NCBI GenBank assembly: GCA_947475165.1
Contig: CANJLD010000001.1
Coordinates: 62,001-126,000, forward strand
Length of the DNA: 64,000 nt
From: Bacteroidota bacterium
GTDB taxonomy: Bacteria > Bacteroidota > Bacteroidia > Chitinophagales > LD1
Direction: 5' to 3'
Shown here: in pieces, positions 1 to 64,000 of the stretch
Position numbering within the stretch: position 1 is the first letter of the stretch
How the letters are laid out: every line of letters begins with the position of its first letter
Program-made: the position numbers and the translations under genes
Notes under the pieces: model-generated
Seen by the model: the letters and a program-made list of their open reading frames with translations, nothing else
Told to the model about the DNA's origin: nothing
Database searches by the model: none

Positions 1-703
1 GGTCAATAGGCTGCGAGAAGTTTCTGCCCACCGCAGCATAATGTAAAGCCACTCCTTGAAGTGCAGAATCAGTTGATAGAGAAAGACTATCCCAGTTAGG
101 AGCATTAGAAGGTGGGTAAGAATAGCCCAGCACTATTCCAAAGAAAATATTGCATACCCAAACATTTACATACCGGTCAGTTGGCCACGGAGCTTTGCCG
201 CCCGGTTCTTTTTTTACATCATCGGCAAAAGGGCTGTAGCCGATAAAACTACCGCTGCCCGGTGTGCGGGTAATACCGGTGGTAGTGTTTCCATCAGGGT
301 CAGTAGTGGCGAGGACAAATTCAATATGCGGGTCTCCGGCAACCGGTAAAAACTCGCTGCGGGTACGGGCAGTATCTGCATTCAGTCTGCGGTAATCTTC
401 GTTTAATACTTCCAGTTGCGAATAGATAACCGAATCAGGAATATTTTCAAGAGCAGAATTATACACCACATGAAACACCATTTGAACGCGGTAAACGGTA
501 TCGCTGCCTGAACGATTGGCTTTGTTGGCATCGGCAATTTGCTTGGCGTTTTCGAAACAGGCTTGGGTGCGTGCCAGGTAACCGGGTTGCTGCTGCTCGC
601 GGAATTGTATAGCATTAAAAGTGCCGCAGCGGTTAAGGTTTGCCTGTGCAAAACAGTTGAAGGAAATAAATAGAGTTAAGACAAGCGTAAAGAGTTGTTT
701 CAT
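1..703 (-). CDS. M43-type secreted metalloprotease, N-terminal part only (cut by window edge)
   Basis: The reading frame is open from an ATG at 703 down to the left edge, so only about the first 234 residues are present. It starts with a signal peptide (MKQLFTLVLTLFISFNCFAQ). The next section aligns well by eye with the neighbouring M43 protease: a 'VFHVVYNSA' strand near residue 75, then 'DPDGNTTTGITR'. The catalytic zinc motif HExxHxxGxxH would lie beyond the window edge, so activity cannot be judged. It is on the same strand as the upstream M43 gene, 75 bp away, and the two look like tandem duplicates. A T9SS tail is likely but not visible. Confidence 0.8.
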   Translation of the reverse strand, partial: MKQLFTLVLTLFISFNCFAQANLNRCGTFNAIQFREQQQPGYLARTQACFENAKQIADANKANRSGSDTVYRVQMVFHVVYNSALENIPDSVIYSQLEVLNEDYRRLNADTARTRSEFLPVAGDPHIEFVLATTDPDGNTTTGITRTPGSGSFIGYSPFADDVKKEPGGKAPWPTDRYVNVWVCNIFFGIVLGYSYPPSNAPNWDSLSLSTDSALQGVALHYAAVGRNFSQPID

Positions 704-736
704 GCTGATTGGCTTCTTTATGATGAATGAATACAA

Positions 737-775
737 GATTTCTCACTTCGCAAAGCCTACGCTCGAAATGACAAA
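737..775. repeat. short intergenic repeat-like element
   Basis: This AT-rich gap between the two M43 genes holds a segment running from 'GATTTCTCACTTCG' to 'CGCTCGAAATGACA'. Segments of this style are scattered between genes in many Bacteroidota genomes. Only one copy is seen in this window, so the call rests on resemblance from memory. Confidence 0.25.
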
Positions 776-778
776 CCT

Positions 779-2929
779 TTACTTACTGATAAGCAACTTC
801 TCAGTTTGAGAACTCTTCTCTCCTTTCAAATGCAAAAGGTAAAGACCGTTAGCGAATTGATTAACGGGAATGATGATAGCGTTATCGGTAATGTTGGTTT
901 CGTAAACCAGTTCACCCATGCTATTGATTAACTGAATCTGCTCAAACGGATGATTAGCCGGTAAGCGAACAGCTACTAAGTTATTAGCGGGATTAGGGAA
1001 AATTTTTACATCGGCTTTTTCTATTTCGTTTACGGTAAGCGATGTATTGTTCTGCACATTAATGTTGTCTATATACATAGCATTTCCCCAACCGGTAACA
1101 TTCTCAAACTTAAAGCTCACTTTGTTTTGCAGCGAAAGATTAACTACCGGAACTGTAACTGTTTTCCATTCGGTAGAAGTTGGTGTAAACAAAGTAGTTT
1201 GGTCGGGTGCTGTGGCAAGTGCGCTGCCTTTCTGGTTCCATATTTTAATCCAGTTGCTTCCGCAATCAAGGCTGTAATAAACTTTCAATGAATCTGCACG
1301 GCTGGCACTGTATTGCGCATACGCTACATCAAATTTTAATTCTGGGTAAGCAATAGAAGAAAAATCGTAAGCGTCTGTAATCAGCGCGTCTTTCTTTTTG
1401 TTTGGATTGGCACCGTAAGCGGTGTTATCTATAACTACCGAACCGCTGCTGCTACCATAGCCGCCATACGAGTTACTCTTCTCCCACGTTACATCATTGT
1501 TCGGATTGTAAATGCTCCAGTTAGCGGCAGGGAAAGTGGCTTCAAAAGTTTCGGTAAACGGAACGGCACTACCGGCTACGCCATTGTAGGCATAAAAGGT
1601 TATGCTCTTGCTATCGTTACCCGAAAAGTTATCTGACGCCTGTCCGTTGGCGTTTCCGAAAGTTATATCGAGCGTATGCACATCTTCAATAAAAACCAGC
1701 TGCACCGGAAGCGTTATCTGCACTTCGCCCTGCGTTGGCAGCGAGCCATTCCAGTTATAAATCTGTACTACATCGCCATCTACCTGGTAATAGAATTTGC
1801 CGGAAGTAAGTGTGGTGGTTCCTTCGTTCTTAATCGTTACAACCGGACGAAAAGTAAACGAGCAGATAGTATCCTTTGGAAAACTGATATTGAGCACCGC
1901 AACATCAAGATTTAAAAAACAAGAAGAAGAAGCAGTTAAAATATCGGGGCGAAACTGGCTCAACACGGAATGAATATTATTTGACTGACCGGCAGAGAAC
2001 ATATAGCTACAAGCATCGTCAGCATAATCCATGTAGTTCATAAACATATCTCCATTAGGCCCATTGTTGCAACTGATGTGCGGAAACGCTGGACAACCAA
2101 AATTCAAATCCGCTTGGTCCGGTGTATCATCTACATAATCGCCTGCATCGCCACAGTTAGCATCGGTTCCCCAAGTATGTAAAAGTCCAAGCCAATGACC
2201 AGCTTCGTGCGTAATTGTTTTGCCCAAATTATGACCGGTAAGTAAACTACCGGTGGTGCCAATAGTATTAAAGCGCGCAACAATACCATCGGAATTTGCC
2301 GCACCAAAAAAAGGCAGCGATGAATAAGCCAATACGCCATCACTGATAAGTGTGCCGCCCATACGCACGCTCCAAATGTTCATGTATTTGGTATGGTCCC
2401 AAATAGTTGAAGGCTTTAGAGTATTGTCAATTGTTGTTTCATCATTCCACGTAGCGGTAGAAAGCTGGTGACGAATAATACCGGTGGTCGGGTTGCCGTC
2501 CGGGTCGAATTTTGCTAGACAAAATTGAATATTGCAGTTGCCTATAAGCGGTGCAAATGCAGCAGGAACATTCACAAGATTAGCATCTTGCGCAGTGTAG
2601 TGCAGGTTCATAGCCGTAAGTTGCGACATAATTTGCGCGTCCGAAATATTTTCACCGGTACCCAGCGCATCGCCATTATGAACAATGTGAAACACTACCG
2701 GAATGTAAATAGTTTGAGCGTTAGCATCAGTAGCCCGTTGAGCATTGCTCTGATTAGCTTGATAAAGAAAAGTCTTCATTCCTTCATACTGCTGAGCAAA
2801 CTGCGGATTGCTTTGCAACTGACGGAAGGTATGTTCCATAGTAGAACACCAGCCATTTGTTTGCGCTGTAGCTAAATCGTATAAAAGAATTGCTGATAAA
2901 AGAAGGAGAAGATGTTTGGTGTTTTTCAT
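779..2929 (-). CDS. secreted M43 (pappalysin-type) metalloprotease with T9SS type A sorting domain
   Basis: This is a secreted zinc endopeptidase of 716 residues. The ATG at 2929 was chosen over one 51 bp upstream because it gives a proper signal peptide (MKNTKHLLLLLSAILLYDLATAQ). The zinc-binding motif HEAGHWLGLLH lies at about residues 241-251, followed by 'NYMDYADDACSYMF', which supplies the Met-turn of metzincins. A beta-rich middle region follows, then a jelly-roll/MAM-like domain around residues 490-640 ('ANWSIYNPNNDVTWEKSNSYGG'-type start). The last ~75 residues form a T9SS type A sorting domain ('VKIFPNPANN' through 'GLYLLHLKGE'). The likely role is extracellular protein degradation after export through the T9SS. 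Family assignment is strong; the substrate is unknown. Confidence 0.92.
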   Translation of the reverse strand: MKNTKHLLLLLSAILLYDLATAQTNGWCSTMEHTFRQLQSNPQFAQQYEGMKTFLYQANQSNAQRATDANAQTIYIPVVFHIVHNGDALGTGENISDAQIMSQLTAMNLHYTAQDANLVNVPAAFAPLIGNCNIQFCLAKFDPDGNPTTGIIRHQLSTATWNDETTIDNTLKPSTIWDHTKYMNIWSVRMGGTLISDGVLAYSSLPFFGAANSDGIVARFNTIGTTGSLLTGHNLGKTITHEAGHWLGLLHTWGTDANCGDAGDYVDDTPDQADLNFGCPAFPHISCNNGPNGDMFMNYMDYADDACSYMFSAGQSNNIHSVLSQFRPDILTASSSCFLNLDVAVLNISFPKDTICSFTFRPVVTIKNEGTTTLTSGKFYYQVDGDVVQIYNWNGSLPTQGEVQITLPVQLVFIEDVHTLDITFGNANGQASDNFSGNDSKSITFYAYNGVAGSAVPFTETFEATFPAANWSIYNPNNDVTWEKSNSYGGYGSSSGSVVIDNTAYGANPNKKKDALITDAYDFSSIAYPELKFDVAYAQYSASRADSLKVYYSLDCGSNWIKIWNQKGSALATAPDQTTLFTPTSTEWKTVTVPVVNLSLQNKVSFKFENVTGWGNAMYIDNINVQNNTSLTVNEIEKADVKIFPNPANNLVAVRLPANHPFEQIQLINSMGELVYETNITDNAIIIPVNQFANGLYLLHLKGEKSSQTEKLLISK

Positions 2930-3016
2930 AGCAGTCACAAACATAAAAACAAAGAGCAAATGACAACAGGCAATGAACATGAGTAACTCAGATGATGGGC
3001 TGTGTATTAAAACTCA

Positions 3017-3042
3017 AAAAGCGACTCCGAAGAGCCGCTTTT
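3017..3042 (-). terminator. intrinsic terminator of the SprB-repeat gene
   Basis: An 11-bp stem (AAAAGCGACTC with GAGCCGCTTTT, one mismatch) and a CGAA loop sit 27-52 bp past the stop codon of the giant gene. On the minus strand the hairpin is followed by a T-rich run. Confidence 0.65.
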
Positions 3043-3068
3043 AAGAAGGAAATGGACATGAAAAAAGT

Positions 3069-6000
3069 TTATCGAATAATGGTCAGCGAGCCTTTCATAT
3101 CGTTGCGCGAATAACCATTGATGAATACAATTTTAGCGGTGTAGATGTAAACTCCTTGAGGTGCAGCCTCGCCCTTATAAGTACCATCCCAGGTAAACTT
3201 ATGGTTGCTGGTTTCAAATACCTTTTCGCCCCAGCGGTTGAAGATGGCAAACTCAAGGAACTGAATAGTGTTTACATCGCCAAACAGTTGGAACAAATCA
3301 TTGTTGCCGTCATTGTTCGGTGTAAATACATTCGGAATGAAAATATCGGTAACCGAATTTACATTTATACTCACCGTGTCTGACGCTTTGCATCCGTTCG
3401 CATCTACCACATTTACGGTATAGAAAGTATTGCTAAGCGGAGAGGCCTCGGTGCTTGCACAGTTACCGCAGCTAAGCGAGTAAGCAGGTGACCATGAGTA
3501 AACATTATTGTGTTCAACATTGGTAACCGCAGTAAGTTGAATGGTTTCGCCTAAGTTAATTGTAGAAGAAACACCGGCATCTACAGTCAATTCATAACCG
3601 GATATAATACTGTAGCTGCCCTGAACAGAACAGTTGCGTGAATCGGTAACGGTTACAGCATAAGTTCCCGGAGAAAGATTGTTTAAGTCTTCGGCAATAT
3701 CACCGGTGTTCCAGTCAAAATTGAAGGCAACAGTTCCTCCTGTAACAGTTAAATCAATAGCTCCGTTCTGCACCTCTGCACAGGCACTATTATGCACCAC
3801 CGGTGTAATTACAAGTGGCGCAGTAGTTCCAATAATATAACCGCCCGAAGCAATGCATCCGTTGATATCGGTAATGGTAATATCATAACTACCCTCAGCA
3901 ACGTTGGTAATGCTGGAAGCAGAAGCGTTGTTGCTCCAGTGATAGCTGAAAGGTGAATTTCCTCCGGTTACCTGTAATACCACACTGCCATCAGCATGAC
4001 CGGTACAACCCACCGGAGTAATAACCGATGCAATGTTTAATTGCTGCGGCTCGTTTACTACTATGTCTCCACTTGCGGCAGTGCATAAATGTGCATCTGT
4101 AATGGTTACCGTGTAATATCCTCTTTGCAGATTAGCAATGCTGGCCCCTTGCGCTGAATTGTTCCAGTAGAAAGTATATGCGGGAACACCACCGGTTACA
4201 GTAATATTAACAGAACCATCAGCCAAACCATAGCAAGTAACATTGTTAGCGGTTGCGCTAATTACTATTGGTGAAGGCTGAATGATATCTGCACTATCAA
4301 CTACGCTGCAATTATTAGCGTCAGTTATCAGCACACGGTAGTTAGCTGCTGTAAGGTTAGATAGCGATGCATTCATTCCGCCTGAATTCCAGTTATAATT
4401 ATAAGGAGCTGTTCCGCCTTGCACCTGCACACTAATAGCTCCGTTGTTGCCACCATAGCAAGTTACAGCAGTAGTTTGAATAGTTGTATTAATAGACGGC
4501 AACTGATTAATGGCGGCACCGGTACTCGCTACACATCCACGGGCATCGGTCACGGTAACTAAATAGTTTCCAGCTGAAAGATTCGCTACATCCTGTGTAA
4601 CATTGCCACCTGTCCAGCTATAGCTATAAGGGGCAGTTCCACCGGTTACAGTTAAGTTAACAGCCCCGGTAGCCGCGCCATTGCAGGTTACATCAGTTGC
4701 CACAGTGCTTAAAGAAATGAGTACCGGTTCTGAAATACTGACAGAATTTAAGGCTGTAGCGCATAGGTTGGCATCGGTTACAGTAACGCTGTATAAACCC
4801 GGAGCCAGTGAAGTAACATCCTGCGTAACAGCATTGTTGCTCCAGATATAGGTATAAGGAAAAGCCGCTCCGTTTACACTCAAATCAATACTGCCGTCAT
4901 TCGCTCCATTGCAATGTACGTTTTGGTGTGTTTCAAGAACTGCAATAGCCGATGGCTGCGTAATATTGAACGACAACATAGTAGCACAGTTAGTCGCATC
5001 GGTTAACGATAGCGAGTAATTACCTGCAGTTAAATTTGAAATACTTGGTGCTGTGCCGCTATTACTCCATACAAACTGATAGCTACCATTTCCACCGGTT
5101 GCGGTGGTAGTTATAGAGCCATTGCTTCCTCCAAAGCAGGTAACGTTGGTTTGAGTAAAGCTAACTGTAATAGGTGTTGGCTGTGTAATAGTAGCTGAAG
5201 TTGTTGCGATGCAGGCATTAGCATCGGTTACAATTACCGAATAAGTTCCGGCACTTACACCAGATAAATCCTGCGTAAGAATATTATTGTTCCACTGATA
5301 TAAATAGTTGGTGGTTCCACCGGTTACAGATAAATCAATAGTACCGGTAGCTGCGCCTGCGCAGGTTACATCTGTTTTAGTAGTAGTAAGTGTAAGCGCA
5401 GCTGGTTGTGTGATTGCTGAAGTCAAAGAAGTTGAACAAGCGTTTGCATCAGTTACCGTTACCACATAGCTTCCTGAAGTTAAACCTGTTCTATTCTGTG
5501 TAATAACAGAATTGCCCCAGTTAAACGAATAAGGAGACACACCACCCGAAGGTGTAGTATTAATAGTAGCATTGCTTCCACCATTGCATGAAACATTAGT
5601 ATGTGTTTCAGCAACCACAAGTATAGCAGGCTGACTAATAGCAACAGTTGCAGTAGCCGAACATGAGTTGTTATCGTTTACGGTTACAGTATAGTTTTGT
5701 GCAACAAGAACAGAAACATCCTGTGCGGTTGCACCGGTGCTCCAGTTATAAGTATAACCGGAAGTTCCACCGGTAACACTTAAATCAATGCTACCCGTAT
5801 TGCCACCGTTACACAATACATTTACATGCGTATTTGAAAGCACAATCTGAGTTGGCTGAGAAATAGTTGCCGTTGCCAATGCGGTGCAGTTAGCAGCATC
5901 TTTAACGGTTACATTGTAAGTATTCGCCACAATGTTTGAAATATCCTGAGTAGTTGCCAGGTTGCTCCAGTTGTAAGTATAAGAACCTACACCACCACCC

Positions 6001-9000
6001 ACTGTTAAATCAATACTGCCGTTGGCAGAACCAAAGCAAGTAGTATTTACAACAGAAGTAGAAGTAGTAATTTGTGTTCCTTGAGTAATAACGGTCGAAG
6101 TATTTGCGGTGCATAAATTAGCATCCGTTACACTCACCGAGTAGTTTCCTGCCGGAATACTGTTGTTGTTTTGCGTTGCCGGTCCATTGCTCCAGTTGAA
6201 AGTATAAGCACTTGTTCCACCGGTTACTGTCAAAGCAATGCTTCCGGTAGATGCACCATAACAAGTTACGTTGGTTGGTGTTGCGCTTAACGAAATAACT
6301 GCCGGCTCGGTAACACTTGCTGCTGTTGAAACAGTGCATGAGTTATTATCAGTTATTGTTACGTTATAGCTGCCAACCGGTAAGTTCGTTCTATTTTGAG
6401 TAATAACTCCTCCTCCCCAATTGTAAGCGTAAGGTGAAGTTCCTCCGCTTGTTACAATATTTATTGAACCATTGCTTCCACCATTGCAGGAGATATTAGT
6501 AACCACTGCTGATGCAATAAGTGCCGCAGGCTGAGTAACAGTTGAAAGTAAACTGCCCGAACATCCCGCATTATCAATAACCGTTACGGTATAATTTCCC
6601 GCAGCCAGTCCGGTTCTGTTTTGAGTTATAATTCCTCCGCCCCAATTATAATAATATGGAGTTGTTCCTCCGTTCGATGTTAGTGTAATAGTTCCGTTGC
6701 TTCCACCGTTACATGTTGCGTTAGTATTAACAGATGTAATACTAAGTGATGCGTTTTGCGCAACAGTTGAAGTGCTATTCCTAGTGCAACCCGCATTATC
6801 AGTTACAGTTACGCTGTAAGTTCCCTGTGCAAGACCGGTTCTGTTTTGCGTAACAACTCCACCACCCCAGTTAAAAGTATAAGGAGATGTTCCGCCACTT
6901 ACAGTAAGATTAATAGCACCGGTATTACCACCTGCACAAGCCACATCGGTCATAGCAGGAACAATTGAAATAACTGCGGGTTCAGTAATGGTAGTTGTGT
7001 TAGCGACTGTGCAGCCTACATTATCAGAAACAGTTATTGTATAAGCACCTGCCGCAAGACCGGTTCTGTTTGGTGTAATAATTCCACCGCCCCAGCTATA
7101 AGAATATGGCGTAGTTCCTCCGGTAACGGTTGTGTTTATTGCTCCTGTAGTTCCGCCAAAACAAACCACATTAGTTTGAGTAGAAGAAACACTAAGCGAA
7201 GTTGTTTGACTAATAGTAGCCGTGTGAGTAGTTGTACAAGTTGCGTTATCGGTTACGGTAACTGTATAGTTGCCCGAAGTAAGTCCTGTTCTGTTTTGTG
7301 TAATTACTCCACCGCCCCAGTTAAATGTATATGGAAATGCTCCTCCACTTACAGTTAAGTTTATAGAGCCGGTGCTTCCGCCATTACAAGCAACGTTAGT
7401 TGTAACGGAAGCAACTGAAATAGCACTTGCCTGATTTACAGTTGAAGTATTTGAAGCCGTGCACAATGCATTGTCAGTAACCGTTAAAGTATAAGAACCG
7501 GCAGTTAATGCTGTTCTGTTCTGCGAAACTACCCCCCCACCCCAGTTAAAAGAGTAAGGCGAAGCTCCTCCGCTTACACTGATATTTATTGCGCCATTAT
7601 TTCCGCCAAAACAAGTGGCGTTGATAACTGTTGGCGTAACAGTAATAGCTGAGCCTTGGGAAACTGTAGCAGAACTTGTCATCGAACAACCGGTGTTATC
7701 GGTTACGGTTACTATATAAGTTCCTGCCATCAATCCTGTTCTGTTTTGAGTTGTAATTCCACCGCCCCAGTTAAAAGTATAAGGCGAGTTGCCTCCGCTT
7801 ACACCCATATTAATAGCACCATTGCTTCCACCAAAACAACTTGCATTGGTTGCAGTAGGTGTAACAGTAATTGCTCCCGGCTGATTAACGGTTGAAGAAT
7901 TAATTGCCGAGCAACCTGCATTATCCGTAACTGTTACACTATAAGTTCCCTGCGCAAGACCGGCTCTGTTTTGAGTGATTACTCCACCGCCCCAATTGAA
8001 AGAGTAAGGAGAAGTTCCTCCGCTTACAGTAATATTTATTGCACCATTGTTTCCGCCATTGCACGAAACATTTGTAACTACAGCAGAAGCACTTAAAGTA
8101 GCAGGCTGTGTAATAGCTGTTGAGTAAGTGGCTGTGCAACTTGCGTTATCTGTAACAGTAACATTGTAAGTTGCTGCAGTAAGCGATGCGCGATTTTGTG
8201 TAATAATTCCACCGCCCCAGTTAAATGTATATGGAGAAGTTCCTCCGCTTACGCTTAAGTTAATAGCTCCGTTATTTCCTGCATTACAGGAAACATTTGT
8301 ATTTACAGAAGAAACCACAATGGCTGTTGGTTGAATAACAACCGATGTGTTGCTTGTTGAACATCCTGCATTATCAGTTACCGTAACCGTATAGCTTCCG
8401 GCTGCTAAGGCAGTTCTGTTTTGTGTAATTACTCCACCTCCCCAGTTATAAGCGTAAGGAGAAGTTCCGCCCGCAACAGTACTGTTTATAGAACCGGTGC
8501 TGATATTATTACAAGTAAGATTTACAACAGTTGGCGAAATAGTTATAGCTGCAGGCTGACTAACCGCAATACTTGCAGAAGCTGTGCATGAATGATTATC
8601 GGTTACAGATACCGGATAAGTTCCTTGTGCAAGTCCGGTTCTGTTTTGGGTGATAATTCCACCGCCCCAGTTGTAAGCATACGGAGCAAAACTTCCGGTT
8701 ACAGCTAAGTTGATGGCACCGGTGCTGGCTCCAAAGCAAGTAGCATTAGTAACCGTTGGTGTAATAAGTATAGGAGTAGGTTGATTTACAGTAATAGAAG
8801 TTGAAACTGTGCATGAGTTATTGTCTGTTACCGTTACACCATAATTTCCTGCACTAAGACCGGTTCTGTTTTGCGTAACAACACCACCGCCCCAGTTATA
8901 AGTGTAAGGAGCAACTCCGTTCGATACCGATAAATTGATAGCACCATTACTTCCACCATTACAGGTTACATCGGTAACGGTCGAGTTAATTGTAATAGCA

Positions 9001-10652
9001 AAGGCCGGTTGAGTAATAGTAACCGTTCTGGTTGCCGTGCAAGAATGATTATCGCTTACTGTTACTGTATAACTACCAGTAGCAAGTGAACTAATATTCT
9101 GTGTAGTTGGCGAATTGCTCCACACATAAGTGAATGGCGACCATCCGTTTGCCACACTTAAATCAACTGAACCTGTAGCGGCACCATAACATAAATTGTT
9201 TACCTGTGTGCTGGTAAGGTTCATAGGTGTATAAGCAGGAACGGTTGCGCACGCAGTAGTACTGCATCCGTTGGCATCGGTTACGGTAACACAGTAGTTA
9301 CCTGCATTTACGTTGTTCTGATTGGCACTGATTACACCTGCACCCCACCAATACGAATAGCTTCCCATTCCGCCCACAACCGTAGTGGTTACCGAACCGG
9401 TTGGGCCGCCAATACATGCTTGTGGTAAAGGAACTGCTGTTATGGTTAATTGCAATGGCTGAGGAACAAAAGTAGTTTGTGTAGCAGTACATCCTCTAAA
9501 GTCTGTTACGGTTACCGTATAGTTTCCGGTAGCTAAACCTGTTCTGTTTTGTGTAAATATTCCATCTCCCCAATTGTATGAGTAAGGAGAAGTTCCACCT
9601 GTTACAATTGTATTAATGGCTCCGTTATTACTTCCAAAACAGGTAAGCTGAATGGGGTTAAGTGTAATATTTAATTGTGTTGGGGAAGTTAAATTAACTG
9701 TAGCGGCTGCCGTGCAACCGGTGGTTGAAGTGGCTGTAACGGTATATGAACCCGCACCCATGCCGGTTCTGTTTTGTGTAGTAGGACCATCGCTCCAGCG
9801 GAAAGTATACGGACCAACACTGCCTATTACAGAAATAACCGTAGTAGTTCCGTTAGCACCGCCAAAACAACTTGGGTTTACTGAACTTGTATTCACCGCC
9901 ATACCTGCGCCAGACTGACCAACTGTTGCCGAAGCAGAAACACTGCAACCGGTTATATCGGTAACAGTTACTGTATATGTTCCGGCAGCAATGGCTGTGC
10001 GGTCTTCGGTAATTGCTCCATCGCACCACGAAAACAAGTAGGCCGGAAAACCAAATTGCACAGTCAAATCAATTGCTCCATTCACACCACTTCCGCAGGT
10101 TACATTGGTAATTGTTTTATTAATAACCATGCCAGGTGGCTGAGTTACGTTAGCTGAATCAACTTTTGTGCAGCCCTTTGAGTCGGTAATGGTTACATAG
10201 TAATTAGCCGCAGTAAGGTTGGCGCGGTCTTCGGTATAAACAAAATCGCTCCAGGCATAAGTATAACCTGGGCTTCCACCTAAAACAGTAAGGTCAATAG
10301 CACCGGTGTTTCCACCGCCACAATAAACATGCGTAATGCTTTTCAGCGTAGTCATGGGAGTTGGTTCCGAAATAAAAATGAGAATAGAATTGCTGGCACC
10401 TAAATTATCCGTAACGGTCAACCAATAATTTCCGGCTGATAGACCAGCTCGGTCTTCGGTAATAGTACCATCGCTCCAGTTATAAGTATATGGGGCAGTT
10501 CCGCCACCGGGTGTAATATCTACTGCACCGGTTGCAAAACCGTTGCAATTTACGTTGGTATGGGCTTCCAAAATAACAATCGCTGCTTGTGTTTCCCAAG
10601 GCACCATAAACAGCGAAAGCAATAGCAATACCCCGAGTAATTTTCTTTTCAT
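3069..10652 (-). CDS. giant SprB-repeat surface protein, T9SS type B (gliding-associated C-terminal domain)
   Basis: This is a 2527-residue secreted protein. A signal peptide (MKRKLLGVLLLLSLFMVPWETQA) precedes 31 SprB-type repeats of about 75-80 residues. Each repeat begins with a Cys-centred 'xTCxGxxxGxI' motif, continues with 'GGTSPYxYxW' and ends with 'GxYxVTVTDxxxC'. The central repeats (about numbers 8-19) share a near-identical 'NWGGGVITQNRTGL' core and are very similar at DNA level. The outer repeats carry 'WSNGxxTQ' variants, so the middle block looks recently expanded. After the repeats comes a short Ig-like segment ('YSWSPAYSLSCGNCAST'), then the CHU_C/T9SS type B domain ('FIPNVFTPNNDGNNDLF' to the end). 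SprB in Flavobacterium is a mobile adhesin used for gliding. Here an adhesive surface role is inferred, and motility is not shown. Confidence 0.93.
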   Translation of the reverse strand: MKRKLLGVLLLLSLFMVPWETQAAIVILEAHTNVNCNGFATGAVDITPGGGTAPYTYNWSDGTITEDRAGLSAGNYWLTVTDNLGASNSILIFISEPTPMTTLKSITHVYCGGGNTGAIDLTVLGGSPGYTYAWSDFVYTEDRANLTAANYYVTITDSKGCTKVDSANVTQPPGMVINKTITNVTCGSGVNGAIDLTVQFGFPAYLFSWCDGAITEDRTAIAAGTYTVTVTDITGCSVSASATVGQSGAGMAVNTSSVNPSCFGGANGTTTVISVIGSVGPYTFRWSDGPTTQNRTGMGAGSYTVTATSTTGCTAAATVNLTSPTQLNITLNPIQLTCFGSNNGAINTIVTGGTSPYSYNWGDGIFTQNRTGLATGNYTVTVTDFRGCTATQTTFVPQPLQLTITAVPLPQACIGGPTGSVTTTVVGGMGSYSYWWGAGVISANQNNVNAGNYCVTVTDANGCSTTACATVPAYTPMNLTSTQVNNLCYGAATGSVDLSVANGWSPFTYVWSNSPTTQNISSLATGSYTVTVSDNHSCTATRTVTITQPAFAITINSTVTDVTCNGGSNGAINLSVSNGVAPYTYNWGGGVVTQNRTGLSAGNYGVTVTDNNSCTVSTSITVNQPTPILITPTVTNATCFGASTGAINLAVTGSFAPYAYNWGGGIITQNRTGLAQGTYPVSVTDNHSCTASASIAVSQPAAITISPTVVNLTCNNISTGSINSTVAGGTSPYAYNWGGGVITQNRTALAAGSYTVTVTDNAGCSTSNTSVVIQPTAIVVSSVNTNVSCNAGNNGAINLSVSGGTSPYTFNWGGGIITQNRASLTAATYNVTVTDNASCTATYSTAITQPATLSASAVVTNVSCNGGNNGAINITVSGGTSPYSFNWGGGVITQNRAGLAQGTYSVTVTDNAGCSAINSSTVNQPGAITVTPTATNASCFGGSNGAINMGVSGGNSPYTFNWGGGITTQNRTGLMAGTYIVTVTDNTGCSMTSSATVSQGSAITVTPTVINATCFGGNNGAINISVSGGASPYSFNWGGGVVSQNRTALTAGSYTLTVTDNALCTASNTSTVNQASAISVASVTTNVACNGGSTGSINLTVSGGAFPYTFNWGGGVITQNRTGLTSGNYTVTVTDNATCTTTHTATISQTTSLSVSSTQTNVVCFGGTTGAINTTVTGGTTPYSYSWGGGIITPNRTGLAAGAYTITVSDNVGCTVANTTTITEPAVISIVPAMTDVACAGGNTGAINLTVSGGTSPYTFNWGGGVVTQNRTGLAQGTYSVTVTDNAGCTRNSTSTVAQNASLSITSVNTNATCNGGSNGTITLTSNGGTTPYYYNWGGGIITQNRTGLAAGNYTVTVIDNAGCSGSLLSTVTQPAALIASAVVTNISCNGGSNGSINIVTSGGTSPYAYNWGGGVITQNRTNLPVGSYNVTITDNNSCTVSTAASVTEPAVISLSATPTNVTCYGASTGSIALTVTGGTSAYTFNWSNGPATQNNNSIPAGNYSVSVTDANLCTANTSTVITQGTQITTSTSVVNTTCFGSANGSIDLTVGGGVGSYTYNWSNLATTQDISNIVANTYNVTVKDAANCTALATATISQPTQIVLSNTHVNVLCNGGNTGSIDLSVTGGTSGYTYNWSTGATAQDVSVLVAQNYTVTVNDNNSCSATATVAISQPAILVVAETHTNVSCNGGSNATINTTPSGGVSPYSFNWGNSVITQNRTGLTSGSYVVTVTDANACSTSLTSAITQPAALTLTTTKTDVTCAGAATGTIDLSVTGGTTNYLYQWNNNILTQDLSGVSAGTYSVIVTDANACIATTSATITQPTPITVSFTQTNVTCFGGSNGSITTTATGGNGSYQFVWSNSGTAPSISNLTAGNYSLSLTDATNCATMLSFNITQPSAIAVLETHQNVHCNGANDGSIDLSVNGAAFPYTYIWSNNAVTQDVTSLAPGLYSVTVTDANLCATALNSVSISEPVLISLSTVATDVTCNGAATGAVNLTVTGGTAPYSYSWTGGNVTQDVANLSAGNYLVTVTDARGCVASTGAAINQLPSINTTIQTTAVTCYGGNNGAISVQVQGGTAPYNYNWNSGGMNASLSNLTAANYRVLITDANNCSVVDSADIIQPSPIVISATANNVTCYGLADGSVNITVTGGVPAYTFYWNNSAQGASIANLQRGYYTVTITDAHLCTAASGDIVVNEPQQLNIASVITPVGCTGHADGSVVLQVTGGNSPFSYHWSNNASASSITNVAEGSYDITITDINGCIASGGYIIGTTAPLVITPVVHNSACAEVQNGAIDLTVTGGTVAFNFDWNTGDIAEDLNNLSPGTYAVTVTDSRNCSVQGSYSIISGYELTVDAGVSSTINLGETIQLTAVTNVEHNNVYSWSPAYSLSCGNCASTEASPLSNTFYTVNVVDANGCKASDTVSINVNSVTDIFIPNVFTPNNDGNNDLFQLFGDVNTIQFLEFAIFNRWGEKVFETSNHKFTWDGTYKGEAAPQGVYIYTAKIVFINGYSRNDMKGSLTIIR

Positions 10653-10966
10653 GTCGGCTCTTTTAGAGGTGCAGCAGGCTCCTTAATTCCTGCAACACCC
10701 TTCTGTTTACGTTAACAAGGCTTGGTTTGTTTCAGCCTTATAACAGGATGGGAATTGTAGACGACAATGAAGGGTTGTTGCTTACCTGTTCGAAACATCG
10801 TTTGATGTTAAAGTGGTTGACTCCGATAAATTTATATTGCAAAATATGAGTAGCACCGTATTCTTCTGAGGATAAATAACGTAACCTGCACAAATGCCAC
10901 ATAGCTAATGCGTAGTGTTCTTGCGCCATGAAGCAATTACTTTATTATTGCGGAGAAATAATTTGT
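10653..10966. other. divergent intergenic region without a recognisable gene
   Basis: This gap separates the giant minus-strand gene from pafA on the plus strand and must hold both promoters. I find no clean TTTG-N19-21-TAnnTTTG match in it. A 63-codon minus-strand reading frame (10738-10929) has no signal peptide or family resemblance and is not called. Confidence 0.5.
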
Positions 10967-12595
10967 ATGAAAAATTTACTCCTCGCGTCTATCACCTTTC
11001 TCCTCTTCATTTCTGTTTCTGCACAAACACCGGCACCTACCAAACCAAAACTGGTAATAGGTTTAGTGGTTGACCAAATGCGTTACGATTTTCTTTACCG
11101 CTATGCCGATAAATATTCTGTTGGTGGTTTTAAACGTTTGTTGCGCGAAGGTTACAGTTGCGAGAACACGCATATCAACTATTCGCCTTCTTACACCGCT
11201 TGTGGACATACCTGTGTTTATACCGGCTCAGTTCCCTCCGTTCACGGTATTACCGGTAACAACTGGTTTGATTTGAAAGAGAACAAATATGTTTACTGCA
11301 CCGAAGACATCACAGAAAAAACAATCGGCAGTGCTTCAAAAGCAGGTTTGATGAGCCCGCGCAGAATGTTGACTTCTACCGTTACCGATGAGTTGCGCCT
11401 TGCCACTAATTTCAAAAGCAAAGTAATTGGCATTGCGCTAAAAGACCGCGGCTCCATTCTACCGGCAGGACATTCCGCTAACGCGGCTTATTTCTACGAC
11501 CCAAGTTGCGGTAACTGGATTACTTCTTCGTATTACATGAACGATTTGCCTTTGTGGGTGAAACAGTTTAACGATTACAAGCTGCCCGAAAAATATTTGA
11601 AAGATAACTGGGCAACCCTTCAACCTATTGAAAAGTATTCGGAGAGCGATGTAGACGACCGGCCTTATGAAGATGTGTTCCCAACCGAAACCAAACCTGT
11701 GTTTCCCCACAAAGTGGGCGAAGTGGTAACCCCTTCATACAAAATTTTGGCGGCTACTCCTTATGGCAACTCCTTCACGTTGAAATTTGCTGAAGGCGCT
11801 ATTCTAAATGAGCGATTAGGCTCTGGAACAGTGACCGATTTTTTAGCCTTAAGTTTATCTTCTACCGATTACATCGGTCACCGGTTTGGACCCAATAGTG
11901 TAGAAGTAGAAGATTGTTACCTGCGCTTAGATAAAGACTTAGAAGCGTTCTTTACTTTTTTAGATGAGCATGTAGGCACAGGTAACTATGTTTTGTTTTT
12001 AACGGCTGACCATGGAGCGGCACACGTCCCCGATTTTTCGAAAGAGCATAAAATACCTGCGGGGGTGTTTCCTATTGATACAGTGATGAAACAATTGGAA
12101 GCCAAACTAAAAGAACAGTATGGCGAAGGCGAGTGGCTGTTGAGCTACGAGAACATGCAGTTCTATTTGAACAATAAACTGTTGAATGAAAAGAGAATTG
12201 ACCGCACCGGTTTCAAACAAACTATCCGCAATTTTATGTTGCAGCAACCTGGTGTGGCAAAAGTGCTTGACTTAGAAAATCTATCGGATGAATTAATTGA
12301 AGCGCGAATGAAAAGCGATATCAGCAACGGTTATTATCCTAGTCGCTCCGGTGAGATGTATGTGTTGTTTGAACCGGCCTGGTTTGAGGGTATGACCAAA
12401 GGTACCACACACGGAACGGTTTATCCTTATGACACGCACATTCCTTTATTATGGATGGGCTGGGGTGTAAAACATGGCGAAGACCACAGCGATATTCACA
12501 TGACAGATATTGCTCCTACCGTGGCGGCTCTATTACATATTCAGGAACCTAATGGAAATGTAGGCAAGGTGATAAAGGGAATTTTCGAGAAATGA
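10967..12595 (+). CDS. pafA: PafA-type alkaline phosphatase (periplasmic phosphate monoesterase)
   Basis: This enzyme hydrolyses phosphate monoesters to release phosphate, probably in the periplasm. The ATG at 10967 (542 residues) gives a clean signal peptide (MKNLLLASITFLLFISVSAQ); an in-frame ATG 39 bp upstream would spoil it. Metal ligands are recognisable: D36 in VVDQMR, the pair in 'STDYIGHRFG', 'TADHGA', and the His in 'THGTVYPYDTHIP'. The nucleophile is Thr77 in SYTACGHT. Asn98 (GNNW), Lys159 and Arg161 (ALKDRG) match the Thr/Asn/Lys/Arg set that defines PafA within the alkaline phosphatase superfamily and separates it from the phosphodiesterases. The gene stands alone, 105 bp before a lipoprotein gene. 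Confidence 0.93.
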   Translation: MKNLLLASITFLLFISVSAQTPAPTKPKLVIGLVVDQMRYDFLYRYADKYSVGGFKRLLREGYSCENTHINYSPSYTACGHTCVYTGSVPSVHGITGNNWFDLKENKYVYCTEDITEKTIGSASKAGLMSPRRMLTSTVTDELRLATNFKSKVIGIALKDRGSILPAGHSANAAYFYDPSCGNWITSSYYMNDLPLWVKQFNDYKLPEKYLKDNWATLQPIEKYSESDVDDRPYEDVFPTETKPVFPHKVGEVVTPSYKILAATPYGNSFTLKFAEGAILNERLGSGTVTDFLALSLSSTDYIGHRFGPNSVEVEDCYLRLDKDLEAFFTFLDEHVGTGNYVLFLTADHGAAHVPDFSKEHKIPAGVFPIDTVMKQLEAKLKEQYGEGEWLLSYENMQFYLNNKLLNEKRIDRTGFKQTIRNFMLQQPGVAKVLDLENLSDELIEARMKSDISNGYYPSRSGEMYVLFEPAWFEGMTKGTTHGTVYPYDTHIPLLWMGWGVKHGEDHSDIHMTDIAPTVAALLHIQEPNGNVGKVIKGIFEK

Positions 12596-12640
12596 AGTCA
12601 GGTGTATTAACACTTGACTTAGTAATCTGCTTACATTAAA

Positions 12641-12667
12641 TTGCATTGAATGCTTTTTGTAAATTTG
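12641..12667 (+). promoter_or_regulatory. Bacteroidota-type promoter upstream of the lipoprotein gene
   Basis: A perfect -7 element TAAATTTG (12660-12667) is preceded by TTG at 12641-12643 with a 16-bp spacer, slightly shorter than usual. It lies 33 bp before the ATG of the gene at 12701. Confidence 0.5.
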
Positions 12668-12700
12668 TTCATTCAAAAAATACTCACTAAATAAATTGAT

Positions 12701-13558
12701 ATGAATAATCTTCGACTTTTAGCTATGGTTATTCTTACAGCAATGGTGTTTACTTCCTGCCGCAGAGAGTTGGCGGAGAGTATTCAAAGTGCTGAAGACA
12801 ATGCCGCTATTGAAACCGAGTATGCGCAAGTGTATGATGTAGTTGCTGACTATGCTTCTACCGATACACGTACCGGTAAAACAGATGATAATATTTTGCC
12901 TAGCGGAGCCTCAGTATCTTTTGCCGATACTACTTTTACGGATGGAGATGGAATTGAATTTACTATTGATTACGGTGTGCTTGACCATGGAGCAAGTTTC
13001 AAAGGAATTCTCTGTAAAGACGGACGCTACCGCGCAGGAAAAATACATGTAAGTATGGACCACCATTGGAGCGATACACCGGTTACCATCAATATTACTA
13101 TTTCTACTGCCGATGAATATTATGTGGGCAACGGAACTAAAATGTATAAGCTATCTGGTTTAAAAACAATTACCCGTAGCAGTGCTACTTCGTATTCAGT
13201 AACCGTAACCAATGCTACTTTGCAAAGAGATAACGGAACAATTTCATGGAGTTCAAACAGAGAAATTACTCAAACACATGATGCCGGTGCGGGTTGGTAT
13301 GACGATGAATATGAAATAAGCGGAAGTGCATCGGGAACCAATGTAAACGGAGTAACATTTACAGTAAACACTGTAACACCGCTTAAGAAAAAACTCACGC
13401 TTGGATGTTTGTCAACTTTTGTATCGGGCGATTTGATGCTGACTAACAGCAACGGAAAAATGTTAGAAATAAACTACGACAGTTATAACAATGAAGCATG
13501 CGATAAATCAGTAACTATTACTTATAACGGCACAACCAAAGTGATTCAGGTTTGGTAA
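12701..13558 (+). CDS. putative lipoprotein of unknown function
   Basis: This is a 285-residue protein with a lipoprotein signal (VFTSC, lipidated Cys about residue 20). The mature part is rich in Thr, Ser and aromatic residues in alternating patterns, such as 'DTPVTINITISTADEYYVGNGTKM', which suggests a beta-sandwich. I recognise no catalytic motif. A late 'KKLTLGCLSTFVSGDL' segment carries one Cys, and a second Cys near the C-terminus ('NEACDKSVTITYNGTTK') might pair with it. It has its own likely promoter and is followed after 4 bp by the hydroxylase gene, so the two may be co-transcribed. A surface-exposed or periplasmic lipoprotein is as far as the sequence goes. Confidence 0.7.
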   Translation: MNNLRLLAMVILTAMVFTSCRRELAESIQSAEDNAAIETEYAQVYDVVADYASTDTRTGKTDDNILPSGASVSFADTTFTDGDGIEFTIDYGVLDHGASFKGILCKDGRYRAGKIHVSMDHHWSDTPVTINITISTADEYYVGNGTKMYKLSGLKTITRSSATSYSVTVTNATLQRDNGTISWSSNREITQTHDAGAGWYDDEYEISGSASGTNVNGVTFTVNTVTPLKKKLTLGCLSTFVSGDLMLTNSNGKMLEINYDSYNNEACDKSVTITYNGTTKVIQVW

Positions 13559-13562
13559 GATT

Positions 13563-14378
13563 ATGATAAGTGTTCAGGAATTATTCTTCAAATATTTTCG
13601 CACCGTAACTATTCTCTCGCTTCGCTATTTAGTTTTTGCAGGAATTTTATTTCTGCTATTCTACATCTGGAAGAAACGCCATTTCTTTCGTTTCAAAATT
13701 CAGCAGAAGTATCCTGACAACAAACACGTTTTGCGCGAAATGGGTTACTCTTTTCTTTCTATTGCTGTTTTTGGAGCAGTAGCAACCACCATGTTCACCC
13801 TACGCAAGCATGGTTACACGCAAGTTTATACCAATTTTAGTGACCACAGCGTAGCGTATTTTATTTTCTCCGTCATTGCTTTCGTCCTGCTGCACGATAT
13901 GTATTTCTATTGGACTCACCGGATCATGCACTGGAAACCTATTTATCCTTACGTGCATAAAATTCATCACCTCTCCACCAATCCAACTCCTTGGGCTGCC
14001 TTTGCTTTTCACCCGCTTGAGGCATTGATCGAAGTTGGCATAGTTCCTATCATGATGTTTCTTATGCCAATTCATCCTTATGCTATTCTTATATGGGTGC
14101 TTTACCAAACGGGTATGAATGTAATTGGGCATCTAGGCTTCGAAATGTACCCATCGGGTTTTACCAACGGCTTCATTTCTAAATGGAATAATACTTCTAC
14201 TCACCATAACATGCACCACAAGCATGTAACCAGCAACTATGGTCTGTATTTTAATATTTGGGATAGACTGCTGGGCACTAACCACCCAGAATACACTAAG
14301 CAGTTTGAAGGGACAAAGACAAGAAGCAAAGAGATGGAAGGCGAAGCTGGGGAAGTTATTGGGACATTTGCAAAATAA
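13563..14378 (+). CDS. sterol desaturase / fatty acid hydroxylase superfamily membrane protein
   Basis: This is a 271-residue integral membrane di-iron enzyme of the fatty acid hydroxylase superfamily. Membrane segments are visible near residues 20-36, 62-80, 98-117 and 150-190. The His clusters that bind the di-iron centre are present in order: HDMYFYWTHRIMH (111-123), HKIHH (132-136), a single His at 190 (GHLGFE), and HHNMHHKH (214-221). The substrate cannot be told from sequence; in bacteria, relatives act on fatty acids, carotenoids or other lipids. The gene begins 4 bp after the lipoprotein gene. It is one of several lipid-modifying genes within 13 kb, along with an Mpo1-like protein, the ketosynthase operon and a fatty acid desaturase. 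Confidence 0.88.
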   Translation: MISVQELFFKYFRTVTILSLRYLVFAGILFLLFYIWKKRHFFRFKIQQKYPDNKHVLREMGYSFLSIAVFGAVATTMFTLRKHGYTQVYTNFSDHSVAYFIFSVIAFVLLHDMYFYWTHRIMHWKPIYPYVHKIHHLSTNPTPWAAFAFHPLEALIEVGIVPIMMFLMPIHPYAILIWVLYQTGMNVIGHLGFEMYPSGFTNGFISKWNNTSTHHNMHHKHVTSNYGLYFNIWDRLLGTNHPEYTKQFEGTKTRSKEMEGEAGEVIGTFAK

Positions 14379-14473
14379 TTTATCAAAGGCAATTAGCTGT
14401 TGATAAGATTCACTTCTCTCCTACTCCTACCTACCGAAAAATTCTATTTTTGGTTCGAATCGAAAAATTCGCA

Positions 14474-16813
14474 ATGAAGTATTTATACCTATTTGTGGGG
14501 CTGCTCATCTCCACTTCTGTCTTTAGCCAAAAGGTAAAACTTTACGGATCCGTTACAGATGAAAAAGACAGTGCCATGATTGGTGTTGCGGTGGCGGTAA
14601 AAGGCACCAGCACAGGAACTGTTACCGATATGGATGGCAAATACCAGTTGGAACTTGAGGCAGGAACTTTCAATGTTCAATACAGTTATGTGGGTTACGA
14701 AACGCGCAGCTTTTTGATTACCACTATTGGTTTGAAGGAGAAACGGCAGGATTTGCAAATGAGCGAGGAGGTAACAGAAATGGATATAGTGGTAGTTACC
14801 GGAACTAAGTATGAGAAGAAGTTGAGCGAGGAGGTGGTTTCGATGGAGGTGTTAAAAGCATCGGTGATTAACCAGAACAGCGCGAAGATGGATGAGGCCA
14901 TGAACAAGGTGCCGGGGGTAAACATGCTGGGCAAAACAATTTCGATACGCGGGGGTAGCGGCTTTAGCGATGCTACCGGTAACCGTGTGCTGGCATTGCT
15001 GGATGATATGCCGCTTATCAGTCCGGAAAATGGAAGTATCCGTTGGGAGACTGTTCCTATTGAAGCTTTGGAGCAAGTAGAAATTATTAAAGGTTCTTCT
15101 TCGGCTTTGTATGGTTCTTCAGCTTTAAACGGAGTATTGAATATACGCACCATTAATCCTAAAAAAGAGATGGTAAATAAGGTGTTATTGAACTATGGAT
15201 TTTACGGTCAGCCTTATCAGCACACATGGAACGCCTGGTGGACGCGTAAAGTAATTAAACACAATGGCGATACGGCTCGGCATGTGCAACGCCCAATGTT
15301 TGGCGGTGTGCAGTTTTTGCATGCAAAACAGTATGGCGATTTTGGTGTGGTGCTTTGCGGTGGTTATAATCAGGACCAGGGCTTTAGACAGAATAACGAT
15401 TACAAGCGTGTGCGGATGACTGCCAAGTTGCGCTACACCCCAAAGAAACTTTCTAATTTAACTGTGGGGATTAACATGAACTTCTTTCACGAAAACTTGA
15501 AAGACTTTTTTACCGGTGCTGGTGTAGCTACATATATGTATGTGCCAGGGCAAACGGCTTTAACACGCACCCGAACCCTAACTGTTGACCCTTACATTAA
15601 CTATTACGATAAGAAAGATAACCGCCACAGTTTAAAGTTCCGCTGGTATAATACGATGTTTAATTCTACTACGGGTGATAGTTCGGAGTCGAATCAGGTG
15701 TATGTTGATTATAGTTTTCTGCGCAAGTTCAGCGATATAAATTTGGTGCTTACGGCCGGTATGAACGGCTACTACAGCATTATTCGCGGTAAAACTTTTT
15801 CAACGGCTGCGCCAAGTGCTTACTATACCACGCGCACGGTAGGCAACGTGGCAGCTTATATTCAAGTAGAAAAGAAGTTCTGGAAACGACTTACGCTTAC
15901 CGGTGGTATGCGGTTAGAGTATATGATGCTGGATACTTCACAAACATATTATCCATTTCATGCTCTACATTTAATTACCAAAACCTACACGCTAAATGGT
16001 GCCATTGCCCCATTATTCCGTTTCGGGTTAAATGTTCAGGCTACGGAGGGAACATTTATCCGCGCATCTGTTGGACAGGGTTTCCGCAATCCTTCAATGG
16101 CGGAAAAATATATTCATACCATGCGTAGCGGGGTTGAAGTTTTTCCTAATAACAGCTTGCGCCCAGAAACAGGTTGGAGTGCAGAGGTTGGTATAAAGCA
16201 AGGCGTAAAAATAAGTAAGTGGATGGCGTATTTCGATGCTGCCGCTTACATTATGCAGTATGCCGATATGATAGAGTTCCAGCAATACACTACTGATTCA
16301 GGTGTAGTAGTTAACGGTATTCCTTTTCAGGCGGTTAACTTAGAACATGCGCGGATAATGGGCGTGGAGGTTTCGGCTGTTGCCAATGGTAAAATTTTTG
16401 GTGTGCCGCTTAACTTTTTGATTGGCTACTCTTATTTGTATCCGGAGAACTTAGATTACAATCCGGCTGACCCTAACTCGGTGAAGATTTTGAAATACCG
16501 TATTCAGCACTCCGCAAAAGCAGATATACAAACCAATTATAAAGGTGTAACAGTGGGCATTAGTGCTTTCCTAAACAGCTTTATGAAAAACATTGACGAA
16601 GGTGCTATTGGCTCGCTGAAGGTGGTAAAGGATTTCAGAGCCTCGCACCATCATCCTGATTTTGTAATGGATATACGCGCGGGCTACAGCTATAAAGAGA
16701 AAGCTACGTTTATGTTCATTTGCAAAAATGTGCTGAACACCGAGTACATGCTTCGCCCGGCTTTGATTGAAGCACCGCGCAATTTTACTTTTCAGGTAGG
16801 TTACAATTTTTAA
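14474..16813 (+). CDS. TonB-dependent outer-membrane receptor with CarboxypepD_reg-like N-terminus
   Basis: This is an outer-membrane active transporter of 779 residues. The ATG at 14474 was chosen over the one at 14450 because it starts the signal peptide (MKYLYLFVGLLISTSVFSQ). Residues about 22-105 form a carboxypeptidase-regulatory-like domain ('LYGSVTDEKDSAMIGVAVAV'). The TonB plug follows ('VVVTGTKYEKKLSEEVVSM', 'IRGGSGFSD', 'IEIIKGSSSALYGSSALNGV'-type motifs), then a 22-strand-type barrel ending in an aromatic residue (FQVGYNF). No SusD-like partner lies nearby, so a polysaccharide utilisation role is not supported. A siderophore, cofactor or peptide ligand is possible, but nothing in the neighbourhood decides it. 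Confidence 0.92.
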   Translation: MKYLYLFVGLLISTSVFSQKVKLYGSVTDEKDSAMIGVAVAVKGTSTGTVTDMDGKYQLELEAGTFNVQYSYVGYETRSFLITTIGLKEKRQDLQMSEEVTEMDIVVVTGTKYEKKLSEEVVSMEVLKASVINQNSAKMDEAMNKVPGVNMLGKTISIRGGSGFSDATGNRVLALLDDMPLISPENGSIRWETVPIEALEQVEIIKGSSSALYGSSALNGVLNIRTINPKKEMVNKVLLNYGFYGQPYQHTWNAWWTRKVIKHNGDTARHVQRPMFGGVQFLHAKQYGDFGVVLCGGYNQDQGFRQNNDYKRVRMTAKLRYTPKKLSNLTVGINMNFFHENLKDFFTGAGVATYMYVPGQTALTRTRTLTVDPYINYYDKKDNRHSLKFRWYNTMFNSTTGDSSESNQVYVDYSFLRKFSDINLVLTAGMNGYYSIIRGKTFSTAAPSAYYTTRTVGNVAAYIQVEKKFWKRLTLTGGMRLEYMMLDTSQTYYPFHALHLITKTYTLNGAIAPLFRFGLNVQATEGTFIRASVGQGFRNPSMAEKYIHTMRSGVEVFPNNSLRPETGWSAEVGIKQGVKISKWMAYFDAAAYIMQYADMIEFQQYTTDSGVVVNGIPFQAVNLEHARIMGVEVSAVANGKIFGVPLNFLIGYSYLYPENLDYNPADPNSVKILKYRIQHSAKADIQTNYKGVTVGISAFLNSFMKNIDEGAIGSLKVVKDFRASHHHPDFVMDIRAGYSYKEKATFMFICKNVLNTEYMLRPALIEAPRNFTFQVGYNF

Positions 16814-16856
16814 GACATAAAATATAGATGCAGACTGAATATCTGCTTACAAAATC

Positions 16857-16864
16857 TATTTTTG
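16857..16864 (+). promoter_or_regulatory. -7 promoter element upstream of the Mpo1-like gene
   Basis: TATTTTTG matches the TAnnTTTG consensus and lies 18 bp before the ATG at 16883. No convincing -33 TTTG is present at the expected spacing. Confidence 0.4.
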
Positions 16865-16882
16865 CGCTCTTAAAAAATTAGG

Positions 16883-17350
16883 ATGTCAAAAATTCAATCT
16901 TTTCTTGACGAATATGGTTCGAGCCATCAAAACGCCACTAACAAACTCATTCACTGGATTTGTGTACCGGCAATTTTTTTCAGCATAGTAGGTTTGTTCT
17001 ATATTGTTGAATTACCTTTTGCTATTACTCCAACTATGAACTTTAATTTAGCAATTATTATGCTGGCACTGGTTACGGTTTATTATTTCACCCTTTCGCG
17101 CACGCTTTGGATTGGCATGTTGCTCTTCTCGGTTATCTGCATGATTGTTTGTTACGAAATAAAAGCGGCTGATATTCTTCCGTTATGGGCAGTATCTATT
17201 ATCATTTTTGTTGCAGCATGGATAGCGCAGTTCTACGGTCATCATATTGAAGGAAAGAAACCATCGTTCTTAAAAGATGTGCAGTTTCTGCTCATAGGAC
17301 CCGCATGGATTATGAGTTTTATTTACAAGAAATTAGGAATAGGACTTTAA
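16883..17350 (+). CDS. Mpo1-like / DUF962 membrane protein
   Basis: This is a small membrane protein of 155 residues. The family pattern is clear: an N-terminal 'FLDEYGSSHQNATNKLIHWICVP' block with conserved Tyr, His and Asn, and a C-terminal 'AQFYGHHIEGKKPSFLKDVQFLLIGPAW' block. Four to five hydrophobic segments lie between and around them. Yeast Mpo1 is an Fe-dependent dioxygenase that shortens 2-hydroxy fatty acids by alpha-oxidation, and the conserved His residues seen here are the presumed metal ligands. The bacterial role is unproven. The gene lies between the TonB receptor and the DUF1571 gene, all on the plus strand. A link with the nearby fatty acid hydroxylase (a possible source of 2-hydroxy acids) is speculation. 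Confidence 0.85.
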   Translation: MSKIQSFLDEYGSSHQNATNKLIHWICVPAIFFSIVGLFYIVELPFAITPTMNFNLAIIMLALVTVYYFTLSRTLWIGMLLFSVICMIVCYEIKAADILPLWAVSIIIFVAAWIAQFYGHHIEGKKPSFLKDVQFLLIGPAWIMSFIYKKLGIGL

Positions 17351-17398
17351 TCTTGGCATCATTTTTACAATTGCAGTGTTTCAACTAAAATCTCATCA

Positions 17399-18268
17399 AT
17401 GAAAAATAGCGTTCTTCTTCTCACAGTAATCATCATGGCTGCCTGTTTTAATTTTTCAGCAGCACCGGCACCCGAAAGCCAAACCCGCACTATCGTAAAC
17501 AAAATGCTGGCAGCAATTAATGCACACAAAGGAAGCACCTTTAACATGCGCAGCGAGGAAAGAATTATCGGCATTAAAGGATTACGCGGAGGTTTGATTC
17601 AAAACAAAATCAATGTTTCTCCTAAGAAATTGTATTTAAAAATGATTGAAGACCCGAATAAGGGAACAGAAATACTGTATGTAGAGGGACAGAACGGTGG
17701 CAAAGCAGTAGTGAACCCCGGCAAGTTTTTGCCTACACTTAAATTGAATCCGTTCAGTAGTTTGCTTACCAAAGACCAGCACCATACTATGCTGTCGTCA
17801 GGTTTTACCATTGTGGGTAAAATTGTAGAGCAAGGAGTAAAGAAGGCAGATGCACAGGGAAAATTTGACGAAGTATTTAAATATGCAGGAGATGTAACCT
17901 GGAATAACCGCGCTTGCTATAAATTAGTAATCGAAGACCCTACTTACGCCTATACCAATTACACCGCCAAGAAAGGCGAGAACATGTATAACATTGCTTT
18001 GAAATTTTTGGTACCTGAATACTCTATGGTAGAAACAAGCGGTATTAAAAACTTCGAAGAAGATTTAGGCGGAAAGACCGTAAAAATTCCAACTTCTTAT
18101 TCAAAGAAAACCGTGATGTATATTGATAAAGAAAACAACTTCCCTATTTTTCAGGAAGTGAGTGACGATAAAGGAATTTTTGAACGCTACTCTTTCTACA
18201 ATCTGGTAGTAAATCCGGCTTTTAAAGCCGATGAGTTTACCGAAGATTTCTCGGATTATAATTTCTAA
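17399..18268 (+). CDS. DUF1571 secreted protein with a LysM-like insert
   Basis: This is an exported protein of 289 residues with a signal peptide (MKNSVLLLTVIIMAACFNFSAAPA). The block 'MRSEERIIGIKGLRG' through 'KKLYLKMIEDPNKGTEILYVEGQNGGKAVVNPG' is typical of DUF1571. Members of this family are thought to have an outer-membrane lipoprotein-carrier (LolA/LolB-like) fold. Within the second half, about residues 180-225, the stretch 'YTAKKGENMYNIALKFLVPEYSMVE' reads like a LysM motif. The gene ends 75 bp before the ketosynthase operon on the same strand and could be part of its transcript. LolA-like carriers do accompany many aryl polyene/flexirubin clusters, which makes this link attractive but unproven. 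Confidence 0.8.
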   Translation: MKNSVLLLTVIIMAACFNFSAAPAPESQTRTIVNKMLAAINAHKGSTFNMRSEERIIGIKGLRGGLIQNKINVSPKKLYLKMIEDPNKGTEILYVEGQNGGKAVVNPGKFLPTLKLNPFSSLLTKDQHHTMLSSGFTIVGKIVEQGVKKADAQGKFDEVFKYAGDVTWNNRACYKLVIEDPTYAYTNYTAKKGENMYNIALKFLVPEYSMVETSGIKNFEEDLGGKTVKIPTSYSKKTVMYIDKENNFPIFQEVSDDKGIFERYSFYNLVVNPAFKADEFTEDFSDYNF

Positions 18269-18343
18269 CCCAATTTCTGTTTCTCCTTACTGAACTTCGT
18301 CAGTTAGCTTGCAACAGAACATTCAAAATTTTAATATTGGCGC

Positions 18344-19564
18344 ATGAACCGGGTGGTTATAACAGGTATTGGAATTTGGTCGTGCATTGGCAAAAACACC
18401 GATGAAGTGCGCGATTCGCTATTTAAGGGAAAGTCAGGAATTATCCTTGACCCTGCGCGTAAAGAATTTGGCTACCGGTCGGGCTTAACCGGTGTGTGCG
18501 AAAAGCCGGAGCTTAAAAGTTTGTTAGACAGGCGTTCGCGGGTTATGCTTTCCGAACCCGGTGAGTATGCATACATGGCAACACTGCAAGCTTTGCAACA
18601 GGCTAAAATAGATCAGGACTTTCTCGACCATCACGAAACAGGAATTATTTATGGTAACGACAGTACGGCACAGGCGGTAGTAGAATCTACCGATATAATG
18701 CGCGAGAAAAAGAATACGCAATTTGCCGGTAGCGGTGCGGTGTTCCAAACCATGAACAGCACGGTGAACATGAACCTGGCTACTATCTTCAAGTTTAAAG
18801 GAATCAACTTTACCGTTAGCGCGGCTTGTGCCAGCGGTTCGCATTCTATCGGGCTTGGTTATTTTCTCATTCGCCACGGTTATCAGGATAGAGTAGTTTG
18901 CGGAGGCGCGCAGGAGTTGAATATTTTTTCGATGGGAACTTTTGATGCGCTGGCAGCTTTCTCTACCTGCGAAGACGATCCAACCAAAGCATCGCGCCCT
19001 TTCGATAAAAGCAGAGACGGGTTAATTCCAAGTGGAGGAGCAGCAACGGTAATTATAGAATCGCTGGAAAGTGCGCAGAAGCGCGGAGCAACAATTTTGG
19101 CTGAGGTAGTTGGCTACGGATTTTCTTCTAACGGAGGACATATTTCAAACCCTACAGTTGACGGACCGGTGCGTTCGTTGATGATGAGTTTGAAAGATGC
19201 GAATGTAAACCCTAATGAAATTGATTACATCAATGCTCATGCTACATCAACTCCGCAAGGCGATGCTAGCGAGGCGCAGGCAATTGGAGCGGTGTTTGGT
19301 GCGTATCAGCCCTTGGTTAGTTCAACAAAATCAATGACCGGTCACGAATGCTGGATGGCCGGAGCCAGCGAAATAGTTTATTCGCTACTGATGATGCAGA
19401 ATAGTTTTATAGCTCCCAACATCAATTTCGAAAACCCGGATGAGCATTCTGCTAAGCTGAATATTGCAACCGTTACTAAAGAGAAGAATATTGATGCATT
19501 TTTGTCCAACTCTTTCGGCTTTGGCGGAACGAATTCGACATTGATAGTAAGAAAATGGAAATAG
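18344..19564 (+). CDS. beta-ketoacyl-ACP synthase (FabF-type), first of the operon
   Basis: This is a condensing enzyme that extends an acyl chain by decarboxylative Claisen reaction on an acyl carrier protein. At 406 residues it has normal length for KAS I/II. The catalytic triad is complete: Cys162 in SAACASGS, His299 in NAHATSTPQGD and His334 in STKSMTGHECW. The residues after His334 (ECWMAGASE) depart from the usual LLGAAGA of FabF, which suggests a specialised enzyme rather than housekeeping fatty acid synthesis. It opens a run of seven genes with gaps of 24, 3, 0, -4, -4 and 11 bp, so they almost certainly form one operon. Such KS/ACP/acyltransferase/hotdog/KS sets are typical of aryl polyene and flexirubin pathways. 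Confidence 0.9.
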   Translation: MNRVVITGIGIWSCIGKNTDEVRDSLFKGKSGIILDPARKEFGYRSGLTGVCEKPELKSLLDRRSRVMLSEPGEYAYMATLQALQQAKIDQDFLDHHETGIIYGNDSTAQAVVESTDIMREKKNTQFAGSGAVFQTMNSTVNMNLATIFKFKGINFTVSAACASGSHSIGLGYFLIRHGYQDRVVCGGAQELNIFSMGTFDALAAFSTCEDDPTKASRPFDKSRDGLIPSGGAATVIIESLESAQKRGATILAEVVGYGFSSNGGHISNPTVDGPVRSLMMSLKDANVNPNEIDYINAHATSTPQGDASEAQAIGAVFGAYQPLVSSTKSMTGHECWMAGASEIVYSLLMMQNSFIAPNINFENPDEHSAKLNIATVTKEKNIDAFLSNSFGFGGTNSTLIVRKWK

Positions 19565-19588
19565 AGAGCAATTAACTCAACCCCGATT

Positions 19589-19840
19589 ATGACAAACGAA
19601 GAAATAATTTCAAAAATCAACGAGTTCCTGACTGAGGAATTTGAAGTAGATGGAACAACCATTACACCGGATGCTTCATTAAAGGAAACGCTGGAGCTTG
19701 ACTCTCTTGATTATGTTGACCTGGTAGTAATCATAGAAGGTAATTTTGGTATTAAAGTAAAACAGGAAGATTTCACGGGTATCCTCACTTTTCAAAATCT
19801 ATACGATTACGTTATCAGCAAATCGCAGCCACAGGCTTAA
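19589..19840 (+). CDS. acyl carrier protein
   Basis: This is an 83-residue carrier that holds the growing acyl chain on a phosphopantetheine arm. The attachment serine is Ser39 in 'LELDSLDYVDLV', the classic DSL motif, with the acidic helix II after it. The calculated character is acidic, as expected. It starts 24 bp after the ketosynthase and ends 3 bp before the acyltransferase, and is probably dedicated to this operon. A separate housekeeping ACP is expected elsewhere in the genome. Confidence 0.93.
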   Translation: MTNEEIISKINEFLTEEFEVDGTTITPDASLKETLELDSLDYVDLVVIIEGNFGIKVKQEDFTGILTFQNLYDYVISKSQPQA

Positions 19841-19843
19841 ATA

Positions 19844-20719
19844 ATGGCAGAGTGGAAGGGAAAATCGCGAGGGAATAAAATCGGTTACGCCATTTTCATT
19901 TTTATTTTCAAAAACTTCGGAGTTCGTCCTGCTTATTTCATTCTGTATTTTGTTGCGCTCTATTACTTCCTTTTTTCTACCGAAACATCAAGGCATATCT
20001 ACCACTACTTTAATCAACGTATCGGTTACAGTAAAGTCAAGTCGTTTTTTAGAATTTATATCAGCTACTACCGGTTAGGGCAGATGCTGATTGATAAGAC
20101 CATGATTATGTCGGGCATGAAGGACCAGTTTACTTCCGAATCTTTTGGCGCAGATAACATGAGAAATATAGTAGCGCAGAAGAAGGGCGGAATTTTACTT
20201 GGCGCACATCTCGGTAATTGGGAAATTGCCGGGCACTACCTAATGGGCTATGGCGATACTATCAACATTCTGGTTTACGACTGCGAACACGAAGCCATCA
20301 AAAATTACATGGATGAAGTAACCGGTGGAAGAAAATTCAAACTCATTCCCATCAAAGACGATCTTTCGCATATTTATGAAATTGGTGAAGCGTTAGAGCG
20401 CAATGAAATAATTGCCACCACAGCCGACCGGTTTTTAGGCGAAGGCAAAACGCGTAGCTTTAAATTTTTAGGAGAAGAGGCACGCTTTCCACTGGGTATT
20501 TTTCAAATCATCAAAACTTTCAGGGCTAATTATTCGTTTGTATACGGGGTTAAGCGCAGCGCTACGCATTATAATTTTTATTGCCGCCCGCACCGCACCA
20601 TTACCAACGAAACTACGCTGGATGTGATTATGGAAGATTATGTTCGCGACCTTGAAGGAATGGTGAAGGAGAATCCGGAGCAGTGGTTTAATTATTACGA
20701 TTTTTGGAAAAAGGCATAA
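19844..20719 (+). CDS. LpxL/HtrB-family lysophospholipid acyltransferase
   Basis: This is a membrane-associated acyltransferase of 291 residues that would transfer an acyl group from ACP onto a lipid or alcohol acceptor. A hydrophobic N-terminal segment is at about residues 15-45. The catalytic HX4E motif is H122-E127 in GAHLGNWE, followed by the family's 'TADRFLGEGKTRSFKFLGE' acceptor-site region. In aryl polyene/flexirubin clusters this kind of protein is thought to attach the finished polyene chain to its lipid partner, and the same role is inferred here. It lies between the ACP (3 bp) and the hotdog gene (0 bp), so co-expression is near certain. Confidence 0.88.
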   Translation: MAEWKGKSRGNKIGYAIFIFIFKNFGVRPAYFILYFVALYYFLFSTETSRHIYHYFNQRIGYSKVKSFFRIYISYYRLGQMLIDKTMIMSGMKDQFTSESFGADNMRNIVAQKKGGILLGAHLGNWEIAGHYLMGYGDTINILVYDCEHEAIKNYMDEVTGGRKFKLIPIKDDLSHIYEIGEALERNEIIATTADRFLGEGKTRSFKFLGEEARFPLGIFQIIKTFRANYSFVYGVKRSATHYNFYCRPHRTITNETTLDVIMEDYVRDLEGMVKENPEQWFNYYDFWKKA

Positions 20720-21169
20720 ATGAAATTACCTATCACCGGACAACGCCTTATTGACTTGATACCACAGAAGCCACCTTTTGTTTTAATCAGTTCGTTGCTG
20801 CAAGTGAGCGATACTCGTTCTGTTACCAAGTTTACTTTTAATGAAAGTCATGTGCTTTGCAACTCGGGTAAACTAACTGTTGCAGGAATGATGGAGAACA
20901 TTGCCCAAACCGCTGCCGCAAAAATGGGTTATGAATGTAATTTGCTCGGCAAGAAAATTCCAGTAGGCTTTATTGGCGATGTGCGCGATTTTTCATTCAC
21001 TAAATTGCCGGTTGTGGGACAAGAAATAGAAACAGAAATAATTATTACCAACCAAATTTTTGATGTAAGTATCATCACCGGTTCAATAAAATTAAACGGT
21101 GAAGAAATTGCGCATTGCAAAATGAAAATATTTGTAGAGCCGGAGGATAAAACAGCAAAAGCCGTATGA
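20720..21169 (+). CDS. hotdog-fold 3-hydroxyacyl-ACP dehydratase-like protein
   Basis: This is a 149-residue single-hotdog protein resembling FabZ and the ApeI/ApeP dehydratases of aryl polyene clusters. The start 'LIPQKPPFVLISSLLQ' corresponds to the FabZ 'LPHRYPFLLVD' strand. The Glu of the central helix is visible in 'GMMENIAQTAA'. The usual GHFPxxPxxPG loop with its catalytic His is replaced by 'ESHVLCNSGKLTVAG', so dehydratase activity is likely but the active site is divergent. It follows the acyltransferase without a gap and overlaps the thioesterase by 4 bp (ATGA), implying translational coupling. Confidence 0.78.
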   Translation: MKLPITGQRLIDLIPQKPPFVLISSLLQVSDTRSVTKFTFNESHVLCNSGKLTVAGMMENIAQTAAAKMGYECNLLGKKIPVGFIGDVRDFSFTKLPVVGQEIETEIIITNQIFDVSIITGSIKLNGEEIAHCKMKIFVEPEDKTAKAV

Positions 21170-21603
21170 GCAACGCACACGCATCATCGTTAACAGCAGT
21201 TGCACGATTTGAAGTTCGCTTTAATGAGTGCGACCCCTTGGGTATTGTGTGGCACGGTAACTACGTCAACTATTTTCAGGAAGGAAGAGAAGCCTTTGGT
21301 AAAAAGTATAACCTCAACTACATGCAAATGTATCACCAGGGTTTTGCTACACCCATTGTGCATTTGAATACAGATTTTAAGCGCACGCTTCAGTATAAAG
21401 ATATTGCCTTGGTAGAAACTACTATGCGCAATACACCGGCTGCAAAAATTATTTTCGATTATGTTATTCGCAACGAAAGCACCGGTGAAGTAGTTTGCAA
21501 AGGAACCACCATACAGGTTTTTGTTACCGGCAAACAAATGGAGTTGTCATTAGTCATTCCATCGGTTTACGCGGAATGGAAAAAACAAAACGGATTGCCA
21601 TGA
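21166..21603 (+). CDS. YbgC/4-hydroxybenzoyl-CoA thioesterase-type hotdog protein
   Basis: This is a 145-residue acyl-thioesterase candidate. The diagnostic motif 'FNECDPLGIVWHGNYVNYFQ' (residues 19-38) carries the catalytic Asp (about D23) and the HGNY signature of the 4-hydroxybenzoyl-CoA thioesterase group. Within the operon it may release an acyl chain from the ACP or edit stalled intermediates. Both ends overlap its neighbours by 4 bp (ATGA junctions at 21166 and 21600), so translation of three genes appears coupled. Confidence 0.87.
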   Translation: MSNAHASSLTAVARFEVRFNECDPLGIVWHGNYVNYFQEGREAFGKKYNLNYMQMYHQGFATPIVHLNTDFKRTLQYKDIALVETTMRNTPAAKIIFDYVIRNESTGEVVCKGTTIQVFVTGKQMELSLVIPSVYAEWKKQNGLP

Positions 21604-22718
21604 GCCCGGTATACATAGCAGCAGATAATATTTTTTCGCCACTTGGAAACTCTACCAAAGAGAATTTCGAAAAGGTGAAGAATGGCTTATCTGCTATCCG
21701 GCAAATCTCTGACCCTTCGCTTTCTCCTGAACCTTTTTATACTTCAATTTTTGAACGAGTAATTTCCGTGAAAGGCTTTACAAGATTCGAAAGTATCTGC
21801 ATCGCTTCTATACAAGATGCTTTATCGCAAACAGAAATCAAATTTTCTTCGCACGATACTCTCTTTATTCTTTCTACTACCAAAGGGAATATAGAATTGA
21901 TAGAAGGTAAAGAGGTAACCGAAGAAATACGCAGCCATGTTTCGCTTTTTAATACAGCTAAATTTATTGCTGAATATTTCAACTCGCCCAATAATCCACT
22001 CGTTGTTTCTAATGCCTGCATCTCCGGTGTTCTTTCGGTTATAATAGCAAAGCGTTTGTTAGAATCGGGTAAATACAAACATGTAGTCATCACCGGTGCC
22101 GATGTTCTTTCGCGCTTTGTCATCAGCGGATTTCAATCGTTGAATGCCATGAGCAAAAATCCTTGTAGACCATTTGATAAAAACAGAGATGGAATAAATC
22201 TTGGTGAATGTGCAGCAACTATTATTCTGACTACCGAAAAAACTCTTTCGAAAGGTGTTTTGATAAACGGAGGCGCGAGCAGTAATGATGCGAACCATAT
22301 CTCCGGTCCTTCACGCACTGGTCTGGAATTATCTTTTGCTGTAACGAAAGCCATGAAAGAAAGTAAAGTAAGTGCCGATGATTTATCTTTTATCTCTGCA
22401 CACGGCACTGCTACTTTGTTCAACGATGAAATGGAATCGAAGGCATTTGCCGGTGCATCGCTTTCAGAAATTCCGTTACACAGTTTGAAAGGAAATTTTG
22501 GACACACTCTTGGCGCAGCCGGTGTATTAGAATCTGTTTTGACATATCGCTCGTTACTCGAAGGAATTATTCTGCCAAGTAAAAATTTTGAAAGCATTGG
22601 CGTTTCAGAAAATGTAAATGTAAATCAATCGCTTTTAAAAAGCAGTAAAACACATGCGTTAAAGACCGCCTCAGGCTTTGGTGGTTGCAATGCATCGCTC
22701 ATATATTCGCTCATGTAA
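21600..22718 (+). CDS. second beta-ketoacyl-ACP synthase of the operon
   Basis: This is a 372-residue condensing enzyme. The start at the ATGA overlap (21600) was preferred to the ATG at 21495, which lies deep inside the thioesterase gene. The triad is complete: Cys140 (SNACISGV), His268 (SAHGTATLF) and His302 (GNFGHTLGAAGV). It is more divergent than the first ketosynthase, and its N-terminus is shorter. Paired ketosynthases are a hallmark of aryl polyene clusters, where one pair forms a KS/chain-length-factor-like dimer. Here both copies keep Cys and His, so both could be catalytic. Confidence 0.88.
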   Translation: MSPVYIAADNIFSPLGNSTKENFEKVKNGLSAIRQISDPSLSPEPFYTSIFERVISVKGFTRFESICIASIQDALSQTEIKFSSHDTLFILSTTKGNIELIEGKEVTEEIRSHVSLFNTAKFIAEYFNSPNNPLVVSNACISGVLSVIIAKRLLESGKYKHVVITGADVLSRFVISGFQSLNAMSKNPCRPFDKNRDGINLGECAATIILTTEKTLSKGVLINGGASSNDANHISGPSRTGLELSFAVTKAMKESKVSADDLSFISAHGTATLFNDEMESKAFAGASLSEIPLHSLKGNFGHTLGAAGVLESVLTYRSLLEGIILPSKNFESIGVSENVNVNQSLLKSSKTHALKTASGFGGCNASLIYSLM

Positions 22719-22729
22719 TTTTTTAGGAA

Positions 22730-24001
22730 ATGAAAACAGAACAGGTTGACGTATTAGTGATCGGTGCAGGTCCATCAGGAACGGTAGCAGCATCTATCAT
22801 CAACAAAGCGGGGTTCAAGGTTAAGATTGTAGAGAAAGAAAACTTTCCCCGCTTTGTTATAGGTGAAAGTTTATTACCGCGTTGTATGGAAGCTTTGGAT
22901 GATGCGGGCTTTCTGCCTGTTTTAAAAGCTCAAGGGTATCAGGAAAAATATGGCGCCAAGTTTACGCATGGTTCTGATGGCATAATGGATTTTAATTTTA
23001 GCGACCAGTTTACAAAAGGTTGGAGTTGGACATGGCAGGTGCCGCGAGCTCACTTTGATAATGTATTAGCAACTGAGGTGCAACGAATGGGCGTAGAAAT
23101 TAATTTTGAAACTACTGTTACAGCTATTGAGTTTAATGGAACTGATTCAACTACTACAGTAGTGGACAAAGATGGAGGAGAGAAAAAAATTGAAGCCCGT
23201 TTTATTGTAGACGGCTCCGGCTATGGTCGTGTTATTCCGCGTTTGTTTAAACTTGATAAACCATCCAATCTTCCACCTCGTAAAACTTTGTTCACACACA
23301 TTCGCGATACGCGCAGAAACGATTACGTTGAGCCAAACCGTATTCTCATTGTTGATCACAAACCGGGTGTATGGGCTTGGTGCATTCCCTTTTCGAGCGG
23401 AATTACCAGTTGTGGCTTTGTAAGTGATCCTGGTTTCTTTGATGCCTTTCCCGGTGAACCGGAAAAACAATTGCGCGATATCATTGCAAGCGATTGGAGC
23501 ATTGCTCCACGTTTTAAAGATTGCGAATTTTTATTCGAACCACGCGTGTTGCAGGCATGGTCGGTAAGTACCGATAAATTTTTTGGTGATGGTTTTGTGC
23601 TTACCGGTAACGTAACAGAGTTTCTTGATCCGGTATTTTCCTCGGGTGTTACATTGGCAACAACTTCTTCTCAAATTGCAAGTAAATTAGTAGTGCGTCA
23701 GTTAAATGGTGAAACAGTTAACTGGCAAAAGGAATACACCGATGTTATGATGCAGGGAGTAGATACTTTTCGATCGTATGTAATGGGATGGTATGATGGC
23801 ACTTTGCAGAAAATATTTTTTGCTGAAGAAAGAAATCAAGAGCTTATTCGCCAAATCTGTTCAGTCCTTGCTGGCTATGTTTGGGATACCGACAACCCAT
23901 ATGTGAAAAATCACAGCACTTATCTTAAGCGTATGGTAAGACTCATAAACGTGGGTAAAAAATTGAAAGATTTAGAGAAAACCGAAGGAGATAACAATTG
24001 A
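22730..24001 (+). CDS. FAD-dependent oxidoreductase with flavin-halogenase motifs
   Basis: This is a 423-residue flavoprotein. The N-terminal dinucleotide-binding motif is IGAGPSG (11-17), followed by 'PRFVIGESLLP' (40-50), typical of the tryptophan-halogenase/geranylgeranyl-reductase group. Two halogenase features are present. Lys74 in 'EKYGAKF' lines up with the catalytic Lys of PrnA-type halogenases. The WxWxIP motif is W215-A-W217-C-I-P220. It starts 11 bp after the second ketosynthase and closes the operon. Chlorination or hydroxylation of an aryl head group is a reasonable inference, because some flexirubins are known to be chlorinated. An alternative is an oxidoreductase that desaturates the chain, since similar motifs occur in non-halogenating relatives. 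Confidence 0.8.
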   Translation: MKTEQVDVLVIGAGPSGTVAASIINKAGFKVKIVEKENFPRFVIGESLLPRCMEALDDAGFLPVLKAQGYQEKYGAKFTHGSDGIMDFNFSDQFTKGWSWTWQVPRAHFDNVLATEVQRMGVEINFETTVTAIEFNGTDSTTTVVDKDGGEKKIEARFIVDGSGYGRVIPRLFKLDKPSNLPPRKTLFTHIRDTRRNDYVEPNRILIVDHKPGVWAWCIPFSSGITSCGFVSDPGFFDAFPGEPEKQLRDIIASDWSIAPRFKDCEFLFEPRVLQAWSVSTDKFFGDGFVLTGNVTEFLDPVFSSGVTLATTSSQIASKLVVRQLNGETVNWQKEYTDVMMQGVDTFRSYVMGWYDGTLQKIFFAEERNQELIRQICSVLAGYVWDTDNPYVKNHSTYLKRMVRLINVGKKLKDLEKTEGDNN

Positions 24002-24067
24002 ATAAACCCTATACAGAACCAAATATTGTCACGTAATTTTTAAAATAATGAGCAAAACGAAAAACAA

Positions 24068-24100
24068 AAAAGGGTTCCGCAAGATTTGCGGAACCCTTTT
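24068..24100. terminator. bidirectional terminator between the ketosynthase operon and tRNA-Val
   Basis: A perfect 15-bp stem (AAAAGGGTTCCGCAA / TTGCGGAACCCTTTT, loop GAT) is flanked by A-rich and T-rich runs. It can end the plus-strand operon and the minus-strand tRNA. The same stem recurs at 30021-30052. Confidence 0.8.
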
Positions 24101-24108
24101 GCTTGGAG

Positions 24109-24183
24109 TGGGAGATACAGGGTTCGAACCTGTGACCCTCTGCTTGTAAGGCAGATGCTCTGAACCAGCTGAGCTAATCTCCC
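24109..24183 (-). tRNA. tRNA-Val (anticodon TAC)
   Basis: The minus strand folds into a full cloverleaf. The acceptor is GGGAGAT/ATCTCCC with discriminator A, the D-arm GCTC...GAGC, the anticodon arm TCTGC-CTTACAA-GCAGA and the T-arm ACAGG-TTCGAAC-CCTGT. The loop reads TAC at positions 34-36. CCA is not encoded. Confidence 0.95.
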
Positions 24184-24334
24184 ATTTTAACGGAGCGCAA
24201 ATGTAAAATCCCAATCGGTATTTTCAAATTGCTGCCGAGAAATATTTTCAGTCGCTTTTCTTGGCTTTCAAATTTGAGTGGTAACCGCACTTCAACAGAA
24301 AAATATTTTATACTTGTAAAACAATCGTTCATCT

Positions 24335-24973
24335 ATGAAACTAAGCATACTTACCCTTTTTACTTTCCTGATGCTTCATTTATCTTTTACCGCCAGTGCG
24401 CAGATTGCATACCCGCGTTTTCAAAAACACATGGTGCTGGATGGCGAAACTGCTCAATCTATTGCCGAACATTTTAATGTTTCGGTAAACGATTTTTGTT
24501 TGTTGAACGATTTTCCGAAAGATGTAAAGTTGAAATACGGACAAGTGGTTCTTATTCGCCAGTTAAAAGATGGCGAAAAAGAAATAGTGGAAGATGCGCC
24601 TTTGCAAAAAACAAAAACTGTAAAGATGGAAGCCGCTATTAAACCGGTTGAAGAAAAGCAAAAAACGGCAACTACCAAATCAACTACTACTACTGAAAAA
24701 GCTAAACCGGCACCTGTTGCTACCCCGGTAACTAAAAAAGAAACTGAAGAAAAACCTTTTGTGGTTCCGCCACCTTCTACCAAAGCTGTTGAAGTGGGCC
24801 CTGGTGGAACTAAATACAATGTTTCGCAAAGCGAGTACCATACTGTGGCCAAAGGACAAACTTTTTTCCGCATTGCGCTTATTTATGGCTTATCGGTTGA
24901 AGAATTAAAGGAACTGAACGGGCTGGCAAACACAACCATCGAAATAGGGCAGAAACTGAAAGTGAGAAAATAA
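24335..24973 (+). CDS. secreted protein with two LysM domains
   Basis: This is a 212-residue exported protein. A signal peptide ends near residue 22 (SFTASAQ). The first LysM spans about residues 30-75 ('MVLDGETAQSIAEHFNVSVNDFCLLN'). A low-complexity Thr/Lys/Pro/Glu linker covers about 85-150. The second LysM forms the C-terminus ('YHTVAKGQTFFRIALIYGLSVEELKELN' to 'GQKLKVRK'). LysM domains bind peptidoglycan, so the protein probably sits in the periplasm on the cell wall. No peptidase or amidase domain is attached, so it may be a wall-anchoring or structural factor. It is followed after 64 bp by the desaturase gene. Confidence 0.88.
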   Translation: MKLSILTLFTFLMLHLSFTASAQIAYPRFQKHMVLDGETAQSIAEHFNVSVNDFCLLNDFPKDVKLKYGQVVLIRQLKDGEKEIVEDAPLQKTKTVKMEAAIKPVEEKQKTATTKSTTTTEKAKPAPVATPVTKKETEEKPFVVPPPSTKAVEVGPGGTKYNVSQSEYHTVAKGQTFFRIALIYGLSVEELKELNGLANTTIEIGQKLKVRK

Positions 24974-25037
24974 CTTGAAATGCAGCATGCGGAGTTAAAT
25001 TGCACTTTCCTCATCGCGAATTCGCTAACCTTACTTC

Positions 25038-26042
25038 ATGGCTGAGAATCATTTAAAGTGGTATAACAAAACATTGCATCACTATCTTAGTAACGATGAG
25101 ATTAAGTTCATTATGCAAAAGAGCGACTGGAAAGCAGCCTTCGAAATTTTTCATACTTGGGCATGGATTGCTTTTGCTTTCGCAATAGTTGGTTTTTTTC
25201 CAAACCCGTTTACGGTTATTGTTTCGCTTTTTATTCTTGGCGGTAAGCAACTTGCCTGCGCTATCATTCTGCACGATTGTTCGCATGAGTCTATGTTTAC
25301 TTCGCGTAAGGTGAACCGGCTTGTGGGCAACTGGTTTGGGGCATATCCTATTCTGCACGATGTAGATAAATACCGTCCTTACCATTTGCAGCATCACATC
25401 AACACTGGTTTAGATGACGATCCGGATGTTCCGCTTACTACCGGTTACCCTACTTCGCGAGTCAGTATGCTGCGTAAATTCCTTCGCGATTTGTTTGGCC
25501 CTACGGGTTTTAAAGGAAATGTAGCTGTTCTATTAATGCAATTAGGCGTTTTAAAATATGCGCTAAACGGCAAAGCAGAATGGATTTCGTTGAATGGAAG
25601 GAATGCAGTTGAGGTGTTTACATCTGCTGTAAAAAATCTTGCCGGACCGGTGGCGGCTAATTTTATTTTGTTTCTTATTTTTTGTGCTTTCGGACAGCCG
25701 TGGTTGTATTTGCTTTGGATTGGAGCACTACTTACAACCAACAACTTCAGTTTACGTGTGCGTAGTATCGCAGAGCACAGCATGGTTGAAGACCGGACCA
25801 ATCCGCAAAAGAATACGCGTACTACTTATGCTAATTTCCTCGAGCGCATTTTATTTGCCCCACACCATGTAAACTACCATGCCGAACATCATTTGTGTAT
25901 GGGTGCGCCTTCTTATAACCTTCCAGCCATGCACAAACTTCTTCTGGCAAAAGGTTTCTACACCGAAGGAACAATGGAAAAAAATTACATCAATATTGTA
26001 AAGCGCGCCATTGTCAACAACGAGCCTAACTTAGGGGTATAA
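25038..26042 (+). CDS. membrane fatty acid desaturase
   Basis: This is a 334-residue integral membrane di-iron desaturase. The three His boxes are HDCSH (79-83), HLQHH (116-120) and HAEHH (281-285), with a further 'AEHS' near residue 246. Hydrophobic segments lie at about 38-75 and 205-235. It would introduce a double bond into an acyl chain or a related lipid; the position is not predictable. It lies 1 kb downstream of the ketosynthase operon but behind a terminator, so it is transcribed separately. Confidence 0.9.
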   Translation: MAENHLKWYNKTLHHYLSNDEIKFIMQKSDWKAAFEIFHTWAWIAFAFAIVGFFPNPFTVIVSLFILGGKQLACAIILHDCSHESMFTSRKVNRLVGNWFGAYPILHDVDKYRPYHLQHHINTGLDDDPDVPLTTGYPTSRVSMLRKFLRDLFGPTGFKGNVAVLLMQLGVLKYALNGKAEWISLNGRNAVEVFTSAVKNLAGPVAANFILFLIFCAFGQPWLYLLWIGALLTTNNFSLRVRSIAEHSMVEDRTNPQKNTRTTYANFLERILFAPHHVNYHAEHHLCMGAPSYNLPAMHKLLLAKGFYTEGTMEKNYINIVKRAIVNNEPNLGV

Positions 26043-26177
26043 ACCATTTATAGAATTTCCCAAAAAGCTGACAAAAATATATGCAACTAAGTGACATTTT
26101 AAGTTACTCAGATTCGTTGTCTTATTCCGGCTATCAAACAGTTTACCATACAACCCCAACTGTTAACTTTACTTCTA

Positions 26178-26185
26178 TATATTTG
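26178..26185 (+). promoter_or_regulatory. -7 promoter element upstream of the first secreted T9SS paralog
   Basis: TATATTTG matches TAnnTTTG exactly, 25 bp before the ATG at 26211. No TTTG is found at the expected upstream spacing. Confidence 0.45.
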
Positions 26186-26210
26186 TCAACCTTTAAATCA
26201 AAAACATAGA

Positions 26211-28112
26211 ATGAAAAAACTATTACTTCTCTATTTCGTACTGTTATGTGCGGCTTATCAGCAAGCCGAAGCGCAGTGCACGCAATGCACTCCGTTAGAT
26301 TGCTCTGTTCAAAAACCTGCCGGTGGCTTATGCAATCAGGCACCTGACGATACCGCAGGAACTCCTTACGATGCAGTTATCTCTTTTTACATGCCACGTA
26401 TTCTTAACGACCCTGCAACACTGGCACAATGCTCTGGTTGCAGCTACGTTGAATTGCACCACATTAAAATTGTTGGTATTCAGGGTTTGCCAACAGGCGT
26501 AAACTCAACTCCAAATCATGCTAACGGATATTACGATGTTTGGGCTGGCGATTCTTTGGGATGTGTAAGCTTTTGCGGAACTCCCGTAGCACCCGGTGTA
26601 TACTATATTATAGTAAACTTACTGGCCGATGTAGTGGCAGTAGGTACTCCGATTGGTAACGTTTCCGTTAACGGACAAGCGCAAACTTACCGCGATACTA
26701 TTGAGATATTTCCCGGAACTTCGGTATGTCCGCAAACCTTTTCAATTGGCAATGGGCCTTGCGTTTTAGAGGCCTGCGATTCTGTTTCGGTTAATTTAAA
26801 TGCAACGCTTACCAATGCTAATTGCCCAAACCTCATTTCTTATTCATGGGCATATGGCAACGGAGGAACATCTCCTGCTAAAACTCCAGGTGTAGTTAAC
26901 TACTTAACTCCCGATACTTTCCCGCTTTCGTTAACTACTACTTATTATACTTACCGCATTACTGAGGTTACAGCCGAAATTACCGGTGGTTATACCGGTG
27001 ATGTAGAAGAGTTAACCAGTTTATCGAATCCCGACCCTTATATTATTATTCCTTCGTTAGGGTTTAACAACACAGGAACAGGAAACGACCAGGATTCTAA
27101 AACATGGACAGGTTTGAATTTAGTAGTACCGGAAAACAATTGCGATGACCCTATTGAAATTCAAGTATGGGATGAAGATACCGGCCCTCCACAACACAGT
27201 AACCCGCTTGGCTCACAAGATGATAACTGCGGTTCTCACTTTATAACACCGGCAGTTCCTAATCAGGTTACACACTCAGGCTCTAATTCAAAAGTATGGG
27301 TTAGCTTCGATACCGTAGCTACTTCAAGTGTAACCGAAACTGTAGATGTAATTGTATTCCCACATCCACCGGTTCCTGCATTAGTAGCTACAAAAGACAG
27401 CCTTTGCAATGGCGATTCAGCTGTTCTTTCACTTACGGTAGCAGTTCCGGGTTACGCCTTTACTTGGTATATGAACGATACTACTGAGTTAGCATCGACT
27501 GATTCTGTTTTAACAGTAAAAACTTCGGGAGACTATAAGGTAAAAATAACCAACGTAGTTACCGGTTGTGTAGAATGGTCTGCCCCACATGCTGTTGCAG
27601 TAGGTACTGCAGCACCCGGCAACATCAATATCATTTTCAACGGAACATCGGCTTTTGTCTCTCCTTTCCCATCCAGTGGCTTTGCTGTTGACTGGTATTT
27701 TAACGGCAACTTAGTAGTTGGTCAAAATGGTAAGTTCCTTGCTTTCCTTGGTAATGGAGAATACAGTGCCGAGGTTTACAACATCAACTTCCCGTTCTGC
27801 CGCACAGCAAGCGGTATCGATACTATTGTTTCGGGCTTAAACGATTTGGTTGACCATTCTATTTACGATGTAAGCATTTTCCCTAACCCGAACAATGGAA
27901 AGTTCAAAGTAAACTTTACTACCGATGAAACACAGGATATCCGCTTTGTAATCTCCAGTGTTGTTGGTCAAACAATCAGCGATAGAAAAATGGAAAATTT
28001 CAGTGGCAACTTTAACGAAGAAATTGACTTAAGCGAATTGAGCAAGGGTGTTTATTTTGTTACCATCGAAACTAAAAACGGCAGACATAACAGTAAAGTG
28101 GTTGTGCAATAA
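26211..28112 (+). CDS. secreted multidomain protein with T9SS type A sorting domain
   Basis: This is a 633-residue secreted protein of unknown function with a signal peptide (MKKLLLLYFVLLCAAYQQAEAQ). Residues about 23-165 form a Cys-rich beta domain ('IKIVGIQGLPTGV', later 'GCVSFCGTPVAPGVYYIIVNLL') that also occurs in the next two genes. Residues about 215-360 contain 'DPYIIIPSLGFNN' and 'NNCDDPIEIQVWDEDTG', which read like a C2-type beta-sandwich. An Ig-like segment follows, then the C-terminal T9SS type A domain ('VSIFPNPNNGKFKVNF' to 'GVYFVTIETKNG'). A binding or matrix role is more likely than an enzymatic one because no catalytic motif is seen. It has its own promoter-like element. Confidence 0.85.
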   Translation: MKKLLLLYFVLLCAAYQQAEAQCTQCTPLDCSVQKPAGGLCNQAPDDTAGTPYDAVISFYMPRILNDPATLAQCSGCSYVELHHIKIVGIQGLPTGVNSTPNHANGYYDVWAGDSLGCVSFCGTPVAPGVYYIIVNLLADVVAVGTPIGNVSVNGQAQTYRDTIEIFPGTSVCPQTFSIGNGPCVLEACDSVSVNLNATLTNANCPNLISYSWAYGNGGTSPAKTPGVVNYLTPDTFPLSLTTTYYTYRITEVTAEITGGYTGDVEELTSLSNPDPYIIIPSLGFNNTGTGNDQDSKTWTGLNLVVPENNCDDPIEIQVWDEDTGPPQHSNPLGSQDDNCGSHFITPAVPNQVTHSGSNSKVWVSFDTVATSSVTETVDVIVFPHPPVPALVATKDSLCNGDSAVLSLTVAVPGYAFTWYMNDTTELASTDSVLTVKTSGDYKVKITNVVTGCVEWSAPHAVAVGTAAPGNINIIFNGTSAFVSPFPSSGFAVDWYFNGNLVVGQNGKFLAFLGNGEYSAEVYNINFPFCRTASGIDTIVSGLNDLVDHSIYDVSIFPNPNNGKFKVNFTTDETQDIRFVISSVVGQTISDRKMENFSGNFNEEIDLSELSKGVYFVTIETKNGRHNSKVVVQ

Positions 28113-28147
28113 AGCAATCACTTTACCTTTAAAATTTGTGAATAAGT

Positions 28148-28180
28148 TTTGAGTAAAACTCAACAGCTTCTTTATATTTG
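28148..28180 (+). promoter_or_regulatory. strong Bacteroidota-type promoter of the second secreted paralog
   Basis: A -33 TTTG (28148-28151) and a -7 TATATTTG (28173-28180) are separated by 21 bp, an exact consensus match. The ATG follows 32 bp downstream. Confidence 0.65.
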
Positions 28181-28212
28181 TATCATTACATTAAACTAAA
28201 ACTAAACAACGC

Positions 28213-29052
28213 ATGAAAAAAGTAATTTTTACACTCTTGTCTTTCGGCTTACTTTCGGGTAGCATTTTCGCGCAATATTGCGGTAACTCAGGCCCTACTG
28301 TTTGCCAGGCATCTGGCACTTTGTCACAACCAGGATTGTCTCCACCATCTGATAGCTTACCTTCAGTTGTAAACGGAACAGCACCTAACACTGTTATTCA
28401 ATTCAAAAACTTCAATACGTTCGTATTCGGAGGCCAGCAAGTAACTGTTCAAACACTTAGAGTAGATACTTTACGTAACCTACCTTCAGGTCTTTGCTGG
28501 GCAACCAACAAAGCAAACAACACATGGGCAAACCAAGAAGATGGCTGTATTAAAATCAGCGGAACAGCTTGCGATAACCCAGGTCAGTATAAACTGAAAA
28601 TTATCGTTACTGCTAATATCGGTCTTGATATTCAAACAGATGCTGATGCAGCTGGTTTGAAATATTTTGTAAGATTGATTAACTCAGGCGATTCAGAAGT
28701 TGCAGTTGATACAAACCAAACTGTAGGTTTTGCAAAACCTGCCGGCTACAGTGCAACAGCTGTATGTGGTAACGGAATTTTTGATAGTGAATTGTTTGAC
28801 AATTCATTACGTGTAACTCCAAATCCATTTAACAGCAAAGCACTTGTTTCTTTCAACTCTGATAAATCAGGGTTAATGACAGAAAGAATGACCAACATTA
28901 TTGGCAGCGAAGTTTACAGAAAATCTGTAGAAGTTAGATTAGGCGAAAATACTTCATTGATTGAGAGAAATAACCTTCCTGCAGGAGTTTACTTCTACTC
29001 TATCAGCGATGGAAAATCACTTGCTATCAAACGTGTAGTTATTTCTGAGTAA
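28213..29052 (+). CDS. small secreted T9SS type A protein, paralog 1 of a tandem pair
   Basis: This is a 279-residue secreted protein of unknown function. The signal peptide is MKKVIFTLLSFGLLSGSIFAQ. The N-terminal domain has paired Cys residues (YCGNSGPTVC) and the core 'LRNLPSGLCWATNK', 'EDGCIKISGTACDNPGQYKLKI'. The C-terminal ~80 residues are a T9SS type A sorting domain ('RVTPNPFNSKALVSF', 'NNLPAGVYFYSISDGK'). It is closely similar to the next gene and shares its N-terminal domain with the preceding gene. A good consensus promoter lies upstream and a strong terminator downstream, so it is probably an independent, well-expressed unit. Confidence 0.85.
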   Translation: MKKVIFTLLSFGLLSGSIFAQYCGNSGPTVCQASGTLSQPGLSPPSDSLPSVVNGTAPNTVIQFKNFNTFVFGGQQVTVQTLRVDTLRNLPSGLCWATNKANNTWANQEDGCIKISGTACDNPGQYKLKIIVTANIGLDIQTDADAAGLKYFVRLINSGDSEVAVDTNQTVGFAKPAGYSATAVCGNGIFDSELFDNSLRVTPNPFNSKALVSFNSDKSGLMTERMTNIIGSEVYRKSVEVRLGENTSLIERNNLPAGVYFYSISDGKSLAIKRVVISE

Positions 29053-29076
29053 TTACTTGTTGAAAACTTTAACGGG

Positions 29077-29107
29077 AAAGTCCCACCGAATTCGGTGGGA
29101 CTTTTTT
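29077..29107 (+). terminator. intrinsic terminator between the tandem paralogs
   Basis: A perfect 14-bp inverted repeat (AAAGTCCCACCGAA / TTCGGTGGGACTTT) runs directly into a T6 tract, 24 bp after the stop codon at 29052. Confidence 0.85.
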
Positions 29108-29154
29108 GTTTTACTGCCGCGAAACATTCGCTATTATTCATTTAAAACCAAAAC

Positions 29155-30000
29155 ATGAAAAAATTAATCTTTACACTTTGTATTCTTTCAACCTCTGTAT
29201 TTATGATGCAGGCAAGTGCCCAAGCCTGCGGAACCAACGGACCAAACGCCTGTAGCACTTTGGGAGGACCAGCATCAGGCGGTTTTGAATCACCTGACAC
29301 AACACCTTGTGTTATTCAGGGAGCAGCTTATAACCACGCTATTCAGTTTACCATGTTCGCTTACTTCGATTATCTAGGGCACCAAACGGTAGATAGTATA
29401 GAGATTGTAAGCATCGAAAATCTGCCTTGCGGTTTATGCTGGGCGGTGAACAAAGTAACCAAAAGATATGCTGCTAATGAGGACGGCTGTTTGAATATAA
29501 GCGGAACTACCAACGATGCAGTTGGTCAGTATAAACTTGCTCTTTCGCTTAAAGCATGGATTAACGGACAAACCACTCCGGGTTTGGTTATTCCTGCTTC
29601 TACAGTTGACCAAACGGGCATCCGTTTGTTTTTACGTGTAAAATCTGCAGGTGGAGCTTGTGCTTCAACAGATACATCTGCTAATGCAACTAACCTGAAT
29701 GCTTCGTTAAGTTGCCCATCAGGTATTAATGAATTGAACAGCGGTGTTTCTTCGTTAAGCATTGTTCCTAATCCAATGAACAGCGAAGCAGAGCTTAGCT
29801 TTATAGCAGAAAAGAATGCGGATTACACGATCAGAATTACAGATGTAACAGGTAAAGAAGTTTCAGTTAAACAATTGGAAGCGAGAACCGGTGAGAACCA
29901 CACTACCATCGAAAGAAACAATCTGCCTGCAGGCGTTTATTTCCTTTCGCTTACAGATGGAAAGAATGCTGTGACTAAGAGATTTACAGTTACTGAATAA
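29155..30000 (+). CDS. small secreted T9SS type A protein, paralog 2 of a tandem pair
   Basis: This is a 281-residue secreted protein with a signal peptide (MKKLIFTLCILSTSVFMMQASAQ). It aligns along its length with the preceding gene: 'ACGTNGPNAC', 'IENLPCGLCWAVNK', 'EDGCLNISGTTNDAVGQYKL'. The C-terminal T9SS type A domain has 'LSIVPNPMNSEAELSF' and 'NNLPAGVYFLSLTDGK'. The conserved segments concentrate in the LP-G-LCWA and GC-ISGT-GQYKL blocks, which likely form one beta-sandwich. The function is unknown. A strong terminator separates it from the upstream copy, so it needs its own promoter, which I could not identify with confidence. Confidence 0.85.
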   Translation: MKKLIFTLCILSTSVFMMQASAQACGTNGPNACSTLGGPASGGFESPDTTPCVIQGAAYNHAIQFTMFAYFDYLGHQTVDSIEIVSIENLPCGLCWAVNKVTKRYAANEDGCLNISGTTNDAVGQYKLALSLKAWINGQTTPGLVIPASTVDQTGIRLFLRVKSAGGACASTDTSANATNLNASLSCPSGINELNSGVSSLSIVPNPMNSEAELSFIAEKNADYTIRITDVTGKEVSVKQLEARTGENHTTIERNNLPAGVYFLSLTDGKNAVTKRFTVTE

Positions 30001-30020
30001 GTGTATTCAAGCACTAAATA

Positions 30021-30052
30021 AAAAGGGTTCCGCAAAATTGCGGAACCCTTTT
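30021..30052. terminator. bidirectional terminator, same stem as at 24068
   Basis: The 15-bp stem AAAAGGGTTCCGCAA / TTGCGGAACCCTTTT with an AA loop lies between convergent genes (plus-strand stop at 30000, minus-strand stop at 30101). T-rich and A-rich flanks suit termination in both directions. Confidence 0.8.
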
Positions 30053-30100
30053 TATTTACACTCAAACTGCCAATATTCTTTAGCAGTGTATAAGAAGAAC

Positions 30101-30232
30101 TTAAACGCGTGCGCTGTTATGCTTCACTTCATTCTTCGAATACGTAGGACAAGTGTGCTTATCACAACTTGAAAGAGCGAAGAAACCGATGGCTACTGTC
30201 GCTATAACTATTTTCTTGATTGTAGTTTTCAT
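30101..30232 (-). CDS. tiny lipoprotein (43 residues)
   Basis: A short gene on the minus strand encodes 43 residues, starting MKTTIKKIVIATVAIG and reaching a clear lipobox (FALSSC, lipidated Cys about residue 23). The mature peptide is only about 20 residues and contains 'DKHTCPTYSKNEVK'. Positive N-terminus, hydrophobic core and lipobox are all in the right order, and it fills a gap between a terminator and the mpl gene. Very small lipoproteins of this type with a CPTY-like motif recur in Bacteroidota, but no function is known to me. It is divergently arranged with mpl. Confidence 0.65.
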   Translation of the reverse strand: MKTTIKKIVIATVAIGFFALSSCDKHTCPTYSKNEVKHNSARV

Positions 30233-30334
30233 AAGATTTAGTTTTAAGGATTAAAAATTGTTTTATGATTGCTTTGCTAAATTTCGAACGCGAATTTATG
30301 AGATTTATTGTGAGAGCAAAATTAGAATTTTAAT

Positions 30335-31699
30335 ATGAAGATTCATTTTATAGCTATTGGCGGTGCGGTTATGCACAACCTTGCCATTGTGTTAAGCCGG
30401 AAAGGAAACACCGTTACCGGCAGTGACGATAAGATTCTCGACCCCGCCAAAGCCAACCTTGAACGTGAAGGCATTTTGCCAAAACAAATCGGATTTTTTG
30501 AAGAAAACATTACAGCAGATTTAGATGCAGTCATATTAGGCATGCATGCCAGAGAAGATAATGCAGAACTGAAGAAAGCGCAAGAGTTGGGTTTAAAAAT
30601 TTATTCGTTTCCGGAATATCTTTATGAAGTTTCGAAAAAGAAACTGCGTGTAGTAATTGCCGGAAGCCACGGTAAAACGACCATTACCTCGATGGTAATG
30701 CACGTGCTGAAAGAAAACAATTACAACTTCGATTACATGGTGGGCGCAAAAGTGAAAGGCTTTGACACCAGTGTAAAGATTACCGAAGACGCGCCTATTA
30801 TTATTTTAGAGGGCGATGAATACCTTGCCTCTCCCATTCACCGTGATTCGAAATTTTTGTTCTATAAGCCCAATGTAGCTCTCATTACAGGCGTAGCATG
30901 GGATCACGTAAATGTTTTTCCGGATTACGATGAGTATGTAACCCAGTTTGAAAAGTTTGCAAATAGTGTAGAAGAGTGGGGCTTTCTGACCTGGTTTGCT
31001 GAGGATGAGGAATTGAAGCAAATTTTCAATCATTTCGAATCGAAGGTTCGCACGCGTGCTTATAATACGCATCCATATGTACTTAAAGGAAACTACAGTT
31101 ATCTGCAAACAGATTTTGGAGAGATATCATTGAAAGTATTCGGAGAGCACAACCTGCAAAACATTGCCGGTGCTAAAAACGTTTGCAACGAGTTAGGGGT
31201 GACAGATGAAAACTTTTACAAAGCTATTTCAACGTTTGAAGGAGCTGCTAACCGTCTACAATTTGTAGGCAAGAACGAGCAGACTTCTATCTATAAAGAT
31301 TTTGCGCACTCGCCTTCTAAACTGAAGGCAACCGTTCACGCCATGAAACATCAGTTTACGAAAGTAGAATTGGTTGCGGTAATGGAGTTGCACACCTTCA
31401 GCAGTTTAAACAAAGACTTTTTGGAACAGTATGCCGGAACAATGGACGATGCCGACATACCGGTGGTGTTTTTAGATAAAGAAACATTCGCGCATAAGAA
31501 GATGCCGATGCTCGAAGAGAGTTTTGTAAAAGATTCGTTCGGCAACCATCATTTGAATATTTTCACCGATAAGGAATCGTTACAAAATTTTCTTTTAAGT
31601 CAGGATTGGAATGCAAAGAATTTACTGTTGATGAGTTCGGGCAATTTTGCCGGAATGAATGTGGAAGAAGTCTCTAAAAAAATCCTCAATCTCCTCTAA
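30335..31699 (+). CDS. mpl: UDP-N-acetylmuramate:tripeptide ligase (peptidoglycan recycling)
   Basis: This is a Mur-ligase-family enzyme of 454 residues, which would join a recycled L-Ala-gamma-D-Glu-meso-Dap tripeptide to UDP-MurNAc in the cytoplasm. Seen: an N-terminal Rossmann domain 'HFIAIGGAVMHNLAIVLSRKGNTVTGSDDKI' and the ATP-binding P-loop 'GSHGKTTITSMV' near residue 111. Then come 'EGDEYLASPIHRDSKFLFYKP', with the Mg-binding Glu region, and 'DFAHSPSKLKATVHAM', which matches the Mpl/MurC 'DYAHHP' motif. MurC is an alternative, but MurC usually has GIGGxGM at the start; the GGAVMHNLA version is typical of Mpl. It is followed after 51 bp by the broken oxidoreductase gene. Confidence 0.87.
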   Translation: MKIHFIAIGGAVMHNLAIVLSRKGNTVTGSDDKILDPAKANLEREGILPKQIGFFEENITADLDAVILGMHAREDNAELKKAQELGLKIYSFPEYLYEVSKKKLRVVIAGSHGKTTITSMVMHVLKENNYNFDYMVGAKVKGFDTSVKITEDAPIIILEGDEYLASPIHRDSKFLFYKPNVALITGVAWDHVNVFPDYDEYVTQFEKFANSVEEWGFLTWFAEDEELKQIFNHFESKVRTRAYNTHPYVLKGNYSYLQTDFGEISLKVFGEHNLQNIAGAKNVCNELGVTDENFYKAISTFEGAANRLQFVGKNEQTSIYKDFAHSPSKLKATVHAMKHQFTKVELVAVMELHTFSSLNKDFLEQYAGTMDDADIPVVFLDKETFAHKKMPMLEESFVKDSFGNHHLNIFTDKESLQNFLLSQDWNAKNLLLMSSGNFAGMNVEEVSKKILNLL

Positions 31700-31750
31700 A
31701 CAAGTTTAGGGTTTAAGTGTTGTAATCACTTTAATTACTACCCTAACCGC

Positions 31751-33467
31751 ATGAGCAAAATAAACATAAAGCCCTATTACGATGTGGTAGTAATAGGCGC
31801 TGGCATGGGCGGTTTAACTGCTACTGCTATGTTGAGCAAAGCCGGATATTCAGTTGCAGTAGTTGATGCTGCAAATCAGGCCGGTGGTTACTTAGCCGGT
31901 TTTCATCGTAACAAATTCCGATTCGATACTGCTATTCACTGGCTCAACCAATGTAATGCCGGTGGTATTATTCACACCGTTTTCGAAACTATAGGCACAG
32001 ATTATCCCAAAGCTATTTCACAAAAAAGAATTAAACGTTTCATCGGTGACGAACACAGTTATCTGCTCACCGATAATCCCGATGAATTAAAGATAGAACT
32101 ACAGCAAAAAATTTCCACACGAGAAAGAAGGCATTGAACGTTTCTTTAAAGATGCTAAACAACTCGGACAACAGATGAACACCTGGGGCAGCAATGTTCG
32201 CGCAATCGAAACATTTCGCACTTTAGAAAAGCCTCAATACTTATTCAAGACAATTCGCTTCATCTTACCTTTTATAAAACACATTCGTTTTGTGGGCGAA
32301 GAAGGTTTAAAGAAAGGATTGAACCGTTATTTTAAAGACAAAAAACTGCAAAGCATTTTCTGCACCGAGCCCGATTTGCTTTCCTGTTTAGTTCCTATCG
32401 GGTGGGCTTACTTTAAAGATTTTCAAAACCCGCCCAAAGGTGGCGGTCAGGCTTTCCCTGAATGGTTAGAACATGTTGTAAAATCTTACGACAATGATAC
32501 TTTCTACCACAGCCGAGTAACTAAAATTAAATTAGAAGGCACTACCGCCACCGGTGTAGAAATAGATTGCCGGGGAACAAAATATGAAGTAGCGAGTCGC
32601 TATGTAATTGCCGCTTGCGATGTAGAAACACTCTACGAAAAGATGTTGCCGCCTGCTTCCGTTCCGCAAGATTTCAAAGACCGGTTGCGCAATGCTAGTT
32701 TATATGGCTCTTCATTTACTGTATCGGTGGCGTTAGATTGCAAGGCAGAAGATTTAGGTTTTTCCGAAGAAGCCATTCACATCACTAAACAGAACATTAG
32801 CCGCAAAGAGCAAACTGCCGCCAATCCGAAAACTACTGAACTTATCGTCCTCGCACCTTCTTATCGCGATGCCACTATGGCTCCTTCCGGTCAAGGCACT
32901 ATCACTATTTTTATGCCTGCCGAAATGGAGCAACATGATTATTGGAAAACCGAACGCGATGCCGCAGGCAATTACATTCGTGGCGAAGCCTATAACAAAT
33001 TCAAAAACGAGGTAGCCGAAATTTTATTTAAACGCGTAGAAGAAAAAGTTGCTCCCAATTTACGTTCGCATATTTTGTTTTTCGAAGTAGCTACACCTTT
33101 CACCCACCAGCGATACACCGGCAATAAAAACGGTACCATGATGGGCGCGCGTCCGGGCAAAGAAAACATGCAGGCGAAAGTAGCACACTACCGCACACCG
33201 GTTAAAAATTTATTGCTAAGCGGACACTGGGCAGAACTTGGAGGTGGAGTTCCTATTGCTGTAAAGTCCGGCTTTAATGCCGCTCTGCTTATTTTTAAAG
33301 ATGAAAAGCCCGATGTATTTAATTGCTACGTTAACTATATCAACCATAAAATAACTGCCACCCAATTTCGTGCGTTGCCTGTTTTCAAACATTACAGTAA
33401 TGATTGGAAACAAAAGCAAACCCCTGCCGAACTACTGGCAATAAGAAGAAGTGATACAACTTTGTAA
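31751..33467 (+). pseudogene. CrtI-family FAD oxidoreductase interrupted by a +1 frameshift
   Basis: Two adjacent reading frames (31751-32137 and 32175-33467) are the halves of one phytoene desaturase/carotenoid isomerase-like flavoprotein. The first half carries the dinucleotide motif GAGMGGLTA and 'GGYLAGFHRNKFRFDTAIHWL'. The second half contains the rest of the FAD/substrate region and ends with 'LLLSGHWAELGGGVPIAVKSG', the C-terminal FAD motif. Removing one A from the A6 run at 32106-32111 restores a continuous 571-residue frame through 'KFPHEKEGIERFFKDAKQL'. The break is either a real mutation or a homopolymer sequencing error. The substrate might be a carotenoid or another polyene lipid, but this is inference. 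Confidence 0.85.
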
Positions 33468-33557
33468 TTCTTCAAACTCATACTTCTATTCTTTCCCTGC
33501 CTTAATTATTATTTATTTGCGGTAGAAATATCTTTTCGCCTCAACCACAAATAAACA

Positions 33558-34358
33558 ATGGAACAACTCGGCTTATTCGGTGCAACCGCATCTAAACTAA
33601 AACTAACACGCCCGCTGGCAATTTTCGATTTAGAAAGCACCGGTATAGATGTGGTGAAAGACCGCATAGTTGAAATAAGTGTGCTTCGCGTTAACCCCGA
33701 TGGAACTAAAGAAACTAAAACGTATCGTGTAAATCCAACAATTCCTATTCCTATCGAGTCATCAATGATTCACGGTATTTACGATGAAGATGTAGCCACC
33801 TCTCCCACCTTTAAAGATTTAGCCAAAGAACTTTTTGAATTTATGAACCCGTGCGATTTGGCAGGCTTTAACTCCAATAAGTTTGATGTGCCAATGTTGT
33901 TAGAAGAATTTATTCGTGTAGGAATCAGTTTTAGTATTGATAATCGCGCATTGATAGATGTGCATCGCATCTACACCTTGTTCGAAAAACGCACACTCGA
34001 ATCCGCTTACAAATTTTACTGCGATAAAACTTTGGAGAACGCTCACAGTGCTGAAGCAGATACTCTTGCTACTTACGAAGTATTGATGGGGCAATTAGAA
34101 AAATATGCTGGTGAACTGAAAGCCGATGTGCAGTTCCTCCACGATTTCAGCAACGAAGAAAGATTCCTTGACAGCGGACGTAGATTTATCTTCACTGGTG
34201 GCAAGGCATGTTTCAACTTTGGAAAATACAAAGGCAAAACAGTTGAAGAAGTGCTTCGCACAGACTCCGGTTATTACAACTGGATGATGCAAGGTGATTT
34301 TGCGCAGCACACCAAGCAAAAACTTACTGAGATTAAACAGAGTTTAAAGAGGAACTAA
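33558..34358 (+). CDS. DEDDh 3'-5' exonuclease with ExoX-like C-terminal domain
   Basis: This is a 266-residue exonuclease of the DnaQ/ExoX type. The catalytic acidic residues are in 'FDLESTG' (D24 and E26), the second Asp in 'FNSNKFDVPML', and HSAEADT supplies His and the last Asp of the DEDDh set. The C-terminal ~55 residues ('FNFGKYKGKTVEEVLRTDSGYYNWMMQGDF') match the small domain attached to ExoX-like nucleases. It could act in DNA repair or proofreading. It is a stand-alone protein rather than part of the Pol III alpha subunit. It is 91 bp after the broken oxidoreductase. Confidence 0.88.
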   Translation: MEQLGLFGATASKLKLTRPLAIFDLESTGIDVVKDRIVEISVLRVNPDGTKETKTYRVNPTIPIPIESSMIHGIYDEDVATSPTFKDLAKELFEFMNPCDLAGFNSNKFDVPMLLEEFIRVGISFSIDNRALIDVHRIYTLFEKRTLESAYKFYCDKTLENAHSAEADTLATYEVLMGQLEKYAGELKADVQFLHDFSNEERFLDSGRRFIFTGGKACFNFGKYKGKTVEEVLRTDSGYYNWMMQGDFAQHTKQKLTEIKQSLKRN

Positions 34359-34395
34359 AAAATCATAATGACGTGAAAAAAGTAATTTCTAAAAT

Positions 34396-34403
34396 TACTT
34401 TTG
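34396..34403 (+). promoter_or_regulatory. -7 promoter element upstream of the glycosyltransferase
   Basis: TACTTTTG matches TAnnTTTG and lies 32 bp before the TTG start codon at 34436; no -33 match is evident. Confidence 0.4.
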
Positions 34404-34435
34404 CCCCTCTTTTCCATTACAGATAAAACAGGTTC

Positions 34436-35170
34436 TTGAGCGACTCGCTGGTTATTATTCCTACTTATAATGAACTGGGCAACATTGAGAAAATGGTGCA
34501 GAAGGTTTTCTCATTGCCCAAAGCATTTGACTTATTGATAATAGACGATGGCTCACCGGATGGAACAGCACAAAAAGTAAAAGAATTACAACAACAATTT
34601 ACCGGTAAGCTTTTTTTGCTTGAACGTAAAGGTAAACTTGGATTAGGCACTGCTTACATTGCAGGTTTCAGATGGGCTTTGGAGAGAAGCTATCAATACA
34701 TCTTTGAAATGGATTGCGATTTCAGTCACAGCCCTAATGATTTACTTCGCCTTTATAAGGAATGTGCTGAGAACAATTTTGATATCGCCATTGGTTCGCG
34801 TTATGTAGATGAAGGTGGTTTTGTCAATTGGCCTAAGGAGAGAATCCGCCTTTCGAAGAATGCTTCGCGTTATGTAAACTTAGTTACCTGGATTGGCATT
34901 AAAGACCCTACTGCCGGCTTTATCTGCTATAAAAGAAATGTGCTCGAAACAATCGACCTCAATAAAATTCAATTCGTTGGTTATGCTTTTCAGATTGAAA
35001 TGAAGTTTGCTGCACGCAAACTCGGTTTCAGTTTTGTTGAAGTTCCCATCATTTTTACCGAGCGTGTAGAAGGCGTATCTAAAATGAGCCGCAACATTAT
35101 TAAAGAAGGTATACTCGGTGTGCTCAAAATTCAATGGAATAGTTTCTTTTCCAATTACAAGAAAAAGTAA
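34436..35170 (+). CDS. polyprenol-phosphate mannosyltransferase-like GT2 glycosyltransferase
   Basis: This is a 244-residue family 2 glycosyltransferase of the DPM1 type, which transfers a sugar from a nucleotide sugar to a polyprenol phosphate at the cytoplasmic face of the membrane. The start is TTG at 34436, since the conserved N-terminus 'SLVIIPTYNELGNIEKM' begins right there and no ATG is available. Motifs: 'IIDDGSPDGTA' (nucleotide binding), 'EMDCDFSHSPND' (DxD-like metal site), 'IGSRY' and 'FQIEMKFAARKLGFSFVEVPI'. No C-terminal membrane domain is present, as in the soluble DPM1 subgroup. Such a donor could serve glycosylation of secreted proteins, which is common in Bacteroidota. Confidence 0.9.
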   Translation: MSDSLVIIPTYNELGNIEKMVQKVFSLPKAFDLLIIDDGSPDGTAQKVKELQQQFTGKLFLLERKGKLGLGTAYIAGFRWALERSYQYIFEMDCDFSHSPNDLLRLYKECAENNFDIAIGSRYVDEGGFVNWPKERIRLSKNASRYVNLVTWIGIKDPTAGFICYKRNVLETIDLNKIQFVGYAFQIEMKFAARKLGFSFVEVPIIFTERVEGVSKMSRNIIKEGILGVLKIQWNSFFSNYKKK

Positions 35171-35176
35171 AGTAGT

Positions 35177-35254
35177 CGTCATCGCAAGGCTCTCCGAAGC
35201 AATCCCTTTACGCATGGAGATTGCTTCGCCCGCAAAGCCGTCCTCGCAATGACG
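35177..35254. repeat. imperfect inverted-repeat element between convergent genes
   Basis: Outer arms CGTCATCGCAAGG (35177-35189) and CCTCGCAATGACG (35242-35254) and inner arms GAAGCAATC (35196-35204) and GATTGCTTC (35219-35227) can fold into a long stem. 'CGTCATTGCGAGG...GAAGCAATC' elements of this kind recur between genes in many bacterial genomes. It lies 7 bp past the glycosyltransferase stop and may also act as a terminator. Confidence 0.6.
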
Positions 35255-35262
35255 TCTTTCAT

Positions 35263-36801
35263 TTACGGAATAAAATATACCTCATACTCGTAGCTCAGTA
35301 CTTTTTTATCGTTGGCACCGAGTTTCACTTCCCATTTAATTTCAGAAGCAGGGTTAATGTAGTTATATGAGTTTTTCTTTGTCACTTTCCCATCGCTGTT
35401 TTGCGAGAGTACCGTACCGGTTAACGATTTAGTAACGGTAACCGTTACTTCTTTGCTCTGGTAGTTATCTACATTAACCGTTCCCTTTAATACTACTTTG
35501 CTGTAATTTACTTTGCCAATCTTCTTCGCGTTGTCTTCGCGCGTTTTTTCTTCTTCAGCATTCTTCATTAAAATATCAATGGCTTTTGATAAGCGAATAT
35601 TATTACTCGAACCCACCGGTGTGTATTTTAATTCATCCTGAGCTATAAACTGCTCCTTATCGTTTACCACCATTACCGAAGCTGTGGTAAGCGGAACAGT
35701 GGAGACATTTTTGATTTCGAGTGAATGAAAAATATCGAATGTTTTTTCCTCGGCAGGAACATAGCGGGTATTATAGTAATTGGTTACATCGCCTATGGTA
35801 CCTTCGTATTTATCTTTGTATTCAATAGTGCTTGCGAAAATCGGAAAACTTCCTTTCGCGTTTTCAGGCAAAGTTATTTTACCGAGTTTGTAGATATACA
35901 TATCACCGGTCTTCTCCCCTTCTGTAGCGAAACTTTCCTCAAAATATCCTTCGGCATTACCGTCTACATATTTGAATGCTCCTGCATTGCTTTGCATAAT
36001 ACCCATCGTTCTTCCGACTATATTGTTATCGTAACCAGCTACGGAAATGTAATCGTAGGTCATAGGGTCGGCTTTGCCGCTGTATATCATTTGTGGTGAG
36101 CCTACCACTAATTCCGTTTCCGTTTCCTTTAAATCCTCTGCATAGTTTTCTACCAATGCTTTCATTTCGAGGCGGGCTGTTTTATCGTCTTTCAACCGTA
36201 AATAGTAAGAAGGAATCCAGTTGATACCACCGGTCATGTTTATTTGTTGTAACGAAATATTATCTGCGGCTTTTTCAGGCTTTAAAATAAGCATGCGTTT
36301 GATGCTATCGGCTAAATAGAATGATGAAGGGTCTTCTTTAAAATCGGCTTCATATACACTGCCTACATGCATCACTATATTCTTTCCGGCATCGGTGGCA
36401 AATTTTAGCATACCATTATACAAATCGTAAGCGGTTACTTTACCGGTGACACTTTTATCTATACCCTGTGTTGGGGTATAATAAATAGTAACCTGTTTGT
36501 TAAGGTTACCGGCTATGTATTGCCAAACTGAAGAAGCCGTTGCTTTCTTTTTAAGCGTATCGTTTTTAAACACCATACTTTTAACCGCATTATCTTTTGA
36601 TGCGCCTATAAAGAAAGTTCCGAAACGCGTTTGCTCAGGAATAGGAAGTTTAACCGCACCGTTTGTAACCGGTAAGCTACCCTCCTTAACCACCATGGCG
36701 GTGGCGTTTTTAAACACGGTTATCTTTTTAATGGGCAACGTGGTTTGCGCACTGGCAAAAAGCACAGCAAAAGCGAAGAGAATAAAGAGTTGTTGTTTCA
36801 T
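35263..36801 (-). CDS. DUF4139-type secreted protein
   Basis: This is a 512-residue exported protein with a signal peptide (MKQQLFILFAFAVLFASAQ). The central 'GGINWIPSYYLRLKDDKTARLEMKALVENYAEDLKETETELVVGSP' region is the core of the DUF4139 family. The C-terminal half is predicted beta-rich with several 'KGTVNVDNYQSKEVTVTVTK'-like strands. Members of this family are found in many bacteria, and some are annotated as mucoidy inhibitor-like. No enzymatic function is known. It is transcribed towards the glycosyltransferase, separated by the inverted-repeat element. Confidence 0.8.
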   Translation of the reverse strand: MKQQLFILFAFAVLFASAQTTLPIKKITVFKNATAMVVKEGSLPVTNGAVKLPIPEQTRFGTFFIGASKDNAVKSMVFKNDTLKKKATASSVWQYIAGNLNKQVTIYYTPTQGIDKSVTGKVTAYDLYNGMLKFATDAGKNIVMHVGSVYEADFKEDPSSFYLADSIKRMLILKPEKAADNISLQQINMTGGINWIPSYYLRLKDDKTARLEMKALVENYAEDLKETETELVVGSPQMIYSGKADPMTYDYISVAGYDNNIVGRTMGIMQSNAGAFKYVDGNAEGYFEESFATEGEKTGDMYIYKLGKITLPENAKGSFPIFASTIEYKDKYEGTIGDVTNYYNTRYVPAEEKTFDIFHSLEIKNVSTVPLTTASVMVVNDKEQFIAQDELKYTPVGSSNNIRLSKAIDILMKNAEEEKTREDNAKKIGKVNYSKVVLKGTVNVDNYQSKEVTVTVTKSLTGTVLSQNSDGKVTKKNSYNYINPASEIKWEVKLGANDKKVLSYEYEVYFIP

Positions 36802-36919
36802 GTTCGGTAAATTTTGAATTAAAGATGCGCGAAAGCAAATATTGCATAAAATGCCAAACGCATTTAAACATTAGTTAACGGATGGGCATGAAAAATATAC
36901 CCGATTACTTATGTACCTG

Positions 36920-37546
36920 CTACTGGTCTTTGTATTTAGCAATCATCGTCTGTATCCTGCTATGCATACTTTGAATATCCCTTACAAACATGTGTTTAAA
37001 TTCCTTCAATTGTTCTGCATCACCATCTACCAGCTCGGGATAAACTTCGGCAGCGGTTTGTCTTATCTGCTTTTCTACTGTTTCGCAAAAACGATAGTAT
37101 CTTTTTTGTTCATATTTCATTAAACCGGCATTCATACCTAAGCTCGCTACCACTTTATCGGCTCCTTTTTTGGTTTTAATTTGCTCTTGAACCGACTCAC
37201 TTCTTCTTCGCTTTTCCAATTCATATAATTCCGGTACCCAGTCTGTACAAAGCATAAACTCTTCTAAATAGTTATAGAGTTGTTGCAGCGCCTCCTCTCC
37301 CATTGCTTCAAGAATCCTTGGTTCACATGGTCCCCAGCCATCTATACTACCGCGCACACTTTGCAGGTAAGCATGAAAATCAGGATGCTTGTCGCGGATG
37401 TAATAAAACAGGCTTGAAAATGATTCGAAGTATTTTATCACCGTCAGCTCTTCGTGCTCTGTAAAATGAATATCGAAACGAAAATAAATACAGTCGTCAT
37501 CAAGGTCGTGTACCTCGTGGCTGATGTTTTGAATAGTATAGCGCAT
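36920..37546 (-). CDS. hypothetical cytoplasmic protein
   Basis: This is a 208-residue protein with no signal peptide. The ATG at 37546 was preferred to one 36 bp upstream because 'MRYTIQNISHEVHDLDDDCIYFRFD' looks like a natural start. It is rich in Glu, Lys, Tyr and Phe and mostly helical in appearance in the second half ('EQIKTKKGADKVVASLG', 'YYRFCETVEKQIRQTAAEVYPEL'). I do not recognise the family. It lies divergent to the exbD-like gene and may be an isolated transcription unit. Confidence 0.6.
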   Translation of the reverse strand: MRYTIQNISHEVHDLDDDCIYFRFDIHFTEHEELTVIKYFESFSSLFYYIRDKHPDFHAYLQSVRGSIDGWGPCEPRILEAMGEEALQQLYNYLEEFMLCTDWVPELYELEKRRRSESVQEQIKTKKGADKVVASLGMNAGLMKYEQKRYYRFCETVEKQIRQTAAEVYPELVDGDAEQLKEFKHMFVRDIQSMHSRIQTMIAKYKDQ

Positions 37547-37650
37547 ACCCCCAAAATAAATACGAAATATTTTTCTGTGCAAATTTTATAATGAGTAAGG
37601 CGTTTTATGGAATTTCAGCAGAACTGCATCTATAGTTTAAACCTAAAACT

Positions 37651-38207
37651 ATGGCAGAGCTAACCAACACTAACAGCGGAGATAAACACCAAACCGGCAA
37701 AAAACCACGCAGCAAAAAACATTCAGTACGAGTAGATATGACCCCCATGGTTGATTTGGGTTTTCTGCTCATCGCCTTTTTATGCTTACTATGGTTATTG
37801 ACCAACCGCGCGAAATGAAATTGGATAAGCGTGTGGATAGAATACAAGAACCGGTAAGCGAGTGCCGTGTGCTGAATGTGCTGATAGATTCAGGTGATGC
37901 GGTTTACACGTATGAAGGCAGCGACCTGAACACGATAAAGCCAAGCTCGTTTGATGCCGCTGATGGTATACGACAGGTGATACTTGCTAAAGCCGCCTTG
38001 GTGAAAGCTACCTGCGGTAACGATAGCTACGGAAAGCCGCGCGAAATGATATGCCTTATAAAACTACTGCCCGGGGCGCATTACAAAAGCATGATTGATA
38101 TTTTAGATGAAATGGAAATAACCGGCACCGAACTCTATTCCATGCAGGAACCGGTTGCTGAAGAAATAAATGAATTAAAACAACAGCGGTTGCTGGCGGC
38201 TAACTGA
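37651..38207 (+). pseudogene. ExbD/TolR-family protein interrupted by a -1 frameshift
   Basis: The ATG at 37651 opens a frame with a basic N-terminus ('[28 protein letters not shown]'), the classic ExbD transmembrane segment with its essential Asp. The frame then stops early at 37815-37817. The rest of the protein ('[18 protein letters not shown]' to the end at 38207) continues in another frame. Adding one T to the T5 run at 37777-37781 rejoins both parts into 185 residues. ExbD works with ExbB and TonB in energising outer-membrane transport, but no exbB lies next to it. The break is either a real loss of function or a homopolymer error. Confidence 0.83.
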
Positions 38208-38290
38208 ACATGACCCTTTGCCCTTCTTTCTTACCTGTAAAAGAGTGTAGGCAGAAAATAATTTTTGTAAATTCTTTTTTATTCCAAACT

Positions 38291-38310
38291 ATATCGCAAT
38301 ATTGCAATAT
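38291..38310. promoter_or_regulatory. palindromic operator of the ArsR repressor
   Basis: ATATCGCAATATTGCAATAT is a 20-bp imperfect palindrome (9 of 10 positions pair) located 12 bp before the arsR start. It is positioned to allow autorepression by the ArsR dimer. Confidence 0.6.
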
Positions 38311-38321
38311 ACTAATACAAT

Positions 38322-38654
38322 ATGGGCGCATCTAAAACAGAACACTTTACCGATAAACAGAACGCCATTGCTATAATGGCAAAAGCATTGGGGCATCCGG
38401 CAAGAGTGGCAATTATTGAATATCTGCTCAAGACAGATAGCTGCATTTGTGGCGATATTGTAAACGAACTTCCGCTGGCACAACCTACCGTATCGCAGCA
38501 TTTAAAAGAGCTGAAAAATGTAGGGCTGATAAAAGGAAGTATTGACGGAAACGCTATTTGCTATTGTGTAGATGAAAAAGCATTAACCGTTCTGCAGAAG
38601 TTCTTTACCCATGTAACCACCAAAATGGGAAAGAAGAAAAACAATTGTTGTTGA
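38322..38654 (+). CDS. arsR: ArsR-family metalloregulatory repressor
   Basis: This is a 110-residue winged-helix repressor that would release DNA on binding arsenite or a similar thiol-reactive metal. The recognition helix is 'LPLAQPTVSQHLKELKNVGLIKG', preceded by 'ALGHPARVAIIEYLL'. Candidate metal-binding cysteines occur in 'TDSCICGDI', matching the alpha3-type ELCVCD site position of ArsR, and as a Cys pair at the very C-terminus (NNCC). It leads a three-gene unit with the DUF6428 gene and an arsenate reductase. A palindrome just upstream is a likely autoregulatory operator. Confidence 0.9.
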   Translation: MGASKTEHFTDKQNAIAIMAKALGHPARVAIIEYLLKTDSCICGDIVNELPLAQPTVSQHLKELKNVGLIKGSIDGNAICYCVDEKALTVLQKFFTHVTTKMGKKKNNCC

Positions 38655-38687
38655 GTATTAAAAATTTAAAAACATAAAATCGTAAAC

Positions 38688-39152
38688 ATGAAACTATCAG
38701 AACTAAAAAACAACCTGAGCACAGTAAGCACTTTAACTTTTGTGCAACCAGACGGAACTTTTGTTCCGCGCCATTTTCACATTACCGAAATTGGTTTGGT
38801 AGACAAACACTTTATTGATTGTGGCGGCACCGTTCGTAAAGAGCAAACGGCTACCATGCAAATTTGGGTTGCCGAAGACTACGAGCACCGGTTAAACCCT
38901 TCGGTCTTGCTGAAGATTATTGATATTTCGAAAAATATTTTGGGCGATACCGATTTGGAAATTGAAGCAGAGTATCAGTCTGAAACTATTGGCAGATACA
39001 GTTTAGAATTTACAGGCGAAAATTTTACGCTGGTTCCCAAGTTTACAGATTGCCTGGCTAAAAGCAATTGCGGAGTTCCTAAGGAAAAATTGGAATTAGT
39101 TGAAGCTGAAACAGAAACCGGTTGTTGCAAACCCGGTGGTGGCTGCTGCTAA
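38688..39152 (+). CDS. DUF6428-type ars-operon protein with Cys-rich tail
   Basis: This is a 154-residue cytoplasmic protein. The middle section 'RHFHITEIGLVDKHFIDCGGT' and 'LNPSVLLKIIDISKNIL' matches the DUF6428 family found between arsR and arsC in Bacteroidota ars operons. The C-terminus ends with 'TGCCKPGGGCC', four Cys in eleven residues, which is a plausible metal or arsenite binding tail. It starts 33 bp after arsR and is followed by arsC after 12 bp, so the three are co-transcribed. The function is unknown; a metallochaperone is a reasonable guess. Confidence 0.8.
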   Translation: MKLSELKNNLSTVSTLTFVQPDGTFVPRHFHITEIGLVDKHFIDCGGTVRKEQTATMQIWVAEDYEHRLNPSVLLKIIDISKNILGDTDLEIEAEYQSETIGRYSLEFTGENFTLVPKFTDCLAKSNCGVPKEKLELVEAETETGCCKPGGGCC

Positions 39153-39164
39153 AATTTGTGCCCG

Positions 39165-39563
39165 ATGAAAAACATCCTCTTCGTTTGTATCGAAAACAGT
39201 AACCGGAGCCAGATGGCGCAGGCGTTTGCCATTACTCATGGTAAAGATAAGGTGCAAGCTTACAGCGCAGGCTCCCGTCCTTCGGGTAAAGTAAACCCTA
39301 AGGCAATTGCCGCCATGCGTGAAATAGGTTACGATTTAAGCATCCACGATTCTAAATCTTTGGAAGAAATACCCAAAACCCAATACGAACATGTAATTAC
39401 CATGGGCTGTGGCGATGCCTGCCCTTTTGTGGCGGCTAAGCACCGGGATGACTGGCAAATACCCGACCCACGCGATATGAATGAAAAAGATTTTAGAAAG
39501 GTGCGCGATTTAATTGAGCAGAAGGTGAAAGAAATTTTGGAGAAAATGGGTGACCATTCGTAA
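39165..39563 (+). CDS. arsC: arsenate reductase of the low-molecular-weight phosphatase type
   Basis: This is a 132-residue thiol-dependent reductase that would convert arsenate to arsenite. The ATG at 39165 places the phosphatase loop at Cys8-X5-Arg14 (CIENSNRS), the correct position for the family; a TTG 9 bp upstream is less likely. Additional Cys residues are in 'MGCGDACPF', with the redox relay likely to involve them. The conserved Asp loop is 'DPRD' near residue 105. No arsenite efflux pump (acr3 or arsB) follows; the next 400 bp hold a minisatellite and then a gene on the other strand. Confidence 0.88.
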   Translation: MKNILFVCIENSNRSQMAQAFAITHGKDKVQAYSAGSRPSGKVNPKAIAAMREIGYDLSIHDSKSLEEIPKTQYEHVITMGCGDACPFVAAKHRDDWQIPDPRDMNEKDFRKVRDLIEQKVKEILEKMGDHS

Positions 39564-39645
39564 TAAGGCAAAAAATATCTTCCCAACTCACCGAATCTTC
39601 ACGATGTTTTGCAGAATTGCTGATAGATTCTTCCAATTCATGTGT

Positions 39646-39895
39646 GTTTCGAATCAATCCATGTATGAATCTATTCATGTATGCTTCGAATCAATCTATG
39701 CATGAATCGCTCCTATCCATGTATGTTTCGAATCAATCTATGCATGAATCGCTCCTATCCATGTATGTTTCGAATCAATCTATGCATGAATCGCTCCTAT
39801 CCATGTATGCTTCGAATCAATCCATGCATAAATCGCTCCGATCCATGTATGTTTCGAATCAATTCATGCATGAATCGTTCCTATCCATGCATGAA
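39646..39895. repeat. minisatellite with a 42-bp unit
   Basis: The landmark TTCGAATCAAT recurs at 39646, 39685, 39727, 39769, 39811 and 39853, so spacing is 39 bp once and then 42 bp four times. The units at 39685, 39727 and 39769 are almost identical, while the outer ones carry a few substitutions. Each unit contains 'ATGCATGAATCG' and 'CCATGTATG', both with internal palindromes (ATGCAT, TTCGAA). Because 42 is a multiple of three, the reading frames stay open, but there is no other sign of a gene. The array fills the 412-bp gap after arsC. Confidence 0.9.
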
Positions 39896-39975
39896 TTGAT
39901 TGAATCATCGCAATAATTGCAGGCTTTTTATCTGTTTCCGGTAAAAATCAGGTAGTTGCTTAGAAAAATGTGCCT

Positions 39976-41121
39976 TTAATGAGTCACCACCATGCGTTTA
40001 AGCATCTGTTTTAAAACACCAATGGTATAATCAATCTCGGCTTTAGTGTTGTATTTACTGAACGAAAAGCGAACAGCTTTGCGGCTGTGGTCAGCTTTAA
40101 TACCTTCTAAAACATGTGAGCCTTTTTCGGACCCGGAACTACAGGCACTTCCCCCGCTGGCGGCAATACCCGCCATATCAAGGTTAAACAAAGTGAGTTC
40201 TGCTTTTTCATTTGGCGGTAGTGAAACACTCAGCACTTTATAATTGCCCCCGGTATCGCTGGTATCCCCATTAAATTTTACATCGGGCAATTCTTCCCGA
40301 AGTTTCTCCATCATGTAGGTTTTAAGCCCGCTTAGGTAAGTGCGGTTTTCTTCCATCTGCTCCAGCGCAAGTTCCAACGCTTTGCCTAAGCCCACAATGC
40401 CCGCCACGTTCTCGGTGCCTGCCCGCATATTGCGTTCCTGCGCGCCTCCTTCCAGAAAAGGTTTGATGGGCGCATCGCCACTAATGTAAACAAAGCCAAC
40501 TCCTTTGGGCCCGTGAAACTTATGTGCCGAGCCACTTACAAAATGCAGTTTTACTTTCTGTACATCCAATGGATAATAACCGATAGTCTGCACCGTATCG
40601 GAATGAAAGAAGGCGTGGTATTGTTTACACAACTCGCTCACCCGTTCTAAATCGAGCAGGGTACCTATCTCGTTATTCGAATGCATTAAACTAACCAGCG
40701 TTTTTACCGGAGAAGATTTTAAAAGTTGCTGGAGGTGGTTGTAATCTACACGCCCCACTTCATCTAAAACAACATAATCTACCTGCACACCCTGCTGCTC
40801 CATAGCCTCCACAGAATGTAACACACAGTGGTGTTCAATACGCGAAGAGATAATGCGCTGCACGCCCAAATCGCGCACGCTGCATTTAATGATGGTGTTG
40901 CTGCTCTCCGTACCGCTGCCGGTAAAGAAAATTTCGGATGTAGAAGCGTTCAGATACTTAGCCACTACCTTGCGGGCTTTCTCTACCGCGCTCTTGGCTT
41001 TTCTGCCAAAGCCGTGGATAGAAGACGGGTTGCCGAAATGTTCCGTTAAGTAAGGAAGCATTTCCTCCAGCACCTGTTTATCTAAGGCAGTTGTGGCAGC
41101 GTTATCTAAATACACTTTCAT
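39976..41121 (-). CDS. cysteine desulfurase (IscS/NifS-like)
   Basis: This is a pyridoxal-phosphate enzyme of 381 residues that removes sulfur from cysteine for Fe-S cluster, thiamine or tRNA modification pathways. The N-terminus 'VYLDNAATTALDKQVLEEML' is typical. The PLP Lys is in 'SGSAHKFHGPKG'. The sulfur-carrying Cys loop is 'GGSACSSGSEKGSHVLE', a long loop as in group I IscS. No iscU or suf genes are adjacent. It is 60 bp from the OsmC gene on the same strand and may share its transcript. Confidence 0.92.
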   Translation of the reverse strand: MKVYLDNAATTALDKQVLEEMLPYLTEHFGNPSSIHGFGRKAKSAVEKARKVVAKYLNASTSEIFFTGSGTESSNTIIKCSVRDLGVQRIISSRIEHHCVLHSVEAMEQQGVQVDYVVLDEVGRVDYNHLQQLLKSSPVKTLVSLMHSNNEIGTLLDLERVSELCKQYHAFFHSDTVQTIGYYPLDVQKVKLHFVSGSAHKFHGPKGVGFVYISGDAPIKPFLEGGAQERNMRAGTENVAGIVGLGKALELALEQMEENRTYLSGLKTYMMEKLREELPDVKFNGDTSDTGGNYKVLSVSLPPNEKAELTLFNLDMAGIAASGGSACSSGSEKGSHVLEGIKADHSRKAVRFSFSKYNTKAEIDYTIGVLKQMLKRMVVTH

Positions 41122-41181
41122 GCGGCAAAAATAGTTTTCAAAAACAAATGATTACGTGTTGTCCACATTGAGAAAGAGGAA

Positions 41182-41589
41182 CTATAGATACTCAACCTTT
41201 ACATTCAATTCTGCAAATTTCTTAACCATGGAACTAACCCCGCAGTATTTTTCCTGCGAAAGATTAACGGCTTTCTCCATTTTGCTTTTGTCTTCTTCTT
41301 TCACTTTAATGAAATAGGTAAGATGAACGGTGTGATAGGTCTTCGGATGTTCTTCTGTCAGCTCACCTTCCACATCTATTTTAAAATCAGAAAACTCTAC
41401 ACGCATTTTGCGCAAAAGGTCAACCACGTCAATACCGGTACAACCGGCAAGCGAAGAAAGAATCAACGCCTTAGGGCGCACACCGGTGGAAACATTTTCT
41501 TCAGCTCCGTCAATGCGAATGGTTTTATGGTTTTGAAGAAAATCAAATTTATCTTCTTCAAGGTGAGTGAGCGATATTTTGTGTGGCAT
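41182..41589 (-). CDS. OsmC-family protein
   Basis: This is a 135-residue OsmC/YhfA-like protein. One cysteine is in 'SSLAGCTGIDVVDLL' and the second in 'QEKYCGVSSMVKKFAE', the two thiols that reduce organic hydroperoxides in OsmC and Ohr enzymes. The conserved 'GxxPxxLxxxSLAGCTGIDV' arrangement is present. It follows 2 bp after the SRPBCC gene stop, and overlaps of this kind suggest one unit with the SRPBCC and M1 peptidase genes. Confidence 0.88.
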   Translation of the reverse strand: MPHKISLTHLEEDKFDFLQNHKTIRIDGAEENVSTGVRPKALILSSLAGCTGIDVVDLLRKMRVEFSDFKIDVEGELTEEHPKTYHTVHLTYFIKVKEEDKSKMEKAVNLSQEKYCGVSSMVKKFAELNVKVEYL

Positions 41590-41591
41590 GG

Positions 41592-41990
41592 TTACATATT
41601 TAAAAATGCCTTCATTGGCTCCCAGTAATACTGTTTCCAGCCATCGCTTAATGCTTTGGCTTTATGCACCGGTATACCTGTTTGTGTAAAACTGAGTTTA
41701 GTTCCTTTTCCTGCTTTGGCAAATGCAAATGTGCAGATAGAAAAATGCTCATCATCCCATCCGTCTTCGGCAAAGTGCCATGCCTGAACTATTTTCTTTC
41801 CATCCTCAAGTTCAATGTTGTAGCCATTACAATATCCATCGTATGTGGTGAATTTTCCGTTTGGTCTCTTACTCATCTTTACTTCGCTGCCTGTAAAGTC
41901 GGAATGCTTTTTGGCATTCATCAGCAGTTCATAAACTTCTTCAGGCTTTGCGCTAAAAGTTACCGTCTGTTTAATGTTCTTTGTTTTCAT
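41592..41990 (-). CDS. SRPBCC (AHSA1-like) domain protein
   Basis: This is a 132-residue START-like protein. The N-terminus 'IKQTVTFSAKPEEVYELLMNAKKHSDFTGSEVKMS' and the C-terminus 'HKAKALSDGWKQYYWEPMKAFLN' match the AHSA1 group, which binds hydrophobic ligands in a central cavity. No specific ligand can be inferred. Its start codon overlaps the stop of the M1 peptidase gene by one base (TAATG), so translation is coupled. Confidence 0.87.
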   Translation of the reverse strand: MKTKNIKQTVTFSAKPEEVYELLMNAKKHSDFTGSEVKMSKRPNGKFTTYDGYCNGYNIELEDGKKIVQAWHFAEDGWDDEHFSICTFAFAKAGKGTKLSFTQTGIPVHKAKALSDGWKQYYWEPMKAFLNM

Positions 41991-43663
41991 TACATTTTCT
42001 TTACATCAATGTATTCCAAATCATCGCGCACTATAAATCCTGATTCTTTCTTTAACTGAATAGTAGTGGTTTGAAAATCGTTATTGCCCTTCAAAAATTG
42101 TTTAGCATTTTCCGGTGTAGAAACAACTACCGGCATAGTAAAGTTCGGCACATCAGTTACCCAGCGGTAAGTCAGTTCAAACTCTCCTTTCTTTTTCTTT
42201 TTCAGCTTGTATTCCAGCAAAGGAATGGATGCATACTTTAAATATTGCTCAAATACTGAGCTCAAACTAATCCCTGATTTTTTATTGAAATAAGTCACTA
42301 CATTTTCGTAGTTGATATTCTTCATTTTAAAAGTAGTGTCGCACATTCCCTTAATCATACTCCACCAGAGTTTATCATCATTCACTAAGGTGCGTATTGT
42401 ATTTAAAAACAACGAGCCTTTTGAATACATATCACCATCCCCTTCTTCATTTAATCCGTAAATACCTACTACAGGCCCTTCATTTCCTACCTGTGTTTTA
42501 TGCGCATTGATATACTTCAAAGCCGTATCGCGCCCGAACATATACTCTACATAAATAGATTCAGAGTAAGTACAAAAACCTTCATGAATCCACATATCAG
42601 CAATATCGCGGCAGCTCACACTATTGCCCCACCATTCATGTCCGCTTTCGTGAATAATAATATAATCGAAATCTAAGCCAATGCGCGAGTAATCAATACC
42701 GGCATAACCGGTCAGGTATTTATTGCCGTAAGCAATAGCACCCTGATGTTCCATTCCTAAATAAGGAGTTTCAACCAGGGCATAACCGTCTTCCCAAAAA
42801 GGATATTTGCCCAGATATTTCTCGTAGCATTTCAACATTGGCTTTACCTGCGTAAACTGCTTCTTCGCTTTTTCCAGGTTGTAAGGCATTACATAATAAT
42901 CAATCGAAAGCAGCGCGCCATCATCGGCTTTATAGTTATCGTGAAAAGTAACGTAGTTCCCTATGTTGAGTGTTACGTTGTAATTATTGATGGGATAATG
43001 AACAAACCAGTTATATGTTTTTGTACCATCAGGCAATGTTTCCGCATCTTCTTCTCTTCCATTTGCTACACAACGCAACGAGTCGGGAACATTGCAGGAA
43101 ATACGCATGCTGTCCGGTTCATCGCCTAAGTAATCTTTGCATGGCCACCAGCAACTTGCTCCCATTCCCTCGCACGAAACCGCAATCCATGATTTACCGT
43201 TTCTGTCATAACTCCACGAAAAGCCACCATCCCAGGGAGCGCGTTTGGCAACTGTTGGGTTGCCGGAATAGTTTACGGTTATTTCACCTTTCGTTCCACT
43301 TTTCACCGGTTCATTCATTTCAACAAACACCGCGTTAAATTCTCTGCGGTATTTCAATTCATTGCCGTTAGCAGTAATGGAGTTGATTTTCATATTCTCA
43401 AACAAATCAATCTGCATAGTTTGAAAATCTTCTACTGTAGCAAAAACAATCCTGTTCCTCCCGGTTATCGCTCTATCTGCGGTATCTACCTTCACATATA
43501 AATCATAAAAGGTAACATCATAGCAGGTGCGCTCCGGGCGCAAAGAACCGCGCAAGGTATCAGCGCGTGTGTATTGTTTCTTTTGGCCAAGCAACGACTG
43601 CGCAGATAAAAAACAATTGGCAAAAAGCAATTGGCAAAAAAACAGAATAGACAATCGGGTCAT
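41990..43663 (-). CDS. secreted M1-family metallopeptidase
   Basis: This is a 557-residue aminopeptidase-type enzyme. The ATG at 43663 gives a signal peptide (MTRLSILFFCQLLFANCFLSAQ); an ATG 66 bp upstream does not. The zinc site is HESGHEWWGNSVSCRDIADMWIHEGF: HExxH with the third ligand Glu 18 residues after the second His. The 'GMEHQGAIAYGN' segment corresponds to the GxMEN substrate-binding motif. It would trim peptides in the periplasm or at the surface. No T9SS sorting tail is visible, so export is probably only to the periplasm. Confidence 0.92.
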   Translation of the reverse strand: MTRLSILFFCQLLFANCFLSAQSLLGQKKQYTRADTLRGSLRPERTCYDVTFYDLYVKVDTADRAITGRNRIVFATVEDFQTMQIDLFENMKINSITANGNELKYRREFNAVFVEMNEPVKSGTKGEITVNYSGNPTVAKRAPWDGGFSWSYDRNGKSWIAVSCEGMGASCWWPCKDYLGDEPDSMRISCNVPDSLRCVANGREEDAETLPDGTKTYNWFVHYPINNYNVTLNIGNYVTFHDNYKADDGALLSIDYYVMPYNLEKAKKQFTQVKPMLKCYEKYLGKYPFWEDGYALVETPYLGMEHQGAIAYGNKYLTGYAGIDYSRIGLDFDYIIIHESGHEWWGNSVSCRDIADMWIHEGFCTYSESIYVEYMFGRDTALKYINAHKTQVGNEGPVVGIYGLNEEGDGDMYSKGSLFLNTIRTLVNDDKLWWSMIKGMCDTTFKMKNINYENVVTYFNKKSGISLSSVFEQYLKYASIPLLEYKLKKKKKGEFELTYRWVTDVPNFTMPVVVSTPENAKQFLKGNNDFQTTTIQLKKESGFIVRDDLEYIDVKKM

Positions 43664-43809
43664 GTATAGGTTGTTTGTTTCGTACTGACCACGAACATAA
43701 AACAAGTTCTTATAGTTCCATTTACTCATTTGCTAATTTTCTCATTTACTAATCAGCATTTCAAATAAATTGCCGGCCTATACGTGATAACCTAAATGAT
43801 TTAAGAAAA

Positions 43810-45042
43810 ATGTTACAGCAGATTATATTTATAGCTATTGCTCTTACTGTATATGGCTCGCTTGAATATTACGGATGGCAAGGAATAAAAACTGCCTTTC
43901 AACCCGCGAATATCAGCAGGGCGAAATGGATTTACTGGTGTGTTTCCATCAGTTTGTTTCTTCTCTTTATTTCTTTCCGTCCGTTTTTATACAAGATTTT
44001 ACCAAGAACAGTGGGCATGTATTTCGGGGTAATTTTTGTGATTGTTCTAATCTCCAAACTTATTGTGCTATTGTTTTTATTTCCCGAAGACATCACTCGT
44101 CTTTCCCGTTTCATTGCCTCTAAGTTTTCATCCGCGCCACCGGTAGCAGGCGGAATATCGAGAAGTGAGTTCCTGAGCAAAGCAGCTTTAGTTGCCGCAG
44201 CTATTCCTGCCGGAACTTTAATTTATGGAGTGCTGGTGAACGCTTACAACTATAGATTCCACAAAGTATCTGTCAAATTACGGAACCTGCCCGATTCGTT
44301 TAACGGGTTTAAAATTATTCAGCTATCAGATATTCATTCAGGAAGTTTTACGCGCACCGAGCCGATTGAAAAAGTAATTCAAAAAATAAATGAAGCCAAT
44401 GCTGACTTAATTGTGTTTACCGGTGACCTTGTAAACAATGTAACCAGCGAAATGGAACCGTTTATGAACGTGTTCAATAAACTAAAAGCCAAGCACGGAG
44501 TAATTTCTATTACCGGTAATCACGATTATGGCGATTATGTAAGTTGGGATACCGATGAAGCCAAGAAAGAAAACTTCAAACAGTTTATAGCTACGCACAA
44601 AAACTTAGGCTGGGATTTGTTACTGAACGAACACCGGGTTCTTGAGCGCAACGGAGAAAAGATTGCCGTGATAGGAATTGAGAATTGGGGAGGAGGAAGA
44701 TTTGCGAAGTATGGCAAATTCCCTGATGCGTATAAAGGCACCGAAGAAATTCCGTTCAAGATTTTGCTGAGCCACGACCCTTCGAGTTGGGACAGTAAAG
44801 TGCGCGTTGAATATCCTGAAACAGATTTGACTTTAAGCGGACATACCCACGGTGCGCAATTCGGAATAGAAAACAAATGGCTAAAGTGGAGCCCTTCTCA
44901 ATACATCTATAAGCAATGGGCAGGTTTATATAACGAAGGCAAGCAATTCCTGTATGTAAACCGCGGCTTTGGCTTTCTCTTTTATCCTGGTCGCGTAGGT
45001 ATATTACCGGAAGTGGCAGAGATTACTTTACTGAAAGGATAA
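43810..45042 (+). CDS. membrane-anchored metallophosphoesterase
   Basis: This is a 410-residue calcineurin-like phosphoesterase. Several hydrophobic segments in the first 170 residues anchor it in the membrane. The catalytic domain begins at about residue 160 and contains the full metal-binding motif series: DIHSG ('IIQLSDIHSGS'), GDLVNN ('VFTGDLVNN'), GNHDYG and 'LSGHTHGAQFG'. Relatives include UDP-2,3-diacylglucosamine hydrolase-like and YaeI-type enzymes; the substrate is not known. The next gene begins 9 bp downstream. Confidence 0.92.
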   Translation: MLQQIIFIAIALTVYGSLEYYGWQGIKTAFQPANISRAKWIYWCVSISLFLLFISFRPFLYKILPRTVGMYFGVIFVIVLISKLIVLLFLFPEDITRLSRFIASKFSSAPPVAGGISRSEFLSKAALVAAAIPAGTLIYGVLVNAYNYRFHKVSVKLRNLPDSFNGFKIIQLSDIHSGSFTRTEPIEKVIQKINEANADLIVFTGDLVNNVTSEMEPFMNVFNKLKAKHGVISITGNHDYGDYVSWDTDEAKKENFKQFIATHKNLGWDLLLNEHRVLERNGEKIAVIGIENWGGGRFAKYGKFPDAYKGTEEIPFKILLSHDPSSWDSKVRVEYPETDLTLSGHTHGAQFGIENKWLKWSPSQYIYKQWAGLYNEGKQFLYVNRGFGFLFYPGRVGILPEVAEITLLKG

Positions 45043-45051
45043 AATCATCTG

Positions 45052-45714
45052 ATGAAAATAAGGGCAATTATAACCGGTACCACTGGCATGGTGGGTGAAG
45101 GTGTATTACACCAATGCTTATTAAACAGCGATGTGGGGCAGGTACTGGTGATTAACCGCAAACTTTGCGGAGTTACTCACCCCAAGCTAAAAGAAATCAT
45201 TCATAAAGATTTCTTCGACATAACTCCCATCGAAGCACAACTGAAAGGCTACAACGCCTGCTATTTCTGCCTCGGTGTTTCTTCGGTTGGAATGAGTGAA
45301 ACGGATTATCATCACATGACTTACGATTTAGCTTTGCACGCTGCATAGATTCTGTTGAAACAGAATTCCGATACGACCTTTATATATGTATCGGGTTCCG
45401 GTACTGACAGCAGCGAGAAAGGAAAAGTAATGTGGGCTCGTGTAAAAGGAAAAACAGAAAACGATATTCTGAACCTCGGTTTTAAAGATGCGTACGCTTT
45501 TCGCCCCGGATTTATGAAACCAACACCGGGGTTGAAAAACGTATTGGGATTCTACGCCTACATCAACTGGCTTTATCCGGCATTCCGGTTTCTTGCCCCC
45601 AGTCTTGTTTCAACTTTAAGTGAAGTAGGCGTTGCAATGATTAAAGTAACCTTAACCCGTTCTTCCAAGAAAACATTAGAGGTTAGAGATATTGTAGCAA
45701 TAGCAAAGAGTTAA
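45052..45714 (+). pseudogene. NAD(P)-binding epimerase-like gene broken by an in-frame TAG
   Basis: The gene encodes an atypical short-chain dehydrogenase/epimerase-like protein of about 220 residues. The N-terminus has the dinucleotide motif 'TGTTGMVGEGVLHQCL'. The middle 'FIYVSGSGTDSSEKGKVMWARVKGKTE' carries the family's S, K and E signature, and the C-terminus follows in the same frame. A TAG at 45346-45348 interrupts the frame between 'DLALHAA' and 'ILLKQN'. It is not a frame change, since the second half continues in the same frame, and one substitution (for example AAG to TAG) would explain it. The family has continuous helix there, so this looks like a true nonsense mutation. It follows the phosphoesterase by 9 bp. 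Confidence 0.83.
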
Positions 45715-45733
45715 TTACCCGTTACTTCAAATC

Positions 45734-46099
45734 TTACAATGTTGTAAAACTACTGGTGCAAGTTTCTGCTTTTACGGTTTTATCATTAATAACACGCATC
45801 TCAACCTTGTAGTTGGTACCCGATTTTAATGAAGGAATAATAAAATCTGTAGCACCATTGTGGGTTCTGTTGAACCTGTCCACCACTGAATCGTTACGAA
45901 TAACGGTTAGTTGAATACCAACCCCTTCTTTAGCCGGGTCTAACGTAGATTGAATAACCGCTTTGTTAGCTTCTACTAAAGTTACCTTACAGGTTAATTG
46001 CAAACTTGTCGTTTTTGTGCAACTCCATACAGTAGTGCTGGCAATAGCTACTAAAAAGATAATTAATAATTGAAACGGTTTGATAGTAATTCTATTCAT
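45734..46099 (-). CDS. small lipoprotein with a fibronectin-like fold
   Basis: This is a 121-residue protein with a lipoprotein signal peptide (STTVWSC, lipidated Cys about residue 27). The mature part resembles a single Fn3/Ig-like domain: 'LQLTCKVTLVEANKAVIQSTLDP', 'TDFIIPSLKSGTNYKVEMRVIND', and a final strand. Two more Cys could form a disulfide. The function is unknown; it is likely a surface or periplasmic lipoprotein. Confidence 0.7.
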   Translation of the reverse strand: MNRITIKPFQLLIIFLVAIASTTVWSCTKTTSLQLTCKVTLVEANKAVIQSTLDPAKEGVGIQLTVIRNDSVVDRFNRTHNGATDFIIPSLKSGTNYKVEMRVINDKTVKAETCTSSFTTL

Positions 46100-46189
46100 A
46101 AAATATTTACAGGTTTGTTATTAATGATATAAACAAAGAACTAAAAATTACGTTATCAAAGCAAGTTATTTTGTAAATGATTTCCTCCC

Positions 46190-46738
46190 TCATTCCATTC
46201 TTCCTACTTTATAAAAATGCCGCTTATAATACGGTTCGGTAATATCGCTGATTATAACACCGGCTTGTGTGGAGGCATGAGCAAACTTTCCGTTTTGAAG
46301 GTAAATAGCAATATGCGAAACTCTTTTCTTCTTAATTCTAAAGAAAACCAAATCACCTTCTACCGCATCTTCTATTCCCTTCTTTACCACTTTGCATTGT
46401 GTAAAAATAGAAGCCGAACTGCTATTCAGACGGTGGCCGTAGATTTTTTCGTAAAGCATGTTTACAAAATGCGAGCAGTCAATTCCTTTATCTGAATTTC
46501 CGCCATACCGGTAACAGGTTCTGTACCACCGGTAGATTTCGTAATACATTTCAGGCTTATCACATTTCGTTAAATCAATGTTTTTAGTTGTGAAAAACGA
46601 ATCTACTTTAAGAGAATCGAGGTCTGTAGGGAAATTGGTGATTGGGAATTGGGAATTGGGAATAGTGTCTTGCGCAGAAACATTACTGATAAAGAACAAA
46701 ACAAATACCATTAAGAAACAATGAAATCCAGTCAACAT
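46190..46738 (-). CDS. NlpC/P60-family cell-wall peptidase
   Basis: This is a 182-residue secreted cysteine peptidase that cleaves peptidoglycan stem peptides. A signal peptide ends near residue 23 (VSAQ). The mature N-terminus has a short repetitive stretch ('IPNSQFPITNFP'). The catalytic Cys is in 'SDKGIDCSHFVNMLY', and the catalytic His in 'KRVSHIAIYLQNGKFAHAS'. It carries no cell-wall binding domain. It lies 17 bp after the amino acid permease gene and may be co-transcribed with it. Confidence 0.9.
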   Translation of the reverse strand: MLTGFHCFLMVFVLFFISNVSAQDTIPNSQFPITNFPTDLDSLKVDSFFTTKNIDLTKCDKPEMYYEIYRWYRTCYRYGGNSDKGIDCSHFVNMLYEKIYGHRLNSSSASIFTQCKVVKKGIEDAVEGDLVFFRIKKKRVSHIAIYLQNGKFAHASTQAGVIISDITEPYYKRHFYKVGRME

Positions 46739-46755
46739 CGCTATTAAATGATTAG

Positions 46756-48594
46756 TTAAATAATACCGACAAAGTATAACCCTATTCCTATGCTAGTAAT
46801 AATACTCATCAATACAAGAATCAAAACTTGCTTTACTGTATTCATCGGTTTTACGAAAAAATAAATCAACCCGATAATTGGTGATAGTAGCAACAAAACA
46901 CGTTGAAGCAGAGCAAATTTGCTATCCTGTTCACCTTCGTTCAATTTACTTTTTTGCCAACCATAAATTGCATATACGTCAAAACCTATAACAAGCCATA
47001 CCATGAATCGCGCCCAATTGGTCGCTCCTGATTCTGCTAACAAATAGCTACAAGCAAGCAGTCCCAGCACCGGTATAAGTGAGAATTTTTTCCAATACGA
47101 GCCGATTGATATCAGCAAGCACAGAACAAAAAAAGTTACGTATGGAACTTTGTGCTTCAACTCACCCCATCCTCCATCTCCTAATGAGAAAAAATGTTTT
47201 ACCCCGGGCGAGTTAAAATGCCAAAGCGCAACAAGTCCTGAAATAAATAAAATTGGAACAATCCACTTACCGTTAATGTAAGGCACTTTGAATTTGCTTT
47301 GCGGTGGGTTCGGAAATAAACTCATTCGCAAAATTCCTCCGCACACCAACACGAATGCAAATAGCGTTCCTACACTGGTTAAGTCTATAACCACATTCAT
47401 GTTTAAGAAAAGTGCAGGCACGGCTACTACCACACCGGTGAGGATGGTAGAAAACGAAGGAGTTTTATACTTAGGGTGCATTTTCGAAAATATCTTTGGC
47501 AGCAATCCATCGCGGCTCATCGCCATCCATATTCTCGGCTGACCTATTTGAAAAACCAACAACACACTTGCTGTTGCAACTACGGCACTTACCGCTACTA
47601 CACCGGCAATCCAGTTCAGATTTAATTGTGCAAACACAAACGAAAGCGGGTCGCCCACATCGAGTTTGCTATAGCTTACCATACCGGTAATTACTAAAGC
47701 AATCAGCACGTATATAACTGTACAGATAATGAGCGAGTAAATCATTCCTCTAGGTAAATCGCGTTGCGGGTTTTTACATTCTTCAGCAGTTGTTGAAATA
47801 GCATCGAAACCTATGTAAGCGAAAAAAACTGCTGCTGTTCCTTTCAGTATTCCGCCAATTCCATTCGGCATAAACGGACTCCAGTTTGCCGGTTGTATGT
47901 AAAATGAACCCACTACAATTACAAGCACTATCACAATCAGTTTTAGACCCACCATCCAGTTGGCGGAGTTCTTCGATTCTTTAATACCGATGTAAGTGAT
48001 GTAAGTGATGATACAGACAATACAAAACGCAGGAATATCGCAAATGAAATGAATGCCGCCTATAACTGGTGCGGTTTGCCAGGCAAGCTTTGCCGCTTCG
48101 CTGCCCATGGCTTGTGCCGTCCAATAGTCCATAGTCAGGTAATCCGGTATATGAATACCGAAGCCTTGGAGTAAAGATGTGAAGTAATCGCTCCAGGAAA
48201 TAGCTACGGCAATATTTCCAATGGCGTATTCCATCAGTAAATCCCAACCTATAATCCAGGCAATCAACTCACCGAAAGCAACGTAAGAATAGGTGTAGGC
48301 ACTTCCACTCACCGGTACCATACTGGCAAACTCGGCATAGCAAAGCGCGGAGAAACCACAAGCTACAGCTACAAAAAGAAAGAGAAAAATAATTCCAGGA
48401 CCGCCATCGAAACTTGCTTTGCCTATAGTAGAAAAGATACCCGCGCCAACAATAGCCGCAATACCAAAAGCGGTAAGGTCGCGCACGCCAAGGGTTTTGT
48501 GCATACCTCCGCCTGTTGCTTCAGCATCACTTAAGCCCTGCGCGGCATCCTGTAATACTTTAGCTACATCTTTCTTCCTAAATAAATCTGCCAT
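46756..48594 (-). CDS. amino acid permease of the APC superfamily (CAT-like)
   Basis: This is a 612-residue integral membrane transporter. Numerous hydrophobic segments span most of its length, consistent with 12-14 transmembrane helices. The N-terminal motif 'LGVRDLTAFGIAAIVGAGIFSTIG' is the APC substrate-binding helix 1, and 'AVFFAYIGFDAISTTAEECKNPQRDLPRG' is the helix 6 region of the cationic amino acid transporter group. It should import one or more amino acids; the specific substrate is not clear from sequence. Confidence 0.92.
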   Translation of the reverse strand: MADLFRKKDVAKVLQDAAQGLSDAEATGGGMHKTLGVRDLTAFGIAAIVGAGIFSTIGKASFDGGPGIIFLFLFVAVACGFSALCYAEFASMVPVSGSAYTYSYVAFGELIAWIIGWDLLMEYAIGNIAVAISWSDYFTSLLQGFGIHIPDYLTMDYWTAQAMGSEAAKLAWQTAPVIGGIHFICDIPAFCIVCIITYITYIGIKESKNSANWMVGLKLIVIVLVIVVGSFYIQPANWSPFMPNGIGGILKGTAAVFFAYIGFDAISTTAEECKNPQRDLPRGMIYSLIICTVIYVLIALVITGMVSYSKLDVGDPLSFVFAQLNLNWIAGVVAVSAVVATASVLLVFQIGQPRIWMAMSRDGLLPKIFSKMHPKYKTPSFSTILTGVVVAVPALFLNMNVVIDLTSVGTLFAFVLVCGGILRMSLFPNPPQSKFKVPYINGKWIVPILFISGLVALWHFNSPGVKHFFSLGDGGWGELKHKVPYVTFFVLCLLISIGSYWKKFSLIPVLGLLACSYLLAESGATNWARFMVWLVIGFDVYAIYGWQKSKLNEGEQDSKFALLQRVLLLLSPIIGLIYFFVKPMNTVKQVLILVLMSIITSIGIGLYFVGII

Positions 48595-48633
48595 TGGGTT
48601 GGGTTTAGTGTTGCGAGTTTAAAATAAAGTAAC

Positions 48634-48745
48634 CAGTAAACAACAGTAGGCAATAAGCAATTTGCTCTCCCCAAAAATCGGGATGAAACAAGTAGGCAAA
48701 AAATACACAGAGCGCAACACTTTGCCTACTTTCATTTGTTTACTG
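48634..48745. repeat. inverted repeat between permease and mtgA genes
   Basis: CAGTAAACAACAGTAGGCAA (48634-48653) is nearly complementary to 48722-48745, with a few mismatches and a 3-4 base bulge. A further AGTAGGCAAAAAA copy starts at 48691. It can fold into a long stem downstream of mtgA and upstream of the permease start. Confidence 0.5.
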
Positions 48746-48746
48746 A

Positions 48747-49472
48747 CTAATCCTCATCCTCTTCTTTCATATTATAATCAAGCCGACCACCCCATAAATT
48801 CATTTGGTGTAGAATGGCTGACTGACGTTTGAATACATAAGCGGTAGGGCTGCCTGCGCTAAACTTTCTTGGATTAGGCAGACAAGCAGCAATCATTGCC
48901 GCCTGACCTGCTGAAAGATTTTTAGCATTGGTATGAAAATAATTCTGTGCAGCGGCTTCTGCTCCGTAAATACCATCGCCCATTTCAATCACGTTCAGAT
49001 ACACTTCCATTATGCGCTCTTTGCTCCAGAAAATTTCGATTAATGCAGTAAAGTAAACTTCAAGCCCCTTGCGGATAAAGTTACGGGCAGGAAACAGAAA
49101 AGCATTTTTGGCGCATTGTTGCGAAATGGTAGAAGCTCCCCTTGTGCGCGGATGTTTCTTTTTCTTCTGCTGTTTTTCGTTATACTTCATCGCCTTTTGT
49201 ATGGCTTCAAAATCGAACCCGTGGTGGAAGAGGAAGTTCTGGTCTTCGGAAGTTACTACAGCTAATTGAAGGTTGTTAGATATTTGTGAAAGCGGAACCC
49301 AGTCGTTTTTCAGTTTCATTTCCTTACCATCAAGCTTTTGTTCTACACAACGCTGAAGCATGAGCAAGGTAACCGGCACCGGAACAAAACGAAAAATAAT
49401 AACCGCCAGAATGGTGGAAATAAAAAAGAAGAGAATAGCCTTCTTTAAAAACGTCCAAAGTTTTTTAAACAT
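48747..49472 (-). CDS. mtgA: monofunctional peptidoglycan glycosyltransferase
   Basis: This is a 241-residue membrane-anchored enzyme that polymerises lipid II into glycan strands. The N-terminal transmembrane segment covers about residues 10-35. The GT51 motifs are in order: 'VTSEDQNFLFHHGFDFEA' (catalytic Glu), 'RGASTISQQCAKN', 'RKGLEVYFTALIEIFWSKERIMEVYLN' and 'GIYGAEAAAQNYF'. There is no transpeptidase domain, which separates it from class A PBPs. Confidence 0.94.
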   Translation of the reverse strand: MFKKLWTFLKKAILFFFISTILAVIIFRFVPVPVTLLMLQRCVEQKLDGKEMKLKNDWVPLSQISNNLQLAVVTSEDQNFLFHHGFDFEAIQKAMKYNEKQQKKKKHPRTRGASTISQQCAKNAFLFPARNFIRKGLEVYFTALIEIFWSKERIMEVYLNVIEMGDGIYGAEAAAQNYFHTNAKNLSAGQAAMIAACLPNPRKFSAGSPTAYVFKRQSAILHQMNLWGGRLDYNMKEEDED

Positions 49473-49598
49473 AACGGGCGTGAAAATAAAATTACTTCGC
49501 TGTGATTACACTGATGGCGCAATTACACATGAGCAGCGCAATTTATTTCTGGGCTTCGCGTTTTTAGTTGTAAATTTATCACACTAAAACCTTTAGCC

Positions 49599-50327
49599 AT
49601 GAAAACTAACCTGTCACTCATTGCTCTGTTTTTTGTTTCCTCGCTTGCCTCTGTTTCTCCTACCGATAACCAGACTTCTCCTAAAGCAGATCAAACGTAT
49701 CCGTTGCAACTACTTCCTAAGTTGGATGAACTTTACTTTAACCAGACCATAGATTTTTTACTCCCTGAAAATTCAACTACTGTTATTGACCATGTAGAGT
49801 TTGAACACGGGCGAACCGAGATGATTGAAAACGGATTCCGCTTGTGGGTAGAATATGCCAATGTGCCGGAAGCGGCTGAAGAATTACGCGTATACGTGCG
49901 CAATACGGAGGGCGATGTTCAGCTTGCTTACCAACGCAAAATTTCATTGATGCAGAAAGTAAATAAATCGGTAGCAGATGATGAAGACTTGTTTAAACTG
50001 GATGATGAGTTTCAGAGTTTAAGCAGTTTTATTTCGCGCGAAAAATTATTCAAGGCGCATCAACTGAAAATAAATGCCCAACGCTTTAATGCTCCCGGAA
50101 TAGAGTTGAAAGAGTTTGATATTGAAATATCAACCGGCAACGGTGTAAAGAAACTTCACAGCCCTAACGGAGGAATAACAGAAGAAATGAAAGCCGCCCT
50201 ACGCAACTTAAGCGATGGCGATTTTATTTCTATCAGTAATATTATTTCGGAATACAAGGCAGACAGCCAACGTGTAAAAATGAATATCAATTACACAGTT
50301 AAGCTGACTATCGGCAACGTTGGCTAA
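49599..50327 (+). CDS. secreted protein with a GldM C-terminal-like domain
   Basis: This is a 242-residue protein with a signal peptide (MKTNLSLIALFFVSSLASVSP). Its C-terminal portion 'IELKEFDIEISTGNGVKKLHSPNGGITEEMKAALRNLSDGDFISISNIISEY' resembles the C-terminal domain of GldM by eye, especially the 'NGxxTxEMKxxLRxxxxGD' stretch. GldM is a core subunit of the T9SS/gliding motor that spans the periplasm. A free-standing copy of this domain could bind T9SS components or be an unrelated use of the fold. The gene overlaps the convergent neighbour by 4 bp. Confidence 0.65.
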   Translation: MKTNLSLIALFFVSSLASVSPTDNQTSPKADQTYPLQLLPKLDELYFNQTIDFLLPENSTTVIDHVEFEHGRTEMIENGFRLWVEYANVPEAAEELRVYVRNTEGDVQLAYQRKISLMQKVNKSVADDEDLFKLDDEFQSLSSFISREKLFKAHQLKINAQRFNAPGIELKEFDIEISTGNGVKKLHSPNGGITEEMKAALRNLSDGDFISISNIISEYKADSQRVKMNINYTVKLTIGNVG

Positions 50328-51748
50328 TTCTTTTCAGGAGTTACTTCGCAGGGATAGTCGAACAGGCAATTCTCTTTAATTATATCGGCAACTGTATCGG
50401 GTACCATTTCTTCCCAACCGGCTTCTCCGGTTTTAATCATCTGAATAACCTTTGGCGAAAATATCTGTAACACACTCAAATCATAGCCTTCTAAATCTAC
50501 CAGAAAGTTATTGTCCTTTAAATGCTGAAAAAGCAACTTCAAATTTTCCGGAACATCTAAGTTGGAAGTTGTAATAACCGGACGGTATGCATCGGGCTGA
50601 TACGGATAAACCAACATGCGCGTGTTACGCATGAATATTTCGCCAAAATAATGCATCAACTCTCCTGCTGCATTCTTGTAATATTTTTCGTTGAACAACT
50701 CCACAATATTCAGAATGCCGAGAATGATGCCAATACTGTTTGGCTTGCATCGGTTAAGATAATTAACCAACACATCATGCTTATGGCAATTTGAAATCAT
50801 TACGGTGTGACCTAAACTGCAAAGAATATCGGCACGGTCTAAAAAGTCTTTACTGTCAAACTCGCCATCGCCACCAAGATTATTGAGGGTGATTTCTGAA
50901 AGCACAATCAAATCATCAGTATTGCCCACTTCTTTTTTGTAATACTCCAAGCCGCACTTCAACATATCCTCATTCACATTCGTAACAGGACGGAATCTTC
51001 CACGAAGACAGAGAATATTTTTCTTATATAGAATATCTTTTGGCTGATACACTTCCTTATCGGCACCGAAAATTGTTCCGTCAGTAAAATTCTTTTTTAC
51101 CAATTCAAGAGCGAGCAAACGGTTATCTACCTTTTCAAAATCCGGTCCCTTTACGCGTATCATATCAATCTCTAACTGGTCGTTAGAGAGGTTGTCCATT
51201 AAGGAAGCAATAAAATCTTCAGGCTGGTCGTAATACCAGTAGCAGGCAAAAAGCAGGTTGGTTCCTACACCACCCAACACGCGCTGTTGATACAAACTAT
51301 CTACCCCTTTTAACCGAACGTGAATAATTACTTCGTTTGGTTCGGCATCGGGTTTTAACTGAAACTTTACACCCATCCAGCCGTGTGGGTCATTATCTTT
51401 TTTAAAGTTTAGTGTAGTGCAGGTATTGGAATAAACAAAGAATCTTTTCTTCTTGTATTTGTCATCGGTTAAACGCTGCTCTAACAATTCGTATTCATGG
51501 TCGAGCATTTTGTGCAGTCGCGTTTCGCTTACATATCTTCCTGAACCATCAGCGCCATAAATGGCATCGGAGAAAGTCATATCATAAGCACTCATTGCTT
51601 TTGCCACTGTGCCCGATGCTCCACCTACCTGAAAAAAATTACGGACTACTTCCTGACCGGCACCTATTTCGGCAAATGTGCCGTAGATGTTTTGGTCAAG
51701 ATTAATACGGAGTGCTTTCCGCTTTATTGATATTATTTCGCGTTCCAT
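50324..51748 (-). CDS. conserved protein of unknown function
   Basis: This is a 474-residue cytoplasmic protein with no signal peptide or membrane segment. The N-terminal 'NLDQNIYGTFAEIGAGQEVVRNFFQVGGASGTVAKAMSAYDMTFSDAIYG'-like region is distinctive. Close homologues in other Bacteroidota are sometimes labelled as a nicotinate-nucleotide adenylyltransferase, but I see no HxGH nucleotidyltransferase motif, so I do not adopt that name. Residues such as 'VLSEITLNNLGGDGEFDSKDFLDRAD' suggest an alpha/beta fold. The gene's function is unknown. Confidence 0.6.
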   Translation of the reverse strand: MEREIISIKRKALRINLDQNIYGTFAEIGAGQEVVRNFFQVGGASGTVAKAMSAYDMTFSDAIYGADGSGRYVSETRLHKMLDHEYELLEQRLTDDKYKKKRFFVYSNTCTTLNFKKDNDPHGWMGVKFQLKPDAEPNEVIIHVRLKGVDSLYQQRVLGGVGTNLLFACYWYYDQPEDFIASLMDNLSNDQLEIDMIRVKGPDFEKVDNRLLALELVKKNFTDGTIFGADKEVYQPKDILYKKNILCLRGRFRPVTNVNEDMLKCGLEYYKKEVGNTDDLIVLSEITLNNLGGDGEFDSKDFLDRADILCSLGHTVMISNCHKHDVLVNYLNRCKPNSIGIILGILNIVELFNEKYYKNAAGELMHYFGEIFMRNTRMLVYPYQPDAYRPVITTSNLDVPENLKLLFQHLKDNNFLVDLEGYDLSVLQIFSPKVIQMIKTGEAGWEEMVPDTVADIIKENCLFDYPCEVTPEKN

Positions 51749-51840
51749 GTAACGAAATTAGTAATTCGCCCCTTTATAACGTTTCGTAAAGGTTAATGTT
51801 ATTAAAAACAAGAAAAACATTGTCGGGAAATGAATACATA

Positions 51841-51870
51841 AAAAAGCCCTTCCAATTGGAGGGGCTTTTT
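51841..51870 (-). terminator. terminator of tRNA-Arg
   Basis: Arms AAAAAGCCCTTCCAA and TTGGAGGGGCTTTTT pair at 14 of 15 positions, 11 bp past the 3' end of the tRNA, with an A-rich flank that becomes a T tract on the minus strand. Confidence 0.75.
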
Positions 51871-51880
51871 AAGTCAAATG

Positions 51881-51954
51881 TGACCCGGACTGGATTCGAA
51901 CCAGTGACCGACAGTTTAGAAAACTGTTGCTCTATCCAGCTGAGCTACCGGGTC
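51881..51954 (-). tRNA. tRNA-Arg (anticodon TCT)
   Basis: The minus strand folds into a cloverleaf with acceptor GACCCGG/CCGGGTC and discriminator A. The D-arm is GCTC...GAGC, the anticodon arm ACAGT-TTTCTAA-ACTGT (TCT at 34-36) and the T-arm CTGG-TTCGAAT-CCAG. CCA is not encoded. Confidence 0.95.
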
Positions 51955-52085
51955 GGTTGAGCGGGCGCAAAAATAAAAAGTTTGATGATTTTTTTGAGAG
52001 ATGGCTCATATCATTGCCGTATTCTTAAACTTTTCAAATGTCTGGCTGTTATATTTTTCTACTTTCACCATTACAAAAACAAACT

Positions 52086-52913
52086 ATGAAAACAATTTAC
52101 ACGCTTTTTATTTTCTGCCTTTTTGCTATTACAACAAAAGCTCAACTTACCTTTCACGATTATTCGGCTTTGAGTATTGACCACGACACGATTAACCTTT
52201 CGCAGTTTTATGGTAAGAAGGTAATGGTGGTAAATACCGCTACTTATTGCTCTTACACCCCGCAGTTTACCGCGCTTGAGCAGTTGTATACCGACTATCA
52301 GCAATACGGCTTTGAGATTATTGGTTTCCCGTGCAACGATTTTGCCGGACAAGACCCGCACAGCGATTCGGCTATTAATGAATTTTGCACCGGCACTTAC
52401 GGAGTAACTTTCCCAATGATGTCGAAAGTGAAGACTGTTGCTACTCCAATAGACCCTGTTTATCAATGGTTGGAGCAGGCTTCTTTGAATGGTGTATCTA
52501 ACGCTACTGTTTCGTGGAACTTTAATAAGTTTTTGATTGACGAAGCGGGACATTGGGTAAAACATTATACGCAAGCCACTGTGCCTAACGACTCTGCTAT
52601 TATTCATTGGATAGTAGACACCCCTTCGGTTGTAAGCGGAATAAAAGAACATGCAGTAGATAATTTAATTGAAATGAAATCGGCTAACCCGGGTTCTTCT
52701 ATTGATTTTGTTTTGAAGAATACTGTTCCGCAAAACCTGAACATCAATTTATACAATGCAGAAGGAAGATTGATTCAGTCTATCTTCTCGGGAAGTGCTG
52801 ATGATAGCCAGCCTATTCACAGCGATGTTTCTTCGTTGGCTTCGGGAATTTACTTTGTGCGCATTATCGGTAAGGGTGTTCAGCAGACGTTGAAATATGT
52901 GGCTGTGAAATAA
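52086..52913 (+). CDS. secreted glutathione peroxidase-like protein with T9SS type A tail
   Basis: This is a 275-residue protein (start at 52086, chosen for its signal peptide MKTIYTLFIFCLFAITTKAQ). The GPx domain is clear. The peroxidatic Cys is in 'VNTATYCSYTPQF', the Gln/Trp region in 'GFPCNDFAGQDPH', and 'WNFNKFLID' supplies the conserved Trp-Asn. The last ~75 residues form a T9SS type A sorting domain ('NINLYNAEGRLIQSIFSG', 'SLASGIYFVRIIGKG'). Known bacterial GPx enzymes are usually cytoplasmic or periplasmic, so export through the T9SS to the surface is unusual. It would detoxify peroxides at the cell surface if active. Confidence 0.9.
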   Translation: MKTIYTLFIFCLFAITTKAQLTFHDYSALSIDHDTINLSQFYGKKVMVVNTATYCSYTPQFTALEQLYTDYQQYGFEIIGFPCNDFAGQDPHSDSAINEFCTGTYGVTFPMMSKVKTVATPIDPVYQWLEQASLNGVSNATVSWNFNKFLIDEAGHWVKHYTQATVPNDSAIIHWIVDTPSVVSGIKEHAVDNLIEMKSANPGSSIDFVLKNTVPQNLNINLYNAEGRLIQSIFSGSADDSQPIHSDVSSLASGIYFVRIIGKGVQQTLKYVAVK

Positions 52914-52915
52914 TG

Positions 52916-52942
52916 GCTGTTGGTCAGGCGACCAACAACAGC
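52916..52942 (+). terminator. first hairpin after the GPx gene
   Basis: GCTGTTGGTC pairs with GACCAAC plus a bulged ACAGC, starting 3 bp after the stop codon. No T run follows, so this hairpin may only stabilise the 3' end. The loop-proximal sequence resembles the hairpin at 54803. Confidence 0.4.
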
Positions 52943-52945
52943 AAC

Positions 52946-52980
52946 AAAAAAGCCTCCGGATAATTTCGGGAGGCTTTTTT
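52946..52980. terminator. bidirectional terminator between the GPx and DUF885 genes
   Basis: AAAAAGCCTCC pairs with GGAGGCTTTTT (12 or more bp with flanking A/T) around a GGATAATTTCG loop. It sits between convergent genes and can serve both. Confidence 0.8.
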
Positions 52981-52998
52981 GTTTGAGAGGACAAAGAA

Positions 52999-54762
52999 TT
53001 ATCTCATCAACTCCCTAATTTCTTTAACCGGTGCTGAGCCGAAGCTTAAGAACTGCTCGTGGAATTTCTTTAAATCGAACTTGTCGCCTTGCGCTTTCTT
53101 TAGCTCTTCGCGCAACTCATATATTTCGGTTAAGCCGGTGAAGTAACTGGTTAACTGCACTTGGGTAAGCGAAGCGCGTCTCCATTTTTCTGATGCTTCT
53201 TTCTTTTGCTGAAAGGCTTGGTTTACTAAGAAATCTGTTGCCTGTTGCTGGCTCCAGTTATTGCACTGCACATTGTAGTCGAGAATAAAATTGCAGGTTT
53301 CGCGCAGGTTCCATTTGTAATAAAACAGAATCATTTCGGGTGACGGGTTATAGCCTTCTTCTAACATCATGCGCTCCACATAACATGCCCAGCCTTCTAT
53401 AGTTGCTCCGTTTCCGAAAATGGCTTTGATAATACTTGGCGACCGGTTGGCATAAATACCCTGTGTGTAATGACCGGGTATTGCCTCGTGAATGTTAAGA
53501 ATCTGCAATACATAATCGTTGTATTCGCGCAGGTAGCTTTCGGCATCTTCGGCTGTGTAGTTATTTAGCGGAGTTACATTGTAATAGGTAGTTGCTTCTT
53601 TATCGTAAGGGCCGGGCGAGTTAATTCCTGCACCAGCAACACCGGCAGCATAGTCAGGTGTTTTGCGCACTTCAAGAGGCTTAGTTGAATCTAAATCAAT
53701 AATGTGATGCGCATTGATAAAGGCAGTTAACTCCGGCAGTTGCTTTTCGATAGTTTGCAAAAACGAATCGCGCTTGCAATGCTGTAAGCTGATTTTATCT
53801 ATCAGCATTTTTATTTTCAGGTTTTGGCTGTCGGCAGTTGCATCGCCTTTAAATACTGCATCGCCAAAATATTTTGACCACAGTTCATCTGCCAACTTGT
53901 TCATTTCCTTATGCAAATATTCTTTCCGCACTTCGGCTTTGGCATACATTTCGGCAGCGGTGTAACGCGAATCTACATCGAGCAAAAACTTTTTGGCGTA
54001 TAGCTCCTTCCCTATTTTAAAACTTCTGAACTTAGTGGTATCGGTTGTTGGATAAGTTTTCTTTAGCCAGGCTATATAATTTTCTACCGCCTTTTTTGCA
54101 GCCGCTGTATTTTGAACAAAAGCGTTGCGTTCTGCCTCTGTTAGTTTAGATGCTTTAAGCGAATCGGGAAGCACGTTATTAAACAGATAGAACGAACCTT
54201 CATTTTGTTTAATAGCAAGTTCGGTATGCTCTTTAGTGGGCTTGTTGATGCTGGCTTTTGCGGCTTCATAAAAAGCCGGCACGTTGGCTAACTTCTTAGT
54301 TACTGTTCGCAGTTTATCGTCTACGTTCAACTGTTTGTAATCCATAATATCGAAAACCATTCCGCCTATATTGTAGTTGGATGGATCCCATTCGTGGCTT
54401 TTAAATTCGAGAATATTAAAACGCACGCCTTCAATAAAATTACGAATGAGTTTGTAGTCGGTTTTGTTGTTGGCATCTAAACCTTCAAAAGGCATGGCAT
54501 CTAAAGCAAGTCCGGTTTTATCGGCAAAGCGAAGTTCTGCATTTCGTCTTTCTTCATTAGGTATCATCAGCACAGAATCGTATTTGTGATAACCCATACC
54601 GGTTGCCCAGCCCGGATAGGTTTGCCAGAGTTCTTCTACAAATTCTGTTTTAAATTTTTCAAAATGTTTGTTAGAGTCTGCGGAACTATTACCAGAACCG
54701 GTTCTGTTTTTGCAGGCTTGTAACAGGAATACGGTTAGCGCGAGGAAGAGAATTTTCTTCAT
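52999..54762 (-). CDS. DUF885-family lipoprotein (putative metal-dependent hydrolase)
   Basis: This is a 587-residue lipoprotein (lipobox LLQAC, lipidated Cys about residue 17). The motif HEAIPGH near residue 420 ('LNIHEAIPGHYTQGIYANRS') is the family hallmark and resembles a zinc-binding HExxH. Other conserved segments are 'GWACYVERMMLEEGY' and the C-terminal 'FLSFGSAPVKEIRELM'. Members are annotated as uncharacterised, with some evidence for peptidase activity in the family. The mature protein would be in the periplasm, attached to a membrane. Confidence 0.85.
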   Translation of the reverse strand: MKKILFLALTVFLLQACKNRTGSGNSSADSNKHFEKFKTEFVEELWQTYPGWATGMGYHKYDSVLMIPNEERRNAELRFADKTGLALDAMPFEGLDANNKTDYKLIRNFIEGVRFNILEFKSHEWDPSNYNIGGMVFDIMDYKQLNVDDKLRTVTKKLANVPAFYEAAKASINKPTKEHTELAIKQNEGSFYLFNNVLPDSLKASKLTEAERNAFVQNTAAAKKAVENYIAWLKKTYPTTDTTKFRSFKIGKELYAKKFLLDVDSRYTAAEMYAKAEVRKEYLHKEMNKLADELWSKYFGDAVFKGDATADSQNLKIKMLIDKISLQHCKRDSFLQTIEKQLPELTAFINAHHIIDLDSTKPLEVRKTPDYAAGVAGAGINSPGPYDKEATTYYNVTPLNNYTAEDAESYLREYNDYVLQILNIHEAIPGHYTQGIYANRSPSIIKAIFGNGATIEGWACYVERMMLEEGYNPSPEMILFYYKWNLRETCNFILDYNVQCNNWSQQQATDFLVNQAFQQKKEASEKWRRASLTQVQLTSYFTGLTEIYELREELKKAQGDKFDLKKFHEQFLSFGSAPVKEIRELMR

Positions 54763-54802
54763 GAGTATGGTTTGATTGATGAAACAAGTTTAAGAAAAAA
54801 TA

Positions 54803-54826
54803 GTTGTTGGTCGACCGACTAACAAC
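54803..54826 (-). terminator. hairpin downstream of nuoN
   Basis: GTTGTTGGTCGACCGACTAACAAC is an imperfect palindrome of 24 bp starting 10 bp past the nuoN stop; on the minus strand a T-rich run follows. Confidence 0.55.
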
Positions 54827-54835
54827 AGGCCAATC

Positions 54836-56206
54836 TTATAGCAAATTTGCAAAAGCCGAAGGAAAAATACCGGCAAGAACAGTAAGCAGAATACAAATTG
54901 CAATTACAAAGCCGTAAGCAGGTTTAACGGTAAATGAAACCTCTTTACTCTCTTTGGTATACATGGCAACAATTACCTTAAAGTAATAATACACACTTAC
55001 GATACTTGCAATAACTGCCAGCACTACCAAAGCGAGGTGACCGGTTCTTACTGCCTCGCTGAAAATGTAATACTTACCAAAGAAACCTGCAAAAGGCGGA
55101 ATGCCTGCCAATGAAAGCATAGAAATAGTAAGCGCAGCAGAAAGCAATGGCTTAGTCTTTCCTAAACCATTAAAGGCTTCAAATTTTTCGGAGCCAACGT
55201 TAGCTGCTACAATAATTGCCACAGCAAAAGCAGCAATTGACGAAACTCCGTAAGCCAGCGAATAATAGAAAATGGCATTATCGGTTTTGCCGTAAAGCGA
55301 AATAATACCGAGCATTAAATAACCCGCATGTGATATACCCGAGAAGGCGAGCATGCGTTTGAATGAATCCTGATTAAGCGCAGAGAAGTTTCCGATGATA
55401 AGGGTAAGTGCCGTAACTGCCGTAAGCACCCATGCGTAATGCGAAAACGCAGGAATAAAACATGCGCTGAACAAGCGATAGAAACCTGCAAAGGCAGCAA
55501 TTTTTGCAATAGTTGCCATGGTAGCTGTGGTAAGTGTTGGCGAGCCTTCATATACATCCGGTGCCCAAAAATGAAACGGAGCAACACTTGCTTTAAATAG
55601 CACGGCAATTAAAATCATTCCTACACCTATGTAATAAAGTGGCGAAGGAGAAGCTGCTGCGGTGCACTCGCTTATTTTTGCAACATCAAACGAGCCGGTT
55701 TCGCCATAAATCAGGGCAATTCCAAAAAGTAAAACACCCGATGCAAAGCTTCCCATAAGGAAATACTTCATGGCAGCTTCGTTGCTTTTTGTGTCTTTAC
55801 GCTTGCTTCCGGCAAGTATGTAAAGCGAAATTGAAAGCACTTCAATTCCTAAAAAGAACATGGCCATGTTTCCGAAACTGACCATAGCCAGGGCACCACA
55901 TAAAGTAAAAATGATAATGGCGAGATAATCGGAAATTTTCGATTCTTCGTTTTTATAGAAATTACCGCTGAGTATTAAAATAAAAATGGCAAGCAGAATC
56001 AGCAAACCGGAAAATGCAACAGAGTAATTATCTATCATCACCATGTTATGGTAATAACCCTGATTCACTCCCCAACTCATAGCGTTTAATCCGAAAATAA
56101 TGCACAAGCCTAGCACCGCCACCGGCAAAATAAATTTGCGCAGGTTGAACATTTCTGCCAACATGCAAACCAAACCGAGTGATGATGTGTATACTATGGT
56201 TTTCAT
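54836..56206 (-). CDS. nuoN: NADH-quinone oxidoreductase subunit N
   Basis: This is a 456-residue proton-pumping membrane subunit of respiratory complex I, with about 14 hydrophobic segments. The antiporter-type signature is 'HFWAPDVYEGSPTLTTATMATIAKIAAFAGFYRL', with Lys residues expected for proton transfer. 'ALNQDSFKRMLAFSGISHAGYLMLG' is a second family motif. It follows nuoM by 3 bp, so the two form one unit. No other nuo gene is in the window. Confidence 0.93.
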   Translation of the reverse strand: MKTIVYTSSLGLVCMLAEMFNLRKFILPVAVLGLCIIFGLNAMSWGVNQGYYHNMVMIDNYSVAFSGLLILLAIFILILSGNFYKNEESKISDYLAIIIFTLCGALAMVSFGNMAMFFLGIEVLSISLYILAGSKRKDTKSNEAAMKYFLMGSFASGVLLFGIALIYGETGSFDVAKISECTAAASPSPLYYIGVGMILIAVLFKASVAPFHFWAPDVYEGSPTLTTATMATIAKIAAFAGFYRLFSACFIPAFSHYAWVLTAVTALTLIIGNFSALNQDSFKRMLAFSGISHAGYLMLGIISLYGKTDNAIFYYSLAYGVSSIAAFAVAIIVAANVGSEKFEAFNGLGKTKPLLSAALTISMLSLAGIPPFAGFFGKYYIFSEAVRTGHLALVVLAVIASIVSVYYYFKVIVAMYTKESKEVSFTVKPAYGFVIAICILLTVLAGIFPSAFANLL

Positions 56207-56209
56207 TGT

Positions 56210-57661
56210 CTATCTCAATGAGTAATTCAAAATATTATCCAACGCAGGCTGCATCATGCTCATTATTTGTTTCGGTGCTAAACCGATTTGGAAAATAGCA
56301 ACGATGATAAATACAAACACTACTAACTCTTTCCAATTCAAATCTTCGAAGGTGGCGGTGACAGTATTTGTTTCACCTAACATTACATTCTGATACATAC
56401 GCAGCATATACACCGCACCAAAAATTATTGTTAAGCCGGTTACAACTGCTAACCATGTGTTGTATTCATAAATTCCAAAAAGCAATAAAAATTCTCCTAT
56501 AAAAGCATTTGTTGTAGGTAATGCAACGCTTGCCAAAACAACTACCATAAAACATGCGGCAAATTTTGGTGCCACATTTCTTATTCCTCCTAATTGCGAA
56601 ATAGAAAGTGTGCCGGTGCGCTGCCAGATAATTTCTGCGGAAAAGAATAAACCTACCACATTAAAACCATGGGCAAACATCTGCACCGCTGCTCCTTGAA
56701 ATCCCTCGCGCGTAAGTGTGAATATTCCTGCAGCAATTAAGCCAACGTGCGCAAACGATGAAAAGGCAAACAATTTCTTTAAATCGTCCTGCTTAATAGC
56801 AATTACAGAACCGTAAATAACTCCGATAGCCGCCAATGCAATTACAAGCGGAGTCCACAAAGTAACTGCTTGAGGCACTACCGGTAATAGCCAGCGAAGC
56901 AAACCGTAAAGACCCATCTTCAACATGATTCCTGCCAACAACATTGTTCCGGCTGTTGGTGCTTCTTTATAAGTATCGGGCTGCCAAGTATGAAAAGGGA
57001 AAACAGGAATCTTAATAGCAAACGCCACAAAGAAAGCCCAGAAAATAAAAGACTGCTCTTTGCCTGAAAGATTTAAACCATACAACTGAGAGATTCCGAA
57101 ACCTCCTGCGTGCTGATATAGATAGATAAAGCCAACCAACATAAACAGCGAACCGGCAAGTGTGTAAACGAAGAATTTGAAAATAGCGCGGTTGCGGAAT
57201 TCCTGGTCTTTGTTCTCGCCCCAAAGTAAGGCGATGAAGTAAATAGGAATCAAAGCTAACTCCCAAAAGATATAGAATAAGAATCCGTCATTGGCTAAGA
57301 ATACTCCCAACAAACCAAACTGCATTAAAAGAATAAGTGCGTAGAATGCTTTAGCGTTTTCAATAGTCTTGCGAAAAGTAGTAAATATGATAAGCGGAAC
57401 TAAGAAGGTAGTCAGCGCGAGCAGCATAAAACTCAAGCCATCAAGCGATAAGGAGAATTTTATAACAGGGTTTGAAATCCAATCGTGAGTATAGGTAAGC
57501 GGAGCTAAGCCACCAGCCATAAAAGGCTGCTTTAACGAAGCGCAGAGGAGGAACGCAATTACTCCACCGCCAAATGCCGTTAATTTTGCATACCTATCGC
57601 CACTTAAATAAGTAATTAGCGAAAACAGAAGAGGAATAAAAAGCAGAGCCACTAAAATCAT
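56210..57661 (-). CDS. nuoM: NADH-quinone oxidoreductase subunit M
   Basis: This is a 483-residue proton-pumping subunit of complex I. The ATG at 57661 was chosen because the hydrophobic N-terminus starts there ('MILVALLFIPLLFSLITYL'); an ATG 33 bp upstream adds a polar extension. The family signature is 'HTWQPDTYKEAPTAGTMLLAGIMLKMGLYGLLRW', and 'KQDDLKKLFAFSSFAHVGLIAAG' follows. Upstream lies 421 bp of non-coding sequence and a surface-protein gene on the other strand, so nuoM is the first gene of this unit and nuoL and others must be elsewhere. Confidence 0.94.
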   Translation of the reverse strand: MILVALLFIPLLFSLITYLSGDRYAKLTAFGGGVIAFLLCASLKQPFMAGGLAPLTYTHDWISNPVIKFSLSLDGLSFMLLALTTFLVPLIIFTTFRKTIENAKAFYALILLMQFGLLGVFLANDGFLFYIFWELALIPIYFIALLWGENKDQEFRNRAIFKFFVYTLAGSLFMLVGFIYLYQHAGGFGISQLYGLNLSGKEQSFIFWAFFVAFAIKIPVFPFHTWQPDTYKEAPTAGTMLLAGIMLKMGLYGLLRWLLPVVPQAVTLWTPLVIALAAIGVIYGSVIAIKQDDLKKLFAFSSFAHVGLIAAGIFTLTREGFQGAAVQMFAHGFNVVGLFFSAEIIWQRTGTLSISQLGGIRNVAPKFAACFMVVVLASVALPTTNAFIGEFLLLFGIYEYNTWLAVVTGLTIIFGAVYMLRMYQNVMLGETNTVTATFEDLNWKELVVFVFIIVAIFQIGLAPKQIMSMMQPALDNILNYSLR

Positions 57662-58082
57662 AAGCGGGCGCAAATAAGCAGAATTATGTTTCAATTATAA
57701 AACCTGCCAAAATGATTTTTAAACGAATTACTAACAACCGGTAATGAAAAAACAGATTTTAGATTTCAGAAGCGAGATTTACGATTGTCCCCTAAGATTC
57801 CTCCGTTGCCCATAGCTATACAAACAATAGCGTAAATGTTAGTAAATGAATCACCTTTGAAGCAGTTTCTAAAGCCCTTATGTTTTTATTTGCGCAAGAA
57901 GCTATTGAAACTGACTTGCCACAATTTTTAACCTGTATTTTACCCGCTGGATGTGCGAAATGGATTGAAACATTTTGAATTCGATAGCAGTTTAAACAGG
58001 TAGGAAACCGAGGAAATGTTTTATAAACGATGCAACAGTTACACCCGTAATGAGCATCTAAATTAAAAATACAAACTAAGCC
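57662..58082. other. divergent intergenic region without recognisable gene
   Basis: This 421-bp region lies between nuoM (minus) and the PKD protein gene (plus), so it must hold both promoters. I see no convincing TAnnTTTG element at normal spacing, no RNA structure I can name and no open frame with family resemblance. Confidence 0.5.
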
Positions 58083-61000
58083 GTGAGAAGGATAATTACA
58101 CTTTTTTTAATGCTGGTATTGGCAAGCGGAGCAGCAAATGCTCAGCTAAACGCTCAATTTACTGCATCGCAGCTTTCGGGCTGCCCGCCTTTAGTGGTAA
58201 ACTTTACCAACCAATCAACCGGAGGAGTAACTTCCTTGTCGTGGGATTTTGACAATAACAATCCCCCTTCCACACAACAAAACCCTACAGCATCGTTTGC
58301 ACAACCCGGTATTTACAACGTGCGTTTAGTAGTTTCTAACGGTTCAACTACCGATACTGCTTATCAGCAAATCAGAGTTTTTCAACCGGCTACGCCTAAC
58401 TTTACTGCACCCGATAATCATGGCTGTGTTCAGCCATGTCACACGGTTCACTTTACTAACCAAACTATTCCCGGAGAAAGCCCTGTTACCCAATACGTAT
58501 GGGATTTTGGCGATGGCACTTTACCGGTGCAGGGTTATAATGTAAACCATTGTTATAATCAGGTGGGAAGTTATCCAGTAACATTAGTGGTACGCGATAG
58601 CAACGGATGCCAAACCAGCCAGATACTAGCCAACTATGTAATAATTGGACCTGGTCCGACTGCAAGCGTTACTGCCACACCTGTTCAATCTTGCACTTCT
58701 CCGCTTACAGTAAACTTTACAGGCACAGGCTCATCGCCAAATGGGGCTATTAGTTATGCCTGGTATTTTGGCAACGGAAATACATCGGCACAGCAAAATC
58801 CAATTTCTGTTTTTACTACCGGAATATATAATCCGGTGTTGATTGTAAGTGATGCATTTGGGTGTCAAGCCAGCGATAGTGTGCAGGTAGCTGTAACCGT
58901 TGTGCAGGCATATTTTGGAGTTTCTTCCCTTAGTGGTTGCGCCAATATTCCACTTCAGTTTACCGATTCTACTAACTATGCCAATACCTGGAACTGGGAT
59001 TTTGGCGATGGCACTGCTCCTGCTACCTCAAAAAATCCAACTCATTCTTATGCAGCTAACGGCAACTACACGGTTACTTTAACTGCGAGTTATAATGGTT
59101 GCACAGATACTTACACCATGCCGGTGTCTATCAATATTACCACTCCTATCAATTTTACTTTTAGTGCAGACGATACCTCCACTTGTGCGGCTCCACTAAT
59201 TGTAAACTTTAGCAATACTGCGGTAGGCGCAGCCAGTTACGCTTGGGATTTTGGCGATGGCGGAACTTCTACCATTTCTTCGCCTTCGCACACGTATACT
59301 TCGCAGGGAGCTTTTCCGGTTACTTTATCTATTGCTAACGGGCAGGGTTGTGTGAACACTATTACTTATACCAACTACATTGGTATAGGGCAATTGAATG
59401 CAGCGTTTTCAGTTGATTCTATGCAGGGCTGTACACCGCATACCGTTCATTTTACTAATTCAAGCACCTCCGATGTGCCTGTTACTTCTTATTTCTGGGA
59501 TTTTGGTGACGGCACAACCGGCACTACCAATAACCCTACGCATGTTTATACTACCAGCGGAAATTTTATCCCTTCGCTTGTAATTACCAATGCCGATGGC
59601 TGTATGGATAGCGTAGATTTAAACGGAAGCATAAATGTAGGCACAACACTCAATCCAAATTTTACCGCTACACCGTTAATTCAGTGTATTAACCAGCCTA
59701 TAGATTTTTCAAACCTTACTACCGGTGTAGGTGCGCAAACTATTTGGTTATGGGAATTTGGCGATGGCACTACCGAAACGCAGTTTGAACCAACACATGC
59801 TTATTCAGATACCGGTACTTATACTATTACTTTGACAGCTATTAACCAGGGCTGCGCTAACGATACGGTGCGCTTAGATTACATTTTAATAGTAGTGCCT
59901 AAAGCCGATTTCTATTTCAACTTTAATTGCACCAGCCCTACCAATGTTGCCTTTCACGATACTTCGCAAGGAGCGCAAACATGGTTCTGGGATTTTGGTG
60001 ACGGAACTTCTTCTACTCAACAAAGTCCAACGCACAACTATCCAACACAAAGCAATTATACCGTTACGCTTACGGTTTATAATGCCACTACCGGTTGCAC
60101 CGATTCTATAAAGAAAATTTTGCCAATTGGAACGCCAACCGCACAATTTAAGGCAGATACTACGGTAGGCTGTGTTCCTTTTGCGGTTCATTTCTCCGAC
60201 AGTTCTGTATTTGCTAACGCATGGCACTGGGACTTTGGTGACGGTGGAACCAGTACACAACAAAACCCAACACATACTTACACCAATACAGGTTTCTATA
60301 CAGTTATTTTAGTAGTTAACCCAACCGATTCATGCTCTGACAGCATTGTTAAGGTGAACTACATTGCCGCTTACGGAGTAAAAGTTGGCTTTACAGCTTT
60401 GTCAACAACCGGTTGCAAGCCTATGACGGCTTTGTTTACCGATACATCAAGTGCTTTTATGAGTACCATTGTTGGATGGAGATGGGACTTTGGCGATTCG
60501 GTTACCAGCGATACCAGTCATCTACAAAATCCTTCTTACCTGTATGGTGAAGAAGGTTACTATTCGGTGCAGCTAATTGCTACAGACGCACGAGGATGCC
60601 GCGGCTCGGTAACATGGCCAAGTTACATAGCGGTGCAGCAACCCATTGCTGATTTTACGAGCGATACAGCTGTTTGTCCAGGCGAGGCTGTTAGCTTTAC
60701 TAACCTTTCGCAAACCGGAAGCATTACCACCAGTTTCTGGGATTTTGGTGATGGAACTACTTCTACTCAAAACAATCCGGTGCATGCGTATGCTGCTTCG
60801 GGAACTTATACCGTAACTTTAATTGCTGCCACCGGCTTTGGATGTACTGATACTTTGGTAAAACCAAACCTGATGAATGTAGATACACCGGGGGCCGATT
60901 TTTATGCCGGTACTACTTTTGCTCCGTGCCCTCCGTTCCCGGTTCAGTTTACTAATAGCACTAACCGGACCGATTTAGAATGGCTGTGGTATTTTGGCGA

Positions 61001-62621
61001 TGGCGATACCAGCTCTGCTTATAACCCGCTGCACGTTTACTTCTTCCCTGGCGATTATGATGTTACCCTTATTGCTTTCGATTCTTCGGGTTGCCGCGAT
61101 ACCACTACTTATATCGATTATATCAGAGTTCGCGGACCGGTTGGTAATTTTATTGCTACACCAGATAGCGGTTGTGTGCCACTGGAAATTTCGATTACCG
61201 GAACTACGCAGTCAACTGTTTCGAGCGTGCTTGACTTAGGTGATGGACTTATTTTAACCGATACCTTAGGTATAACACATACTTATACTCAAGTAGGAAA
61301 TTACTACCCTGTTTATACACTTACCGATAGTGTGGGCTGTGTAGTAGCTTATGCCGTAGATACTATTGTGGTAGGGTTAATTCCTTACCCTGGCTTGCCT
61401 ACAGATACAACAGTATGTAAAGGAAATTATGTTGGGTTCAATTTGCCTTATGGCGACCATTTTATCTGGACATCTTCGCCTTCGCCTACTTATTTAAATT
61501 GCGATACCTGTAAAAATGTAATGTGCTCGGCACCCGATACTGTAACTCTGTATGTTACAGCCAGCACCAATATTGGCTGTGTGGCAAGCGATACGGTGAG
61601 AGTAAACGTAGATAAACTTCCTCCTATTTTCCCGGGCATATCTTTCCGTATTTGTGCAAACGATTCGTTACAATTAAGTGCCGGAGTAGGGGTAAGTGCT
61701 GCTACCTGGACACCGGGGCTTTACATTACCGACAGTACTTCGGTAAATCCAAAAGTATTCCCGCCAGATTCTATGACTTACCGCGTTACCGGTGGCAACT
61801 CAACCGGTTGCACTATTTCGCGTATTGTAAAAGTATATGTAATAGATAAGGTACAGGCAGATTTGAATATTCACGATACCCTGCTTTGCGAAGCCGGTGT
61901 GTTACCGCTTGAAGTTACTGTTTATGAAGCTTCATATAACGACACTTCTTACAAGTGGACACCACCAACTTATTTAAGTGCCGATGATATTCCGAATCCT
62001 ATTTTGGCTCCACCACCTGGCAATTATAACTATCAGGTAATTGTAAGCAGCTCAACCTGTATTGCCGATACCGAAACGGTTCACGTAACCATTGCGCCAA
62101 ATCCTACCGTGCAAGCCGGTGACGACCAAACGGTAACTCCGGGAACTACTATTCAAGTATATGCTTCTTCGCCAGATAATGTGAGTTACCACTGGCAGGA
62201 TGTTGACCCTATGACCTGTGTAAACTGCCGCAGACCTTTCCTTACAGCTACACAAAGCCAAACTGTTTTTGTTACCGTGACCAACCAATACGGTTGTTAC
62301 AAGACAGACTCAGTAAGAATACGCGTGGTGGGTTGCGAACCGGAACTTATCTTTATACCAAATACCTTTACCCCTAATGCCGATGGTTTGAACGACCTGT
62401 TGCTGGTGCGCGGCATAGGCTTACGCCAGTTAGACTTCTTCCGCGTTTACGACCGGTGGGGTAAAATGGTATACGAAACGCATAATCTTAACGATGGCTG
62501 GGATGGAAAAACTCCTGCCGGTATTGATGCCGATGTAGCTACTTACGTTTACGCAGTAAAAGGTATTTGCTCAAGCGGAAGTACTATCGAAAAATCAGGG
62601 AACGTTACTTTAGTTAGGTAA
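58083..62621 (+). CDS. giant PKD-repeat surface protein, T9SS type B
   Basis: This is a 1512-residue secreted protein. The start is GTG at 58083, giving a signal peptide (MRRIITLFLMLVLASGAANAQ). Residues about 25-1120 contain 13 PKD-type repeats marked by 'WDFGDGTxSxxxNPxHxY' (some copies vary, e.g. 'WYFGNG' or 'LDLGDG'). Ig-like Cys-rich segments follow. The C-terminal domain 'FIPNTFTPNADGLNDLLLVRG' to 'GNVTLVR' is the CHU_C/T9SS type B domain. The repeats suggest an adhesive or matrix role at the surface. A strong terminator follows at 62646. Confidence 0.93.
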   Translation: MRRIITLFLMLVLASGAANAQLNAQFTASQLSGCPPLVVNFTNQSTGGVTSLSWDFDNNNPPSTQQNPTASFAQPGIYNVRLVVSNGSTTDTAYQQIRVFQPATPNFTAPDNHGCVQPCHTVHFTNQTIPGESPVTQYVWDFGDGTLPVQGYNVNHCYNQVGSYPVTLVVRDSNGCQTSQILANYVIIGPGPTASVTATPVQSCTSPLTVNFTGTGSSPNGAISYAWYFGNGNTSAQQNPISVFTTGIYNPVLIVSDAFGCQASDSVQVAVTVVQAYFGVSSLSGCANIPLQFTDSTNYANTWNWDFGDGTAPATSKNPTHSYAANGNYTVTLTASYNGCTDTYTMPVSINITTPINFTFSADDTSTCAAPLIVNFSNTAVGAASYAWDFGDGGTSTISSPSHTYTSQGAFPVTLSIANGQGCVNTITYTNYIGIGQLNAAFSVDSMQGCTPHTVHFTNSSTSDVPVTSYFWDFGDGTTGTTNNPTHVYTTSGNFIPSLVITNADGCMDSVDLNGSINVGTTLNPNFTATPLIQCINQPIDFSNLTTGVGAQTIWLWEFGDGTTETQFEPTHAYSDTGTYTITLTAINQGCANDTVRLDYILIVVPKADFYFNFNCTSPTNVAFHDTSQGAQTWFWDFGDGTSSTQQSPTHNYPTQSNYTVTLTVYNATTGCTDSIKKILPIGTPTAQFKADTTVGCVPFAVHFSDSSVFANAWHWDFGDGGTSTQQNPTHTYTNTGFYTVILVVNPTDSCSDSIVKVNYIAAYGVKVGFTALSTTGCKPMTALFTDTSSAFMSTIVGWRWDFGDSVTSDTSHLQNPSYLYGEEGYYSVQLIATDARGCRGSVTWPSYIAVQQPIADFTSDTAVCPGEAVSFTNLSQTGSITTSFWDFGDGTTSTQNNPVHAYAASGTYTVTLIAATGFGCTDTLVKPNLMNVDTPGADFYAGTTFAPCPPFPVQFTNSTNRTDLEWLWYFGDGDTSSAYNPLHVYFFPGDYDVTLIAFDSSGCRDTTTYIDYIRVRGPVGNFIATPDSGCVPLEISITGTTQSTVSSVLDLGDGLILTDTLGITHTYTQVGNYYPVYTLTDSVGCVVAYAVDTIVVGLIPYPGLPTDTTVCKGNYVGFNLPYGDHFIWTSSPSPTYLNCDTCKNVMCSAPDTVTLYVTASTNIGCVASDTVRVNVDKLPPIFPGISFRICANDSLQLSAGVGVSAATWTPGLYITDSTSVNPKVFPPDSMTYRVTGGNSTGCTISRIVKVYVIDKVQADLNIHDTLLCEAGVLPLEVTVYEASYNDTSYKWTPPTYLSADDIPNPILAPPPGNYNYQVIVSSSTCIADTETVHVTIAPNPTVQAGDDQTVTPGTTIQVYASSPDNVSYHWQDVDPMTCVNCRRPFLTATQSQTVFVTVTNQYGCYKTDSVRIRVVGCEPELIFIPNTFTPNADGLNDLLLVRGIGLRQLDFFRVYDRWGKMVYETHNLNDGWDGKTPAGIDADVATYVYAVKGICSSGSTIEKSGNVTLVR

Positions 62622-62645
62622 TTTTAATTACCGCCTACTTTATAC

Positions 62646-62678
62646 AAACGAGCCACAGTTAAAAACTGTGGCTCGTTT
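62646..62678 (+). terminator. intrinsic terminator of the PKD protein gene
   Basis: A perfect 15-bp stem (AAACGAGCCACAGTT / AACTGTGGCTCGTTT) with a 3-base AAA loop lies 25 bp after the stop and runs into GCTTTTT. Confidence 0.85.
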
Positions 62679-62855
62679 GCTTTTTACTGTTCCTGATAAC
62701 GTCACAGCAGGTTCTTCGCTTTGCTATAGCGTTGCTTCGAGAGGAACTGTCGAGACAAAGCAGATGAAGTAATACATGCCGTGCTCCCGTTTGCGTTTGT
62801 GTGCTTTACTTGAGAAAAAAGAAGTGAACAATTGCCCGCACACTAACCCTACTTT

Positions 62856-63120
62856 TCAGCGTTTGCCAATTGGCAAATGGCATTTGCACCAATTTAATGA
62901 TGCCAACCGGTTAGCAATCGTCAACTGCTGACAAACGCTAACTATTGGTAATCTGTAATCGTTGTCTTCTGTCACCCGCTGACGATTACCTGCTTTATAT
63001 CGTTTACAAATGTCAACCACTAACGATTGGAGAACAGGAAACGTTAACGGGTGTCAACCGCTAACGCTTAGCATTCGGAAATAGTTAGCAGGTGACAGCA
63101 GAAAACGTTTGCCGACCGGA
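62856..63120. repeat. cluster of degenerate ~20-bp repeats in both orientations
   Basis: At least six direct units around the pattern TGTCAACCGCTAACGATTGG lie at 62901-62920, 62919-62938, 62929-62948, 62970-62989, 63011-63030 and 63052-63071. Inverted copies lie at about 63038-63057 and 63079-63098, and around 62856-62875. Units differ from each other at several positions, and some overlap. No open frame covers the region. The pattern is too irregular for a CRISPR array. Confidence 0.6.
62862..62877. repeat. perfect 16-bp palindrome
   Basis: TTTGCCAATTGGCAAA is fully self-complementary and lies at the left edge of the degenerate repeat cluster. It could be a protein-binding site or part of a hairpin. 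Confidence 0.6.
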
Positions 63121-63170
63121 TAGTATTATCACGGAAGTTGCGGAGGTAATAAAGGGAAAGAAAAAAGCTG

Positions 63171-63302
63171 TTACGAACGTTTTTTGCGAAAGGCTTCTAA
63201 GTGTTCTGCCTTAGCAAACACCTCATCGCCAATCAGCCAGCCTTCCAGCCTGCCGTTAATAATGGTGTCCAGAAACGGATAGCAGCGAATCTTCTTGCCG
63301 CA
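63171..63302 (-). pseudogene. C-terminal gene remnant
   Basis: The minus strand holds a 43-codon open stretch ending at 63171 with the sequence 'RCYPFLDTIINGRLEGWLI' and 'GDEVFAKAEHLEAFRKKRS', but an in-frame TGA precedes it and no start codon is available. It reads like the tail of a real protein, with a balanced amino acid composition, not random translation. I do not recognise the family. It lies beside the degenerate repeats, so the region may be a remnant of an old insertion or rearrangement. Confidence 0.35.
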
Positions 63303-63445
63303 TCACTAAATAAATATTAAAAGCAGTTCACAGTGCTATACTCACGCACCTGCTCTGTTCTTTTTGAAATAGATATGCTTATGAATTTGCTTGCCTGCAG
63401 GGTCTTTCTGCTTTGAAAAGACCCTGCCAGTTACAGTTTCAAACT

Positions 63446-64000
63446 TTACTCCTTCACAAACTTAATAATCTGCATACTTCCGTTTACCTGAATTTGCACC
63501 ATGTAAACTCCGGCAGCCAAACGGCTTACATCCACTGTTTCGGTGCCTTGTTTAAAGCCGCTCAAGCTCTTCGCCCAAACCTGCTGACCAATGTTGTTAT
63601 ACATTTTTATTTCCAGGCTCTGCGCCTTGTTCAGTTCTAACTGAATATTGCAAACATCGTGTGCGGGGTTAGGATAAACCTTTATTAAGGCAATATCCGT
63701 TACCTGCGCAATACTGCTCGGGCTGCTTAGAATAACAGAAGAAATACGCACACAACCGGTTTGGTCAGTAATGGTTACCGTGTAAGTTCCGGCAGGTAAA
63801 TTAGAAACCGTTGCCGAAGTAGAACCGGTACTCCAGCTATAAGTATAAGGCGAAGTTCCACCGTTAGGATTAGCCGTTATAGAGCCATCGCTGTTGCCGG
63901 TAGTAGGGTTCTGGCTGTTAAAGGTAACGTTCACCGAGCTGTTATCGGTTACCGAAGTGCTGCTGATACTCTTGCAGCCATTGGCATCGGTAATAGTAAC
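63446..64000 (-). CDS. SprB-repeat T9SS type A protein, C-terminal part (cut by window edge)
   Basis: The frame is open from 63446 to the right edge, giving the last 184 residues of a larger protein. One and a half SprB-type repeats are visible ('VTITDANGCKSIS', then 'NGGTSPYTYSWSTGSTSATVSNL'). The C-terminal T9SS type A sorting domain follows ('IKVYPNPAHDVCNIQLELN', 'LAAGVYMVQIQVNG'). Unlike the giant gene at 3069, this one ends with the type A tail. It is probably a cell-surface adhesin or secreted protein; its size and start are unknown. Confidence 0.88.
   Translation of the reverse strand, partial: VTITDANGCKSISSTSVTDNSSVNVTFNSQNPTTGNSDGSITANPNGGTSPYTYSWSTGSTSATVSNLPAGTYTVTITDQTGCVRISSVILSSPSSIAQVTDIALIKVYPNPAHDVCNIQLELNKAQSLEIKMYNNIGQQVWAKSLSGFKQGTETVDVSRLAAGVYMVQIQVNGSMQIIKFVKE

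Follow-up and report, generated by a model that had tools for sequence, protein, structure and literature searches.

Flexirubin is a yellow-orange pigment of Bacteroidota. A compact operon in the genome of a Bacteroidota bacterium encodes enzymes of the kinds found in flexirubin and aryl polyene (APE) clusters, which raises the question of whether it is a reduced pathway with some other lipid or pigment as its product, or a part of a larger pathway with its absent steps encoded elsewhere. Both options had been put forward in a first-pass annotation of the window, the whole stretch of 64,000 nucleotides analysed here. Our results indicate that the operon is very probably one part, roughly flxC to flxJ, of a flexirubin pathway that is complete but dispersed over the genome. 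The pathway is a known one, and the dispersed layout is its particular feature in this genome.

Gene content of the operon

Seven open reading frames were confirmed on the plus strand in the order previously claimed (18344-24001), and the recomputed intergenic gaps are likewise 24, 3, 0, -4, -4 and 11 bp. For the second ketosynthase (KS2), the mechanical list of reading frames gives a TTG at 21495, and the plausible start is the ATG at 21600, which overlaps the TGA of the preceding gene. The features are as follows.

18344-19564, plus strand: KS1, FabB/ApeR-type beta-ketoacyl synthase, FlxC-like (families; ApeR and Flavobacterium matches; catalytic triad; tree)
19589-19840, plus strand: acyl carrier protein (ACP), DSL motif at residues 38-40 (PF00550; motif; ApeF and Flavobacterium matches)
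19844-20719, plus strand: LpxL-type acyltransferase, HX4E motif (HLGNWE, residue 122) (PF03279; motif; ApeJ and Flavobacterium matches)
20720-21169, plus strand: ApeP-type hotdog dehydratase subunit, ExxAQ kept, FabZ His absent (alignments; family profile)
21166-21603, plus strand: 4HBT-fold acyl thioesterase, ApeK-like (PF13279; ApeK and Flavobacterium matches)
21600-22718, plus strand: KS2, ApeO-type beta-ketoacyl synthase, FlxI-like (best PDB match 6qsp_A; tree; triad)
22730-24001, plus strand: FAD enzyme of the halogenase superfamily (PF04820; PDB 3nix; motifs GAGPSG, KYGA, WTWQVP)
24068-24100, no strand given: 15-pair hairpin, possible terminator (67 bp past the last gene; assigned to the minus strand by the scan)

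The downstream end of the operon is less certain than its gene content. Terminator-like sites numbered 8 against a shuffled expectation of 8.0 and promoter-like sites 19 against 18.4, so these counts are uninformative.

The proposed likeness to flexirubin and aryl polyene clusters was borne out. Identities to APE proteins of E. coli CFT073 range from 23 to 38%, as compared to 41–65% for the orthologues of KS1, KS2, ACP, acyltransferase, thioesterase and FAD enzyme in Flavobacterium sp. SLB02. KS1 is 35% identical to ApeR and 65% to the ketosynthase of the Flavobacterium cluster; the ACP has ApeF as its best E. coli APE match (38%; 61% to Flavobacterium), the acyltransferase resembles ApeJ (23%; 44%) and the thioesterase ApeK (30%; 47%). 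KS2 is like ApeO and is 41% identical to its Flavobacterium counterpart. The KS1, ACP and acyltransferase genes also follow one another in Flavobacterium, with identities of 65, 61 and 44%, which is far beyond chance. The operon's own proteins reached no curated cut-off of the flexirubin-specific NCBIfam models, and these models are absent from their family lists, which for the FAD enzyme comprised the best 25 of 66 families.

The flavoenzyme is 48% identical to the Flavobacterium gene product adjoining the tyrosine ammonia-lyase. It matches PDB 3nix, presumably from Cytophaga hutchinsonii, over its full length (585 bits, about 411 residues); that entry bears the generic name flavoprotein/dehydrogenase, with no specific function given. 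The protein belongs to the tryptophan-halogenase type and carries GAGPSG, KYGA and WTWQVP. GxGxxG, a Lys in the KxGA region and WxWxxP are marks of FADH2-dependent halogenases, and the enzyme is a candidate halogenase.

The hotdog protein had zero Pfam matches and a weak NCBIfam match to FabZ (9e-5); a profile of its family picks up FabZ structures and 6qsr_B. A BLAST comparison with E. coli ApeP found nothing at 1e-3, and the likeness of the hotdog protein to ApeP therefore rests on alignment. In the alignments, the Glu of ExxAQ is present and the catalytic His is absent, whereas a second subunit, encoded at C1:181 kb, carries the His together with a Gln. In the larger dehydratase alignment the Glu column is out of register in the window-type rows, and the Glu was taken from the other alignments. 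In a single window-type row (L061), a His stands two residues off the aligned catalytic position. An APE dehydratase is described in PMC8041823 as a heterodimer with a single active site. The residues of the two subunits fit a putative pairing of this ApeI/ApeP type. The catalytic His is missing from the operon's subunit, and some 98 kb separate the operon from the gene for the His-bearing one; by itself, the operon is therefore probably unable to function. Furthermore, family assignment and alignment revealed neither a ketoreductase, nor a starter enzyme, nor a complete dehydratase site within it. A paralogue of the window dehydratase (51% identical) lies in a block at C25:10-13 kb, and window-type dehydratases in Flavobacterium are only 23–31% identical.

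Remaining pathway genes in the genome

The first-pass annotation had listed several steps as absent. The genome encodes every one of them: a ketoreductase, an adenylating ligase, a glycosyltransferase, an MMPL protein, DarA and DarB. Four proteins exceed the curated cut-offs of NCBIfam flexirubin models: the tyrosine ammonia-lyase FlxA (C29:11269-12804; NF053541, 783 bits, cut-off 700), the ketoreductase FlxB (C29; NF053542, 368 bits, cut-off 340), the 4-coumarate-CoA ligase FlxY (C20:22295-23569; NF053551, 642 bits, cut-off 520; 57% identical to Flavobacterium) and DarB (C25; NF053539, 607 bits, cut-off 550). DarA (C25) passed no family model and is 46% identical over 300 aa to the product of the Flavobacterium gene preceding darB. 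KS-CLF pairs are also encoded, one of them at C1:177-179 kb, and the ketosynthases, ACPs, dehydratases, thioesterase, LolA, glycosyltransferase and exporter of the published flexirubin set are all present.

These genes occupy six places on four contigs, the operon and five others, and the nearest further pathway genes found on the operon's contig are approximately 90 kb off. The contig continues for at least 10.3 kb on either side of every one of the six loci. Assembly breaks therefore do not explain the scatter, and an assembly artefact was ruled out. A full flexirubin cluster elsewhere, which would have made the operon redundant, was likewise dismissed. The other loci complement the operon, and searches of the same genome with KS1, KS2 and the FAD enzyme gave no second copy, the next matches by score being 33, 32 and 28% identical.

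The analysis establishes gene content, orthology, co-inheritance and residues, whereas the reactions and the product are deduced. FlxA would convert tyrosine to 4-coumarate, which FlxY would activate. KS1 would extend the starter in the early rounds, by analogy with ApeR in aryl polyene synthesis, and the KS-CLF pair at C1:177-179 kb would complete the polyene. FlxB would reduce every keto group, and the window dehydratase subunit and the His-bearing subunit would form one shared active site. The thioesterase and the LpxL-type acyltransferase may release or transfer the polyene, and the flavoenzyme may modify the ring, probably by chlorination. DarA and DarB would provide the dialkylresorcinol, to be esterified thereafter, and LolA and the MMPL protein would transport the predicted pigment to the outer membrane.

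The text of PMC3992019 gives the flexirubin locus of F. johnsoniae UW101 as 37 kb and places flxA-flxY and darA/darB of Chitinophaga pinensis separately, in two places. Compared by these descriptions, the gene kinds are alike, and the operon order fits FlxC (KS), FlxF (dehydratase) and FlxI (KS), with flx letters deduced from the gene order published there. In Flavobacterium sp. SLB02, matches to the operon, FlxA, FlxB, FlxY, DarA, DarB, the ABC pair, LolA, the glycosyltransferase and the MMPL protein all fall within 37.5 kb, a size resembling that published for F. johnsoniae; no match was seen in Flavobacterium to AcpS, the 558-aa FAD enzyme or DUF1702, nor a second KS-CLF block. The host genome has neither a one-cluster nor a two-cluster layout, in contrast to the two places of C. 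pinensis. It also differs from E. coli CFT073, whose single cluster includes a ligase and a ketoreductase and has no dar genes; the host has dar genes, and its starter would be tyrosine-derived by gene content (FlxA/FlxY).

Gene order and co-inheritance in relatives

KS1 orthologues were found in 22 of 59 relatives. FlxY is present in 21 of these 22 and in none of the 37 relatives without KS1; the corresponding numbers are 20 and 1 for FlxA, 19 and 1 for DarA, and 17 and 0 for DarB. Identity thresholds, chosen after inspecting the gap in each match list, were 68% (KS1), 50% (FAD enzyme), 57% (FlxA, counting pieces at contig edges), 49% (FlxY), 48% (DarB) and 37% (DarA). One relative with the operon and dar genes (G025, 95% complete) has no FlxY match, its best ammonia-lyase being 34% identical, and another (G029, 73% complete) has the FAD enzyme, FlxA and DarA in the absence of KS1.

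In the same-genus genome G011, the operon lies within a contiguous run of about 24 kb on one strand (C210:1577-25693), the dar genes excepted. The order is FlxY, AcpS, a C45/AAT protein, a CrtI-like piece by an N run, MMPL, glycosyltransferase, dehydratase, LolA, PDA, CLF, KS, ACP, a 205-aa protein, FAD enzyme-KS2-thioesterase-dehydratase-acyltransferase-ACP-KS1, FlxB and FlxA. In G006, FlxA, FlxB, the operon and the block from the 205-aa protein to the dehydratase share one contig, and in G017 a single 918-aa ORF separates the operon from that block. We do not treat clustering as defining for the pathway, given that layouts in relatives extend from the single run of G011 to the scattered genes of G018 and G047. 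Closely related genomes grade naturally from a single run of 24 kb to six separate modules.

DarB had no match of at least 48% in 5 of the 22 KS1-bearing relatives; DarA is present in two of these (G026, G042) and was likewise not found in G006 (99% complete), G011 (95%) and G028 (77%). Thus, the operon is not always accompanied by the dialkylresorcinol genes. It could accordingly be asked whether the operon serves an APE-like lipid, an aryl polyene unjoined to dialkylresorcinol, with the dar genes used separately. G006 and G011 do keep the flx set with no darA or darB orthologue found, and the acyltransferase matches ApeJ, which is proposed in PMC8253772 to join the aryl polyene to its lipid anchor in E. 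coli. We consider this improbable for the host, which has both darA and darB, as do most KS1-bearing relatives for either gene by the counts above; moreover, darA-darB follow the acyltransferase gene in Flavobacterium with one gene intervening.

Even less probable is that the operon alone makes a different lipid or pigment, as its compactness and its distance from the nearest further pathway genes on the contig might suggest. Genes located elsewhere encode the three functions that the operon lacks; they are co-inherited with it, and in G011 and G006 the two are contiguous. The first-pass suggestion of a reduced pathway is abandoned. What seemed a stripped-down pigment pathway is better read as one module of the dispersed flexirubin pathway, and cluster-based mining can misread such genomes since no locus looks complete by itself.

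More tentatively, the six co-inherited modules may mean that the flexirubin set is held by functional selection and not by linkage; the sister pair G006 and G011 might then have lost the dialkylresorcinol half while the aryl polyene half stayed contiguous, which would predict that a Bacteroidota lineage makes an aryl polyene lipid free of resorcinol. Both relatives combine a complete flx run with a lack of dar genes, and theirs is the oddity that lends itself best to testing.

Relationships of the ketosynthases

The ketosynthase tree and triad count drew on a selection of 31 loci and kept ORFs longer than 330 aa with query cover above 80%. Placement within the FabF/FabB clades had been named beforehand as grounds for rejecting the first-pass reading, and the tree shows this in part: KS1 joins E. 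coli FabB, whereas KS2 is of the ApeO type. With a single FabB in the tree, a position of KS1 as sister to FabB and one inside FabB look the same. KS1 is closer to FabB than ApeR is. ApeC, ApeO and ApeR of E. coli are flagged long branches with one sequence each. KS2 is ApeO-like, yet has no adjoining CLF gene.

That these are housekeeping fatty acid synthesis genes is scarcely credible, since KS1, although it joins FabB in the tree, scores 401 bits on the FabB model against a cut-off of 630 (FabF, 338.3 against 493.75), a separate FabF-like gene lies on C9 (33% identical to KS1), and no KS1 orthologue at 68% or above was found in 37 of the 59 relatives, a set in which some assemblies are incomplete.

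KS1 and the Flavobacterium flexirubin ketosynthase form a clade of their own. The Cys-His-His triad noted earlier is intact in both KS1 and KS2, where C, H, K and H align with C163, H298, K328 and H333 of E. coli FabB.

Components of the pathway in the window's genome

The seven genes at 18344-24001 were confirmed as one plus-strand operon, with recomputed gaps of 24, 3, 0, -4, -4 and 11 bp, and we conclude that it represents a single module of an already known pathway. The hotdog protein is weakly FabZ-like and the FAD enzyme belongs to the tryptophan-halogenase superfamily (Pfam, NCBIfam). The first-pass annotation had proposed either a reduced pathway or missing steps encoded elsewhere. A search of the window's own assembly (45 contigs, 99.7% complete, 2.2% contamination) and reading of the stretches located these steps at five further places, and the contig flank exceeded 10 kb on each side at all six.

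Pathway loci in the window's genome
Window 18344-24001, + strand: ketosynthase KS1, ACP, LpxL-type acyltransferase (AT), hotdog protein, 4HBT thioesterase (TE), ketosynthase KS2, FAD enzyme (Pfam, NCBIfam)
C1:176561-182714: 205-aa protein, ACP, KS, CLF-like KS, polysaccharide deacetylase, LolA, dehydratase, glycosyltransferase
C29:11269-15250: ammonia-lyase, ketoreductase, CrtI-like enzyme
C20:13220-23569: 1237-aa MMPL protein, 547-aa ORF, C45/AAT-type protein, AcpS, AMP-type ligase
C25:34328-42595, first part, one strand: two ABC genes, BtrH/DUF4872 protein, 135-aa protein, KSIII
C25:34328-42595, second part, opposite strand: DarA-like gene, 558-aa FAD enzyme, DUF1702 protein
C25:10313-13311: ACP, KS, CLF-like KS, dehydratase

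The ammonia-lyase FlxA (783 bits, cut-off 700), the ketoreductase FlxB (368, cut-off 340), the ligase FlxY (642, cut-off 520) and DarB (607, cut-off 550) passed the NCBI flexirubin-specific models. No family model matched DarA of this genome, which shares 46% identity over 300 aa with the gene preceding darB in Flavobacterium.

The C20 MMPL exporter (L081:13220-16933) also carries PlsC-type acyltransferase and methyltransferase domains on the same polypeptide; its Flavobacterium match has 1226 aa and 35% identity. On C25, darA is followed (L188:10034-12595) by another FAD enzyme of halogenase type, 558 aa long, and by the DUF1702 protein; in genome G009 (L091), the FAD enzyme likewise adjoins darA.

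Comparison with flexirubin clusters and gene order in relatives

The flexirubin cluster of F. johnsoniae is reported to span 37 kb; mutating darB there eliminated flexirubin, and a spontaneous mutant regained it from a plasmid that carried a portion of the cluster (PMC3992019). In C. pinensis, flxA-flxY and darA/darB are described as separate (PMC3992019). In Flavobacterium sp. SLB02 (G061, L138), the pathway matches lie within one 37.5-kb stretch (5156197-5193701). No match to AcpS, the 558-aa FAD enzyme or DUF1702 was found in that stretch, which contains one KS-CLF pair as compared to two in the window's genome.

Identities (%) of SLB02 genes to those of the window's genome
Operon: FAD 48, KS1 65, ACP 61, AT 44, TE 47, KS2 41
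Flexirubin genes: FlxA 55, FlxB 52, FlxY 57, DarB 50
C25 genes: 135-aa 50, BtrH 53, ABC 46 and 33
Others: 205-aa 40, ACP 51, KS 51, CLF 40, deacetylase 41, LolA 33
Others: small dehydratase 37, glycosyltransferase 47, MMPL 35
Weaker: two window-type dehydratases 23-31; CrtI-like genes 23-26, over parts only

The published letters assign ketosynthases to FlxC, I, L, N and O, dehydratases to FlxF and S, deacetylase to exporter to FlxP-U and the ligase to FlxY (PMC3992019). Since this order fits the gene order observed here, we infer that the window operon corresponds roughly to flxC-flxJ.

In G011, of the same genus, a single-strand run on contig C210 (1577-25693) comprises FlxY, AcpS, a C45/AAT protein, a CrtI-like piece (next to a short stretch that contains an unread base), MMPL, glycosyltransferase, dehydratase, a 241-aa ORF, LolA, deacetylase, CLF, KS, ACP, the 205-aa protein, all seven operon genes, FlxB and FlxA. 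In G006, FlxA, FlxB, the window-type operon and the 205-to-dehydratase block share one contig; the operon ACP is missing from the ORF listing, either absent or displaced in the filter by a longer opposite-strand ORF. FlxA, FlxB and a CrtI-like gene precede KS1 in G004 and G016, and the 205-ACP-KS-CLF block follows the FAD gene in G017, with one 918-aa ORF between. The operon itself is broken up in G018 and G047, with KS1-ACP-AT, TE-KS2 and FAD at separate places.

In a phylum-wide survey, 268 clusters make up a flexirubin group that spans at least five families (PMC9248904), and clusters for aryl polyenes as well as for aryl polyene-resorcinols are listed in a survey of Flavobacteriaceae (PMC7440613). 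Groups of dar and flx genes are described in Dyadobacter (PMC9606717), and LolA2/LolB2 are located in flexirubin loci (PMC11885536). Among the titles listed by searches of open-licence papers on flexirubin, none dealt with a scattered layout. Only two points are mildly surprising: the dispersal of the pathway and the absence of dar genes from two relatives.

Co-inheritance among relatives

A total of 60 genomes were searched, including the window's own, with a KS1 orthologue threshold of 68% or more. KS1 orthologues were identified in 22 of the 59 other genomes. FlxY was present in 21 of these 22, as compared to none of the remaining 37 (p 4e-15, a guide only, given the common ancestry of the genomes and the incompleteness of several), and within family f1 alone in 19/20 versus 0/9. 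FlxA and the FAD enzyme were each found in 20/22 versus 1/37 genomes, DarA in 19/22 versus 1/37 and DarB in 17/22 versus 0/37. Among the KS1-bearing genomes, the FAD enzyme was not found in G015 and G028, FlxA in G025 and G042, FlxY in G025, DarA in G006, G011 and G028, or DarB in these last three, G026 and G042.

G029 (73% complete) has no KS1 but does encode the FAD enzyme, FlxA and a portion of DarA. G006 (99% complete) and G011 (95%), two genomes of the same genus, have a contiguous flx run (loci L047, L049 and L194 for the two together) and no orthologue of darA or darB, which suggests an aryl polyene without dialkylresorcinol. G025 (95% complete) has the operon and darA/darB without a FlxY match, and its best ammonia-lyase reached 34%. 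Because the FlxY and ammonia-lyase genes adjoin in G020 (L196), a single deletion or assembly gap could explain the loss of both.

Ketosynthases, dehydratase and predicted enzyme roles

The triads reported as intact in both ketosynthases were indeed so: Cys, His, Lys and His aligned with E. coli FabB, and all four residues were kept in 15/15 KS1-type and 15/15 KS2-type rows (the window's own and 14 others per type, short ORFs removed beforehand). In a tree of 69 rows, KS1 and two Flavobacterium sequences formed one clade (100/100) that joined first E. coli FabB (100/94) and then ApeR (100/94), with the FabF pair apart; as FabB is a single E. coli row, positions beside and inside FabB are indistinguishable. 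The KS2 clade (100/100) grouped with ApeO and the KS partners of CLF pairs (98/88). Thus, judged by its place in the tree, KS1 is of the FabB kind, like ApeR, which has been described as FabB-like (PMC8358021). The objection anticipated in the first-pass annotation, that the ketosynthases might fall within FabF/FabB clades, therefore holds partly for KS1 and not for KS2, and gene context and co-inheritance outweigh the FabB-side placement of KS1.

FabZ active sites are made of two subunits. The window dehydratase keeps the FabZ Glu as ExxAQ (E59, A62 and Q63 invariant in 14/14 sequences), and no His occurred at the FabZ position in 16/16 aligned window-type rows. In the small dehydratase encoded at C1:181 kb, as in its relatives, the GHFP His is kept and Gln replaces Glu (6/6 rows). 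In the alignment, E. coli ApeI has His and Asp, and ApeP has Glu without His. Since the window protein has Glu without His and the C1:181-kb protein His without Glu, the operon apparently encodes half of an active site, with the remaining half encoded about 98 kb away. The APE dehydratase is described as a heterodimer with a single active site (PMC8041823).

The window FAD protein matched the known structure 3nix over its full length, and its other matches were FADH2-dependent halogenases. Given these matches, and as flexirubins differing in chlorination are known (PMC3992019), ring chlorination is its likeliest predicted role. HX4E is conserved in the LpxL-type acyltransferase, a candidate enzyme for linking the polyene to its partner alcohol, a step for which FlxW has been proposed (PMC3992019).

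Directly upstream of KS1 are Mpo1-like (16883-17350) and DUF1571 (17399-18268) genes, which are probably not part of the pathway core, since among annotated relative loci the pair adjoins KS1 in G001 (L055) only. The fatty acid desaturase-family gene at 25038-26042 best matched, in NCBIfam, the guanitoxin-synthesis arginine hydroxylase model, far under its cut-off (107.6 versus 380 bits). A very long repetitive protein (2527 aa) is encoded at 3069-10652 on the minus strand, and by eye its end resembles a gliding/T9SS-type C-terminal tail.
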